Positions 1 through 64,000 of a stretch of DNA of 64,000 nucleotides are shown here, one piece after another (the stretch's first letter is position 1; the number at the start of each line of letters is the position of its first letter). The DNA is taken from assembly GCA_029582155.1 (NCBI GenBank), contig CM055906.1, forward strand, positions 11,899,101 through 11,963,100, in the 5' to 3' direction. Under the pieces are notes generated by a model that saw nothing but the letters and a program-made list of their open reading frames with translations, had not been told where the DNA came from and did no database searches. The position numbers and the translations under genes were made by a program. The stretch is from Panopea generosa (taxonomy: Eukaryota > Mollusca > Bivalvia > Adapedonta > Hiatellidae).

Positions 1-1035
1 GTAATCTCTGTAATGTATATGTATAATGTATGTCATATGTAATCTCTGTAATATATATGTATAATATATGTCATATGTAATCTCTGTAATATAAATGTAT
101 AATATATGTAATTTGTAATCTCTGTAATGTATATGTATAATATATGTCATATGTAATCTCTGTAACATAGATGTATAATATATGTCATATGTAATCTTTG
201 TAATGTACTTGTATAATATATGTCATATGTAATCTATGTAATATACATGTAAAATAAATGTCATATGTAATATCTGTAATGTATATGTATAATAGATGTC
301 ATATGTAATCTCTGTAATATATATGTATAATATATGTCATATGTTATTTGTAATATATATGTATAATATATGTAATATGTAATCTCGGCAATATATATGT
401 ATATTATATGTTATATGTAATATATGAAATATATATGTATAATATATGTGATATGTAATCTCTGTAAAATATGTGTAAAATATATGTAATTTGTAATCTC
501 TGTAATATATATGTATAATATATGTCATATGTAATCTCTGTAATATACATGTATAATATATGTCATATGTAATCTCTGTAATATACATGTATAATATGTG
601 TCATATGTAATATTTGTAATGTATATGTATAATATGTGTAATATGTAATCTCTTTAATATATATGTATAATATGTGTAATATGTAATCTCTGTAATATAT
701 ATTTATAATTTGTGTAATATATAATCTCTGTTATATCTTTGTATAATATGTGTAATATATACTCACTGTAATATATATGTATAATATGTGTAATATATAA
801 TCTCTGTAATATATATGTATAATATACATGTATGTAATATATAATCTCTGTAATATATATGTTTAATATAATAAATATATAATCTCTGTAATATATATGT
901 ATACTATACATGTATGTAATATATAATCTCTGTAATATATATGTTTAATATAAGTAATATATAATCTCTGTAATATATATGTATAATATACATGTATGTA
1001 ATATATAATCTCTTTAATATATATGTATAATATGT
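1..1035. repeat. AT-rich satellite, 38-bp unit
   Basis: Tandem units begin with GTAATCTCTGTAATATATAT and repeat every 38 bp. From about position 780 the units become longer and more variable through inserted CATGTATG blocks. The array is cut by the window start, so its full size is unknown. Open frames on the minus strand here are translations of the repeat and are not genes. Confidence 0.95.
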
Positions 1036-1529
1036 GGAAATTATAAACCCTGTGAGCATACAGGAATCTTTGACGGGTGAAGATAAGAATAGTCCATCCA
1101 GAAGTTTCACCGCTTTTTAACGAAAATGAGACTCCGGTAATGTTCCAATCGAAAGTTGGTTATCTCATTATATCATTTATAAATTCATACTTTTTTTTTT
1201 CTTTCACATGACTAGGATATTTTATTTCATTTACTGCCTTCTGAGAATGACGTTAATACTATCAGATATAAAACAGAAGATAAAAAAATAAAAAATTTCA
1301 TAAATAAACCAAAGATTCAACAAGGAAAAGGTAAAAAGCACATTTGAAAGTAAAAGAAAAAGTTATGTTTGATATTTAGATAAATTATAATGTTAACTTG
1401 TCATGAAACCTGCTGCTTATAGTATTCTTGCTTTTTGAGATGTTCTCTGTAGAATTTTTTTGTCTTTTAAATACAAGAATTCTCGCCTTTTATCAACAGT
1501 ATTTGTAGTTATATAACAGGAGTTAGCAA
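1036..1529. other. Unassigned AT-rich intergenic or intronic sequence
   Basis: Nothing recognisable on either strand apart from short A and T homopolymers. Confidence 0.6.
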
Positions 1530-1945
1530 ACCTAATCATTGTAACTGGGCTACTGGCAGGTAACAACTACAAGACGCATTTTGTCTTTGCAAATCACTGG
1601 CTACGTTCCCAGATATTCAGAGGTGGAAGATACATAGCCTTAACCCTTAACTTCATATAGGTGCCTTTGGACACCTCTAATATAGAAGGATTTTGAATTA
1701 TTGGGTGAATAATGTTTATATTAACTGACAGAGTGGAAAACTGTGAGGGAAGTGTTCAGATTGCTCCTTACAAGCAATCTAAACTCTTCCTGCACTGTTT
1801 TCAAAGGTTTCTGTGATTGGTGCGGGAAACTCGGATCAATGGCGTTAAGGGATAACAAAGTTCATGGCCAATCATTACAGAGACCGTGGCCACACAGGGA
1901 CTCAAACTCATAACCCCCTGGATCCTGGATTGGCTATTGTATTTC
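1530..1945 (-). repeat. SINE-like element, family D (tRNA-derived head)
   Basis: The body (AACCTAATCATTG, ACTACAAGACGC, ATATTCAGAGGTGGAA) and the head near 1880-1945 (AGAGACCGTGGCC, GGACTCAAACTCATAACC, CCTGGATTGG) match the copies near 17.9, 20.5, 22.2 and 43.8 kb in the same orientation. On the minus strand the head carries a B-box-like GGTTATGAGTTTGAGTCCC. The copy is diverged, and the unrelated stretch at 1640-1800 may be an insertion. Confidence 0.6.
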
Positions 1946-2532
1946 ATATGACATATAATATATATATATTACTAATAAATCAATCAATCAAAAAAGTGTA
2001 ATAGGCATAGTACCATCATTGCAAAACAGGAAGTGCTTCTGTGGGGTAGTCGCATGATGGCTGCCATAAATAATCCTAGTTTCTTTTTCTCTAAAAATGC
2101 ATTTTCACATTTTTTATTGTCATTTTTTGGTTTGGGTGGCATTGTTAATCTATTTGAAACATTTCAGAAGCATTGTCATGTTTGACTTGTGAATTTAGAA
2201 GAAAAAAAAAGTTTTTGAGATGGTGGGTATGAATAGAAAATTTTGAAGTTTACTTCCGTTTTTTCAATGGTGTTTACACTTGACATAAAAAAAATCTCCT
2301 ATATGACACATGACCCCTACTTTTTTCATCACATTTCGGTAGTACAGAGGTTGGCAAACAGGAATATGTAAGTTTCACTTCTTTCATTTGGGTCTCTCTA
2401 TGAATGACAAGCCTTCAAACTTTTATTATTTACTATATAATAAAGAACAAAAATCAATGGTGGGGTTACACCTATAGAGCTTATGTCTTTGTAACACTTG
2501 CTGTTCATTATTTTTACTGATTTTTTTCTATT
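1946..2532. other. Unassigned sequence
   Basis: Contains a short TA run and a TCAATCAATCA microsatellite near 1980. No exon or element could be supported. Confidence 0.6.
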
Positions 2533-2768
2533 TCTTTTTTAATGGGGTTAACACCACTTTCAACATATTTCAGGTTATATATGGCATATCCAGTTTTATT
2601 GTTGAGACCATCAGAATGAATCTGAGTAGAACCATTGTCCTTCCACAAGTAATTGGCAAACTTTCTCACATAAAACCTTTTGGAGGGAACAGGACTCGAA
2701 CCTACGTCCTTAGCAGTGAGAGGTAAGTGATCTTCAGACAGTGCGTTTACCACTCAGGTACGGAGGAC
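2533..2768 (-). repeat. tRNA-derived SINE, family C
   Basis: On the minus strand the head reads TACCTGAGTGGTAAACGC (A-box-like) and later GTAGGTTCGAGTCCTG (B-box), with a long variable region as in Ser/Leu-type tRNAs. The body carries CTTGTGGAAGGACAATGG and ends with a copy of the CCATTAAAAAAG tail. Other copies lie near 3.6, 6.1, 10.9 and 26.9 kb. Confidence 0.75.
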
Positions 2769-3297
2769 CTTTATTTTACTGATAAACGATATATAGCCTG
2801 CACTAAACTCACATTTATTCAACTTTCATTATGAGATAAATGACTACTTCTTTAACATTCTCCAACATTCTTAACATTTTAATAGATTAAACCAGTTGGC
2901 TGATGACACAATGTAGCCAGAAATCATTAATACACACAATTGACTACAAATGGTGGGTACAAACACAGAATTCTGGAACATTTTGCCATGAATCTCACTG
3001 CTACACTCATGTGTGGGCAGACAAGCAGGAAGACACATCAAACAATAAACTTATTACATGATGAAAGGATATAGAAATGTTTTTAAAAAAAATATCAAAG
3101 CAGTAACTTTATTTAACCATTTTGTGATGTGTTTAAGAAATACAATAAGAGGATCTGGTACATTCATCAGTAATATCTTAACAAAAGAAGATCACCATAT
3201 GTGATCACCTGATGAAAACTGATGCAAAATGTGTTCATACCAAAAATGACAATGAGGGAAAAAAGGGTGATCAGAATAAAGCTCACATTAAAGATTT
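2769..3297. other. Unassigned sequence
   Basis: AT-rich single-copy-looking DNA. No coding or mobile signature was seen. Confidence 0.5.
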
Positions 3298-3375
3298 GAG
3301 ACAGTATTTTAGTCACATTATACTGACACCAGGCTGAGTAGACCTAGAACTATCCTCTTAATGCTGAGCGTCAAG
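3298..3375 (-). repeat. SINE family A fragment
   Basis: AGTCACATTATACTGACACC followed by a CCTAGAACTATCCTCT block matches the internal part of the family A SINEs near 5.6 and 16.3 kb. The tRNA-like head is absent. Confidence 0.7.
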
Positions 3376-3579
3376 TGTTTTGTTCCTTTTTATATAAGAA
3401 CTATAGTAACTGTGCTATTCATGAAATATATCTGTAACTTCAAAAATTGAAACAATTTTTTTTTTAAATGAAATTAAAAAAAAATATAAACAAAAGTTAC
3501 TACATGTGAAAAATGCAAACACTACTTGAGGGAACACTATATATATTATACATTTACATTCAACACATAACATGTAACT

Positions 3580-3695
3580 GCATATCCAGTTTTATTGGTT
3601 GATGAAGACATCAGAATGAATCTGAAAGCAATGTCCTTCCACAAGTAATCATAGAAATGTCACAAGAATTTCTGGATCAAGGAGGACTCAAACAT
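3580..3695 (-). repeat. SINE family C, partial
   Basis: Shares ATATCCAGTTTTATTG, CATCAGAATGAATCTGA and GTCCTTCCACAAGTAAT with the 2.5-kb copy. It stops at the first part of the tRNA-like head (GGAGGACTCAAAC). Confidence 0.7.
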
Positions 3696-3704
3696 TAATA
3701 AATA

Positions 3705-3882
3705 CAGTCAAACCTCCCTTAAGCAGCTAGTCAAGGGAATGAGCAAAAGTGGCATTTTAAGACAGGCTGTTATTTAATACAGGTTAATTCGCTATGAAAG
3801 CATAGAAATAGGAAATAGTAAATGTGGCTGTCAAATATAAGTGACTGCTCATAAGACGTGCCCACTTACACAGGTTTGACTC
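3705..3882. mobile_element. pogo/Tigger-type MITE
   Basis: Begins CAGTCAAACCTCCCTTAAG and ends with the inverted CACAGGTTTGACTC, flanked by TA on both sides. TA target duplication and CAGT-starting terminal repeats fit the Tc1/mariner-pogo group. Related copies are at 11299-11474, 21386-21565 and a longer one at 29531-30637. It has no coding capacity. Confidence 0.75.
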
Positions 3883-4285
3883 TAAGTTTTTATTTAGCGA
3901 GCTAACTCAAATAAATGTATCCATCTTCCATAATGCCCTCAAATCATGTTTGTGATGAATATGATGTATTCCTTTTTTTTCCTTCAATATTTAGGTAAAG
4001 CTATTCATTCAATGTCATGACATAAAATTTGTGTAAGGTGTTAGCACCAATTATGTGATTTACCCATGTTCCATTGCATTTGTAAAGTGACCTTTGATCC
4101 TGTAACTATTTTCAATATGTATTTTATCTTTCTCAAAGTTTAAAGGGAATATAATCATCAGGATTTTTCAAATTTTAAAATTGGCCAAAACATTTTTTTC
4201 CAATATAATACCTCATATATATTCTCACTGCCAAAAGGATATTTATTTAAACATCCTAAAATATTATATTAAAATGGATTTCCTT
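3883..4285. other. Unassigned sequence
   Basis: AT-rich. Nothing recognisable on either strand. Confidence 0.5.
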
Positions 4286-4595
4286 AACTTGGGCCAGGGG
4301 TCTAAATGATATACAGTAGAACTTGGGCCAGGGGTCTAGATTATATACAGTAGAACTTGGGCCAGGGGTCTAAACTATATACAGTAGAACTTGGGCCAGG
4401 GGTCTAGATGATATACAGTAGAACTTGGGCCAGTGGCCTAGATTATATACAGTAGAACTTGGGCCAGGGGTCTAGATTATATACAGTAGAACTTGGGCCA
4501 GGGGTCTAGATTATATACAGTAGAACTTGGGCCAGGGGCGTAGATTATATACAGTAGAACTTAGGCCAGGGGTCTATATCATATACAGTAGAACT
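4286..4595. repeat. 34-bp minisatellite
   Basis: About nine head-to-tail copies of a 34-bp unit starting ACTTGGGCCAGGGGTCTAGA and ending ATATACAGTAGA. Copies differ at a few positions. Confidence 0.95.
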
Positions 4596-5507
4596 TTGAT
4601 AGCTCCAACTCGGTTGGCTGGAACACCACCGATCGCTTGAACAACAAACCCGGTCCCTGCCAAATTCCTATTTAATTTCGTTTGTTCTACCACCGATGGC
4701 TAGAACACTGATAGGTTGAACAGTCAAACTAGAAATTAGGTCCCGCCAACACACTTACGTGTTTTTCACACCTTTCGGTCGAACAACTGATTAAAGATAA
4801 AGAAAATCAGAGAAGTTTGCTATGTTTCTTCATGCATTCAAAGGTGTGAAGTAATTTCTACACGTCATAATATTCCCACTGTCTTAAAAAGCGAGAAGTT
4901 TGTTATGATAATTTGGTGAGTGTGTTTATAACTGGTTACACGTTTGCTTTAATTGTATACCACATGTTGCATTAATTAAGTTAATTTGATTCTTAACTTG
5001 ATGTTTATTTGTAATTTAAGATGAAGTCAAAATAAAACCAATTTATATTGCAAACATTGAAAAGTAAAGAGTGTCACATACAATTTTACCCTATAAATTT
5101 TAGACATGGGAAGTCTCATTGCACAATGTCAAATTTAACAACACATTTACCTGAAGAAAAATGGCTGAGCAACTTAGTGACGGACCCGGTAATCAGGGTA
5201 TACATGTAACTAAGACAGCCTCTTTGATGATTGCAGAGGAACTTGGTGAAGGACCCGGTAAAACTGGAGTGTGATTATCATGTCATTTACATTCTCAAGC
5301 TTAATATAGCTATTTATACATGAGTATATACAATTATGACGATAAAAGGAAAATTAAGTAATTTTAGTGTAATACAATTAATTATATTTAGAAATTATAA
5401 TTTCCTGTATATTGGATTTTCTGCATAAACAAGAAATACTCTTCATTTACATCATCTATTGCACCTGTTCAAAGGGTACACATAGGATTCAATAACACGC
5501 TCACAAA
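4596..5507. other. Unassigned sequence with a short direct repeat
   Basis: Contains two diverged occurrences of an AACTTGGTGAAGGACCCGGT-like string near 5170 and 5240. No exon or element could be supported. Confidence 0.5.
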
Positions 5508-5822
5508 CATACTTTTACACCATGTTGTTGTATCACTTTCAACAATTTTTCAGTCATATCGCGACGGTGTCTACTTGAGACATTATTCTGAGCGCTGTCA
5601 CACTGGAGTATCATGCCACAGACACATGGTATGATACCCCACCCAGTCACATTATACTGACACCAGGCCAACCAGACCTAGAACTCTCCTCTAAATGATG
5701 AGCGTCAATCGAGGAAGCTTCTAGTACCATTTTTAAAGTCTTTGGTATGACCCGGCCGGGTATCGAACCCACGACCTTCCACATGCAAGGCGGACGCTCT
5801 ACCACTAGACCACGCCGCAGTT
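5508..5822 (-). repeat. tRNA-derived SINE, family A, near full length
   Basis: The minus-strand head reads GTGGTCTAGTGGTAGAGCG (A-box) followed by GTCGTGGGTTCGATACCC (B-box). A body containing AGGTCTGGTTGGCCTGGTGT follows, and the tail runs to about 5508. It is the best preserved of the three family A copies here. Confidence 0.85.
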
Positions 5823-6119
5823 CACCATGTACATGTACGATGATTGTTGTACCAGGCTTGACTCAAACTACAGCTGACTCGAACTATTTTGTCCAGTCCG
5901 GTCGAGTTTTAGCGATCGAAGTTCTACTGTACTTAAACCTTAGAAAGAACCCAAATGATGATGCAAAGGTCATCAAGCAGTATTTAAGTGCTGTCTTTTT
6001 TTAGAATATGGATTTCGTTTCAAGTTTACCATTCCAATTTCATATAAATTTTGTCACGATTTGGTGGATTTGACATACCAAACCATTCGGATTTTTTTTT
6101 CTTTAATGACATTTCAACA

Positions 6120-6385
6120 CATCACAGGTTATATATGGTAACCAGTTTTATTGGTGAAGGAAAACACTAGATGCATATTCACTCCCTTGGATAAAAAAGC
6201 ACCTTTTTTTTCATATGCACTTGGTACCTTATTGCACCAATGGGACATACATGAATCTGAGTAGAACCACCATCCTTCCACAAGCAATTGACCGACAATC
6301 TCAAATTATATGTTTTGCTAACTGTACTAGTCTCGAATGAATGACTTCAGCAGAGGCCTTAGACCAATCAGTCATGACAGACCCT
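6120..6385 (-). repeat. SINE family C, interrupted
   Basis: CACAGGTTATATATGG, CCAGTTTTATTGG, GAATCTGAGTAGAACCACC and CCTTCCACAAGCAATTGACC match the other family C copies. About 90 bp of unrelated sequence interrupts it near 6165-6250, and the head is degraded. Confidence 0.7.
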
Positions 6386-6621
6386 CCAACTGAAGATACA
6401 ACTGATATGAGGCATGTAATAACAGTTCAGAGCTAACTTAAAGCAATGTACAAACCTTGTACGAGACATGGAATGTCTTACGTATGTACACATCCAGCCA
6501 TACAGAGCTACCGGTATTGCATCATCACTCCTTACCAGACACAATCACATGCAAGAAAAAAGCTCTGTACAGGACCTGAAAAAAAATATAAAAACACATG
6601 ATTTTGTGCTATAATTGCCTG

Positions 6622-9600
6622 TATAGGGAGAGAAGAAACTCTTGAACAGCCTTCATGTTTAATTACAGGGAGAGACGACACTCCTGAACAGCCTTCATGT
6701 TTAATTATAGGGAGAGAAGACACTCCTGAACAGCCTTCATGTTTAATTACAGGGAAAGAAGACATTCCTGTTTAATTATAGGGAGAGAAGACACTCCCGA
6801 ACAGCCTTCATGTTTAATTATAGGGAGAGAAGACACTCCTGAACAGCCTTCATATTTAATTATAGGGAGAGAAGACACTCCTGAACAGCCTTCATGTTTA
6901 ATTATAGGGAGAGAAGACACTCCTGAACAGCCTTCATGTTTAACTATAGGGAGAGAAGACACTCCTGAACAGCCTTCATGTTTAAATTATAGGGAGAGAA
7001 GACACTCCTGAACAGCCTTCATGTTTAATTATAGGGAGAAAAGACACTCCTGAACAGCCTTCATGTTTAATTACAAGGAGAGAAGACACTCCTGAACAGC
7101 CTTCATGTTTAATTATAGGGAGAGAAGACACTCCTGAGCAGCCTTAATGTTTAATTACAGGAAGAGAAGACGCTCCTGAACAGCCTTCATGTTTAAATTA
7201 TAGGGAGAGAAGACACTCCTGAACAGCCTTCATGTTTAATTATAGGGAGAGAAGACACTCCTGAACTACCTTCATGTTTAATTACAGGGAGAGAAGACAC
7301 TCCTGTTTAATTATAGGGAGAGAAGACACTCCTGAACAGCCTTCATGTTTAATTACAGGGAGAGAAGACACTCCTGAACAGCCTTCATGTTTAATTATAG
7401 GGAGAGAAGACACTCCTGAACAGCCTTCATGTTTAATTACAGGGAGAGAAGACGCTCCTGAACAGCCTTCATGTTTAATTACAGGAAGAGAAGACGCTCC
7501 TGAACAGTCTTCATGTTTAATTACAGGGAGAGAAGACACTCCTGAACAGCCTTCATGTTTAATTACAGGAAGAGAAGACGCTCCTGAACAGCCTTCATGT
7601 TTAATTACAGGGAGAGAAGACTCTCCTGAACAGCCTTCATGTTTAATTACAGGGAGAGAAGACAGTCCTGAACAGCCTTCATGTTTAATTACAGGGAGAG
7701 AAGACAGTCCTGAACAGCCTTCATGTTTAATTACAGGGAGAGAAGACAGTCCTGAACAGCCTTCATGTTTAATTACAGGGAGAGAAGACAGTCCTGAACA
7801 GCCTTCATGTTTAAATTATAGGGAGAGAAGACACTCCTGAACAGCCTTCATGTTTAATTACAGGGAGAGAAGACAGTCCTGAACAGCCTTCATGTTTAAT
7901 TACAGGGAGAGAACACAATCCTGAACAGCCTTCATGTTTAATTACAGGAAGAGAAGACGCTCCTGAACAGCCTTCATGTTTAATCACAGGAAGAGAAGAC
8001 GCTCCTGAACAGCCTTCATGTTTAATTACAGGGAGAGAAGACAGTCCTGAACAGCCTTCATGTTTAATTACAGGGAGAGAAGACAGTCCTGAACAGCCTT
8101 CATGTTTAATTACAGGAAGAGAAGACGCTCCTGAACAGCCTTCATGTTTAAATTATAGGGAGAGAAGACACTCCTGAACAGCCTTCATGTTTAAATTATA
8201 GGGAGAGAAGACGCTCCTGAACAGCTTTCATGTTTAATTACAGAGAGATTAGACGCTCCTGAACAGCCTTCATGTTTAAATTATAGGGAGAGAAGACACT
8301 CCTGAACAGCCTTCACGTTTAATTACAGAGAGAGAAGACGCTCCTGAACAGCCTTCATGTTTAAATTATAGGGAGAGAAGACACTCCTGAACAGCCTTCA
8401 TGTTTAATTACAGGGAGAGAAGACACTCCTGAACAGCCTTCATGTTTAATTACAGAGAGAGAGAAGATGCTCCTGAACAGCCTTCATGTTTAATTATAGG
8501 GAGAGAAGACACTCCTGAACAGCCTTCATGTTTAATTACAGAGAGAGAAGACACTCCTGAACAGTACCTTCATGTTTAATTACAGGGAGAGAAGACACTC
8601 CTGAACAGCCTTCATGTTTAATTACAGAGAGAGAGAAGATGCTCCTGAACAGCCTTCATGTTTAATTATAGGGAGAGAAGACACTCCTGAACAGCCTTCA
8701 TGTTTAATTATAGGGAGAGAAGACACTCCTGAACAGCCTTCATGTTTAATTACAGAGAGAAAAGACACTCCTGAACAGTCTTCATGTTTAATTACAGGGA
8801 GAGAAGACACTCCTGAACAGCCTTCATGTTTAATTACAGGGAGAGAAGACACTCCTGAACTGCCTTCATGTTTAATTATAGGGAGAGAAGACACTCCTGA
8901 ACAGCTTTCATGTTAAAATTATAGGGAGAGAAGACACTCCTGAACAGCCTTCATGTTTTATTGCAGGGAGAGAAGACACTCCTGAACAGCCTTTATGTTT
9001 AATTACAGGGAGAGAAGACACTCCTGAACAGCCTTCATGTTTAATTATAGGGAGAGAAGACACTCCTGAACAGCCTTCATGTTTAAATTACAGAGAGAGA
9101 AGACACTCATGAAGAGCCTTCATGTTTAATTACAGGGAGAGAAGACTCTCCTGAACAGCCTTCATGTTTAATTATAGGGAGAGAAGACACTCCTGAACAG
9201 TCTTCATTTTTAATTACAGGGAGAGAAGACACTCCTGAACAGCCTTCATGTTAAATAACAGGGAGAGAAGACACTCCTGAACAGCCTTCATGTTTAATTA
9301 CAGGGAGAGAAGACACTCCTGAACAGCCTTCATGTTTAATTACAGAGAGAGAATACACTCCTGAACAGCCTTCATGTTTAATTACAGAGAGAGAAGACAC
9401 TCCTGAACAGCCTTCATGTTTAATTACAGGGAGAGAAGACACTCCTGTTTAATTATAGGGAGAGAAGACACTCCTGAACTACCTTCATGTTTAATTACAG
9501 GGAGAGAAGACACTCCTGAACAGCCTTCATGTTTAATTATAGGGAGAGAAGACACTCCTGAACTACCTTCATGTTTAATTACAGGGAGAGAAGACACTCC

Positions 9601-10069
9601 TGAACTGCATTCATGTTTAATTACAGGGAGAGAAGACACTCCTGAACAGCCTTCATGTTTAATTATAGGGAGAGAAGACGCTCCTGAACAACCTTCATGT
9701 TTAATTACAGAGAGAGAAGACACTCCTGAACAGCCTTCATGTTTAATTACAGGGAGAGAAGACACTCCTGTTTAATTATAGGGAGAGAAGACACTCCTGA
9801 ACTACCTTCATGTTTAATTACAGGGAGAGAAGACACTCCTGAACAGCCTTCATGTTTAATTATAGGGAGAGAAGACACTCCTGAACTACCTTCATGTTTA
9901 ATTACAGGGAGAGAAGACACTCCTGAACTGCATTCATGTTTAATTACAGGGAGAGAAGACACTCCTGAACAGCCTTCATGTTTAATTATAGGGAGAGAAG
10001 ACGCTCCTGAACAACCTTCATGTTTAATTACAGAGAGAGAAGACACTCCTGAACAGCCTCCATGTTTAA
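6622..10069. repeat. 42-bp minisatellite array, about 80 units
   Basis: Tandem units of 42 bp, consensus GGAGAGAAGACACTCCTGAA plus CAGCCTTCATGTTTAATTAC, fill 3.4 kb. Because 42 is a multiple of three, both strands show repetitive open frames (one reads REDTPEQPSCLITG). There is no start context, splice logic or non-repeat extension, so I do not call a protein. Four units lack 13 bp and are 29 bp long (near 6765, 7300, 9440 and 9765). The last two mark a 323-bp higher-order duplication, with 9416-9738 repeated from 9739. Confidence 0.95.
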
Positions 10070-10164
10070 AAAGAATGTTATATTATTCTACATTGATTGT
10101 GAAAATAATCACAAACATGCACAAATTCTTTCTGGGTAGAACCAGCATATACAAATACAATGCC

Positions 10165-10385
10165 TTTGTGCACGACAGATAGCCGTGGCAGAGGATATTC
10201 ACAGCTGATATAGAGTTGGCTGCTCACGCCAGAGGTTGCAGGTTCAATACCCAGCTTGAGCAGATGCCTCTCATATAACAACACTCAGTACTGGTTCTTC
10301 CCAGGAAGTGGACTCAAAAAGGTTCATATAAGCTCTGAGCTTTCATCGCAATCAAGCTAAAATAAATTAGTATAAATTAAACTAA
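10165..10385 (+). repeat. tRNA-derived SINE, family B
   Basis: A tRNA-like head (AGATAGCCGTGGCAGAGG, then GGTTGCAGGTTCAATACCC) is followed by a body with CTCAGTACTGGTTCTTCCC and a 3' end AGCTTTCATCGCAATCAAGC then AAATAAATTAG. A second copy lies at 58581-58755. Confidence 0.8.
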
Positions 10386-10847
10386 TAATAAGATTTCAAA
10401 ATCACAGAAATGTGTAATAACATTTATTCATCCAAAAGGAGAATGTTATATTTACAGTATCCACTACTAACACCTTTCAGTGAGCTAGTAGAAGTGTCTA
10501 TAATACTGACATACTTTGAATAATTTAAGCATTTTTCAAAAATAAGACAAACATTTTTTTTTTTTAAAATATGCTAAAAGATAATTAAGTGCATTAAATA
10601 TTATTGTATTCTTAATGAAAATGGACACCAGTTGCAGCAAGAGTCACAGTCAAGATACGTAGACTGGCTACTGTATGCACGTTATCGAATCTCTTGTTAA
10701 CAGCCATTTTTAAACAATGCCGCATTCAGAATCTCTGTTTTCATCGTTACGTTTACGGCTAACACGTGGAATTCACACTGTCTGTTTAAGTAACTGTGGT
10801 GTGCACAGGTTTTACAAAGCAGAAAGTAAAAATTGTTGAACATCATA
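10386..10847. other. Unassigned sequence
   Basis: No exon of the neighbouring TRRAP-like locus and no mobile element could be supported. Confidence 0.5.
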
Positions 10848-10990
10848 TAGTATTTTGTTCTGTATACTTGAGGAAGGATGGTGGTTCTACTCAGATTCAT
10901 TCGGGGGAGGTGTTCGTTCACAAGTAAAACTGGACGTGCATATATAAGTAAACGTGTTATATCTTGAAAATATTATTAAACCCCATTCAA
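10848..10990 (+). repeat. SINE family C, opposite orientation
   Basis: GGAAGGATGGTGGTTCTACT, CAGATTCATTC and AAAACTGGACGTGC are the reverse complement of the other family C copies, ending in ATTAAACCCCATT. Confidence 0.7.
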
Positions 10991-11107
10991 CCAAGGAAGA
11001 CATGAAGCATCATTTGTGGAAGTTTTAAAACTTGTTTAAACAATTAATCATTTTAAAACTTCTTAAATTTTCTTATAAAATAATTATTGGGCATATTAAC
11101 GTGATAC

Positions 11108-11198
11108 CTTTGGTAGCAGTTTTGTTTTGGCCTCGAGTATCTTTATACATTTCTTCAACTTGTTGGTCAGACTGTGTAGTTTAGTAGACCCTGGAACA
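11108..11198 (-). pseudogene. TRRAP: TRRAP-like exon (VPGSTKLH segment)
   Basis: Acceptor TTTGCAG precedes the exon and GTATCA donor follows AAG. The 91-nt exon reads VPGSTKLHSLTNKLKKCIKI, continues LEAKTKLLPK, and is intact. It matches the conserved TRRAP segment that follows the FTTDFDF region. It begins in a phase that fits the 11957 exon end, so the two were originally consecutive. Confidence 0.85.
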
Positions 11199-11298
11199 CT
11201 GCAAATAGCAAATTTAAAATAAGATTTTCTCAGAGCATTTAAAAAGAAAATTTCTTTGTCAATGATTTTCACTTTTGTATCTTACTTTTGCTGGTCTA

Positions 11299-11474
11299 CA
11301 GTTAAACCTGTCTTAAACAGCCAGTCAAGCGAAGGAGCAAAAGTGACCCTTTAAGACAGGTTGTTGCTTAAGTTAATTTACTCTGAAATTTACATAGAAA
11401 TGGGAAATAGAAAATATGGTTGCTTAAGACAGGTTGCTGCTTAATAGAGATGACCGTTTACACAGGTTTGACTG
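11299..11474. mobile_element. pogo/Tigger-type MITE
   Basis: Starts CAGTTAAACCTGTCTTAAAC and ends TTTACACAGGTTTGACTG, with TA on both sides. It shares internal blocks such as GAGCAAAAGTG and ACATAGAAATGGGAAATAG with the 3705 copy. It lies in an intron of the TRRAP-like locus. Confidence 0.8.
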
Positions 11475-11799
11475 TATTTTCAACAGTATGGAAGTGAGGT
11501 TAACCCCATCCAAGAAAAAACTTATTAATAAGAATATATTGTTAAAATAATTATTTGGAACCTATTCACAAAAACTACTCTCGTGAAGTCAATTTTAACT
11601 AACATTTATCTCAACTTATTTTCTATATATCTGCATATAATTGACAATACCATTAAGTCCCTCAATTGGCTAGTCCTATTCCTGATGATGAGACGAACTC
11701 ACACTCCCTCCCTCTTTGTTACATTATGCAAAGTTTCTTGACATATTCTATTCGGATATATATATATATATATATATTTGTAATACTGTCAAATATTTA
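11475..11799. other. Unassigned intronic sequence with a TA run
   Basis: Contains a (TA)n tract near 11755-11776. No exon was found. Confidence 0.5.
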
Positions 11800-11956
11800 A
11801 TAGATTGATTTTCGGAGACAGATTTTCGGAGACAGATTCACAAAAGCTGTAAGCTTTCTTCTGAATCCCTTTCATAATTGTTTACACATGTGTTAACTAA
11901 TATGTGATATTTTCAATATAATTGTTTACTATTTGTGAATAAAATATGTTTAAACT
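11800..11956 (+). mobile_element. 3' tail of a LINE-type retroelement
   Basis: Ends AATAAAATATGTTTAAACT at 11938-11956, the same terminus as the LINE at 59757 and the tail at 26699-26717. Upstream is a short duplicated TTTTCGGAGACAGAT and an AAGCTGTAAGCTTTCTTCTG block. The terminal base abuts the last base of a TRRAP-like exon. Confidence 0.6.
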
Positions 11957-12112
11957 AAGTCAAAATGTGTTGTAAACTGACTTCATGTGCTGGAAGATCC
12001 TGGGCTGTGGCCTGCTCTCGTTGGGCCATAGATTCTGATTTGGCACTAGGGAAACACTGGAGACGTTCTCAATTCCCACACCAAATGTACTCACAAGCTT
12101 CTTTACCATTGG
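11957..12112 (-). pseudogene. TRRAP: TRRAP-like exon remnant (VKKLVSTFGVG segment), donor lost
   Basis: Reads VKKLVSTFGVGIENVSSVS, then a deletion and frameshift move into SAKSESMAQREQATAQD, and further one-base losses follow before TTTTGACTT. The exon should end there with a GT donor. Instead AGTTTAAACATATTTTATT, the reversed terminus of a retroelement, follows at once. No convincing acceptor was found on the 5' side; its start is approximate. Confidence 0.75.
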
Positions 12113-12491
12113 GTGGGATTTCCGAATCCACAACTCAACCATGTTACAGATTCGCTTTATATGTACATCCAATAAAAACTATCACAGTTTTTGACAACTT
12201 CCATGCCTGTCCCACAATTCATAGCACTCTTACATTTACCAAGCTGTGGCATCATTTATCTTCCACATAAGCAACTGACCAATCAGCATGCTCTTATCTC
12301 ACTGCCATGTGACGCACCCACATGGGGAGAGTTTGGTCCATTCTGCTGTCTATCCAAAACCTCCAACAGGCCTCATTCCAATTTAAGGCATATATCACTT
12401 CATGCAATGTAAAGGTTGACCGATAAGGAAGTCTTAAACAATATTCTATATAAATATGTAAAAAACATAAAATAAAATATAAGGGCAATAC

Positions 12492-12700
12492 CTGAAGCTT
12501 TAATCTCAAACACAACAGCATAACATTTGGCAAATTTTTTGACTCAACTGGTGCAGCAGCTCCTCGTACCAATTTTCTCAGAACCAAACCATCTGGCCCA
12601 AAATACCTTCAGTTGCATGTGCATAATACGGCTACATCTCCACATGGGTGTGGACACATGGATGGAACCTGTATCAGATTGGCCAGGAAGACGCCCAGAA
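12492..12700 (-). pseudogene. TRRAP: TRRAP-like exon (MWRCSRIMHMQ segment) with stop and frameshifts
   Basis: Reads SDTGSIHVSTPMWRCSRIMH then MQ, where about 30 nt appear deleted. It resumes in another frame as EGILGQMVWF, a TGA stop, then ENWYEELLHQL. A run of six A's shifts the frame again before the FAKCYAVVFE block. A donor GTATTG follows CTTCAG. The acceptor is uncertain: 12701 (CTTTCAG) or 12735 (TTAACAG), and neither matches the preceding exon phase. Confidence 0.8.
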
Positions 12701-12986
12701 CTGAAAGTGGTGGTTGGAGTCCTGCACGAAGGTCCTGTTAAAGATCAATCAAGAAAACTTCTTTCATTAAGTGAGATATAACTTTTCTCAATAAATTATG
12801 TACCTAGTTACAGAAGGTTGCCAGATATATGATATTATTACTGTATTGAATAGCATTAAGTATTAATTATTTCATTTAAATTGTGATTCTGTCCTCCTGA
12901 GACAACCAACTTTACATCTCCCTACATAGTTGTGCCCTTTTTTCTCTCTTGGCAACATGATTCTTGCTACAGCTAAAGCTTGCATA

Positions 12987-13760
12987 GCATATACTGCAAT
13001 AAGACATGATAGTACTTTAACAGATGAGTGTATTTATGAGCATATACTGCAGTAAGACACGATAGTACTTTAACAGATGGATGTATTTATGAGCATATAC
13101 TGCAGTAAGACACGATAGTACTTTAACAGATGAGTGTATTTATGAGCATATACTGCAGTAAGACACGATAGTACTTTAACAGATGGATGTATTCATGAGC
13201 ATATACTGCAGTAAGACACGATAGTACTTTAACAGATGGATGTATTTATGAGCATATACTGCAGTAAGACATGATACTGTAGTACTTTAACAGATGGATG
13301 TATTTATGAGCATATACTACAGTAAGACATGATAGTACTTCAACAAATGGATGTATCTATCAGCATATACTGCAAGAAGACATGATAGTACTTTAACAGA
13401 TGGATGTATTTATGACAGATGGATGTATCTATGAGCATATACTGCAGTAAGACATGATACTGTAGTACTTTACCAGATGGATGTATTTATGAGCATATAC
13501 TGCAGTAAGACATGATAGTACTTTAACAGATGGATGTATTATGAGCATATACTGCAATAAGACATGATAGTACTTTAACAGATGGATGTATTGATGAGCA
13601 TATACTGCAATAAGACATGATAGTACTTTAACAGATGGATGTATTTATGAGCATAAACTGCAGTAAAACATGATAGTACTTTAACAGATGGATGTATTTA
13701 TGAGCATATACTGCAATAAGACATGATAGTACTTTAACAGATGGATGTATTTATGAGCAT
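12987..13760. repeat. 53-bp minisatellite
   Basis: About 14 tandem copies of a unit starting GCATATACTGCAGTAAGACA and containing GATAGTACTTTAACAGATGG. Small insertions (CTGTA) recur in some units. It lies inside an intron of the TRRAP-like locus. Confidence 0.95.
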
Positions 13761-14218
13761 TTGAGGATTTCTTTTTAAAAAATCTGCACTGCACTGTCTT
13801 TAAAATGAAGCAAGTCAATCTATCAGTTATTGTGCATTTTTATGTGCAGATACATTCCTGCTATGGAAAAAAAATACTTTAAAAAATTTCTATGTGGATG
13901 TTTTTAATGTGGAAATCCTAGACCTTATTTTATATAGCGCAACAAACTGATTTCAACTGTGTAGTGAGACCTTTACTTTTTTTTATAGTATAGTGCTGCC
14001 AAGATGAAATATAATGTCACACATACACAATATGGAACCTCACAAAGGCAAACACAGACTATTAAACTATTTAATATTAGCAACTTCTAGGGATCACACT
14101 CAAACTCTCCTGTGTACATGATGGGCCACTCTACCATTTAGCCATTTGTCTTATGTTTAGAGATGGAATGTAAGAATTGTTTAGTTATAACATGTAATAT
14201 AATATTATCACAGCTTAC
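13761..14218. other. Unassigned intronic sequence
   Basis: AT-rich. A GATCACACTCAAACTCTCC stretch at 14092-14150 with CTACCATTTAGCC may be a degraded SINE head on the minus strand. Confidence 0.4.
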
Positions 14219-14346
14219 CTTAGGATCAGGTGTAGCAGGTGCGGTTAGCCCAGGGGTGGTTGGCAATAGGATCTGACCAGTGGAGCTGGTTGTCAATCCA
14301 ACTTGAGAATTACTTCTACTTAAGATGGCAATCTCTACACTCTTGT
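14219..14346 (-). pseudogene. TRRAP: TRRAP-like linker exon, intact
   Basis: Flanked by acceptor TTTTCAG and donor GTAAGC. The 128-nt exon completes a split Tyr codon and reads KSVEIAILSRSNSQVGLTTS, then a Pro/Thr-rich stretch ending TPDPK. It fits the phase of the exon at 16572, and the position corresponds to the variable linker after the RERYK motif in TRRAP. Confidence 0.75.
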
Positions 14347-14664
14347 CTGAAAATTTGATGGAAGTGAGAAATCAAATATTGAACTGTACGTTTCCCATTA
14401 CCCCTAACCCTATAGCTGTCACTGCTATACCAAATATCATTGAAAATAAATTGAAAAATAAATAAATTATGTAAATTATGTCAGAATAAGATTTCCATTT
14501 CATACATACCGTATATTAGTGATGGGGGTCGTTTGAACCAAGTTTGAACAAAATGTCCATATGTCAATTAACTTATATTGCTATCATGAGTGCTTATTAT
14601 AGCTTTTGTCTTTATTGATATTTACTTTCAAATGATAATCAATTCACAAATCTATTGATAGTAC

Positions 14665-15988
14665 TGCAAAATGAAGTGTTCATATACAATACAGTCTCCA
14701 ATGAATCAGTTTACTCTGGTAACTGATAACATGCAAAATGAAGTGTTCACATACAATACAGTCTCCAATGAATCAGTTTACTCTGGTAACAGATAACATG
14801 CAAAATGAAGTGTTCACATACAATACAGTCTCCAATGAATCAGTTTACTCTGGTAACTGATAACATGCAAAACTAGAGCTATCACTGAAGGTGATGAATA
14901 CCCCCGAACGCCGCCATGACAGAAAATGGTTTACCATTGTATGAAGTTTTATTAAATTATATCCAATAGTTTTAAAGTTATGCTCCGGACAAGGGAAATA
15001 TATCAAAGGGTAATAACTCTGTAATTAGCTAGAATAGAGTTATGTTTCCTATACACTGCACTTCCTCTCATTATATTCTACCATTGTATGAAGTTTGATG
15101 AAATTCCATCCAGTACTTTAAAAGTAATGCTCCGGACAGGGGAAATATATCAAAGGGCAATAACTCTGTAAATAGCAAGAATAGAGTTATGTTTCTTGTA
15201 CACTGCACTTCCTCTCATTATATTCTACCATTGTATGAAGCTTGATGAAATTCCATCCGGTACTTTTCAAGTTATGCTCCGGACAAGAAAAAATATCAAA
15301 GGGCAATAACTCTGTAATTAGCAAGAATAGAGTTATGTTTCTTGTACACTGCACTTCCTCTCATTATATTCTACCATTGTATGACGTTTGATGAAATTCC
15401 ATCCAGTACTTTTCAAGTGATGCTCCGGACAAGGAAAATTGCAACGGACAGACCGACCAACAGACCGACCACAGGGTGACTCCAATATACCCCCCTCAAA
15501 CTTCGTTTGTCGGGGGTATAATGAAGTGTTCACATACAATACAGTCTCCAATGAATCAGTTTACTCTGGTAACTGATAACATGCAAAATGAAGTGTTCAC
15601 ATACAATACAGTCTCCAATGAATCAGTTTACTCTGGTAACTGATAACGTGCAAAATGAAGTGTTCCCACACAATACAGTCTCCAATGAATCAGTTTACTC
15701 TGGTAACTGATAACATGCAAAATGAAGTGTTCACATACAATACAGTCTCCAATGAATCAGTTTACTCTGGTAACTGATAACATGCAAAATGAAGTGTTCA
15801 CATACAATACAGTCTCCAATGAATCAGTTTACTCTGGTAACTGATAACGTGCAAAATGAAGTGTTCTCACACAATACAGTCTCCAATGAATCAGTTTACT
15901 CTGGTAACTGATAACGTGCAAAATGAAGTGTTCACATACAATAGTCTCCAATGAATCAGTTTACTCTGGTAACTGATAACATGCAAAA
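14665..15988. repeat. 67-bp minisatellite, split by an insertion
   Basis: Units start AAAATGAAGTGTTCACATAC and end GGTAACTGATAACATGC. About three copies lie at 14665-14872 and seven at 15521-15988, separated by a pearl-like element. A recurring variant (GTTCTCACACAAT) hints at higher-order duplication on the right side. Confidence 0.95.
14873..15520. mobile_element. pearl-like (Helentron-related) non-autonomous element
   Basis: Interrupts the 67-bp satellite cleanly. It carries three tandem core units of about 147 bp (TGCTCCGGAC recurs at 14981, 15128, 15275 and 15421). These are followed by a GACAGACCGACC stretch and a terminal hairpin at 15485-15520 whose arms are TATACCCCCC and GGGGGTATA with inner CAAAC/GTTTG. 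An ATACCCCCGA near the left end is inverted relative to the right end. This layout matches bivalve pearl elements. It has no coding capacity. Confidence 0.65.
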
Positions 15989-16211
15989 TTATCAATGTAA
16001 ATGAAATTACAGCATTTCAAAAATCTCAAATTAAGATGGTTAGTGAAGTGGGGCCTGGTGAGAATTCAGCACAGAGTAACCAACCACAGGTCTGCTCCTG
16101 TACCATGTGATCATATAACACACTCCATGATTCATTACAGCACTTTTGAACACTTGATTTTATTGAGCAAATAAGGCATGTAAATGTATATCACTGAATG
16201 CTCACCTGTCT

Positions 16212-16507
16212 TTTGTTGTTGTTATATGGTGTTTAATATAGCATTCAACAAATTTTTAATCATATCACAGTATCTACTTGAGATAGTATTCTGAGCACTG
16301 CCACACTGTAGTATCATGCAGTAGATACCCCAACCAGTCACACTATACTGACACCTGGCAGACTAAACCTAGAACTATCCTCTAAATGCTGAACTCCTAG
16401 TGAGAAAGCTTCCAATACTATTTTTCAAGTCTTTGGAATGATCCACAGATTATTGAATTCACAATCTTCAACATGTGAGACACTCTACCACTAGACCACC
16501 GCTGCAG
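16212..16507 (-). repeat. SINE family A, diverged
   Basis: Aligns along most of its length with the 5508-5822 copy, including CAGTCACACTATACTGACAC and CTCTACCACTAGACCACCGC, in the same orientation. It sits in an intron just downstream of the 16572 exon. Confidence 0.8.
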
Positions 16508-16571
16508 TTTTCCTGTCTCATCCAATCGAATTGAGTATGCCAGTAGTGATAAGCAATGATCATGTACTTAC

Positions 16572-16705
16572 ATCTCTCCCGCTTAAGTGTAAGAGTTCTG
16601 ATGGGAAAGTACACGGCCTGCGGATACATCCGCCCCACCTGGCTCAGCATGTTCATAATGAGGCGACCTTCATTCCTCACCAAGCATGTCAACAACTGTG
16701 GTATC
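16572..16705 (-). pseudogene. TRRAP: TRRAP-like exon (IPQLLTCLV segment)
   Basis: Acceptor TTTCAG and donor GTAAGT bound a 134-nt exon reading IPQLLTCLVRNEGRLIMNML, then SQVGRMYPQAVYFPIRTL and TLKRER. It fits the phase of the 17436 exon. Against the family as I remember it, two short in-frame losses (about two and three residues) occur in the last 10 codons. Confidence 0.85.
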
Positions 16706-17435
16706 CTGAAACAACACACACATGATGCGTAATTGTTATCAACTCTGTGTTCTTGTAAACAGTTAAATTACCCATAAATAACAAAGAACTCAAATCTCAT
16801 GAAACAGATACATGTATCTTTTCCTCAAACTAAATTCATAATCAATAAATTCTTATTAAGACCAAATTTGATATACTGTTTGCTTGATCTCTCATTACCT
16901 ACCCATCATAAACACTGCATACTAAAAAAAGAGCAAAAATAAGAAGATATAATTTTTATGATTATTTGTTCAAAATATTTACATACGTGAGCATGTAGAT
17001 CATATTTTTTTTATCTTTCCTTGGTCAATTTTTTTATATTGAAAATTTTTTTTTTCTCTTTACACTACCTATCCAATTTCAGGAGAAACAACCAAACATT
17101 AATATGGTGACCCTAATAAAAATCACCATATAACCCTTTGATTAAAGAGGTCAATAAAGTCTTAAATAGATCAAATACCAGTCGGAAAGATCAATGAAAT
17201 GTCATTTAAGATCAAATACCATTCAGGAAGGTCAAAGAAATGTTAAATATAGCCACTGTAAAAGACAAAGATTACAGAAATTATTTGCATAAAACATCTT
17301 TATGTGCTTCTGTTTTACTGAAACAAAACATATAACTGTACATTGTATTTACTAAATAAGGGTTGTAACACCATCTAGGTCAATTGACCTGTATATATAT
17401 ATGTGGGTAAAAAAAGGTCAAATAAAGTTACTCAC
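16706..17435. other. Intron of the TRRAP-like locus
   Basis: AT-rich, with a diverged direct repeat GATCAAATACCAGTCGGAA / GATCAAATACCATTCAGGAA near 17170 and 17210. No element was recognised. Confidence 0.6.
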
Positions 17436-17624
17436 CATAGTAACCACGGGACTGGCGGTACACCTACACAATATTTATCAGCAGCTTCTGCTAGGGTAGA
17501 CTTGTCATCATCATATGTCAGCAACCATAGGACCTTGGCAAAATACTTCCTGGACTTACTCTCATTCTGATGTCGACATGCATGCAGGAAGCATGTGATG
17601 GCCAACACCCCCAAGTTTATTTGT
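17436..17624 (-). pseudogene. TRRAP: TRRAP-like exon (QNESKSRKYFAKVLWLL segment), intact
   Basis: Acceptor TCTCTCAG and donor GTGAGT bound a 189-nt exon. It reads QINLGVLAITCFLHACRHQN, then ESKSRKYFAKVLWLLTYDDD and KYCVGVPPVPWLL. This is among the most conserved parts of the TRRAP FAT domain and is open throughout. It joins in phase to both neighbours. Confidence 0.9.
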
Positions 17625-17739
17625 CTGAGAGAAATGTGATCCAGACATTTTAGTCATACTTGTGTAACTTTGTTTTTTTATAATTCTGACAAACATTGTT
17701 ACATTTGTTATAATGCATCAAGTACCTATCTGTACTCAC

Positions 17740-17840
17740 CTCATTGTCCCATGGATCCAGTCATCTGCAGGTAACACTTCACCTGCTGTTATATCTTTTG
17801 GAAACAGTCAATTATTGGTACACTTGGGATGGTGTGGATT
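17740..17840 (-). pseudogene. TRRAP: TRRAP-like exon with in-frame TGA
   Basis: Acceptor GGTTGCAG and donor GTGAGT bound a 101-nt exon ending DITAGEVLPADDWIHGTM, in phase with the next exon. Codon 11 is TGA. One extra A before it and one missing T after it would explain the local loss of sense, as a compensating indel pair. Confidence 0.75.
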
Positions 17841-17889
17841 CTGCAACCATATATTATAGAGAGTTTGATTGTATGGGTTTTAAGTCTTT

Positions 17890-18570
17890 CTTTCAATGCA
17901 TTTCAGTTATATAATGGCAGCTGGCACACCTCATTGTTCCTAAGGAATCACCATTTGATTAACAAGTACTAAACCTTATTTCTACAAGCCACCAGTACTA
18001 CTTCCCTATATATCCAGAGTTGAGAGATTCATGGCTGTAGAACAAAGTTCATAACCAATCTTCACAGAGACTGTGACTGGAAGAAGACCCCTGGATTGGT
18101 AGTCAGATACATCACCAATTGTCATAGAGACTGTGACTGGAAGAAGACCCCTGGATTGGTAGTCAGATACATAACCAATCGTCACAGAGACTGTGACTGG
18201 AAGAAGACCCCTGGATTGGTAGTCAGATACATAACCAATCGTCACAGAGACTGTGACTGGAAGAAGACCCCTGGATTGGTAGTCAGATACATCACCAATC
18301 TTCACAGAGACTGTGACTGGAAGAAGACCCCTGGATTGGTAGTCAGATACATAACCAATCTTCACAGAGACTGTGACTGGAAGAAGACCCCTGGATTGGT
18401 AGTCAGATACATAACCAATCTTCACAGAGACTGTGACTGGAAGAAGACCACTGGATTGGTAGTCAGATACATAACCAATCTTCATAGAGACTGTGACTGG
18501 AAGAAGACCCCTGCCTGGATTGGTAGTTAGATACATTACTAATTGTTGACCTAGCCAGGCCCAGACTATA
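17890..18570 (-). repeat. SINE family D expanded by an internal 60-bp satellite
   Basis: The left part (CAGTTATATAATGGCAGC, CTACTTCCCTATATATCCAG) and the right edge (CTAGCCAGGCCC) match family D SINEs such as the one at 20520-20745. In between, eight near-identical 60-bp units occupy about 18051-18540. The unit (CAGAGACTGTGACTGG, CCCCTGGATTGGTAGTCAG) corresponds to the SINE's tRNA-like head. Open frames on both strands come from the repeat. Confidence 0.8.
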
Positions 18571-18571
18571 T

Positions 18572-18790
18572 TTTTTTATATTCATGAATGAATAGTGTTT
18601 TACGGAGTACCAACACATTATAGGCTATTCGACACCATCAGGAAGGAAGATTCCAGGTTAACTCTTCATGTACAAAAACAACAAATTAACAAACAGATTA
18701 AAAAAAATACATCAACAAATGATTATGCAGAATGAACCTAGAACCGTGATACCTGCAGAACTACAGAGTTTCAGCAAATTCTATTGTATT
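18572..18790. repeat. Dispersed repeat, family E
   Basis: TTTTACGGAGTACCAACACA, TTCGACACCATCAGGAAGGA, CATGTACAAAAACAACAAA and GACACCTGCAGAACT-like blocks recur in the same order at 57213-57395. No tRNA-like head was seen, so the class is uncertain. Confidence 0.65.
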
Positions 18791-19039
18791 ACTTAAGTTG
18801 ACGCTTCCTACGACATGCATAAGCAACAATGACCCTATTCTTGCCATCACTCATATGGCTTCCTGGAACCACGCAGGGATTGGTAATTTAACCACAATAG
18901 TGAACATGACAAAAATTGATAAAATGAACATAACAGCCATTCGGAGGATTCCTACCCACACTGCAGAGATCTATTCTATTCTTAGCTGGAACCATACAGG
19001 CTTTTTTTTCAGAGTAAAGTTTGTTCTCTAAACATGGAC

Positions 19040-19215
19040 AGTATGTGTGTCATAATCAGTTTCCATGTAAGTGTTCAACACTTACCTGGTCTTTGGCGGC
19101 ATGTGTGTCATAATCATTTACTATAAGCTAATAAATAAATGAAACTGTTTCGATGGCAACACTTCATACTTCATTATGGGCAGCATGTTCTTCATACTCC
19201 CTTACTAACTATAAA
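19040..19215 (-). repeat. Partial duplications of a TRRAP-like exon end
   Basis: Three fragments (about 19043-19068, 19083-19130 and 19165-19215) resemble the 3' end and donor of the 20226-20343 exon. The second still reads DYDTHAAKDQ before a GTAAGT donor. They look like tandem junction duplications of about 75 bp that were later interrupted by the Penelope-like element. Confidence 0.6.
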
Positions 19216-19244
19216 CTATATAGTCGGTTACATTACCAATTTAT

Positions 19245-20170
19245 TGACCTAATATAGGTGGTCTTCTTAATAAATACTGGGACTTGTTAAAATTGTCTAA
19301 AAATGAGAGTGTTAAACAGTTACATGCATACATTGTAGCGTACAGACCTCCAAAAAATATAAAGACATTTTGATACAATCTAAATTTACAAGCTATAACG
19401 CATGTACATTTAGTTCTGTTAAATGTAATAGGTGTAGATGCTCTCATTGTTGCAATATTGTACAAGATTCAAGTATCTCTAGTTACGTTACTGTCGATAA
19501 GTTTGGTATACATTGTAATACTGATTGCACATCTAAAAATGTTATATATCTTATGACATGTAAAAAATGTAAAGTACAGTTTGTTGGACAAACAAATCAA
19601 AATGTATCAAAACGTATGAATAGTATGAAGTTTCTCGGATCCAATGTTTTCATCTAATGTTGCATTTTAACACCAATGCTCATTAAATAGATTTTTCATT
19701 TATTCCATTCAACACTGTTAGTAATAACTTTGATCGTTTGTGTAAGGAAACTTATTGGATTCACAAATTACAAACATTGTATCCATTTGGACTTAATGCA
19801 AAACAGCTATATGATATGTAGAGATGCTTTCATTGAACAGTTATATGTACTATCGTTTGTTCCTATTTCTCTTTATTTACTACTATTTATAGGAATTTAA
19901 GTATCATTTCCCCCCGATTCTTCATGTACTTGTGTTTGCGACAATATTCTTTATGAGCTGTGTCTTGTCGCGTGTTTGGCGTCTTGATAAATAATTCTTT
20001 GAGTCAAATTTCGCGCGGCGCGGCTCATTTGTTTTTCCCGCTATTTTAACGTCACATTATGTAACGTTACTTCCGGTGTTTATATATTTAATATTCCATG
20101 ATTAAGGCGATAAGCCAAAACGTTGGTATTAAATTTTAACTAACGTTTTTTCACGTGTTGGTGTTTTTTT
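19245..20170 (+). mobile_element. Penelope-like element, 5'-truncated, with GIY-YIG endonuclease remnant
   Basis: The open segment at 19370-19657 includes NVIYLMTCKKCKVQFVGQT, the GIY-YIG nuclease signature of Penelope-like retroelements. Paired cysteines lie upstream (KCNRCRCSHC). Before it, AYRPPKNIKT is in another frame, and after it YWIHKLQTLYPFGLN (near 19760) resembles the C-terminal end of these proteins in yet another frame. The reverse transcriptase is absent. The 3' region contains a possible decayed hammerhead ribozyme. The element sits in an intron of the TRRAP-like locus, antisense to it. Confidence 0.75.
20082..20132 (+). ncRNA. Candidate degenerate hammerhead ribozyme of the PLE
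   Basis: ATGATTA at 20098-20104 sits where CUGAUGA is expected. A stem-loop GGC-GATAA-GCC at 20106-20116 and AAAAC in place of GAAAC follow. Outer flanks ATTTAATATTCC and TTGGTATTAAAT can pair. Penelope-like elements are known to carry hammerhead motifs. The core changes would probably abolish cleavage. Confidence 0.35.
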
Positions 20171-20225
20171 TACTGTATTATTAACTATAAATTGGTAATA
20201 ATGTTGTTTCAATGGCAATACTAAC

Positions 20226-20343
20226 CTTGTCTTGGGCAGCATGTGTATCATAATGATTTACTATAAACTGGTAATGGTGCTGTCTCCAGGTAAATATGTC
20301 ACTCCAATGAGAAAGGTCACCAGATATCATTGGCAATCGATTT
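20226..20343 (-). pseudogene. TRRAP: TRRAP-like exon (LSHWSDIFTWRQHHYQF segment)
   Basis: Acceptor TTTGACAG and donor GTTAGT bound a 118-nt exon reading NRLPMISGDLSHWSDIFTWR then QHHYQFIVNHYDTHAAQDK. It is open throughout and strongly resembles TRRAP in the middle of the FAT domain. This is the most upstream exon I can recognise. The next recognised exon (17740) lies well downstream in the protein, so intermediate exons are missing or were not seen. Confidence 0.85.
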
Positions 20344-20519
20344 CTGTCAAAAAAAAACCCAATCAACTTTAGTCTTGATTAGTTTTTAAAGGTACTAGAG
20401 TTTAGATAATAACTGTATAAAGTTTTTGTCACATGTTTGAATCAATAACCTTGAATTGTCATTCATCTCACTGCTGATTCAAGTGGAAAGGTATCAGTTA
20501 TTTGCACAGATTGGTATTA

Positions 20520-20745
20520 GAGTATTGGTCAACCTACAAGGATCCCAGGAAAGAACGGTTAGGTTAACTGATCATCTATTAGCCCTCAATACTTAAACAC
20601 ATTCAATCAATCCATCATATGCCTTTCAAGCCATATATTAAACCATATCACTCAGCATGGAGACTGTAACCAGGCCGGGATTCAAACTCTCAACCCCTGG
20701 ATTGATAGTCAGGCATGCTATCGACTGAGCTAACTAAGCCCGACT
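20520..20745 (-). repeat. tRNA-derived SINE, family D, with well-kept head
   Basis: The minus-strand head reads TTAGTTAGCTCAGTCGATAG (A-box) and GAGAGTTTGAATCCCGG (B-box). The body includes GGTTAGGTTAACTGATC reversed. It is the closest local relative of the 60-bp satellite unit at 18.1 kb. Confidence 0.8.
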
Positions 20746-21385
20746 GATAAGGTACAAATGTTGTTAATACATATTTCGATTTCATTGAAATATGACTTCA
20801 TTGAAATATGACCACTGTAACATCCACGGAAGTTCAGAGTAAATCGTTCATTTTCGATGTTATGTATTTAGGCAGCTATTTAAACATTGTAGGCCCCGCT
20901 GTTTATATCAGCTTCCCATATTAAATCATTTTAAAAGATGGCTACAAAACTAAATTATTGTTGAATAGGTAAATGAACATTATAATATAAACATTTCATG
21001 CGTACATATAAAATGCATGATTAATAGTTTGGCAAAATGGTCTGATATTTTTAATCAGTTTTCTATACATGACAGTTTTTTCCTCCAATTATGGTAACCA
21101 TGTTCTATATTACCTTAATGACCTTTGACTGCAAAATAAATCTAGATCAATACAGCAGTTTGGTTTTGGTTTCTGCTGCAATGACATCTCAATATGGAAG
21201 TGTGCTTACTTGATGACAAACAAACAATATTATAATTAAGGGCTCAGTTAAAGGAACAATGTGTTAATGATGGTATACATATTTGTTTTCATTCCATTCT
21301 GAACAGAATGCCTGTATGAATTATATAATATAATATATACATTAGTACTGATACGACCACTGTATTATCTTTGATTGAAACTTTA
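20746..21385. other. Unassigned sequence
   Basis: AT-rich. No exon or element could be supported. Confidence 0.5.
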
Positions 21386-21565
21386 CACGGTCTAACCTGA
21401 GTAAGTGGCCACCTCTATTAAGCAGTCACTTGTCTTGAGCATTTATATTTTCTATTTCCCATTTCTATGCTTTCTCAGTAAATTAACCCATATTAAGCAA
21501 CAACCTGTCTCAAAAGGCCAATTTTGCTGCTTCCCATGACTGGCTGCTTACGGGAGGTTTGACTG
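21386..21565. mobile_element. pogo/Tigger-type MITE
   Basis: Left end GGTCTAACCTGAGTAAG and right end GGGAGGTTTGACTG, with TA on both sides. Internal CCCATTTCTATGC and GTAAATTAACCCATATTAAG match the reversed interior of the other short copies. Confidence 0.75.
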
Positions 21566-21732
21566 TAGATATAACATGTGTAAACCCCACACTGACATAG
21601 ACAGGTATTTTTACCATATGGAGCAGCTTTAGTAGAGGTTGAATAACTGTAGATATAACATGTGTAAGCCCCACACTGACATAGACAAGCATTTTTACCA
21701 TATGGAGCAGCTTTAGCAGAGGTTGAATAATG
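21563..21732. repeat. 84-bp direct duplication
   Basis: CTGTAGATATAACATGTGTA starts at 21563 and again at 21647, each followed by ACACTGACATAGACA and ATATGGAGCAGCTTTAG. The first copy starts at the right end of the MITE. Confidence 0.85.
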
Positions 21733-22010
21733 GTCCTAAGACCAGTGGGTGGTGGTTTTAATCCTCATAAGCACAATGTGTTGTGTCCTTGACTAAACCA
21801 TTTCATCTTAAACTTATTTATTTTACATCGATCGTGAAACAAGTTTTTACAACTTAGAGAAATCACGCTCAAAGTCACCATTTCATCTGTATTAATGAAA
21901 TATACAGCTAACCTAGAACTGGTTCTTCCCAAGAAGACATAAATAAATTTGGTTTCTAGTTTGTTTCACAATCAATGAAAACTAAATTAAAAAACAACAC
22001 TTAACAAGAA
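21733..22010. repeat. Degraded SINE-like sequence
   Basis: GTGTTGTGTCCTTGACTAAA, TTATTTTACATCGATCGTGA and CTAGAACTGGTTCTTCCC recur in SINE contexts at 26.6 kb and in family B. It appears to be a mosaic of old copies. Confidence 0.4.
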
Positions 22011-22159
22011 TTGATGAACATCCCAATAAAATAATATGGCTGGCCTCAACAACACTCCGGATTGTTTGATTGTTACTCAAGTTTCTACCACCGAACACAA
22101 CATCACCAAGCAATGTGTACTTGCTTTTTTGTTTGTTATATTTATATTTTGTGCCTTTT

Positions 22160-22345
22160 TTTCAACTGTATTTCAGTTATACAAGGACAGTCAGCACACC
22201 TGTGAGCCACTCAGCGGTTGAACAGTACTTAACACACCTTATCTCTGCAAGTCACTAACTACTTCCCCACATATTCAGAGGTGGAAAATTCACAACTGAA
22301 AAACAAAGTTCACGGCCAGAGACACAGTAACACACATCATATGGA
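22160..22345 (-). repeat. SINE family D, partial
   Basis: TTTCAGTTATACAAGGACAG, CTCTGCAAGTCACTAACTAC, CATATTCAGAGGTGGAAAAT and AACAAAGTTCACGGCCAGAG match family D bodies. The head is lost. Confidence 0.7.
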
Positions 22346-22875
22346 AAACAAAACAGGACCCCCCACCCTGATCCCTTCAAGAACCTGAGAACAAGGCCCA
22401 GTTTTGGACCCTCGGGGGCATGTCCAACACCAATTGTGGATTACTATTCCCTCTTGAGCTGGCATACTCCAACAACAAGTCCCACTGGTTTAACTCCTTT
22501 GAACATCTGTAAAGTAGACAACACATTATACAGGCATACCTATAGTGACCAAGGAAACAAAAAAAATTACCCTTCAGGTCAGATGCCTAGTATAAGGGTC
22601 ACACAGCAATTTCAAAGTATGTTCACATAACACTTTTCCTTAAAATAATATTGTTTCTTTTTTGAAAGTCATCCTATTTCACAGACCTGTGGCCTTTGAC
22701 AAAACAAGTTAGCTGCTTTTAAAAAGCATCCAATGGTTAGGTCTTAAAAAAGAGGTGGCAATTAGGTTTGTATGAAACATGCTTGTTTATTGATGCAAAA
22801 TTTTAGTGAAGCAGCATATTTAATTTAAGAAAGATAAAAACAACTGTGTACAGGGTACTAAATACACGGGTGATA
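22346..22875. other. Unassigned sequence
   Basis: Nothing recognised. The short open frames show no domain and no splice context. Confidence 0.5.
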
Positions 22876-23149
22876 AATGTACCAAATCCCGACCATGTTC
22901 CGGCTGACACAGCCAAATTTCGGCTGCAGGGAAAAGGCAAATGTGGTGTGCTTAATGGGAACTTTGGTGTTTAAATGTAATAACCTCAGTCATTATGTAT
23001 TTAAATTTGCATATTTAAAACAAGAAACGTCACTGGAAAGTGTCGCATGCCCCCCAAATGGTATGTTAAAAATAACAATACACATTATAATAAGTAGCGA
23101 TGCATCCATGAATATCGAGAGTAATGGACTGTTGCTTCAGACTTGACAT

Positions 23150-23960
23150 GCAATTTCATGTTTTTTGTACATTAAAAACTGACCTTGACCTTTGTGTAAC
23201 CTTGACCTTTCCATCTGATGTAATTGTCTGGGTATTTCAACGGTTAAATGTAGATGAAACATCAATGTACGACAAAGTTACAGATCAATTGTTGATCAAT
23301 TAATAAATTGAGCCAAGTGTTCTTAAAATCCATCCATGTATGATAAAGTTAAAGGACAGACTAGGAATCTCAAACAGATTCAAAGTGTTGTCATACATAC
23401 TAAAAGTGTAGCCTTTAACTTTGAGGTATGGATCGAGGTCTTACTTATGACACATCGTCATGTCATCTTGATAAATTGAGCCAAATTAAAGACAAAGTCA
23501 CAGACCAGACACGCAATTGTAGCAAGTATCATTAAAATCCATTTATGCATGACAAAGTGTTGTCAACTAACTCAAATTGTGACCTTGACCTTTGAGATAC
23601 AGGTGTGGGTCTAACTCATGACATGTCATCATGTTATGTTGATCATTTGTAGCAAGCATCATAAAAAATCATCTATGCATGACAAAGTAACAGGCCAGAC
23701 ACGAAATCTCACACAGACTCAAAGTGTTGTCAAACAAACTAAAATTGTGACCTTGACCTTTGAGATACGGGTGTGGGTCTTACTCGCGACATGTCGTCAT
23801 ATTATGTTAATCATTTGTAGCAAGTATCAACAAAATTCATCTATGCATGACAAAGTTACAGGCTGGACACAAAATACTGGATGGAAGGACAGACGGACGG
23901 ACGGACGCTGCGATTACTATATGCCACCTCAAAAATTTTGAGGGGGTGAGGGGGAGGGTA
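23150..23960. mobile_element. pearl-like element with about 168-bp core repeats
   Basis: Tandem core units carry GACCTTGACCTTTGAGATAC (23581 and 23749, period 168) and ATGCATGACAAAGT, with more diverged units upstream. They are followed by GACAGACGGACGGACGGACG and a hairpin-like CCACCTCAAAAATTTTGAGG. The order matches the 14873-15520 element: tandem core, GACGG-type stretch, terminal hairpin. Confidence 0.6.
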
Positions 23961-23999
23961 TAAAACGGTCTAGGAAATAGACTTCCAAAATCATGCATT

Positions 24000-25799
24000 C
24001 AACCCCTAATTTCCAAGCATCCATTTTTTTTCTAAATTCTCAATTCAAACATGACAATGCTGTCTTAATGTTCAAAATACATCAATAATGCCATTCAAAT
24101 AAAAAAATGAGAATTAAGATAAGAAAAATGCAGTTTTAAAGAAGAAGAAACAAGGAATATTTAAAACCGCCATTATACGACTACTCCACTGAAGCGTATC
24201 CTGTTTCCAATGGTGGTGCTATGCCTATAAGAAACCTAAATGTTTTTATTTTCATAATTACCTATTTTTTACTAAGTTCTATCAATTTGCAGTAATACTG
24301 CCAAGTTTCAGACATTAAATACTGAAACTTTTGTCAGAATACCACTTTCTACATGGTCATTACAAACAGGCGCAAGGCCGACATGCAATTTTGATATACT
24401 TGACTAATTTTACCCCCAAAAATATTTTTAACCAAATTTTATTAAACATTTTACACCAATACAGTCTCATGACACATTGAAGACATTATCTTACCGAAAT
24501 ACATTATTCAATAATTGCACATTTTAGTCATTCAAAATAAAAAATCTTCTAAATGTTGTGATTTTTCATGAAGTTTCAATGTAAATATACATATATATGT
24601 TTTATAGAAAGAAATGTCTCCAAGTTGTCATTTCAGACCATGAGTATGTAAGAAAGAGGTTATTTTACCTATAATTAACATTTTGGAAAATCCCCCCAAT
24701 ATCACTGAAGTCAATTTTGTTTTTTATTCTTTAGTAAATAATACCCAACGGAAGGGGCAGGGAAGCCCACCCTGATTCCAATATGGTGGTGCTATGCATA
24801 CAGAAAATATATTTATGTTGTATCGAGTAAAATGAACAACTGTAGCTGCTTGATTTTGTTATTATTTCCGTTGTTATGGGATCAGCATATCATAATAATT
24901 GATTAAATACATGGTTATTTAAAAATAATATATATCAACTCAGCAGGAATCTGTCATAAACGGCGATAAATCTTCAAAAAGAGATAAGTTTCAAGACCTC
25001 ACTTAAGGCATTTTTATTTTTTTTAATATTTTCTTATTAAATATGCAAAGAGCAATGCATAATGATAATTAAAACGCCACAATCAATTGTTACACGCACC
25101 GCACTAGTAAAAAAAAAGGTTGGCTCAACTGGTAAATATGGCAGGGGTTTAATATCAATTGTGGTGTGTACACTCCCATAATGCACTGATTTGTTAACAC
25201 GTGATTGTGACGTTTCAATATGGCAGCACCCAGACTCAATTTCTAAAGTTTACATCGAGGGCTCGGCGCAAGACTATTCTAACTGACATTTCAGAAATTC
25301 TACAGGAGGTGGAAAAAACTTTTTTTTAGTTTCAATATTGGCTTTATAATATTGTCTTTTCATATACACAGCTTAAAACACCATATAAATAAACAACAAT
25401 ATCAGTATGTCATCAAATGTAATTAATTTTGATTTTATAACACATTTATCAAGTTGGAATAGTTTTGCCAGTGAAAAGTATCTTATTCTACACCAATTGT
25501 TATGCAATACTATTCAAACTAAAGTTAGAATAGTCTTACGCTAATGTTTTTTTCTAAATCCAATAATTTCTTGATGCAAAAGTATTCTAACTTGAATAAG
25601 AATGCTTGTAAAATAAATATCAAGACATATATATAAATGTGTGTTTACTTTTTATAATTCAAAAATATTACCTAAATCAGATTTTATCATATTTTTATCC
25701 AAATTGACACTTGTGGAGCATTTTCAGTTAAAAAGGGATTGCATAAAATAGCAAATAAAACTGCTGGATATTATATTATACTTATATAAGTTCTCAAGT
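24000..25799. other. Mostly unassigned sequence containing one dispersed repeat copy
   Basis: 24770-25050 is a diverged copy of 36190-36470 (GTATCGAGTAAAATGAACAA, ATCAGCATATC, AATTGATTAAATACATGG). GGTGGTGCTATGC occurs at both 24210 and 24785. No exon was found. Confidence 0.5.
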
Positions 25800-25925
25800 C
25801 CATTTCCTTGAGTAGAACCAATATCAAGTGTTGGTCTTCCGAGAAAAGTCACCATCAGGTCAAACCTGCGACCTCAGACATAAGTAGCAAACACTCTTAT
25901 CCACTGCCCTCTCCACGTGACTTGC
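25800..25925 (-). repeat. tRNA-derived SINE fragment
   Basis: The minus strand reads GAGAGGGCAGTGGATAAGAG (A-box-like) and GAGGTCGCAGGTTTGACC (B-box-like). A family C-like AGTAGAACCAATATCAAGTG precedes it on the plus strand. Confidence 0.6.
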
Positions 25926-25977
25926 TAGCTATATGAAGGTTGTATTAAAGAACTTATTTCACAATCTATGCATTTTT

Positions 25978-26240
25978 TGTAAAACAAGAGTTGTCAGAAG
26001 ACAACAAAGTCTAAGTCCAAAAAGGGCCATAACTGTGCCAAAATGCAATCCAGAGTTATGGTTCTTGTCTGTGTGTGTTCCATTGATGATGGTGAACACA
26101 CATGCGAAGTTTCATTCACATCCAATGAGTGGTTGCATAGATACCTTAAACTTAAACGCAAAATTTTAACTTGGGTGTCTACAGACTCCGCTGCCCCCGC
26201 CAACGATGCCGGGGTCATGGCAATAGCTCTCCTTGGTATA
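25978..26240. repeat. Dispersed repeat of pearl/HINE-like character
   Basis: AAGGGCCATAACTGTGCC, ATGCAATCCAGAGTTATGG and a terminal CCGGGGTCATGGCAATAGCT recall widespread bivalve interspersed repeats. The assignment rests on memory of the family, and only one copy is present here. Confidence 0.4.
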
Positions 26241-26255
26241 AATGAAGTTATGTGA

Positions 26256-26425
26256 TAAAATGAATCTTATATTCGTGCTCATTTGAATTTATCAAACTCG
26301 TTGGGAAATATGATATAATGCTCGACAGAGCCTTGTATTTATTTTACTTGAGTGCTTATTTATCACTGAATTTATTAATAATTTATTTAATAAATTCTAT
26401 GATAAATAAGCACTCAAGTAAGAAC
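26256..26425. mobile_element. Foldback MITE
   Basis: GAATCTTATATTCGTGCTCA begins a block shared with 32419-32555. It contains a long imperfect palindrome at 26345-26420 with arms TACTTGAGTGCTTATTTATC and GATAAATAAGCACTCAAGTA. Confidence 0.7.
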
Positions 26426-26483
26426 CTCTATGTCTTATATACATACCATATTGTTCTCTCAGTGAATATTATTCATCTCCAAC

Positions 26484-26557
26484 CTCTGTTTAAAGTTGTC
26501 CTTTAATCTCTCCTTCTCACTCTGTTCTTGTCGAATCTTCATGTTCTTGTCATGCAA
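26484..26557 (-). CDS. Exon of an unrecognised coiled-coil protein
   Basis: Acceptor TTTTCAG precedes TTGCATGACAAG. The exon reads LHDKNMKIRQEQSEKERLKD then NFKQ, a charged heptad-rich helix in phase 0 with the exon at 30967-31167. It may end at a weak donor (GTTGGA after 26484), or continue eight codons to a TGA at 26459-26461 as the terminal exon. Same strand, matching phases and similar composition link it to the exons at 30967 and 31393. I do not recognise the protein. Confidence 0.6.
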
Positions 26558-26584
26558 CTGAAAATAAACATGTACAGTGTTTTG

Positions 26585-26850
26585 AATTTATTTATTTTAC
26601 ATCAATTGTAAAACTAGTTCCTGCAACTTAAGACACTCACGCTCGAACTCTTCCTGCATACAATGTCACTTGTATGCTGCAGTGTGTATATATTTGACAA
26701 TAAAATATGTTTAAACTGAACTAACCAGTACAAAGCATAAGTGGATCAAGGGTCATGCTCAAGGACACTACAAAAAGCTGTAGCGAAGGATCAAACCCAT
26801 GACCACCCCCGAGCATTGGTCCAATGATCTACCACTAGACTCCACAAATA
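26585..26850. repeat. SINE-like composite with LINE-type terminus
   Basis: TTATTTTACATCAATTGTAA and CACGCTCGAACTCTTCCTGC are followed by AATAAAATATGTTTAAACT at 26699-26717, a terminus shared with 11956 and 59757. A minus-strand tRNA-like head then follows (GAGTCTAGTGGTAGATCATT, TCATGGGTTTGATCC). Confidence 0.55.
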
Positions 26851-26911
26851 TATATAGATACCATCAGCTCAAAAAATACTTCAAACTACTTACCGTATTT
26901 ACAGTAACATG

Positions 26912-27012
26912 TTTTTTTAATGGGGTTTAACAACATTTTTAACTCGAACCTACGACCTTAGCGGTGAGAGGCAAGAGACAGTGCCTTAGACCAATTGGCA
27001 GCAGATGACCCG
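26912..27012 (-). repeat. SINE family C, internally deleted
   Basis: TTTTTTTAATGGGGTTTAAC is joined directly to ACTCGAACCTACGACCTTAG, so the body is missing while head and tail remain. Confidence 0.7.
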
Positions 27013-28707
27013 TTTACAATAACAAAGTGTAAATGAATGTTTTATTAAGTTAAATGAACCTTTTTATAGACATATTTATATTATTCATAAAATTTTATAT
27101 AAAAATACGTAAATCAGTTTAATGATCATTAAAGTCGACTTGATGTTCATGTGGCAGTCTGCAATGATCCGATGTTTTCATCAACATACATGTATACTTT
27201 TCCCCCATTGCGCGGGAGTTGTCCAGATTGAAAGCGAAAACCCGTTTGTCCAGTTAGTTACATGATCTATTGCAATCACAAATCTCTATGTATCCGTGCA
27301 TTTCTTTTGCAATTTATAACAGACCTACTCTTCTTCTTTTGAAAAGTCAAACTCCCTCATTGCTTGGGGAAAAGGTTCACATACAGCTTTTGAAAAATAA
27401 ATATAGTCCGAGAACCCAGTCTATGACATTTTAACCGAATCGCAAAAGTTTTCCAAAACATACAGTCCTGACTATTTCTATGACTTTATATAAATATGGA
27501 ACAATCTGAGGAAGATATTGTGAGAAATTTATGTAGTTTCTTTGCTGAAACTGAAAAAAATAATAATTTATATAAATGATAAAAATACAGAAAATAAAAT
27601 GCCTTAAAAAATTGTTTGTTTCTGGTATCCTGACTGACCCTAAAAATATTGTGTACTTCGTGATAATATGAGGTTGAGCCAGTGTACAGGAAAATATGTT
27701 GGCTAACATTATCAAACGTTTAACCAAATTGAACGCAGCCCTGAGTTTTTCCTGCATCTGACGCACATTTTCAAGTGTGGACTTATTTTAAATTCCATTG
27801 CGTCAAGGACAAGTTTCCGCAAAAAAGCAATGTTGTTCATTCCTTTTACAATCCAAAGCAACAGAATTCCTAATTAGAAACCAAATAAAATATTTGGAGA
27901 TATATACATTCACTTTTATTGCAACAATTCTATCAAAATCGAGATGTTTTTGTTATTTTCCACCAAAACATTTCTCCTACGTAGGACCGCATGTAACAGA
28001 TCATATGCACTACCATTTGTTAACTATTACACCGTTGTTGATCACGTGACAAGAGTTGAGAAAATCCGAAAGTCATTGAAATTTATGAAATAAAATGTGT
28101 TTTAATGCAATTATGCTAGTATTTTTCGTATTTTGTTGTCTATATCGTAAATTTTCTTACAATGACCAATCGTTTGCATCATAAGCATCAGTGATTTGTA
28201 TTGCAAATGGACAGTCTACTGTTGTACGTAATGTCATCAGTATTCGCGATTTAGAAGCCTTGTAAATAAGCCAGGGCCTAGATCTATCAACAATTTGAGT
28301 CTGAGAATTGGACTCCAATTCAAATCTTACATTTTTGTAAAACGCTATAAACATACAATTATAGGTAAGAAATGTGATTATGTAACATTTTCTGTTAAAT
28401 TATCGTTAAAACTGCTTGGTTTTGCAAATAAATATAGCAAATTGCTTCTGAAATAGATGTTATTTGAATCTGAAATTTTTGACAATTTGAGTCTGAGCTG
28501 AATCTCTAAACTCATTCCCAAAAGTGCAAGCAAGAGTCCTTCTGCGTTGTGCTTTTACAGCTTACAGCTGTCTTCATGAATAAAAGGTACAATAAAAAAT
28601 ATCCTTATCAGCCACATCAGATCAGCATGATGCCTTATAGTTTGCGACCCTTAAAATAGTATTGTAGGGGTCCTTAACCCACAAATGAAAAATCCTAGGG
28701 AAAACCC
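27013..28707. other. Unassigned sequence
   Basis: AT-rich. Open frames at 27431-27766, 27798-28049 and 28157-28354 lack domains, good codon bias or splice context. It probably belongs to the intron between the coiled-coil exons. Confidence 0.5.
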
Positions 28708-29035
28708 TGATCTGTCCCAGAACCTAATCCTGGTCTGTCCCAGAACCTAATCCTGGTCTGTCCTAGAACCTGATCTTGGTCTGTCCCAGAACCTGATCCT
28801 GGTCTGTCCCAGAACCTGATCCTGGTCTGTCCCAGAACCTGATCTTGGTCTGCCCAGGGTCTGTCCCTGAACCTGATCCTGGTGTCCCAAAACCTGATCC
28901 TGGTCTGTCCTAGAACCTGATCTTGGTCTGTCCCAGAACCTAATCCTGGTTTGTCCCAGAACCTAATCCTGGTCTGTCCCAGAACCTGATCCTGGTCTGT
29001 CCCAGAACCTGATCCTGGTCAGTCCTAGAACCTGA
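28708..29035. repeat. 23-bp minisatellite
   Basis: About 14 copies of AGAACCTGATCCTGGTCTGTCCC with a few shortened units. Confidence 0.95.
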
Positions 29036-29239
29036 TATCTTCAGAATCAGGTCAATCAGCCTCAATTAAACACAAAGTCAGTAAGGTGGCTGGATGGTTG
29101 TCTATTATTAAGTGCAGAAATGTGTTTTTTTACGATTTTGTTTGGTTGTTTTTATCTAAATTTATATTCATAAACATTAAAAGCACATAGACAACATACA
29201 AAACATGTTAAAAATACAAAGTATCAAGTTTTAAAAAAA

Positions 29240-29343
29240 AATCTACCTACCTACCTTACCTTACCTTACCTACCCTACCCTACCCTACCCTACCCTACCC
29301 TACCCTACCTACCTACCTACCTACCTACCTACCCACCCACCCT
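29240..29343. repeat. CCTA / TACCC simple repeat
   Basis: CTACC tetramers flank a block of TACCC pentamers. This is not the TTAGGG telomere unit. Confidence 0.95.
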
Positions 29344-29530
29344 ATATTTTTTGGCCATCAAATCTGAAACAAACAATTTTTTTCAGACCTAATGTAAATT
29401 TAATGTCTTCTGTTCTTCACAGAATAAAGGAAGAAATTTGGACTGTGAAATTTTGGAATGTCTAGAGTCCTGAAAGTTTTTTGGCACAGACTGCATGTAC
29501 GCGTTAATATTTTGCTTTCCTTTTTATATA

Positions 29531-30637
29531 CAGTCTAACCTGTCCTTGCGGCCACGTCTTATAAGCAGTCACCTGTGTTAAGCGGCCACTTCAAAATCCC
29601 CCCCGTGTAAATTGCCTATATAAAGTACATGTATTAAACGGTCACTTCTTTAACGTGACCAGCGGCCAAACCATTTCATCCCAAACAATGCCCATAAGCG
29701 GTCAGCGGCCAGGTGTAGTGGTCAGATGTAGCGCCCGACTCTTAGCACTTAGCGGTCACACCATTTGGCTGGCTGCTATTCCGATCATATTGTATAATCC
29801 CGCAATCAATTAACGCTTCTACTTCTGTTATGAAAACACATCACTTTACCCATAGTGAGAATAAGTATATACGGTCTAATAAGCAAATAAAATAGCGAGA
29901 TTAATGACGTTTCCTAGACTGGGTACATGATTGTTTAAGTGCGTGTATTTACAACAGTTTTATTTAGATTTATGTCGCGTGTAAACACATTGGAAGCAAA
30001 TTTCACTGTGGTGTTTATGCACAATTATCGAACTGGGTAAGAGCAAAAAGATAATTACAATTGGTCTTGTTAAAATTTTAATTGAATTAAATTTCATCAG
30101 CTATGAAAGCTGGTGCGAATGGAATGGAAAAACGTTTTCATATCATAATACAATTGACTGGATGCATATCGTACACAATATCTGCTGCGAAAAGAAAGTG
30201 TTGACTTTGGATGAATTAAACGTCTGAATTTTCGAAAAAGGTGTCATTAATACACAGAATCAGAATGTGTCCTAACGTAACCGCGAGATAATGGAAGAAT
30301 ACGAGCTGCACTGCGAAATGAAAAATTCATACGGAAATTGAAACATAATGATTTTTAATTTTATAACATAAATTATTTATTTATTTAAATGAACTTCTAT
30401 ATATAATATAGTGTCAGTTCAAATATTTTCTTCCTGCGGAATTTTTCTCATTTACCCCCAGTACAACTTACAGGCATGGTACATGTACCATCATGTGATC
30501 ACTTTTTATCTGTCTCAATAAACATCATGACTTCAGCTTTCTATGTAAAAATATGGACCCTCTATTAAGCAGCCACCTGTGTTAAGCAGCCAGTTTGGCC
30601 ATTTCCCTTGGGTGGCTGCTTAATACAGGTTAGACTG
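29531..30637. mobile_element. pogo/Tigger-like DNA transposon, internally degraded
   Basis: The element starts CAGTCTAACCTGTCCTTGCG and ends TTAATACAGGTTAGACTG, with TA on both sides. The subterminal regions repeat AAGCGGCCAC / AAGCAGCCAC modules. Near 30185-30340 the plus strand reads KRKVLTLDELN, a stop, IFEKG, then NREIMEEYELHCEM, recalling the CENP-B-type N-terminus of pogo/Tigger transposases. The DDE domain is absent. It probably represents a parent-like form of the three short MITEs in this window. Confidence 0.75.
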
Positions 30638-30966
30638 TACATGTACAAAGTAAAAAGTACCATTGTCAGCTTCGAGGTAACAGAATTTCAGTACCTGTTT
30701 AAAAAGATGCCTTGCTAACATTTGTTCCTTAGGCTATTATAAATTAATTACTAGATTATCATCCAAATTTTTCTCAAAAGTGGGTAAAGGGGAAGATTTT
30801 CTTTTCCTTTTTTTGTTGTTTCAATGAAAATAAAATGGGTTGGAGCGGCATGAAAATTAGGGGGCGGGCGGGCGGGCAGGGATGATAATCTAGCAATTAA
30901 TTTATTATGGCCTAAAGGAATTTCAGCACTTGTTTTAAAGATCCCATGCTAACTTTTGTTCCTTAC

Positions 30967-31167
30967 CTTAGCTTCAAACTCTCTTCTCATCTTCTCCGTC
31001 TCGTTCAACTGCTGCCGTAATGCATTTGTCTTTTGTTCCAGCGATCTACACTTGGACTCCATCTTGGAATAGGTGCTGTCTGTTCTGTTGCTAAGGCTCT
31101 CTAGTTCGTCATTCCGTTTTGCAAGACGCTGGTACTCTTGCTCAAAATCTGGGAGTCGACTGCGAAA
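30967..31167 (-). CDS. Coiled-coil exon of an unrecognised protein
   Basis: The exon encodes 67 codons in phase 0: FRSRLPDFEQEYQRLAKRND, then a long stretch rich in Glu, Lys, Arg and Leu ending MRREFEAK. The acceptor is AACCAG (a second AG eight bases upstream would break phase) and the donor is GTAAGG. The heptad pattern runs through the whole exon. It joins in phase to the exons at 31393-31494 and 26484-26557. Unlike the TRRAP-like exons nearby it has no stops or indels. No family was recognised. Confidence 0.75.
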
Positions 31168-31392
31168 CTGGTTTTCTGAACAATAGTCACAAAGTACTTT
31201 TATAAGACATGCCTTTTTTTGGTTATACCCTTTTATGTGATTATAACATAACACTTAACAAAAACATTTTTTTATATAAATTATGCTTTTTTATTTACAT
31301 TGTTTTTGTCTTAAAGTATATTTGTCGATGGATGACTTTAGTTAAAAATTAGAAAAAGCAATATTGGCCAAAACAGATCATAGAAAACTTAC

Positions 31393-31494
31393 GTTGCGCT
31401 TCGAATCAATGAGGAGTGACCGTCTCCGTGCATCGCGATCACACAGGAACATGCTGAGGCGCATCAACGTTTCCTGGTCATTGCAGTCAATCAT
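31393..31494 (-). CDS. Exon of the same unrecognised coiled-coil protein
   Basis: Acceptor GTTACAG and donor GTAAGT bound 34 codons in phase 0: MIDCNDQETLMRLSMFLCDR then DARRRSLLIDSKRN. The initial Met follows the acceptor directly, so it is not necessarily the start codon. Composition shifts from helical and hydrophobic to basic before the coiled coil of the next exon. Upstream exons should lie beyond 31.5 kb but were not found. Confidence 0.7.
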
Positions 31495-32418
31495 CTGTAA
31501 CAAACAACACATGGTTCGTACAGACCTTAGTGAAAATAAATCAAGGACTTTTCCAGGACTCTTACTCAATTTTCATGGACTCACTTGCTGGACATCTTCA
31601 TATATATTACCAGGGGCCGTATCCATAAAGCATCTTAGGAAAAAAAACAACCTTATATTTTAAGATTTTCCTTAGGTTTTCTTCTTTTTCTAAGTTTTTT
31701 TCTTACATTTTGAAATAATTCTTAAGTACTATCCATAAAACTTCTTACTTAAAAATTTCCTTAAAGTAGTCTATTTTTTACTTAAATATTGAGGAATCAT
31801 GGGAGCTTTCTTAACTTTTAAGAAATTTCTTAAATATGGCGTCTAATACATAAACATCGATGACCCACAAGAAAAACTGGTAATATATCAATGCATTTCG
31901 GTTTATTTTAGCATATCCAGTATGTTTACGGACATATTCGTAGGTCGGTGACATGTCGCATTTAGCTTCTTTATTCAGTAATGTTATAACTGTGCCGGTT
32001 TTTAGTAAACAAGCGAGCGTTTGATAACCCGGAAAAACAACAACAACAACAACGCTGGATATTTCCATATGTTTTCACAGGAGCTTGGGGAGTGAATAAT
32101 AACGTTTAATGGGGGTGGGCAAGTCCCCTAGCGTAAACCCATGACATATTTTTTTGTATATCGCTTCCAATTCATTGCTCTGTGTTTTCCATATAACTTG
32201 GCTCTCGTACAATAATTGCAGACGTACTTCCCGAATTGCTCGAATATATAAATGACATCAATTTTTCATGGTTAAATGAAGTTATTTTGAGACGTTACAT
32301 GATATGATGATATGATGACTCCCAGAAACAACTATGCCTGTTTTTTTCTTGTTCCTTATAGAGGTGATCTGTTAGATAAATGGAAAAGGTATTTTTTTCC
32401 TGAGTAATGTTATAAAAT
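31495..32418. other. Unassigned sequence with a possible transposon end
   Basis: GGGGCCGTATCCATAAAGCA at 31613 and a repeated CTTAAG-rich stretch to about 31850 look like the end of a dispersed element. A matching opposite terminus was not identified. Confidence 0.4.
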
Positions 32419-32555
32419 GAATCTTACATTCGTGCTCATTTATTATTGAATTTATTAAACTTGTTAGAAAAATGACATAATGCAGAGACTCACATATTAT
32501 TTTTTTCCAACTCGTTTAATAAATTCAATGATGAATAAGCACTTATATAAGATTC
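32419..32555. mobile_element. Foldback MITE
   Basis: Left arm 32419-32460 (GAATCTTACATTCGTGCTCA onward) and right arm 32514-32555 are imperfect inverted repeats of about 42 bp. It shares sequence with 26256-26425. Confidence 0.75.
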
Positions 32556-32876
32556 TCTATTTAATCCATTGTTTATCAAAATTTTGATTGAAATTTGATG
32601 GAGTGTGAATGTTTGTATACAATGGAATGGCAAAATCAAGATACTGTTGAAGCTTAGAAAATAAACTTTAAGTATTGCCCTATCGGTCTTTGTTCAATTT
32701 TCAGGCCAAATGTTTATCTGAAGGTGAGCAAGCGTCCACAATCAACAGGAGGTGATCATAGTGCAGAGACTGCATACCATGCAGTACTTGATCCCATTCT
32801 TCAGAAACTAAAAAATGAAGGACAGAGCTTTGAAAAAACATTGTGTATGTGCCTTTGAAGTGGTGTAGTTTATTAC

Positions 32877-33243
32877 ACCATCACGCAGTTACTGAGTTCC
32901 TGCATGATCATCCAGATCACAAGAGTCAATGTGACTCTACTACAGTCTGTGGGAAACTATCTACACTGGTATCACAGTACCATCACGCAGTTACTGAGTT
33001 CCTGCATGATCATCCAGATCACAAGAGTCAATGTGACGCTACTACAGACTGTGGGAAACTATCTACACTGTTATCACAGTACCATCACACCACACAGTTA
33101 CTGAGTTCCTGATCATCCAGATCACAAGAGTCAATGCGACGCTACTACAGACTGTGGGAAACTATCTACACTGTTATCACAGTACCATCACACAGTTACT
33201 GAGTTCCTGCATGATCATCCAGATCACAAGAGATGCTACTACA
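32877..33243. repeat. 102-bp tandem repeat
   Basis: About 3.5 units beginning CATCACGCAGTTACTGAGTT. The unit is a multiple of three, so frames stay open through it. Later units have short deletions. Confidence 0.95.
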
Positions 33244-33681
33244 GATGAACGCTTCATGAGAACGGAAACCTTTCGCATACCGGGTCCTAGATGCGAAGGC
33301 ACCACCGAGAGTATTTTGGGTCCAAGAACCAGGCTACAGCTGGTGTAGCGTAGTCTGTAGACTGAGCGTAGACTGATTGGTCAGCTCAGCTGCTTCAGGG
33401 AAAGTTTGAACGACGTCAGTTTAGTTAATGTTCAATTGCTATGAACTGCGGGACAGTCATATAATTCCCTGCTTTATTCATTGGTGGTTAATAGACGTAA
33501 TTCGGGAGATATCAGGTTCTTAGACTAAGAACGAACCCAGCTCTCCCAACTGGGCGGGTCCGTTAACTAGCAACTGTTACGAACCAATCAGCGTGCTCCT
33601 AATATATTGCTAGGTGATAGCTAATCAGCACGCTGATAGTCAGTAAATCTGACGCTGGGAAAGCCCTCTCATGTAAACAAT

Positions 33682-33876
33682 ATGGCGTCTTTAATATCGG
33701 CTGCTAATTATTTGAAGAGAGCACACCAAATTGTAAATTCATCAAGATCTTGTCCTGTTTTGTCATTAAAACATAAGGAAATAGAATGTGTGAAGATAAG
33801 TTTCTGTGGTGGTAGTTCTAAAGATGTTCTGGCCGTTCTGCCTACAGGCAATGGGAAATCTCTTTTGTTTGAATTG
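33682..33876 (+). CDS. Possible first exon of a RecQ-like DNA helicase
   Basis: ATG in the context ACAATATGGCG opens a frame ending KDVLAVLPTGNGKSLLFEL. PTGNGKS is a Walker A motif, and the surrounding residues match the N-terminal helicase motif I of RecQ-type (superfamily 2) ATP-dependent DNA helicases. A GT donor follows at 33877 in phase 0; without splicing, a stop comes four codons later at 33886. GAACCAATCAGCG, a CCAAT-box-like site, lies about 110 bp upstream. Later helicase motifs (DEAH, QxxGRxxR) were not found downstream, so it may be a truncated retro- or transposon-borne copy or an isolated exon. Confidence 0.5.
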
Positions 33877-33888
33877 GTACCAACATAA

Positions 33889-35374
33889 TTATATAGATTT
33901 GCCAACACACACACAGACAGCACATCACATCAAATAATATCCAAATAATGAAAAAGCTGTCCATTAATGCCATATTTTATTGGGCAACATCACCTTTACA
34001 CACACAAAACAATGAAATCCTGAACCTGTCGCTGACACATTAAAACAAAAAGAACATTACACAATACTTCACAATACAAATTGCAGTGTTTCACTATTAA
34101 CGCGGCTTTTTTAAATAAATAAAAACAATATCACAGATCTTACTTCGACATTCCGATCAATAAATACAAAACTTTGCAGTTTTATAATGATTGCCTGGAG
34201 TATATATAAATATACATGTACTATTTGGATGGATTCAAGTGTCTTTGTCGATGTCTAGAGAAGGAATGCTGTAGATTGTTAGTTTGGGGATAAGGGTATG
34301 TATGCAATGCTGGGTGTGGCCTAACTTGCATCACTCACTTGTCAGTCAATGTCACTCCTAAACTAATTACTAATTCACATCGCTCACTTGCCAATCTGTC
34401 ATTACCAAGCTAACTCAGTTCACATATATACAAAACAAAACAACATGTACAATAAACCAGTTTGGATTTACTATTCTGTACTATACAAGTAATTAATTGA
34501 TTTGCAATACAGTACAGTTAGGATGTACCTGTATGACTTTCATGTATAAATTTGATATAATTATAGGTTAAGACAGTGTTGTCTCCCTTGAACCATAAAA
34601 TGCTTGAACTATAAAAAATGAATAAGTAACACTGAGTGACATGTTTAAATCATGTATTTTGACATTCAAGGTAACACTTTACTTTACTGCCGATAATAAG
34701 AAAATAGAAATTCTACTTCTATAACCCATGTGGAATGTTTTAATTTTAAACATACTGTACATACAATAGTTCATTTAACGGAGCGCTAAGCTAACAGAGC
34801 TTTAAACAACTCAGCTCAGGTTATGTAAGTATTGTCAGAAGGTTAACCCTGAATACAATTATGTCCAGCGTTGCAAATGCCCGTGGGTGCTGTGAAATCT
34901 TCATTAATGAAGCAATATGTCAGATTGTATTTCGAAGAAGAAATAGACCACTGCAATATTTACATAACATTTACTCATTATAAAGATCTACCAATCGTCA
35001 CTATATGTTATTTTGGACTCACGATAACGGGCTTCGCTGTTTGTTAGTAATATAAGCGGGAAAAACAACACTCACGGCCATCTTGAATACGAATATTTTA
35101 TTTAGATAATGACGTCAGTGTTTAAAAAAAGATTTTATTAACCAATGGAGAGCGGGTGGAATATTAAGGGTGGGGTTAAAATATGAAATTGTTATATGTT
35201 AAGGGCGGGGAATATGAGACTTAACAATAAACAGAACCTAGATATAAAGCATTTGACAAGACACTACATAATGTTAGACATATTTAATAATAGCGTTAAA
35301 CATCAAATTCAGTTAAGTTTAAGCATAAAAATGGTTAAGTATATTTACCGCACGTTGTATGATTTAGATTTATT
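33889..35374. other. Unassigned sequence
   Basis: AT-rich. TGACGTCA, a CRE palindrome, occurs near 35109, and a minus-strand ATGGCC frame of about 20 codons lies just to its left at about 35015-35075. This could be a promoter but nothing confirms it. Confidence 0.4.
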
Positions 35375-35486
<112 letters not shown>

Positions 35487-36033
35487 GTGATCAAGCACAT
35501 TAATATAAATAAGGTGCACATTAATATAAATAAGGTTAAAAAAACATGCATTAATATGCATTGTTAATAAAGTAGACTAGTTGACCATTTATAATATATC
35601 AGATTTAAATTTTTTATCGTGTAAGTGTAAGACAAGTATTCATCCACAGTATACACAACTACAGTATAACAACTTATTTCCATCGGAGTTTAATGGTACC
35701 ATTATCAATATGCAAATCAAAATAACTTGAAATTCTGGAATTGTCTGTCGTGTTTAAATGAAAATGAAAATGAAAATGAAATATAGATATTTTGATAGTT
35801 AAACTATTGCATCAGGTCATCTGTAAATCCTATAATAATCTATCGTGTACTATATATTATATTCCCCTTTCTTTTGTATCATTTCTTTGTATATGAATGC
35901 TTGTACCTTTTGTTACTACATGTTGTATCGTTAAAATGTATAAATATGATTCGGAAAGGTAAACGTTCTATACACAGCATAGAATCTGCATGCACATAAT
36001 GTTGTATTTTTTATTCGTTTAACATCGTTATAA
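35487..36033. other. Unassigned sequence
   Basis: Contains a short GAAAAT repeat at 35758-35780. No gene was seen. Confidence 0.5.
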
Positions 36034-36150
36034 AGTTTTGTTACGTCTTGTAAATAGTGTCTAAATCTTACAATGTTTTGTTACGTCTTGTAAATAGTGT
36101 CTAAATCTTTAATGTTTTGTTACGCCGTGTAAATATTGTCTTAATCTTAC
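36034..36150. repeat. 40-bp tandem repeat, three copies
   Basis: GTTTTGTTACGTCTTGTAAA recurs with ATAGTGTCTAAATCTTACAA. The last unit has GCCGTG instead of GTCTTG. Confidence 0.9.
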
Positions 36151-36189
36151 AACGTGCGGTAAATACGCCACACCTGCGAAATCGCCAGG

Positions 36190-36470
36190 TTTTTATGAAA
36201 AATATATGTTCTCTGTATCGAGCGAAATAAACAATTATATGTTATTGATTTTGTTTTTATTTTCATTGTTATAGATGCAGCATATCTTTATCTTTGTAAG
36301 AATTGATTAAAACCATGGTTATTTACAATAAATATACTTTAAAAAGCCATTCAAACGCAGCCGGAATTAGTCAAAAACGGCGAAAAATCGTCAAAAAACG
36401 TCATAAAAATGTAAACTTTAAGACCAGATTTATTTTATTTTTTTCATATATTTTCTTGAAATATATGTCA
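36190..36470. repeat. Dispersed repeat copy
   Basis: Collinear with 24770-25050: CTCTGTATCGAGCGAAATAA, GATGCAGCATATC, ATTGATTAAAACCATGGTTA, CAAAAACGGCGAAAAATC. Class unknown. Confidence 0.6.
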
Positions 36471-36893
36471 AGGGCATTTCATAATTAATGGGATTAGGGC
36501 AGTTTAACATCATAATCACTGGTATACACGCCACATTTGCCTTTTCCCCATGGCCGGAAAAGTGACCGGATCGGCCGGAATTTGACCGGGTTTTAGTAGT
36601 ACCCTCAGCTACCACCATTGAGACGAGGTCTCTGATTGGTTGAAAAAAGTATAGGGTTGTTAAGGGCATATATTTTTATAGTAAACTTAATTCTGGTTGG
36701 ATGAAAATGTGAAACTGGCAAATGATCACAATAAAATATAAGTTTATTATGTTTGTGTCAATAAAAAATTAGAATTATTAATTAAATTCATTTTATCAAG
36801 GAAACTGCATGGAAAGTAAAATAGGTGAAATTTACTTTTTTTCATGCTGAAAGTGGGGGTACGCCCGCCGCCAATCTGCGCCGTTGGTTAATA

Positions 36894-38032
36894 CTTCTGG
36901 ATCTGGATCTGGATCTGGATCTGGATTAGTACGTTGTAGAGCCTCTCGGCATATGCACAACGGAAAGAAGGTCTGGGAAACACTGATTAGTCCCAATGAA
37001 AGACGGCCGATTTAAAGCCGTTGACTGTATTTGCGCACACAACACTTTCTTCCAGTTGGTTCCAGTCTATAATAGTTTTTGGAAAGTAAGAATTCTGGAA
37101 TGAGATGCTTTTGCACTGCACTAATTTAAAGCCTTTGCTGTTATTTAAAGAATGTTTTTCAACAATATTGTCTGATTTGCAGCCTAAGAATTTCCTGGCT
37201 TTAATTTGGCGCTTGCCGCGGACAGGGGTTAAATAGTCAAGACATTGCATAGCTGACACCAGCCCCTCGACCACCTTATAGAAAAAGGATAACCTCTGTG
37301 CTTTCCTTCGGTCTTGGAGGAGGGGTGGTAATTGTAGGTCGTTCATCATACGTGTGACGCTACCTGGGTCCCGTGACTTGTAGTCTCCTGTGATGAAGCG
37401 GACGGCTTGGCGCTGTACCTTCTCTAGTGTAAAGATGTCCTTTTGTTGGTAAGGATCCCAGACGATGGAACAGTATTCTAGGGTTGATCTTACTAGTGAC
37501 AGGTATGCCATTTTTCTGCATGATGGTGGACAGTGTCTTAGGTTCCTTCTTAGGAAGCCAATGGTCGAGTTTGCTTTTTTGGAGATCTTGGTGATGTGAG
37601 CGCTCCACTTAAGGTCTTCGGATATTGTCACTCCAAGATAGGGGTTTTCTGGTACTTGTTGTAGTATCGTTTTGTCTAGTTCATAGAAATGTGACGAGTT
37701 GCTGTTCATGCTCATCAAGTAGCATTTCTTTGCATTAAAACACATACCCCATGTATCTGCCCATGTCTCTAGTTGTTGTTGGTCCTGTTCGAGGGTGGTG
37801 TGATCTTCTCCCGAGTCCACGGATACTGCTTCCGATGTTTCTCCATCAACCACAACCTGCATTGTCCTATTAGTAAGGAAGTCTGTCAGACAGGCATTGA
37901 TATTTCCATCTACTCCATAGAGTTCCATCTTGTGAAGTAGCCTTCTGTGGGGGACTGTGTCGAATGCCTTGGAAAAGTCGAGGATGACCATGTCGATCTG
38001 TGCCTCTTTGTCCGAGTTTCGCAGAAGGTCGT
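36894..38032 (-). mobile_element. Non-LTR retrotransposon with RT lacking its catalytic motif
   Basis: The frame stops at 36987-36989 and runs to the assembly gap, so it is 5'-incomplete. It contains the palm motif A region (DMVILDFSKAFDTVPHRRLL) and downstream thumb-like sequence (RSTLEYCSIVWDPY). Between VSVDSG and EDHTTLEQ, where related elements carry the VPQG and F/YADD segments, about 40 residues are missing with the frame kept. The enzyme therefore cannot be active. The 3' UTR ends in a (GGATCT)n tract at 36896-36927, read as (AGATCC)n on the element's strand. CR1/Jockey-type affinity is likely. Confidence 0.85.
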
Positions 38033-38532
38033 NNNNNNNNNNNNNNNNNNNNNNNNNNNNNNNNNNNNNNNNNNNNNNNNNNNNNNNNNNNNNNNNNNNN
38101 NNNNNNNNNNNNNNNNNNNNNNNNNNNNNNNNNNNNNNNNNNNNNNNNNNNNNNNNNNNNNNNNNNNNNNNNNNNNNNNNNNNNNNNNNNNNNNNNNNNN
38201 NNNNNNNNNNNNNNNNNNNNNNNNNNNNNNNNNNNNNNNNNNNNNNNNNNNNNNNNNNNNNNNNNNNNNNNNNNNNNNNNNNNNNNNNNNNNNNNNNNNN
38301 NNNNNNNNNNNNNNNNNNNNNNNNNNNNNNNNNNNNNNNNNNNNNNNNNNNNNNNNNNNNNNNNNNNNNNNNNNNNNNNNNNNNNNNNNNNNNNNNNNNN
38401 NNNNNNNNNNNNNNNNNNNNNNNNNNNNNNNNNNNNNNNNNNNNNNNNNNNNNNNNNNNNNNNNNNNNNNNNNNNNNNNNNNNNNNNNNNNNNNNNNNNN
38501 NNNNNNNNNNNNNNNNNNNNNNNNNNNNNNNN
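38033..38532. other. Assembly gap of 500 N
   Basis: Exactly 500 undetermined bases, a typical placeholder for unknown length. Long frames crossing it are artefacts. Confidence 0.99.
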
Positions 38533-38845
38533 ACAGACGCATATAAAACTGCGCACATAGTACAACGGTTTGTTACAGTTCTTCAATACAGAACACAGAC
38601 GCTATAAAACTGCGTACATAGTACAACGGTTTGTTACAGTTCTTCAATACAGAACACAGACGCATAAAACTGCGTACATAGTACAACGGTTTGTTACAGT
38701 TCTTCAATACAGAACACAGACGCATAAAACTGCGTACATAGTACAACGGTTTGTTACAGTTCTTCAATACAGAACACAGACGCAATAAAACTGCGTACAC
38801 AGTACACGGTTTGTTACAGTTTTTCCATACAGAACACAGAGGCAT
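38533..38845. repeat. 60-bp tandem repeat beside the gap
   Basis: Just over five copies of a unit starting ACAGACGCATAAAACTGCGT and containing ACAACGGTTTGTTACAG. It starts at the gap edge, so the array probably caused the gap and may be larger. Confidence 0.95.
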
Positions 38846-38957
38846 ATAATACCATTATAACGTCGGATATATCAGGATCATCATCTGCCCTGTTCATTTA
38901 TCAACGAGGTATGAGATCCAACACCAGGTATAGACTATATTTTCTTACCTGTAGTTT

Positions 38958-40605
38958 GACGATATTACTTTCTAAATAATAAAGTTCTTAACTTAACTTT
39001 ATATTATTGATTTATTTGAAATATTTCGGCAGAACTTCGTAAAACTTTATTATTACTTTTTTTCCCGAAATATTTTGGCAAATCTTTATTATTATTCTGT
39101 TATTTTCAAAGACAATATTACTTTCTAAATAAGGTTTAAAACTTTATTATAATTTATTTATTTCGATATATTGAATCAGAACTTTATACTTATTTTTTTA
39201 TTTCGAAATAAGTCTAGAATTTTATTATATTTATAGAATCGAAATAAGTTTAGAACTATTTTACGAAATATTTTGGTAGAACTTTATAATTATTTTTTTA
39301 TGTTTCGATATAAATAAATAATAATTTAAGTTCTTATACTTTTTTATAAAGTATTAAAGTCATTGAAAATAGTACAATAAGAATAAAGTTCTGCAAAAAT
39401 ATTTGGTAAAAATAAATAATAATAAAGTTCTAAACTGATTTCGAATCAATAAATAATAATAAAGTTTAAACTAATTTCGAATCTAAACGTCTTAATCTTA
39501 TTTAGAAAGTATTGAAGTCTTTGAAAATAATACAATAAGAATAAATTTCAGCCTAAATAATTCAAGTTAATCAATACTAATATTAATACTAATAAATTTT
39601 TAAACTTATTTCGATATATTTCGAAATAAATAAATGATAATAAAGTTCGACCATATTATTTCCAATCAATAAATAATAGTAAAGTTCTAAACTTATTTCG
39701 AAATAAATAAATAAAAATAAAGTTCTAAAACTTATTTAGAAAATATCAAAGTCTTGGAAAATAAAGTTCTGCCATAAAATTAAGAATAAATTAGTAATAA
39801 TGAAGTTCTAAACTTATTTCGAAATAAATAATTAATAAAAAAGTTCTGCCAAAATATTTCGAAATAAATAAACAACAATAAAGCTCTAAACTTATTTCGA
39901 AATAAATAAATAAAAATAAAGTTCTAAAACTTATTTAGAAAATATCAAAGTCTTGGAAAATAAAGTTCTGCCACAAAATTAAGAATAAATTAGTAATAAT
40001 GAAGTTCTAAACTTATTTCGAAATAAATAATTAATAAAAAAGTTCTGCCAAAATATTTCGAAATAAATAAACAACAATAAAGCTCTAAACTTATTTCGAA
40101 ATAAATAAATAATAATAAAGTTCAAAAACTGGTTTAGAAAATATTAAAGTCTTTGAAAATATTACAATAAGAATAAAGTTCTGCCAAAATATTTAGAATC
40201 AATTAGTGATAATAAAGTTCTGAATTTATTTCGAAATAAATGAATAATAATAAAGTTCTGCTAAAATATTTCAAAATAAATGAATAACAATAAAGCTCTT
40301 AACTTATTTCGAAATAACTAGATGATAATAAAATTCTAAAGCTTATTTAGAAAGTGTTAAAATCTTCGAAAATAATACATTAAGACTAAAATTCTGCAGA
40401 AATATTTCGAATCAATAAATAATGATAAAGTTCAAAACTTATTTCGAAATACATCAGTGATAATAAACTTCTTAATCTTATTTAGAAAGTATTAATCTTT
40501 GAAAAAAAAAAATAAGAATAAAAAATCCTGCAGAAATATTTCGAAATTAATAAATAATAATAAATATATAAACATATTTCGAAATAAATAAATAATAAAC
40601 CAGAT
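38958..40605. repeat. AT-rich array with recurrent TTATTTCGAAATAA palindrome (left arm)
   Basis: Degenerate units of AATAAAGTTCTAAACTTATT and TCTGCCAAAATATTTCGAAA alternate. TTATTTCGAAATAA is its own reverse complement and occurs many times. A higher-order unit of 199 bp is repeated from 39721 and 39920. Confidence 0.9.
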
Positions 40606-40647
40606 TATACCATTAAGATTGATATTAACATTTTCTAAATTATTGCG

Positions 40648-40869
40648 CTAAATTTCTTTAAAGTATACTCTAACACCGTCGCTATAACGTTTTGTCCTAC
40701 GGTTAAATTTAGGACGAGGACAATCGAAATATTCATAACCTTCAATTTTCGCATTTGCTGATTGAGAAGTCCATGTTTCAGTTAACAGCAATATGTCATA
40801 ATCGGAAATAAAATTTATAAATTCACAATCGTTCAGTTTTGAGTTAATACCCTGCACATTCCATAGCAA
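40648..40869 (-). pseudogene. LINE endonuclease fragment (left arm)
   Basis: Reads MLWNVQGINSKLNDCEFINF, then DILLLTETWTS and YEYFDCPRPKFNRRTKR. This is the N-terminal part of the APE-type endonuclease/exonuclease/phosphatase domain of non-LTR retrotransposons, including the catalytic-type TETW motif. It ends at a stop after 73 codons and the rest of the element is absent. An identical copy lies at 54005-54226. Confidence 0.8.
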
Positions 40870-41623
40870 AAAAAGATAACTGTTTCTTTCTGATTCCTAT
40901 TGCACTGCACCGTCACGGACCGAATCTCCTCTAAACAACTAAAGAAACGAGGAATCGCAACTGACGCCGATCCCCAAAAAGTCAATATTTAATTAGCATA
41001 AACATATACATGTTCATCTCCATCATGATAGTACAATAATAATATATATTATAAGCCATAGTCTAACACATCCACAACGCACTCTTCACGTATAAAAATG
41101 TGTAAAGAAAATATTAAAATGTATATATATTTAAATCGTGCAATTTCTATAAACCCTTTCCCACTCGTTCTGATGGTTATGATGGTGACAATATCACGGT
41201 ACACCGGTTATTTCGTAACGCAATCGCCTGCATGATCCAGATTATTGTTTACATTGCGCTAAAATTAAAAATGTCCACTATTAATGACCCCCTCCCCCCT
41301 ATCCGGATCCAGGTGAATCCCGGGTTTGGGATGACGAAAGTTAGATGCGTTTATTGACGGAGAAATAGATATTGGTCAAAGACTATCGTTTCCCTTCCAG
41401 GTAACGAACGAAAGAACTTATTGTGCATCATAAATGCATTTATTCTTGGTTGAAGTTATGAAACTTTGTTAAGATTTTAATAGATATAGATCTAATTAAT
41501 TTACAGTAATCGCTATAGTCTGTGTTTAATTTTTGAAGGATAAAATATATTTCTCATATTGTTTAGCTTAAAATTTATAATGATAAGTATAAAATGCATT
41601 AATTAAACGTTCATAATTAGCAA
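40870..41623. other. Unassigned sequence of the left arm
   Basis: No gene or element was recognised. The mirrored stretch in the right arm is 53251-54004. Confidence 0.5.
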
Positions 41624-41695
41624 CATCATTATAGCTCAGTGGTAGAATATTCGCTTCACGCTCTGGCGCCCCGGGATCGATCCTGGGACTCAATC
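41624..41695 (+). pseudogene. tRNA-like sequence (left arm)
   Basis: TATAGCTCAGTGGTAGAATA resembles an A-box and D arm, and CCCGGGATCGATCCTGGG resembles a B-box and T arm. The acceptor stem does not pair and the T stem has a mismatch, so I call it a tRNA pseudogene or SINE head. Mirrored at 53179-53250. Confidence 0.55.
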
Positions 41696-41792
41696 AATTT
41701 TTTATTATTTTTTTTTATATAATCAAGAAATAACATTTTACAGTCTATTACAGAGGCATTCAGTTTAAGATATACACAGTTCATCAATAGTA

Positions 41793-43369
41793 TTGGCGGA
41801 TAATTTCGAGGACGTGATCTCTGGAAAGAACGAATCCATAAACTCTCAACTGTCTACCAGTGTGAAAAATAGTGTGCACGAAATCGGACACATATTGCGG
41901 GAGATTATAGAAACACTGGTGTTATTAGGTCAACAAAACATAGCAATCAGGGGCCACACAGAGGACAAAAGTAATTTTATGGCCAACCTTCAAAGTAAGG
42001 CAAAGAATGATGAAATTCTAGCCGACCATCTTGCCAACGTACATTAAAAAGCAAAGTATACGTCACCTGACGTATTATACAATTATGCGGCGACCAGTTA
42101 TTATCTGAAATAACGGATGAATGTAAACGCTCTGGTTGTTATGCTATAATAGCAGACGAGGCCACTGACAGCGCAACAAGGGGACAGCTATCTATTTGTG
42201 TTTGGTACGTTAAAAAAGTGGAGAATAAGGAGGTCCATGAACAATTTATTGGATTTTTGACATGTATATCAATTAAAGGAACTTACTTGGCGCAATTGAT
42301 TTTAACATATTTACAGGAGTGTGGCCTAGACATTCTCAAAATACGTGCGCAATGCTACAACGGAGCCTCAAATCCCATTGCTTGAACCTTTCACTAGTGC
42401 ATAGCTCAAAGATCCAGTGTGTACGCACGATGATGGCAACGGTTCAGGAAGTTGCTTTCGCCTTCGACTATTCGGCAAAGCGTCTATCTGCATTTATGTA
42501 TGAGCTAGCTACTAATGCAGTAACTAAGGAAACATGGATGGCCGAAGGAAGCTCAAAACACTTTGCGAGACCAGATGGATGAGCAGAGCGGACTCTCTAT
42601 CTACATTCAAAACATCATTCCGTGTAGTTGTCCATGGTTTAGAACATCTTCAAGAAGACGGGGACGTGAAGGCGGGACTGTACTTGAATGCCATTCTTCA
42701 ATTCCCGTTCATAGTTACACTAGTCGCTAGCGAATTAAGTTGGTCTGACCTCAATGTTACAAAAGGTACATCTCACACTATGTATGTCGTAATTATGGTA
42801 AAATGACAATATTTCATTCTGTAAATATGTTAAAAATCAGAATGATATCAGGATAAACTATTTATCTAATAGACCGTGTGATATGCGATATACCAGCATG
42901 CTTGTCACGTCCGACAGACCCGACTCTATCGCACCATACATGATACTAGTGACCGTTCACATGCACCGTTATTCAGTGAAACCATCTCACTGAATTTATG
43001 TTTTAAAAGTGACCGAATTATCCTTCTCAAAATTCCAACATGATCACATCGTCTCACTGTTTTCCCCATTTAATTCTATATAATATTTTATAAAAATGTA
43101 TGATTGATTGCTACTTAAATTATGCGCATAAAAATGTACATGCGCGTAATATGCTTTGTTTTTGTGTTGATATGCCGTTAATATCATACAACCATTGATT
43201 CTAGCTTCAAATACGTTTTACTCCAGGTCGACATGGATCTGATAGAGGTAGTACGTGAGACAAAGGTAGTCATGCAGATATTTCGCGACGAGCGGGCAGA
43301 CCAGCTTGTTTGGGATGCGATGTTCCAAGAGGCCACAGATATTGCATCCGAGTTCCGAGTACATTAATA
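41793..43369 (+). pseudogene. hAT-type transposase remnant (left arm)
   Basis: Collinear pieces in shifting frames match DUF4371/ZMYM1-like hAT transposases: REIIETLVLLGQQNIAIRGH (41793-42041), YAIIADEATDSATRGQLSIC (near 42140), RAQCYNGA (near 42345), SHCLNLSLVHSSKIQCVRTM, LKTLCETRWMSRADSLSTF (42560), and after a probable intron MDLIEVVRETKVVMQIFRDE (43231). At least three frameshifts and an internal deletion after CYNGA are visible. The C-terminal dimerisation domain is missing. The mirrored copy is at 51505-53081. Confidence 0.85.
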
Positions 43370-43734
43370 GACTGTGTTCATTTCAATTTCTCAATTGCCT
43401 AACAACCATGTATGATTATACAACCAAACAACTGTACATAATATAAAATCATATATGGTCAGTTAACGATAAGAATGTAAAAGATCCTATGATTTCCTTT
43501 AAAAAAAACTACTTGCTTGACTTGGTTTGTTGTTTATTTATTACATTTATAGCGAAATGCGTATATTGATTGCTTGTGTTTAAACAGCTACAAGTCTGTG
43601 TGTGTATTTATGTGTATTTATGTTTTATCACTGACGCATGTTCATCAGAAATAACAGCAAATAAAGAAATACTTTTGAAATCTGAAAATATTAATATCTA
43701 ATAAAACTATTCATATTGTTGAATGTTTGTTTGC

Positions 43735-44018
43735 ATTGAGTTTAACGACGTTTTTCAACACTTGTTCAGTTTTATACGGCAGTCAGTTAACCTAACCATG
43801 TTTCCAGGGTTTTCTAACCAGTACTCCACACATTTTCTCTGCAAGTAACTGACAACTTTCTCACATGAGTCAAAGTGAGAAACGAATGGCGCGGGACACA
43901 ATGTCTTTTGTCAAATCGTTACAAATAAATGTAGCAGGACCTGGGCTCGAACCCATGCGGGAACAACCCCATTTGACCGACAGACCTGAACACTATCCAC
44001 TGCGCCACGGGGGCCCGG
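43735..44018 (-). repeat. SINE family D, full length (left arm)
   Basis: The minus-strand head CCCGTGGCGCAGTGGATAG plus GCATGGGTTCGAGCCCAGG shows both tRNA promoter boxes. The tail ends AACAAGTGTTGAAAAACG. Confidence 0.85.
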
Positions 44019-44154
44019 TGTACCAGTATTGAACAGTGTGCATTAGTGTGTATATCGGTTTCATGAAAACAATACACACCTGTACCTGTATTGAACTGTG
44101 TACATTTATTTCATGAAACCGCTTTAAATTCAAATGATCACAAAATAATGAAAA

Positions 44155-44353
44155 CCAATCAATCAATCAATCAATATATCAATCAATATATCAATCAATA
44201 TATCAATCAATCAATCAATCAGTAAATCAATATATAAATCAAGCAATAATTAATTAAGCCAATAATTCAATAAGTAAAAAAAAAATAAATAAATAAATAA
44301 AAAATAAATAAATAAACGAACGAACGAACGAACGAACGAACGAATGAATGAAT
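44155..44353. repeat. AATC, AAAT, CGAA and AATG microsatellites (left arm)
   Basis: A compound tract with seven CGAA units. The right-arm counterpart has nine. Confidence 0.95.
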
Positions 44354-44354
44354 G

Positions 44355-44620
44355 AATTTCATTCTTTAATTTAGCGTCGTTTTTGCAACAGTATGTCAGT
44401 CGTGTTATTGCGGTCAGTTAACCTAAGCGGGTTCCTATGTCTCTTACCGGCACATAGCTGTTCTTTTACAAGTAACTGACTGCTGCATCACCTGATATGA
44501 AGAAATGGAGGACGAATTACTTATAGATACAGTGTCGTAGCTCAAATCGTCACGAAGAACAAGATGCTCACCGCTTTGGGTGAACACCAAACGCCGGATC
44601 TGAAGTTGTGCGAGCTGACT
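44355..44620 (-). repeat. SINE family D, second copy (left arm)
   Basis: GCGTCGTTTTTGCAACAG, GGTCAGTTAACCTAAGCGGG and AAGTAACTGACTGCTGCATC match the 43735-44018 SINE in the same orientation. The head is diverged. Confidence 0.75.
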
Positions 44621-45237
44621 AAAATATTGCGCTCTCCATTATACATGTAGTATAGAGTCGTTAACGAACCACGCAAGTGTACAAGAAGTGAATGTATTGT
44701 ATGAAATGACTCTGATGGCGCTTAGATACTTGCAAATTCATTGTTAAATTTCAAGCTTAATTGGAGGATTCCCTGTATAGCATACATCATTGTAGTGAGG
44801 GTTTGATAAGGTAGACTGAAGTTAGTTAATATTCGTCTTTTGTCTTTCGGTATCTAACTGGAATCTTAATTTATCATCCTCCAATATTGCAGGGTTACAT
44901 ACTTAAATATCAAAAGACGAAAAACGAATATCAAACTTACTTTCAACGGTAGTCTAATAAATTGAACGTATTCTCGAGTTCCGAATCAGTACTAACTTTA
45001 GTGTGTGTTGTGCCGTAAAACATAAATGAAATTATATTGCTAGTAGCTCACAACTTCCCCTCACGATACTTGTAGAAGAAGGCGAATGAAATTTCGACAC
45101 AATGTCGACCATTTAAGTTGATCGAAGCACTTTGGTTTCTCTTAAGGTGATATCACTAAATAGAAGCAGTAAGTGAACCAGTGGTTTGAGAATGACATCT
45201 TTGTAGTCGAACCAGAGGTGCATAGTTCGATCATTCT

Positions 45238-46160
45238 ATAGTCAAACTATATACAAATTATATACAAACTATTGACACCATGGTCGCTGGTTGAACTATA
45301 TACAAACTATACACAAACTATATACAATCTATATAAAAACTATATACAAACTAAATACAAACTATATACAAACTATAGACACCATGGTCGCTGATTGAAC
45401 TATATACAAAATATAGACACCATAGTCGTTGGTTGGACTATAAACAAACTATAGACACCATGGTCGCTGGTTGGACTATATACAAAATATAGACATCACG
45501 GTCGCTGCTTGGACTATGTACAAACTATAGACACCACGGTCGCTGGTTGAACTATATACAAAATATAGACACCAAGGTCGCTGCTTGGACTATGTACAAA
45601 CTATAGACACCACGGTCGCTGGTTGAACTATAGACAAAATATAGACACCAAGGTCGCTGCTTGGACTATGTACAAACTATAGACACCACGGTCGCTGGTT
45701 GAACTATATACAAAATATAGACACCAAGGTCGCTGCTTGGACTATGTACAAACTATAGACACCACGGTCGCTGGTTGAACTATAGACAAACTATAGACAC
45801 CACGGTCGCTGGTTGAACTATAGACACACTATAAACACCATGGTGGCTGGTTGAACTATATACAAACTAAGGACACTTATGGGCGCAGGTTGGACTATAG
45901 ACAAACTATAAACACCATCGTCGCTGCTTGAACTATAGACAAACTATAGACACCACGGTCGCTGGTTGAACTATAGACACACTATAAACACCATGGTGGC
46001 TGGTTGAACTATATACAAACTAAGGACACTATGGGCGCAGGTTGGACTATAGACAAACTATAAACACCATGGTCGCTGCTCGAACTATATACAAACTATA
46101 GACACCATGGTCGCTGCTTGAACTATATATAAACTATAGACACCATGGTCGCTGCTTGAA
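45238..46160. repeat. 38-bp satellite (left arm)
   Basis: About 24 units of GAACTATATACAAACTATAG followed by ACACCATGGTCGCTGGTT, with variant units (GGACACTATGGGCGCAGG) recurring in order. Confidence 0.95.
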
Positions 46161-46966
46161 CTACCTCATATTCGGTGTTTGATTGACTCATTTTGCCGAG
46201 CACATGACTTGCAAATTGTTTTTTTACAGGTACACTCCTTTAAATATTATAACATTATAATTCAAATCTCATTATCATATATGTATTTAAAGCATTTTCA
46301 TTGGACAACATCAATTTTTTAAAGACTTCTATTTTCGATAAAACCCTAGAGCAGGACTACTTTTACATTTCCCGCGTAAACAAAGAAGCATCGACATTTT
46401 GATGGTCGGTTTAACAGTATACGAACTTAAATGACGTGCACAACGGATCCACGTATATTTTAATAATAAAGTACAACAAAAACAAGTTTTAGCTACAGTC
46501 CTAGCTGTTTTATTCGGTTTATTGTTTTATAGATTTGTTTGGTTCAGCGATTTAACCGGGCGCCATAATCAGATCAGAAACAATGAATTAGGTCACAAAA
46601 TGTTCAGATTTGAGATGTATTTTGTACAATTGAACACAATGTTTACCGAACGTGAGTGCTAGCCGTTGACAAAACTCTCCATCAACCAATTTATTCAACA
46701 CAGGAAAAATGAAATAAGAACATGTACATGTAGTTGAAGTTCAGAAGCAAACGATCGTGAGACAATGTAAATACACAAACCCTGCGTTACCTTCAGACTT
46801 TATTTGATTTGTGCGTGATTCGACATTCTTTACACATGCATAAAAAACAGAAAAAAATAATTTAATCCTATAATAATACTACATTTGTTTATTTTCCGCA
46901 CTGCATTTTATACTTGCTATACAGGTTTACATCGCAGATCAACATAATTTATTGAAGAATTAAAAG

Positions 46967-47097
46967 CCGAATTTTGAGTTTTCGCAAGGAGATGAAGATC
47001 ATTAGGCCAGTTTAATGTTCGTGAAGCCTTAAGTGCTTCTCGGCAACATTAAACTTGTCTTGTGTTTTAAACCACCCGATGAAAACTCAAAATTCGG
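46967..47097. repeat. Foldback hairpin in the spacer
   Basis: CCGAATTTTGAGTTTTC at 46967-46983 is exactly inverted at 47081-47097. Inner arms CCAGTTTAATGTT and AACATTAAACTTG also pair. It may be a MITE or a structured RNA gene; no homologue is present in the window. Confidence 0.75.
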
Positions 47098-48480
47098 TTT
47101 CAAAGGAAGTCTATAAAAAAAACAGGCTAGAAATGTCTTTAAAACCAAATAATTATTAACATGAATAAAAAGCATCTTATTATCATGAATAAAGCAAATC
47201 CCCCAAAACGTGACAAAGTCGATATTTAAAATGGAGTGGTAAACGAAATCCCCATTCTTAAAATATACAGCACTTAGCTACTGTTTGACGTCATTCAGAC
47301 TCTTTCTAAGACGAAACATTTTTACTACGTGTTAACCTGTATCAATGGCGGATCTACTCTTAAAAAATCGGCGTATGTCTCCTCCCTCCTTTACTCTCAC
47401 ATGCTATTAAAATGCACTATAGTTGTACTGAAAACCTGTTTGCTCGTTCAGATTTTGTGCTGCGCTCCCCTCCAAGCTGAAATCCTGGATCCACCCATGT
47501 GTATTATTTATACGTCACAAAATGTGTTGCACTTTTAAGCGGGAAATCTATTTTAGTCTAACCTAGGCGCACAGCCCAAGTTAGGAAATCCCTTTTTTAT
47601 ATTAGTTTGATAGGTTTAAATATATATTGTTGGCTAAACGAGGTCAGTGAGTATATACAGTCATGTTATATTAAAAAATATATATTTTAGCCAATTTTAA
47701 AAGTTTGATAAATCCTTATAAATTCCCTTTAATCCTTATAATTACATTATATTTTCCAACTATTTTAGATAAAACTATTGCGTTATTTTTGCCAATTTGA
47801 CATAGAAGCAGCAAATTATACGCATTAAACCACAAAGCAAAGGTCATGAATGTAACGGCGACTTTGTCAACATACTGAATACACGCATTTGTTTGGTATC
47901 TTATGAACTTAACCGCAACGTGACTCTCACAAGAAAAAAACAGAATGGTGCAACAAATGAAATGCAAATTGATCCGATTTAGCTCTGCCCAGCTGCAAAT
48001 GTTTTTCACTGAGAAATGAAATGCAGTTAATATATATAGTTCATTTAGGCTAATTGCAATAAAATGTAAATATTGAGTAATAAAGGCATCTGGTGTATAA
48101 ATACAGGTCAAATAAAATGTCTAATACTAACATGCACTTGATGGTATCTTTTCTGCCTGTCTGCCTGACAGTCCGTCTGTTCGACCTATCGCCCGCCAAT
48201 ACGACCTTCAACACTAAAAATATTCATCCGTCCGTCCGTCCGTCCACCCGCACATCCATGTATCAATGTATCCATTCCTTCATCGTGCTTATAATACTCA
48301 TGAGTAGCGCCCAGCTTTGTTCGTCCGTGCGTACAAATATATGTCACACATGTCATTCTTTCATTGTCATCAAATAATATAAATTTAGAGGTAGCCATAA
48401 TATGAAACTTAGAATTTGAAACTTAAAACTTAAAAAACTTGGAAATTTAATATTTGATATTTACCAGTAAGCAATATTGA

Positions 48481-48600
48481 TTATAGTCCAACCAGCGACC
48501 GTGGTGTTTAAAGTTTGTCTATAGTCCAACCTGCGCCCATAGTGTCCTTAGTTTGTATATAGTTCAACCAGCCACCATGGTGTCTATAGTGTGTCTGCTG
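48481..48600. repeat. Orphan 38-bp satellite units outside the right arm
   Basis: ATAGTCCAACCAGCGACCGT and following units belong to the array inside the arm but lie on the spacer side of its inner edge. About 25 bp of non-repeat sequence and the mirrored boundary separate them from the arm. Confidence 0.85.
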
Positions 48601-48706
48601 TTGTATATGCAGGTATGTAAACCATAAAGGAGTGTACCTGTAAAAAAACAATTTGCAAGTCATGTGCTCGGCAAAATGAGTCAATCAAACACCGAATATG
48701 AGGTAG

Positions 48707-49628
48707 TTCAAGCAGCGACCATGGTGTCTATAGTTTATATATAGTTCAAGCAGCGACCATGGTGTCTATAGTTTGTATATAGTTCGAGCAGCGACCATGG
48801 TGTTTATAGTTTGTCTATAGTCCAACCTGCGCCCATAGTGTCCTTAGTTTGTATATAGTTCAACCAGCCACCATGGTGTTTATAGTGTGTCTATAGTTCA
48901 ACCAGCGACCGTGGTGTCTATAGTTTGTCTATAGTTCAAGCAGCGACGATGGTGTTTATAGTTTGTCTATAGTCCAACCTGCGCCCATAGTGTCCTTAGT
49001 TTGTATATAGTTCAACCAGCCACCATGGTGTTTATAGTGTGTCTATAGTTCAACCAGCGACCGTGGTGTCTATAGTTTGTCTATAGTTCAACCAGCGACC
49101 GTGGTGTCTATAGTTTGTACATAGTCCAAGCAGCGACCTTGGTGTCTATATTTTGTATATAGTTCAACCAGCGACCGTGGTGTCTATAGTTTGTACATAG
49201 TCCAAGCAGCGACCTTGGTGTCTATATTTTGTCTATAGTTCAACCAGCGACCGTGGTGTCTATAGTTTGTACATAGTCCAAGCAGCGACCTTGGTGTCTA
49301 TATTTTGTATATAGTTCAACCAGCGACCGTGGTGTCTATAGTTTGTACATAGTCCAAGCAGCGACCGTGGTGTCTATATTTTGTATATAGTCCAACCAGC
49401 GACCATGGTGTCTATAGTTTGTTTATAGTCCAACCAACGACTATGGTGTCTATATTTTGTATATAGTTCAATCAGCGACCATGGTGTCTATAGTTTGTAT
49501 ATAGTTTGTATTTAGTTTGTATATAGTTTTTATATAGATTGTATATAGTTTGTGTATAGTTTGTATATAGTTCAACCAGCGACCATGGTGTCAATAGTTT
49601 GTATATAATTTGTATATAGTTTGACTAT
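48707..49628. repeat. 38-bp satellite (right arm)
   Basis: Mirror of 45238-46160, with the same order of variant units. Confidence 0.95.
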
Positions 49629-50245
49629 AGAATGATCGAACTATGCACCTCTGGTTCGACTACAAAGATGTCATTCTCAAACCACTGGTTCACTTACTGC
49701 TTCTATTTAGTGATATCACCTTAAGAGAAACCAAAGTGCTTCGATCAACTTAAATGGTCGACATTGTGTCGAAATTTCATTCGCCTTCTTCTACAAGTAT
49801 CGTGAGGGGAAGTTGTGAGCTACTAGCAATATAATTTCATTTATGTTTTACGGCACAACACACACTAAAGTTAGTACTGATTCGGAACTCGAGAATACGT
49901 TCAATTTATTAGACTACCGTTGAAAGTAAGTTTGATATTCGTTTTTCGTCTTTTGATATTTAAGTATGTAACCCTGCAATATTGGAGGATGATAAATTAA
50001 GATTCCAGTTAGATACCGAAAGACAAAAGACGAATATTAACTAACTTCAGTCTACCTTATCAAACCCTCACTACAATGATGTATGCTATACAGGGAATCC
50101 TCCAATTAAGCTTGAAATTTAACAATGAATTTGCAAGTATCTAAGCGCCATCAGAGTCATTTCATACAATACATTCACTTCTTGTACACTTGCGTGGTTC
50201 GTTAACGACTCTATACTACATGTATAATGGAGAGCGCAATATTTT

Positions 50246-50511
50246 AGTCAGCTCGCACAACTTCAGATCCGGCGTTTGGTGTTCACCCAAAGCGGTGAGC
50301 ATCTTGTTCTTCGTGACGATTTGAGCTACGACACTGTATCTATAAGTAATTCGTCCTCCATTTCTTCATATCAGGTGATGCAGCAGTCAGTTACTTGTAA
50401 AAGAACAGCTATGTGCCGGTAAGAGACATAGGAACCCGCTTAGGTTAACTGACCGCAATAACACGACTGACATACTGTTGCAAAAACGACGCTAAATTAA
50501 AGAATGAAATT
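50246..50511 (+). repeat. SINE family D, second copy (right arm)
   Basis: Mirror of 44355-44620. Confidence 0.75.
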
Positions 50512-50512
50512 C

Positions 50513-50719
50513 ATTCATTCATTCGTTCGTTCGTTCGTTCGTTCGTTCGTTCGTTCGTTTATTTATTTATTTTTTATTTATTTATTTATTTTTTTTTTAC
50601 TTATTGAATTATTGGCTTAATTAATTATTGCTTGATTTATATATTGATTTACTGATTGATTGATTGATTGATATATTGATTGATATATTGATTGATATAT
50701 TGATTGATTGATTGATTGG
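50513..50719. repeat. Compound microsatellite (right arm)
   Basis: Mirror of 44155-44353, with nine TTCG units instead of seven. Confidence 0.95.
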
Positions 50720-50855
50720 TTTTCATTATTTTGTGATCATTTGAATTTAAAGCGGTTTCATGAAATAAATGTACACAGTTCAATACAGGTACAGGTGTGT
50801 ATTGTTTTCATGAAACCGATATACACACTAATGCACACTGTTCAATACTGGTACA

Positions 50856-51139
50856 CCGGGCCCCCGTGGCGCAGTGGATAGTGTTCAGGTCTGTCGGTCA
50901 AATGGGGTTGTTCCCGCATGGGTTCGAGCCCAGGTCCTGCTACATTTATTTGTAACGATTTGACAAAAGACATTGTGTCCCGCGCCATTCGTTTCTCACT
51001 TTGACTCATGTGAGAAAGTTGTCAGTTACTTGCAGAGAAAATGTGTGGAGTACTGGTTAGAAAACCCTGGAAACATGGTTAGGTTAACTGACTGCCGTAT
51101 AAAACTGAACAAGTGTTGAAAAACGTCGTTAAACTCAAT
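50856..51139 (+). repeat. SINE family D, full length (right arm)
   Basis: Mirror of 43735-44018. The tRNA-like head reads forward from CCCGTGGCGCAGTGGATAG. Confidence 0.85.
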
Positions 51140-51504
51140 GCAAACAAACATTCAACAATATGAATAGTTTTATTAGATATTAATATTTTCAGATTTCAAA
51201 AGTATTTCTTTATTTGCTGTTATTTCTGATGAACATGCGTCAGTGATAAAACATAAATACACATAAATACACACACAGACTTGTAGCTGTTTAAACACAA
51301 GCAATCAATATACGCATTTCGCTATAAATGTAATAAATAAACAACAAACCAAGTCAAGCAAGTAGTTTTTTTTAAAGGAAATCATAGGATCTTTTACATT
51401 CTTATCGTTAACTGACCATATATGATTTTATATTATGTACAGTTGTTTGGTTGTATAATCATACATGGTTGTTAGGCAATTGAGAAATTGAAATGAACAC
51501 AGTC

Positions 51505-53081
51505 TATTAATGTACTCGGAACTCGGATGCAATATCTGTGGCCTCTTGGAACATCGCATCCCAAACAAGCTGGTCTGCCCGCTCGTCGCGAAATATCTGC
51601 ATGACTACCTTTGTCTCACGTACTACCTCTATCAGATCCATGTCGACCTGGAGTAAAACGTATTTGAAGCTAGAATCAATGGTTGTATGATATTAACGGC
51701 ATATCAACACAAAAACAAAGCATATTACGCGCATGTACATTTTTATGCGCATAATTTAAGTAGCAATCAATCATACATTTTTATAAAATATTATATAGAA
51801 TTAAATGGGGAAAACAGTGAGACGATGTGATCATGTTGGAATTTTGAGAAGGATAATTCGGTCACTTTTAAAACATAAATTCAGTGAGATGGTTTCACTG
51901 AATAACGGTGCATGTGAACGGTCACTAGTATCATGTATGGTGCGATAGAGTCGGGTCTGTCGGACGTGACAAGCATGCTGGTATATCGCATATCACACGG
52001 TCTATTAGATAAATAGTTTATCCTGATATCATTCTGATTTTTAACATATTTACAGAATGAAATATTGTCATTTTACCATAATTACGACATACATAGTGTG
52101 AGATGTACCTTTTGTAACATTGAGGTCAGACCAACTTAATTCGCTAGCGACTAGTGTAACTATGAACGGGAATTGAAGAATGGCATTCAAGTACAGTCCC
52201 GCCTTCACGTCCCCGTCTTCTTGAAGATGTTCTAAACCATGGACAACTACACGGAATGATGTTTTGAATGTAGATAGAGAGTCCGCTCTGCTCATCCATC
52301 TGGTCTCGCAAAGTGTTTTGAGCTTCCTTCGGCCATCCATGTTTCCTTAGTTACTGCATTAGTAGCTAGCTCATACATAAATGCAGATAGACGCTTTGCC
52401 GAATAGTCGAAGGCGAAAGCAACTTCCTGAACCGTTGCCATCATCGTGCGTACACACTGGATCTTTGAGCTATGCACTAGTGAAAGGTTCAAGCAATGGG
52501 ATTTGAGGCTCCGTTGTAGCATTGCGCACGTATTTTGAGAATGTCTAGGCCACACTCCTGTAAATATGTTAAAATCAATTGCGCCAAGTAAGTTCCTTTA
52601 ATTGATATACATGTCAAAAATCCAATAAATTGTTCATGGACCTCCTTATTCTCCACTTTTTTAACGTACCAAACACAAATAGATAGCTGTCCCCTTGTTG
52701 CGCTGTCAGTGGCCTCGTCTGCTATTATAGCATAACAACCAGAGCGTTTACATTCATCCGTTATTTCAGATAATAACTGGTCGCCGCATAATTGTATAAT
52801 ACGTCAGGTGACGTATACTTTGCTTTTTAATGTACGTTGGCAAGATGGTCGGCTAGAATTTCATCATTCTTTGCCTTACTTTGAAGGTTGGCCATAAAAT
52901 TACTTTTGTCCTCTGTGTGGCCCCTGATTGCTATGTTTTGTTGACCTAATAACACCAGTGTTTCTATAATCTCCCGCAATATGTGTCCGATTTCGTGCAC
53001 ACTATTTTTCACACTGGTAGACAGTTGAGAGTTTATGGATTCGTTCTTTCCAGAGATCACGTCCTCGAAATTATCCGCCAA
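51505..53081 (-). pseudogene. hAT-type transposase remnant (right arm)
   Basis: Exact mirror of 41793-43369, with the same frameshifts, stop codons and internal deletion. The decay therefore preceded the inverted duplication. The transposase cannot be functional and is not the cause of the duplication by itself. Confidence 0.85.
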
Positions 53082-53178
53082 TACTATTGATGAACTGTGT
53101 ATATCTTAAACTGAATGCCTCTGTAATAGACTGTAAAATGTTATTTCTTGATTATATAAAAAAAAATAATAAAAAATT

Positions 53179-53250
53179 GATTGAGTCCCAGGATCGATCC
53201 CGGGGCGCCAGAGCGTGAAGCGAATATTCTACCACTGAGCTATAATGATG
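53179..53250 (-). pseudogene. tRNA-like sequence (right arm)
   Basis: Mirror of 41624-41695. Confidence 0.55.
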
Positions 53251-54004
53251 TTGCTAATTATGAACGTTTAATTAATGCATTTTATACTTATCATTATAAA
53301 TTTTAAGCTAAACAATATGAGAAATATATTTTATCCTTCAAAAATTAAACACAGACTATAGCGATTACTGTAAATTAATTAGATCTATATCTATTAAAAT
53401 CTTAACAAAGTTTCATAACTTCAACCAAGAATAAATGCATTTATGATGCACAATAAGTTCTTTCGTTCGTTACCTGGAAGGGAAACGATAGTCTTTGACC
53501 AATATCTATTTCTCCGTCAATAAACGCATCTAACTTTCGTCATCCCAAACCCGGGATTCACCTGGATCCGGATAGGGGGGAGGGGGTCATTAATAGTGGA
53601 CATTTTTAATTTTAGCGCAATGTAAACAATAATCTGGATCATGCAGGCGATTGCGTTACGAAATAACCGGTGTACCGTGATATTGTCACCATCATAACCA
53701 TCAGAACGAGTGGGAAAGGGTTTATAGAAATTGCACGATTTAAATATATATACATTTTAATATTTTCTTTACACATTTTTATACGTGAAGAGTGCGTTGT
53801 GGATGTGTTAGACTATGGCTTATAATATATATTATTATTGTACTATCATGATGGAGATGAACATGTATATGTTTATGCTAATTAAATATTGACTTTTTGG
53901 GGATCGGCGTCAGTTGCGATTCCTCGTTTCTTTAGTTGTTTAGAGGAGATTCGGTCCGTGACGGTGCAGTGCAATAGGAATCAGAAAGAAACAGTTATCT
54001 TTTT
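53251..54004. other. Unassigned sequence of the right arm
   Basis: Mirror of 40870-41623. Nothing was recognised. Confidence 0.5.
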
Positions 54005-54226
54005 TTGCTATGGAATGTGCAGGGTATTAACTCAAAACTGAACGATTGTGAATTTATAAATTTTATTTCCGATTATGACATATTGCTGTTAACTGAAACA
54101 TGGACTTCTCAATCAGCAAATGCGAAAATTGAAGGTTATGAATATTTCGATTGTCCTCGTCCTAAATTTAACCGTAGGACAAAACGTTATAGCGACGGTG
54201 TTAGAGTATACTTTAAAGAAATTTAG
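54005..54226 (+). pseudogene. LINE endonuclease fragment (right arm)
   Basis: Identical in translation to 40648-40869 (73 codons). It is an isolated APE-type endonuclease N-terminus with no reverse transcriptase nearby. Confidence 0.8.
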
Positions 54227-54269
54227 CGCAATAATTTAGAAAATGTTAATATCAATCTTAATGGTATAA

Positions 54270-56465
54270 TCTGGTTTATTATTTATTTATTTCGAAATAT
54301 GTTTATATATTTATTATTATTTATTAATTTCGAAATATTTCTGCAGGATTTTTTATTCTTATTTTTTTTTTTCAAAGATTAATACTTTCTAAATAAGATT
54401 AAGAAGTTTATTATCACTGATGTATTTCGAAATAAGTTTTGAACTTTATCATTATTTATTGATTCGAAATATTTCTGCAGAATTTTAGTCTTAATGTATT
54501 ATTTTCGAAGATTTTAACACTTTCTAAATAAGCTTTAGAATTTTATTATCATCTAGTTATTTCGAAATAAGTTAAGAGCTTTATTGTTATTCATTTATTT
54601 TGAAATATTTTAGCAGAACTTTATTATTATTCATTTATTTCGAAATAAATTCAGAACTTTATTATCACTAATTGATTCTAAATATTTTGGCAGAACTTTA
54701 TTCTTATTGTAATATTTTCAAAGACTTTAATATTTTCTAAACCAGTTTTTGAACTTTATTATTATTTATTTATTTCGAAATAAGTTTAGAGCTTTATTGT
54801 TGTTTATTTATTTCGAAATATTTTGGCAGAACTTTTTTATTAATTATTTATTTCGAAATAAGTTTAGAACTTCATTATTACTAATTTATTCTTAATTTTG
54901 TGGCAGAACTTTATTTTCCAAGACTTTGATATTTTCTAAATAAGTTTTAGAACTTTATTTTTATTTATTTATTTCGAAATAAGTTTAGAGCTTTATTGTT
55001 GTTTATTTATTTCGAAATATTTTGGCAGAACTTTTTTATTAATTATTTATTTCGAAATAAGTTTAGAACTTCATTATTACTAATTTATTCTTAATTTTAT
55101 GGCAGAACTTTATTTTCCAAGACTTTGATATTTTCTAAATAAGTTTTAGAACTTTATTTTTATTTATTTATTTCGAAATAAGTTTAGAACTTTACTATTA
55201 TTTATTGATTGGAAATAATATGGTCGAACTTTATTATCATTTATTTATTTCGAAATATATCGAAATAAGTTTAAAAATTTATTAGTATTAATATTAGTAT
55301 TGATTAACTTGAATTATTTAGGCTGAAATTTATTCTTATTGTATTATTTTCAAAGACTTCAATACTTTCTAAATAAGATTAAGACGTTTAGATTCGAAAT
55401 TAGTTTAAAACTTTATTATTATTTATTGATTCGAAATCAGTTTAGAACTTTATTATTATTTATTTTTACCAAATATTTTTGCAGAACTTTATTCTTATTG
55501 TACTATTTTCAATGACTTTAATACTTTATAAAAAAGTATAAGAACTTAAATTATTATTTATTTATATCGAAACATAAAAAAAATAATTATAAAGTTCTAC
55601 CAAAATATTTCGTAAAATAGTTCTAAACTTATTTCGATTCTATAAATATAATAAAATTCTAGACTTATTTCGAAATAAAAAAATAAGTATAAAGTTCTGA
55701 TTCAATATATCGAAATAAATAAATTATAATAAAGTTTTAAACCTTATTTAGAAAGTAATATTGTCTTTGAAAATAACAGAATAATAATAAAGATTTGCCA
55801 AAATATTTCGGGAAAAAAAGTAATAATAAAGTTTTACGAAGTTCTACCGAAATATTTCAAATAAATCAATAATAATAAAGTTAAGTTAAGAACTTTATTA
55901 TTTAGAAAGTAATATCGTCTTTGAAAATAATAGAATAATAATAAAGATTTGCCAAAATGTTTCGGGGAAAAAAGTAATAATAAAGTTCTTAACTTATTTC
56001 GAAATAAATAAATAACACTAAACGTCAAAAAAAATATTCAGGAAGTATTCAGTTAAGTCTTTGAAATTAATACAATAAGATTAAAGTTCTGCCGAAATAT
56101 TTCAAATAAATCAATAATAATAAAGTTCTAAATTTATTTCGATATTTTTCGAAATAAATGAATAATAATAAAGTTCTGCCAAAATATTTCCAATAAATAA
56201 ATAATAATAAAGTCCTCAACTTATTTCGAAATAAATAAATAATAATAAAGTTCTGCCAAAATATTTCGTATGAATAAATTAAAATAAAGTTCTTAACTTA
56301 TTTCGAATCAATAAATAATAAAGAAAGTTCTAACAATATTTCGAAATATATAAATAATAATAAAGTTCTAAACTTATTTCGAAATAAATAAATAATAATA
56401 AAGTTCTGCCAAAATATTTCCAATAAATAATAATAAAGTCCTCAACTTATTTCGAAATAAATAAA
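54270..56465. repeat. AT-rich palindrome array, extending beyond the right arm
   Basis: Mirror of the left array up to 55919. It then continues about 550 bp with the same kinds of unit. The outer breakpoint of the duplication therefore falls inside the array. Confidence 0.9.
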
Positions 56466-57155
56466 TAAATTATATTAGCCAAGCGTCCAAAAGAACTAAA
56501 CATAAAATAACAAGCAATTGTGTGACTCGGACGAACGCGACAAAGGGGATGTTTTGATTGGCCGGCTTGTGACAATGGCTGCATGTGGTATAGTTTATAT
56601 TCGGCTCGACAGACAGATAGTATAGTGGCAATGATCACTTCATGATAAGCTGTGATTAGTGTCTCGCGAGATCATCGCCTCTGATTTTTGTGTGACGAAT
56701 TATTATCAAATCAAAAGGTAAAACATACTAAAATGGCGTTTTTAAACACTTAGTGAAACTTGAATTCGTAAATACATTTTTATTAGTAGCTAGAAGACAT
56801 GCTTGTAACTGTGTAATTTATTCAAAATAGTAATAACAAATAAACACTTTATTTTTTCTGAGGTCAAAGTTCAATATTAAACTTTTTTTTTTAAAAATCG
56901 TATTTAGTTTTTGATAGAATTTGATTTAAATACACATTGTTAAAAGAGAGGGTATGCTTTTTTATTTAAGTATCTATCCATTTACATGTCCCTCGCTAAC
57001 AATCCTTGTATAAACTACTGATACTGCCGTCTCATAATTGTAACACGGGTTCAATCCCCGTCTTATCAGCCCATCAGTAGTACAGGCAGTATTTTCTTCA
57101 TGTCTCGTAAGTTACTACGCGCTACTAAGATTAATATGGATGTGCTTTATGTAGT
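56466..57155. other. Unassigned sequence with a tRNA-like remnant
   Basis: Near 57045-57062 ACGGGTTCAATCCCCGT forms a perfect T-arm. Only about 20 nt separate it from any candidate acceptor strand, so this is a truncated tRNA or SINE head. Confidence 0.45.
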
Positions 57156-57212
57156 TTGAAATGAATGAATGAATGAATGAATGAATGAATGAATGCATGA
57201 ATGAATGAATGA
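57156..57212. repeat. AATG microsatellite
   Basis: AATG tetramers with one GCATG interruption. Confidence 0.95.
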
Positions 57213-57395
57213 TGAATAGGGTTTTACGGCGTACAACCCATTGTAGATTATTCGACGCCAATAGGAAGGATGATTCAAAGTTCACTCTACATGTACAAAA
57301 ACAAGAAATACCATAAAAAAATCAATAAAAGAATATGCAGAACTAACCTAGAACCTTGACACCTGCAGAACTGCAAATTCAAATTCTATCTTATG
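57213..57395. repeat. Dispersed repeat, family E
   Basis: Second copy of the 18572-18790 element: TTTTACGGCGTACAACCCAT, TTCGACGCCAATAGGAAGGA, CATGTACAAAAACAAGAAA, GACACCTGCAGAACTGC. An AATG-type microsatellite abuts it. Confidence 0.65.
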
Positions 57396-58047
57396 ACTCA
57401 AATTGTTGATTCTTAAAAGAAAATCAAGTAAAAAATGTTTAAATAATAAATAGCTAACACAAGGTGATAAATGACATCTACCGAAATCTATTCAATCTTC
57501 GAGTACAGGTACTGTTTGTAACTTTTATCATTGCACAACGAGAAGTAAATAATCTGTAAAATCAAAGGATGTAATTTTTGCTGATATAATGGAATCAAAT
57601 TAAGATTTCTGGGTACTTGATGTTAAGATCGGTGTAAATGTAAGCAAATATGGGTAATAAATTCCAATTAACGATTGTAAACCTGTCGCTACCACACTTT
57701 CTCGCGTTCTTGTAATAGTTAGAATTTTATTATTTTCGTCATAAGAAATATAGGCCTTGTTTGTGATTTTTTAACTGCACGTTTCAGACAATTTTTAAGT
57801 GTTTTTTTTCACTTTTTGACTGATAATATCATTATTCGTTACACTATGTACACTAATTATAGCGGAACCGCTAAGATCATGGTCACCAAGGTGTTATTCC
57901 AAGATTGAATTTTTTATGAAATGTTATTATAATTATATTGGTGAAACGGAAGTTTGTGCAGTTTAATTGATTTAAGACAAATGTTTCGAACACTTGCATG
58001 TTAAATATGTAATCAGTTCGATCTCAAAGGCACTACAATAATTATTA
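57396..58047. other. Unassigned sequence
   Basis: AT-rich. Nothing recognised. Confidence 0.5.
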
Positions 58048-58227
58048 TGATAATGATAATGATAATGAACAAATGAATGAATGAATGAATGAATCAATGA
58101 ATGAATGAATGAATGAATGAATGAATGAATGAATGAATGAATGAATGAATGAATGAATGAATGAATGAACGATGATGATGATGATGATAATGAATAAATG
58201 AATGAATGATGATGATGATGATGATGA
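58048..58227. repeat. AATG and GAT microsatellites
   Basis: AATG tetramers are flanked and followed by GATGAT / GATAAT trimers. Confidence 0.95.
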
Positions 58228-58580
58228 ACCTAATACCGCTATATAATCGCTAAAAATCGTTTAATTAACATGACAATTGTTTACAGAATGATTATAAAAT
58301 ACTTTTTTTCTTTAATACAGATATAAGTTTATCTCATTATTTATTCAACTGTGTCATTTCATTGACCTTTTATAGGTAAACAGGTCAAATATGGATTTAT
58401 CTTTATGGGGCCGAAAAACAAATACAAATCTGATGTTTTTGGTACGTTTCCCACAAACTTTAGGACGCTAGCTCCAACAAGGCGTATTTCATTCCACAAT
58501 AGCTAAGTTTTACCCAATTCATTGGTTATGAACAGATAATAAATATATTTATTATTTGTCAGTTAATATAACCAGTATTC
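58228..58580. other. Unassigned sequence
   Basis: Nothing recognised on either strand. Confidence 0.5.
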
Positions 58581-58755
58581 AATGGGGCGGTAGGATAGTG
58601 AATAAAGTGTAAGTCGGTCATGCCAGAGGTTTGGACTAGATCCCCAGCTCGGCCTGATGCCTCTCTAAAACCCCATTCAGTACTAGTTCCAACCAGGAAG
58701 CGGTTCATATAAGCCTTGAGCTTTCTTCGCAGTCGAGCTCAAATAAATTTGTATT
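58581..58755 (+). repeat. SINE family B
   Basis: CATTCAGTACTAGTTCCAAC, GGTTCATATAAGCCTTGAGC and TTTCTTCGCAGTCGAGCTCA align with the 10165-10385 SINE. The tRNA-like head is diverged. Confidence 0.75.
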
Positions 58756-59046
58756 ATATATGTATTAACCCCAAGAAGGACAATAATCGGTAATGTTGTT
58801 CGGATAGCAGCCTTGTTTATTCGGTTGCTACATACGTTATTTACATACATTTCTCAGTTAAATGTTCTTATTATTGAAACTCTAAATGACTTACAAAATA
58901 GACATTTTAAAAGTGAAAAATGTAAATGCAACGTTTGTACAACTTCTTTTACCTATGCCCAAGCACTGGTGCATTTATAAGGCAGCCAACTCAAAAAAGG
59001 TTAATGGACATATAATCCGTGACCTGAAAATTTATCAATGCAACAG
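58756..59046. other. Unassigned sequence
   Basis: Nothing recognised. Confidence 0.5.
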
Positions 59047-59756
59047 ACCGTACTATTAACCTTCATTAATGATACAGACGTACACACCCTGTAATGAACC
59101 TTCATTAATGACAAGGACGTATATACCGTGTACTGAACCTTCAGCAATGACTCTGACGTTTATACCATGTACTGAACCTTCATCAATGTTACGGACGTAT
59201 AAACCGTGTAATAATCCTTCATTAATGATACGGACGTATATACCGTATCCTGAGCTTTTATCAACGGGAAGACGTATATACCGTGTACTGAACCTTCATC
59301 AATGTTACGGACGTATAAACCGTGTAATAATCCTTCATAAATGACACAGACGAATATGATATGGACGAATATATCGTGTCATGGGCTTCATCAATGATAC
59401 GGACAATTACACCGTGTCATGAGCCTACATTAACTAAATGGACATATATACCGTGCCGTGAACCTTCATCAATGATACGGACGTATATACCGTGTCGTGA
59501 ACTTTCATCAATGGCATGGACGAATATATCGTGTCATCGGCCTCATCAATGATACGGACACTTATACTTTGTCATGAACCTTCATTAATTAAATGGACGT
59601 ATATACCGTGTCATGAACCTTCATCAATGATACGGACGTATATACCGTGCCGTGAACCTTCATCAATGATACGGACGTATATACCGTGTCGTGAACCTCC
59701 AACAATGATACCGACGTATAAACCGTGTCATGAACCTTCATCAATGATACGGACGT
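59047..59756. repeat. 39-bp satellite, left part
   Basis: About 18 units of CATCAATGATACGGACGTAT followed by ATACCGTGTCATGAACCTT. The unit is 13 codons long, giving artefact frames such as IPCHEPSSMIRTY. Confidence 0.95.
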
Positions 59757-60017
59757 AGTTTAAACATATTTTATTGCCAAATAAACACATATTACAATAT
59801 TTATCATGCATATAAGTCAAATACAATTTAAGGCAAAAGGGTCTGGCCACAAGTTCTCTCAACATTAGATTCGGCCATTCCCTTTCAACTATATTTTGCA
59901 ATTTTAACGATGGTTAAGATATATTACATTCCCGGCAAGTAAATATGAATGACATAAAGTGTAGTTAATGAGAAAGTATACATGCGTACTCACGCAAACA
60001 CACACGGACACACGCAC

Positions 60018-60051
<34 letters not shown>

Positions 60052-61632
60052 GCACGCACACATACGCACACACGCCCGCACACACATATATACACAGACA
60101 TTCACATGCAAACATACATACACGCACACACATATGAATGTATGTTGAGGTATTTACTGAAAAGCGAAAATCATTTTATTTTTTGCTTTTTTTTTTTTAA
60201 ATGAAATTAAATATTAAATTATTAGAAAATATACACACACACACACATAAATGTATATAAAGTATTATCTGGTTGGTCACTGATATTCACGCGATCGGTT
60301 ATGGTGTGGTAGCTGTTACAGGGTCAGGGGGAGAAAAACAAAATACTATAACTAAATTAATTATTGGAATCTTCTGGATTCGTGAATGAAAGTTTGAACA
60401 CTTTCGAAGAGATTTATGTTATCTTCACATGAATGATCGTCTGATCCATATAACAGCTTTTTGACATTGAGTGGATGGAACAACCTTGTGTTTTGAAATA
60501 ATTTTATTCTTTGTTGTACAAAAAGAATGCAGTTAAAAAAGTAATGTTCAGCATCTTCCACTCCATGCGTACAGATACATGTTGGATAATTTTCTATATG
60601 ATTAACGTAAAGATCATGATTTAAGTTACTACAATTATTTCTTAGTCTTGCATGCTGTGCAGATAATATTCGTATACCATAGTTAAAGTGTTTTGGAACT
60701 ATAACTGGATGAAAACAAGTATTTATAAGGTTTCGTTTATATATTGATAATGATGGTGCTTCCCTTAAAGCAACTGATAGTTTATTCCACAACGAAACTG
60801 TTGATGGAATGAAAGAATTTGCAAAGAGCTCAGTTCGTCTGGTAATGATATCAAGATCTTGTGAGTTTCTAAGATCGTATGCTGTTCTACTATTAACTGT
60901 ATCGGGAAATAAATCTATTAAGTAGTTTGGTGTCATACCATGTTTTATTTTGTATGCCAATATCAATTTTTGATACTTTCTTCTGTCTGACAGAGATAAC
61001 CAGCCAATTTCTTTATATAATTTTGAAATGGATATTGATCTTGTTGTGCCAGTAACAATTCTGGCAGCTTCATGTTGAATATTTTCGAAGTTGTCTTTCT
61101 CGTAGCAGGTACAGTTATCCCACACTACCGAAGCGTATTCTAAAATTGGGCGAATAAATGATATATAAATTTGATTAAGAGAGTCCCTACGTATTTTAAA
61201 TTTAACTTTTCTCATCATGCCAAGAATTTTGGATGCAGACTGTATTATGTTTTCAATATGAGCGTGCATTTTACCATTATTACTGATTGTAAGGCCCAAG
61301 TGTTTGTGATTTTCAACAAATGTTACAGGAATATTTTCAAACAATAGTGATGGATTACGAACTTTTTTTTATGTGAATAATATTGCTTCAGTTTTCAAGG
61401 GATTGAACGTAACTAACCACTGTTTTGACCAAGCAGATAACATAATTAGATCGTGATTTATTATACCTTCAAGATCTGATATATTTGTGGCAGAGCTCGC
61501 TAAGGAAGTGTCATCTGCAAACAAACGTGCAAGACTTAATAAATTGTCTGCTATATCATTTACGTAAATTAGAAATAGTAATGGACCCAGGACAGACCCC
61601 TGCGGTACACCAGCATTGACGGTCATTGTATG
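59757..61632 (-). mobile_element. 5'-truncated non-LTR retrotransposon inserted in the 39-bp satellite
   Basis: The minus strand enters the element at TVNAGVPQGSVLGPLLFLIY (RT motif B region), followed by RLFADDTSL (catalytic F/YADD). The frame then meets one TAA at 61369-61371 beside a run of A's and continues in the same frame to a natural-looking stop at 60361. The distal part includes IRPILEYASVVWD and a Cys/His cluster CICTHGVEDAEHYFFNC typical of the zinc-binding C-terminus of such proteins. The 3' UTR contains a CA microsatellite and ends AATAAAATATGTTTAAACT at 59757-59775 (reverse strand). Motifs A and earlier are absent. Confidence 0.85.
59992..60110. repeat. CA microsatellite in the LINE 3' UTR
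   Basis: CA dinucleotides with CG and CC interruptions. A shorter CA run lies at 60232-60247. Confidence 0.95.
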
Positions 61633-61635
61633 AGA

Positions 61636-61735
61636 AGACGTATATACCGTGTCGTGAACCTCCACCAATGACACCGACGTATATACCGTGTCATGAACTT
61701 TCATCAATTATACGGACGTATATAACGTGACCTAA
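61636..61735. repeat. 39-bp satellite, right part
   Basis: GACGTATATACCGTGTCGTG and following units are the same satellite as 59047-59756, now on the other side of the LINE. Confidence 0.95.
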
Positions 61736-63110
61736 ACTTAAACTTAAACAAAACAAAATAAAAAAATCCAAAGAACACCTCTACAAGAAAAGCATTCTTC
61801 AAGTGTTCTGTAACAGTTCCATCCTTTTTTTCTTTTTCCTTTTCTTTCTCATTGACTTTATTCTCTTCTTTATTATTTCTAGACTGATTTGCCTTTCATA
61901 CGCTGTTATACTACTTGAATAAACCTTTGATATTTGTTATTGATATTATATTTTACGGGACTGGTTCCTGTAAACAATGGGCAAAACAATATATTTAGAC
62001 TAAACTAATATCAGCCTAATTATATTTAAACAGTTTTGCAAAAGATGATAAGCAAAATAACCTTATTAAAATCAAAGCACTGCAGTGCTGATGGGGGCGG
62101 AGCATATAAGATGTAAAATATTGCTATTGTTTTAGACAAACAGGTCAGTTTGCATACGTTGAAGTAGAATAATCCCAATTACCTTTGATTCTTATACATT
62201 GTACAGAATCTACATGTTCTATGCTTAACGTTGACTCTTTTTCTCGAATATGTCAGAAACGTAACTGAATGGTTTGCCTCTGAAAGAGTATTTCTGCTAT
62301 AGTAAAAATATTAACTCTTAAATTTGGCAAATGTCCAACTTCAAGATAGTAATTCAACTCAATGATCTTCTACTCAACTCGTGATATTTTCAGAAATACC
62401 AAGCTTTCTATATATATAAAATATCAAAGTGCTCTGAATCTAGCACGATGAATTCCACTTTGAGTATATTCATTTACTAATTTCTTTATTGATTGCAACA
62501 GTGAAACAATTCGTTTAAAAGACGAAAAGTAGAAATGTGTATTTCGACATTAATAATTGATTTTTACATTTATATTTTCAAGGGCCCTATATCACCCCGT
62601 AAACGGTACCGCACTAACCAAAATGTTATAGCGCCTATTTTTAGACATATCTGGATGTTTGCGTATTTTCGCTACGGAAACACAAATACTTTAACTCTTA
62701 TATGTTTAAGTAGAAATTATCTACCGTTCCAATTATTTGAAATATGTGAAATATTTACTAAATAAAAATAAAAAAAACAGCACTGAAATTGATCAATCTC
62801 GAATTCTTTTTAGGAATACAAGTCTATTTTTAAACATTTGGGAGAAACCGCAAGTCACATGATCGACATTAGCATATCTCTGTTTTTAGAACGAGTATTG
62901 GTTGTTTATTGACATAAGCAAGGAGTATAGTTCCTTGGCATAAGGGACAGATCGAGAAAAGTTTCGTTACCGTACACATTTTTAAAATGATAGAAAAAGC
63001 GAAATCAGACTCCCGAATCAAGTAGTTATTATCTGAAGTCCTTGTCGAAATATACGACTCTTTCAATGTGCATGATGGCGATATAGTTTGTGACCTGGAA
63101 TTTGATTTAC
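61736..63110. other. Unassigned sequence
   Basis: AT-rich. Open frames at 62535-62765 and 62869-63066 show no domain or splice context. Confidence 0.5.
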
Positions 63111-63140
63111 AAGATGGCGTAATCTTTTGGTCACGTGACC
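63111..63140 (+). promoter_or_regulatory. Candidate TATA-less promoter elements
   Basis: AAGATGGCG (YY1-like) at 63111-63119 and the 12-bp palindrome GGTCACGTGACC (E-box of bHLH-ZIP factors) at 63129-63140 lie about 270 bp before the ATG at 63409. Confidence 0.4.
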
Positions 63141-63408
63141 ATAGTTCAGCGCGTATTCATGCGCTTTAATTCCTTTGTGCTGATTAATGCTACAGAATAT
63201 AAACTTGGAATTTATAAAATACGTAATTGTTTATAGGTATAAATCGTCGCTTTATGTTATAATATTAATGTTTTCGTTGAAATAGGAGAATCTACTGTTT
63301 AAAGTGAGTTCGAGCGCTTATCAGGGGGTGGAACTATTTGATAAGTGGCTGTTAGGTTTGCATTAACACGAAACACGGTTGTAGATTTGCGGTATTGAAA
63401 ATAAAATC

Positions 63409-63516
63409 ATGTTAGCTTTGAGAGCGGCTGCTAAAGCACCGCCCCCAAAAACAGTCGCACAAATCACGAATTCCGAATGTCTGCATAACAATAAATCGCT
63501 ACTGCTTGGACGACTG
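63409..63516 (+). CDS. Possible first exon, unrecognised protein
   Basis: ATG opens MLALRAAAKAPPPKTVAQIT, then NSECLHNNKSLLLGRL, before an ACTG/GTAAAC donor in phase 0 at 63517. The N-terminus is basic and alanine-rich without acidic residues, as in mitochondrial targeting peptides. The candidate promoter lies upstream. Without splicing the frame runs to a stop at 63642 through lower-quality sequence. The rest of the gene would lie beyond the window. No family was recognised. Confidence 0.35.
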
Positions 63517-63642
63517 GTAAACAGCGTGTCACATGTAGCGTGGGAGAAGGAGCCAAGCCTTTGTTTGGATAGAGATTTATTTGTTTGGTATTGCAGTAAT
63601 AGAGCTTTTTATAATATACTAAGATTTCTACTTGTGATTTAA

Positions 63643-64000
63643 TTATAATTAGATTTTATCGTATGCAAATGTACTTCCATTTTCACCAATAAAACAACAT
63701 TGATTTAGAGATAAAGCAGTTCAGATAACATTGAAAACTGTTACAGCCTTCGTCTGTTTCAATATTTGCGAAGCGTATTATGGGGTGTGAATTAACGATG
63801 ATATTACCGTAGTTATGCCAGTATAAATGACATGATTTCGCCTGGTAGCCATGTTGTAATGTTTTCCCCGATTACCTATGCTGATATGTAGGATAGACTT
63901 AAGTCGAGACATTATTATGTAAAAGCTTGGATAACAGAAGAGTGATATAAATAAAGAAAAATGAATAAAGAAAAAGACATTATGACAATATAGGCAGGCA
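63643..64000. other. Unassigned sequence
   Basis: Nothing recognised. It would be the first intron if the 63409 exon is real. Confidence 0.4.

Follow-up and report, generated by a model that had tools for sequence, protein, structure and literature searches.

Two near-identical, repeat-rich sequences in opposite orientation, separated by a spacer and lying close to an assembly gap, occupy the part of the Panopea generosa genome described here. All coordinates are those of the window, the whole 64,000-nucleotide stretch of DNA that was analyzed, and the features are as follows.

38033..38532, no strand: assembly gap of exactly 500 N; the sequence to its left belongs to another contig
38533..38957, plus strand: left outer flank, made up of a 60-bp satellite (about five copies) and about 108 bp of other sequence
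38958..46242, plus strand: left arm, 7,285 bp, about 99.81% identical to the right arm; probably the derived inverted copy
38958..40598, plus strand: AT-rich satellite, left-arm part, 18.2% GC, cut off at 38958
40651..40896, minus strand: Exo_endo_phos (endonuclease/exonuclease/phosphatase) fragment, Pfam 27.5 bits against a cutoff of 24.5, mirrored in the right arm
42071..42382, plus strand: decayed DUF4371 fragment, E 1.2e-6, 29.1 bits and so under the cutoff of 32.1, mirrored in the right arm
45360..46163, plus strand: 38-bp minisatellite of the left arm, 21 copies
46243..48624, plus strand: spacer between the arms, 2,382 bp, with a 7-bp perfect hairpin from its fourth base (46246)
48482..48597, minus strand: three further copies of the 38-bp minisatellite within the spacer, in right-arm orientation, 27 bases past the inner end of the right arm
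48625..55919, minus strand: right arm, 7,295 bp; probably the source copy
48704..49506, minus strand: 38-bp minisatellite of the right arm, 21 copies
55920..56477, plus strand: AT-rich satellite past the end of the right arm, 18.3% GC; array rows reach 56468 and the last bases were assigned by eye

Self-BLAST of the window aligns the arms (38958-46242 and 48625-55919) as reverse complements over their whole length, recovering exactly the coordinates of the 7.3-kb arms and 2.38-kb spacer that a sequence-only reading of this DNA had claimed. Identity is 99.808% over 7,296 columns, with two mismatches (substitutions) and five gap openings (indels), and the substitutions amount to 2 in 7,283 sites (0.027%; 95% interval, 0.003 to 0.099%). 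Because only six other inverted matches of at least 60 columns are present in the window outside 38958-56500 when low-complexity sequence is masked, the longest having 209 columns at 80% identity, the arms are not explained by chance.

The arms had been described as sharing pseudogenes, SINEs, and satellites. The satellites are there, and the pseudogene fragments are upheld in part, one of the two scoring above its Pfam cutoff; the SINEs find no support from any tool. Within the left arm and spacer there are 20 frames of at least 60 amino acids (12 in the arm, 7 in the spacer, and 1 across their junction), 7 of which were searched against Pfam up to an E value of 1 and 13 up to 0.01, a search that exons of fewer than 60 amino acids would escape. 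These frames yielded no gene, just the two fragments resembling mobile elements, of which the Exo_endo_phos fragment is probably of LINE type and the DUF4371 fragment is presumably linked to hAT transposases. The remaining matches among the seven frames searched to an E value of 1 have E values of at least 0.07, all under their cutoffs, and the other 13 frames have none. ARAGORN detects no tRNA in the arms, and no Rfam family reaches its gathering threshold in the whole window; together with the Pfam frame searches, these empty results give no sign of an RNA gene or a coding function in the duplication, which has no evident function. Searches of left-half translations, ten against Pfam and one against PDB, likewise produced only weak matches. 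By eye, tRNA-like stretches are visible near 41630-41690 and 43950-44015.

The sequence-only reading treated the two arms symmetrically, but only the right arm runs seamlessly into its surroundings at both ends, whereas the left arm ends abruptly at both. The AT-rich satellite of the right arm extends beyond the outer end at 55919: the bases at 55741-55835 recur at 55894-55990, straddling this boundary (88 of 97 columns), and the piece at 55767-55835 matches 55920-55990, just outside the arm, at 93%. Alignment of the same satellite piece with the 71 bases that adjoin the left arm on its outer side gives 51%; shuffling that flank gives 49% on average, and 34% of the 500 shuffles reach the value of the real flank. 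Past the inner end of the right arm, the 38-bp minisatellite reappears without a change of orientation (48489-48597; three matches of 35 to 40 bits), and no copy of it occurs at 46159-48488, leaving none past the inner end of the left arm.

Seven differences distinguish the arms. Two are substitutions, at 39030 (C/T) and 45496 (T/C). Relative to the right arm, the left arm lacks a single T at each of 39003, 39300, and 39468, carries one additional T at 45878, and at 44345 is shorter by 8 bp, or two units of a 4-base microsatellite. When neighboring repeat units are used as the reference, the left arm is the odd one at four of the seven (39003, 39468, 45496, and 45878) and the right arm at two (39030 and, weakly, 39300), a count that draws on repeat units from both arms, such that copies are counted about twice, and in which the contexts of indels are unequal in length by at least one base. 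The seventh, at 44345, has no neighboring units able to judge polarity. Given this polarity and the continuity of its ends, the right arm is the apparent source, with the left arm its apparent inverted copy. The differences are also unevenly distributed, with four of the seven in the outer 511 bp (7.0% of the arm; P = 7e-4 under an even spread, calculated post hoc). Measured against the whole AT-rich part, which makes up 22.5% of the arm, P is only 0.05, so the crowding may reflect that sequence.

Three explanations had been offered from the sequence: a very young duplication, a mis-join of two haplotypes, and ongoing gene conversion. The first fits best, since the arms differ by only two substitutions and carry equal numbers of minisatellite copies (21.1 in each). 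Arms that were two alleles of one locus would appear as an inverted pair beside a gap, as they do here, but the probability of observing two or fewer substitutions between alleles is 6e-29 at a heterozygosity of 1%, 1e-13 at 0.5%, 6e-5 at 0.2%, and 0.024 at 0.1%, and the identical minisatellite copy number also speaks against separate haplotypes. This explanation fits badly and is very improbable overall, an assessment that would change only if heterozygosity were no higher than about 0.1%.

Nothing calls for gene conversion, according to which the structure would be an old palindrome with arms kept alike, comparable to those of mammalian sex chromosomes and to some inverted repeats of Caenorhabditis elegans. 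The near-identity of the inverted arms is typical of such palindromes in the accounts drawn on here (PMC8981503, PMC3723533, and PMC1803023), and the concentration of differences toward the outer end could mark the part least accessible to conversion. The nonsatellite part of the arm, at 36.0% GC, exceeds the spacer (34.2%), the right flank (33.4%), and the left contig (35.2%), which is the direction that would follow from GC-biased conversion, but the difference is small. Those same accounts describe X palindromes as conserved between primates and C. elegans repeats as involving gene pairs, whereas the 20 frames of the left arm and spacer offer no gene to preserve. Moreover, as in a young copy, the transition from arm to flank is still seamless for the right arm but not for the left. 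Gene conversion is thus an unlikely source of the similarity.

The spacer has 48 other matches within the window, 45 of which pair its minisatellite end (48474-48596) with minisatellites; one is a self-palindrome (46964-47100, 73%), and the last two are short and fall in the left contig (171 columns at 72% and 108 at 75%). Extended similarity between the two spacer ends is no better than in shuffles. Inverted arms around a loop would also be produced by a giant foldback transposon with the arms as its terminal inverted repeats, and TTT occurs both at the end of the left flank and at the start of the right one, which could be a target duplication of 3 bp. Such a trinucleotide is trivial in sequence of this kind, however; the right outer end lies inside a running satellite array and not at an insertion site, and the spacer frames of at least 60 amino acids contain no Pfam transposase match. 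A foldback transposon is accordingly rejected as exceedingly improbable. Helitron termini take the form TC...CTRR, and Helitron-type capture is likewise rejected, the copy showing no such termini by eye.

The gap, which the earlier reading did not report, bears on whether the left arm exists in the genome at all. Its 500 N are a usual gap size for a Hi-C scaffolder, and the contig begins 425 bp outside the left arm, the sole nonarm sequence from there to the arm being the left outer flank. This flank contains 5.2 copies of the 60-bp satellite (38533-38849; period 60 by TRF) and has no match in the rest of the window at an E value of 1e-3. Because the gap is so close, the main and a serious rival to a genuine duplication is a self mis-join of the same DNA at the contig end, in which one or two chimeric reads, or a wrong walk in the assembly graph, would have caused the right arm to be assembled a second time in inverted form and then scaffolded across the gap. 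The differences are few and crowded toward the contig end, and five of the seven involve a single T or the length of a microsatellite, the type of change expected of consensus errors; if they are such errors, the arms could be the same DNA read twice. Palindromic read artifacts are documented for amplified and nanopore libraries (PMC6218980 and PMC12870357, as excerpted), and they share with this locus the near-perfect inverted repeat and the contig-end site. In the portion of PMC6218980 used here, many inverted duplications in a gorilla Y assembly were resolved once reads were corrected, and 96.5% of the part-to-part mapping distances of amplification palindromes fell within the read length, such that a kilobase loop is possible for amplified DNA.

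Several features fit such an artifact less well. A foldback read, as PMC12870357 defines it, reverses strand within 200 bp of a single place and has no kilobase spacer, whereas the present structure has a 2.4-kb loop and a second, unrelated junction. A simple fold-back artifact also predicts that the far side of the left arm continues into the sequence found beyond 55919, but the 425 bp found there are unrelated to it, and the artifact would therefore require two separate false joins. Finally, the substitution at 45496 sits 7 kb inside the contig. We consider an assembly error to be a real possibility, though one that falls short of an even chance.

On balance, we lean modestly toward a real inverted segmental duplication of very recent date, its copies separated by a spacer, formed by fold-back or template-switch repair; the evidence against it includes the position of the left arm 425 bp from a contig end, where misassembly is expected. 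We infer both the presence of the structure in the organism and a two-step repair that would have acted on an ancestral sequence consisting of the right arm and spacer. A break or stalled fork at about 46243, the left end of the spacer, would have released a free 3' end that folded back or switched template to the complementary strand some 2.4 kb away, at about 48625. The right arm would then have been copied outward for 7.3 kb to about 55919, where a second switch or end-joining may have attached the copy to the unrelated satellite-bearing DNA that extends leftward from 38957.

Such a history resembles the human fold-back class, in which, as far as the excerpted account goes (PMC3907307), an arm is followed by a spacer of a few kilobases and an inverted arm, with the far end of the copy joined to other DNA. 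All 21 sequenced human junctions in that account have a spacer (766 to 70,466 bp; median, 3,428 bp), a range that includes the 2,382 bp here, unduplicated within the window. As in that class, one copy is continuous with its original surroundings and the other ends in new junctions. The human duplications in the table rows drawn from that source differ in scale, spanning about 1 to 42 Mb beside terminal deletions, compared with 7.3 kb here. Fold-back junctions in general are further marked by inverted homology of 2 to 8 bp or longer at the spacer/inversion junction. A separate observation is the 7-bp hairpin that starts at the fourth base of the spacer; among 36,500 control positions across the window, 1.2% have such a hairpin starting within 10 bases, a post hoc and weak comparison. 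We regard as doubtful a more specific proposal, namely that a fold-back inverted duplication measuring only 7.3 kb arose in the germline and is seen here very soon after its birth, with source and copy told apart by satellite register alone.

Whether the structure is genuine or artifactual, no gene or function is implied. If an artifact, it represents an error of about 7.3 kb in the assembly. If genuine, it adds a fresh case to a known class of repair accident, a structural variant caught young and perhaps confined to one haplotype, and satellite-array continuity would provide a simple way to separate source from copy in such structures. Should small cases of this kind be common in the genome, AT-rich satellite and minisatellite arrays may seed fold-back repair and thereby serve as a routine source of structural variation.

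The inverted pair is a real feature of the sequence. End-to-end alignment of the arm at 38958-46242 with the reverse complement of that at 48625-55919 extends over 7,296 columns at 99.81% identity, with 2 mismatches and 5 gaps, and reproduces exactly the arm limits of the sequence-only reading. Between the arms lies a 2,382-bp spacer (46243-48624). Once low-complexity sequence is masked, inverted matches in the remainder of the window (beyond 38958-56500) reach at most 209 columns, at 80%. Absent from that reading was an assembly gap of exactly 500 N (38033-38532). The contig bearing the structure therefore begins at 38533, which is 425 bp from the outer limit of the left arm. Sequence to the left of the gap is a different contig, whose closeness to the structure is a statement of scaffolding. 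The 425-bp left flank is made up of a 60-bp satellite in about five copies plus some 108 bp of different sequence, and has no match elsewhere within the window.

Each arm starts at its outer end with an AT-rich satellite, continues through a middle part with 36% GC and then microsatellites, and closes at its inner end with a 38-bp minisatellite.

Features of the arms
Outermost part of each arm: AT-rich satellite, 18% GC
Middle part of each arm: endonuclease fragment, 27.5 bits (cut-off, 24.5)
Middle part of each arm: decayed DUF4371 fragment, 29.1 bits (cut-off, 32.1)
Innermost part of each arm: 38-bp minisatellite, 21 copies

Apart from these two protein fragments, the 20 frames of at least 60 amino acids from the left arm and spacer that were taken to Pfam gave no match below E = 0.07 for 7 frames, or below E = 0.01 for the other 13. 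The tRNA search made no call in the arms or spacer, and no Rfam family was found in the window. The spacer matches the left contig in two short stretches and holds a weak, imperfect self-palindrome of about 137 bp (46964-47100; 73% to its own reverse complement), which may be a MITE. The remainder of the window contains several other elements.

Other elements in the window
5749-5820, minus strand: tRNA-Ala (TGC), the sole tRNA call in the window; gene or SINE head
6622-10069: 3.4-kb array of units of about 42 bp, with long open stretches on both strands and about 91% identity between shifted copies
19316-19654, plus strand: weak GIY-YIG match, 19.3 bits (cut-off, 22.6), perhaps a Penelope-like remnant
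36990-38030, minus strand: reverse-transcriptase frame (RVT_1, 35.5 bits) running into the 500-N gap, so that the left contig ends inside a retroelement
59758-61640: reverse-transcriptase element (RVT_1, 41.6 bits at 61372-61707, minus strand), with what looks like a single 39-bp minisatellite on either side (59058-59757; resuming near 61636, judged by eye), which would fit insertion into that array

The arms differ by 2 substitutions in 7,283 sites, or 0.027% (95% interval, 0.003 to 0.099%), and the true figure is lower if consensus errors account for those close to the contig end. Among the explanations offered from sequence alone, this value favors a very young structure. The probability of so few substitutions between two alleles is 1e-13 at 0.5% heterozygosity and 0.024 at 0.1%, and a head-to-head join of ordinary haplotypes is therefore unlikely unless heterozygosity is very low. 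An old palindrome whose arms are kept alike by gene conversion is possible, though nothing demands it. The searches turned up no gene, and one of the arms still appears freshly pasted. The non-satellite arm is slightly richer in GC (36.0%) than the spacer (34.2%), the right flank (33.4%), or the left contig (35.2%), which would be the direction expected of GC-biased conversion, although the difference is small.

The right arm continues into its surroundings at both ends. At its outer end, 55741-55835 repeats 153 bp onward at 55894-55990, across the arm limit (88 of 97 columns), and 55767-55835 is 93% identical to 55920-55990, which is wholly outside the arm. The 71 bases directly outside the left arm match 55767-55835 at 51%, a value reached by 34% of 500 shuffles of the left flank (mean, 49%). 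Past the inner end of the right arm (48625), three more minisatellite copies, oriented as in the arm, occupy 48489-48597 of the spacer; between 46159 and 48488 there was none. Judged against neighboring repeat units, which were drawn from both arms such that copies are counted about twice, the left arm is the odd one at 4 of the 7 differences; two lean toward the right arm as the odd one (39030 and, weakly, 39300), and one (44345) is not judgeable. The simplest order would have the right arm and spacer as the older sequence and the left arm as an inverted copy of the right.

An assembly artifact is the serious rival, though less likely than a real duplication. The structure is placed at a contig end, 4 of the 7 differences crowd into the outermost 7% of arm length (P = 7e-4 in a post hoc test; with the whole AT-rich part counted, P = 0.05), and 5 of the 7 are single-T or microsatellite-length changes. 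Against an artifact, foldback read artifacts as PMC12870357 defines them turn within 200 bp, one substitution lies 7 kb from the contig end, and two false joins would be needed because unrelated sequence follows the left arm. Palindromes from amplified DNA (PMC6218980) may have larger loops.

The layout, an arm, a spacer of a few kilobases, an inverted arm, and then foreign sequence, is that of human fold-back inverted duplications. In PMC3907307, all 21 sequenced human junctions have a spacer (766 to 70,466 bp; median, 3,428), a set that the 2,382 bp observed here fits; three junctions share repeat homology over some 300 bp, inverted microhomology of 2 to 8 bp marks 13 of the other 18, and five carry insertions. 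Here, the spacer ends are no more alike than shuffles; microhomology proper would be visible only against the unrearranged allele. Beside the left junction, the spacer carries a perfect AT hairpin from its fourth base onward (46246-46261; stem of 7 bp, loop of 2 bp as read by eye). Hairpins of 7 bp start within 10 bases at 1.2% of 36,500 control positions; the point is weak and post hoc. On balance, the structure is more likely than not a young inverted duplication, of a known kind, with an assembly error as the possible alternative.
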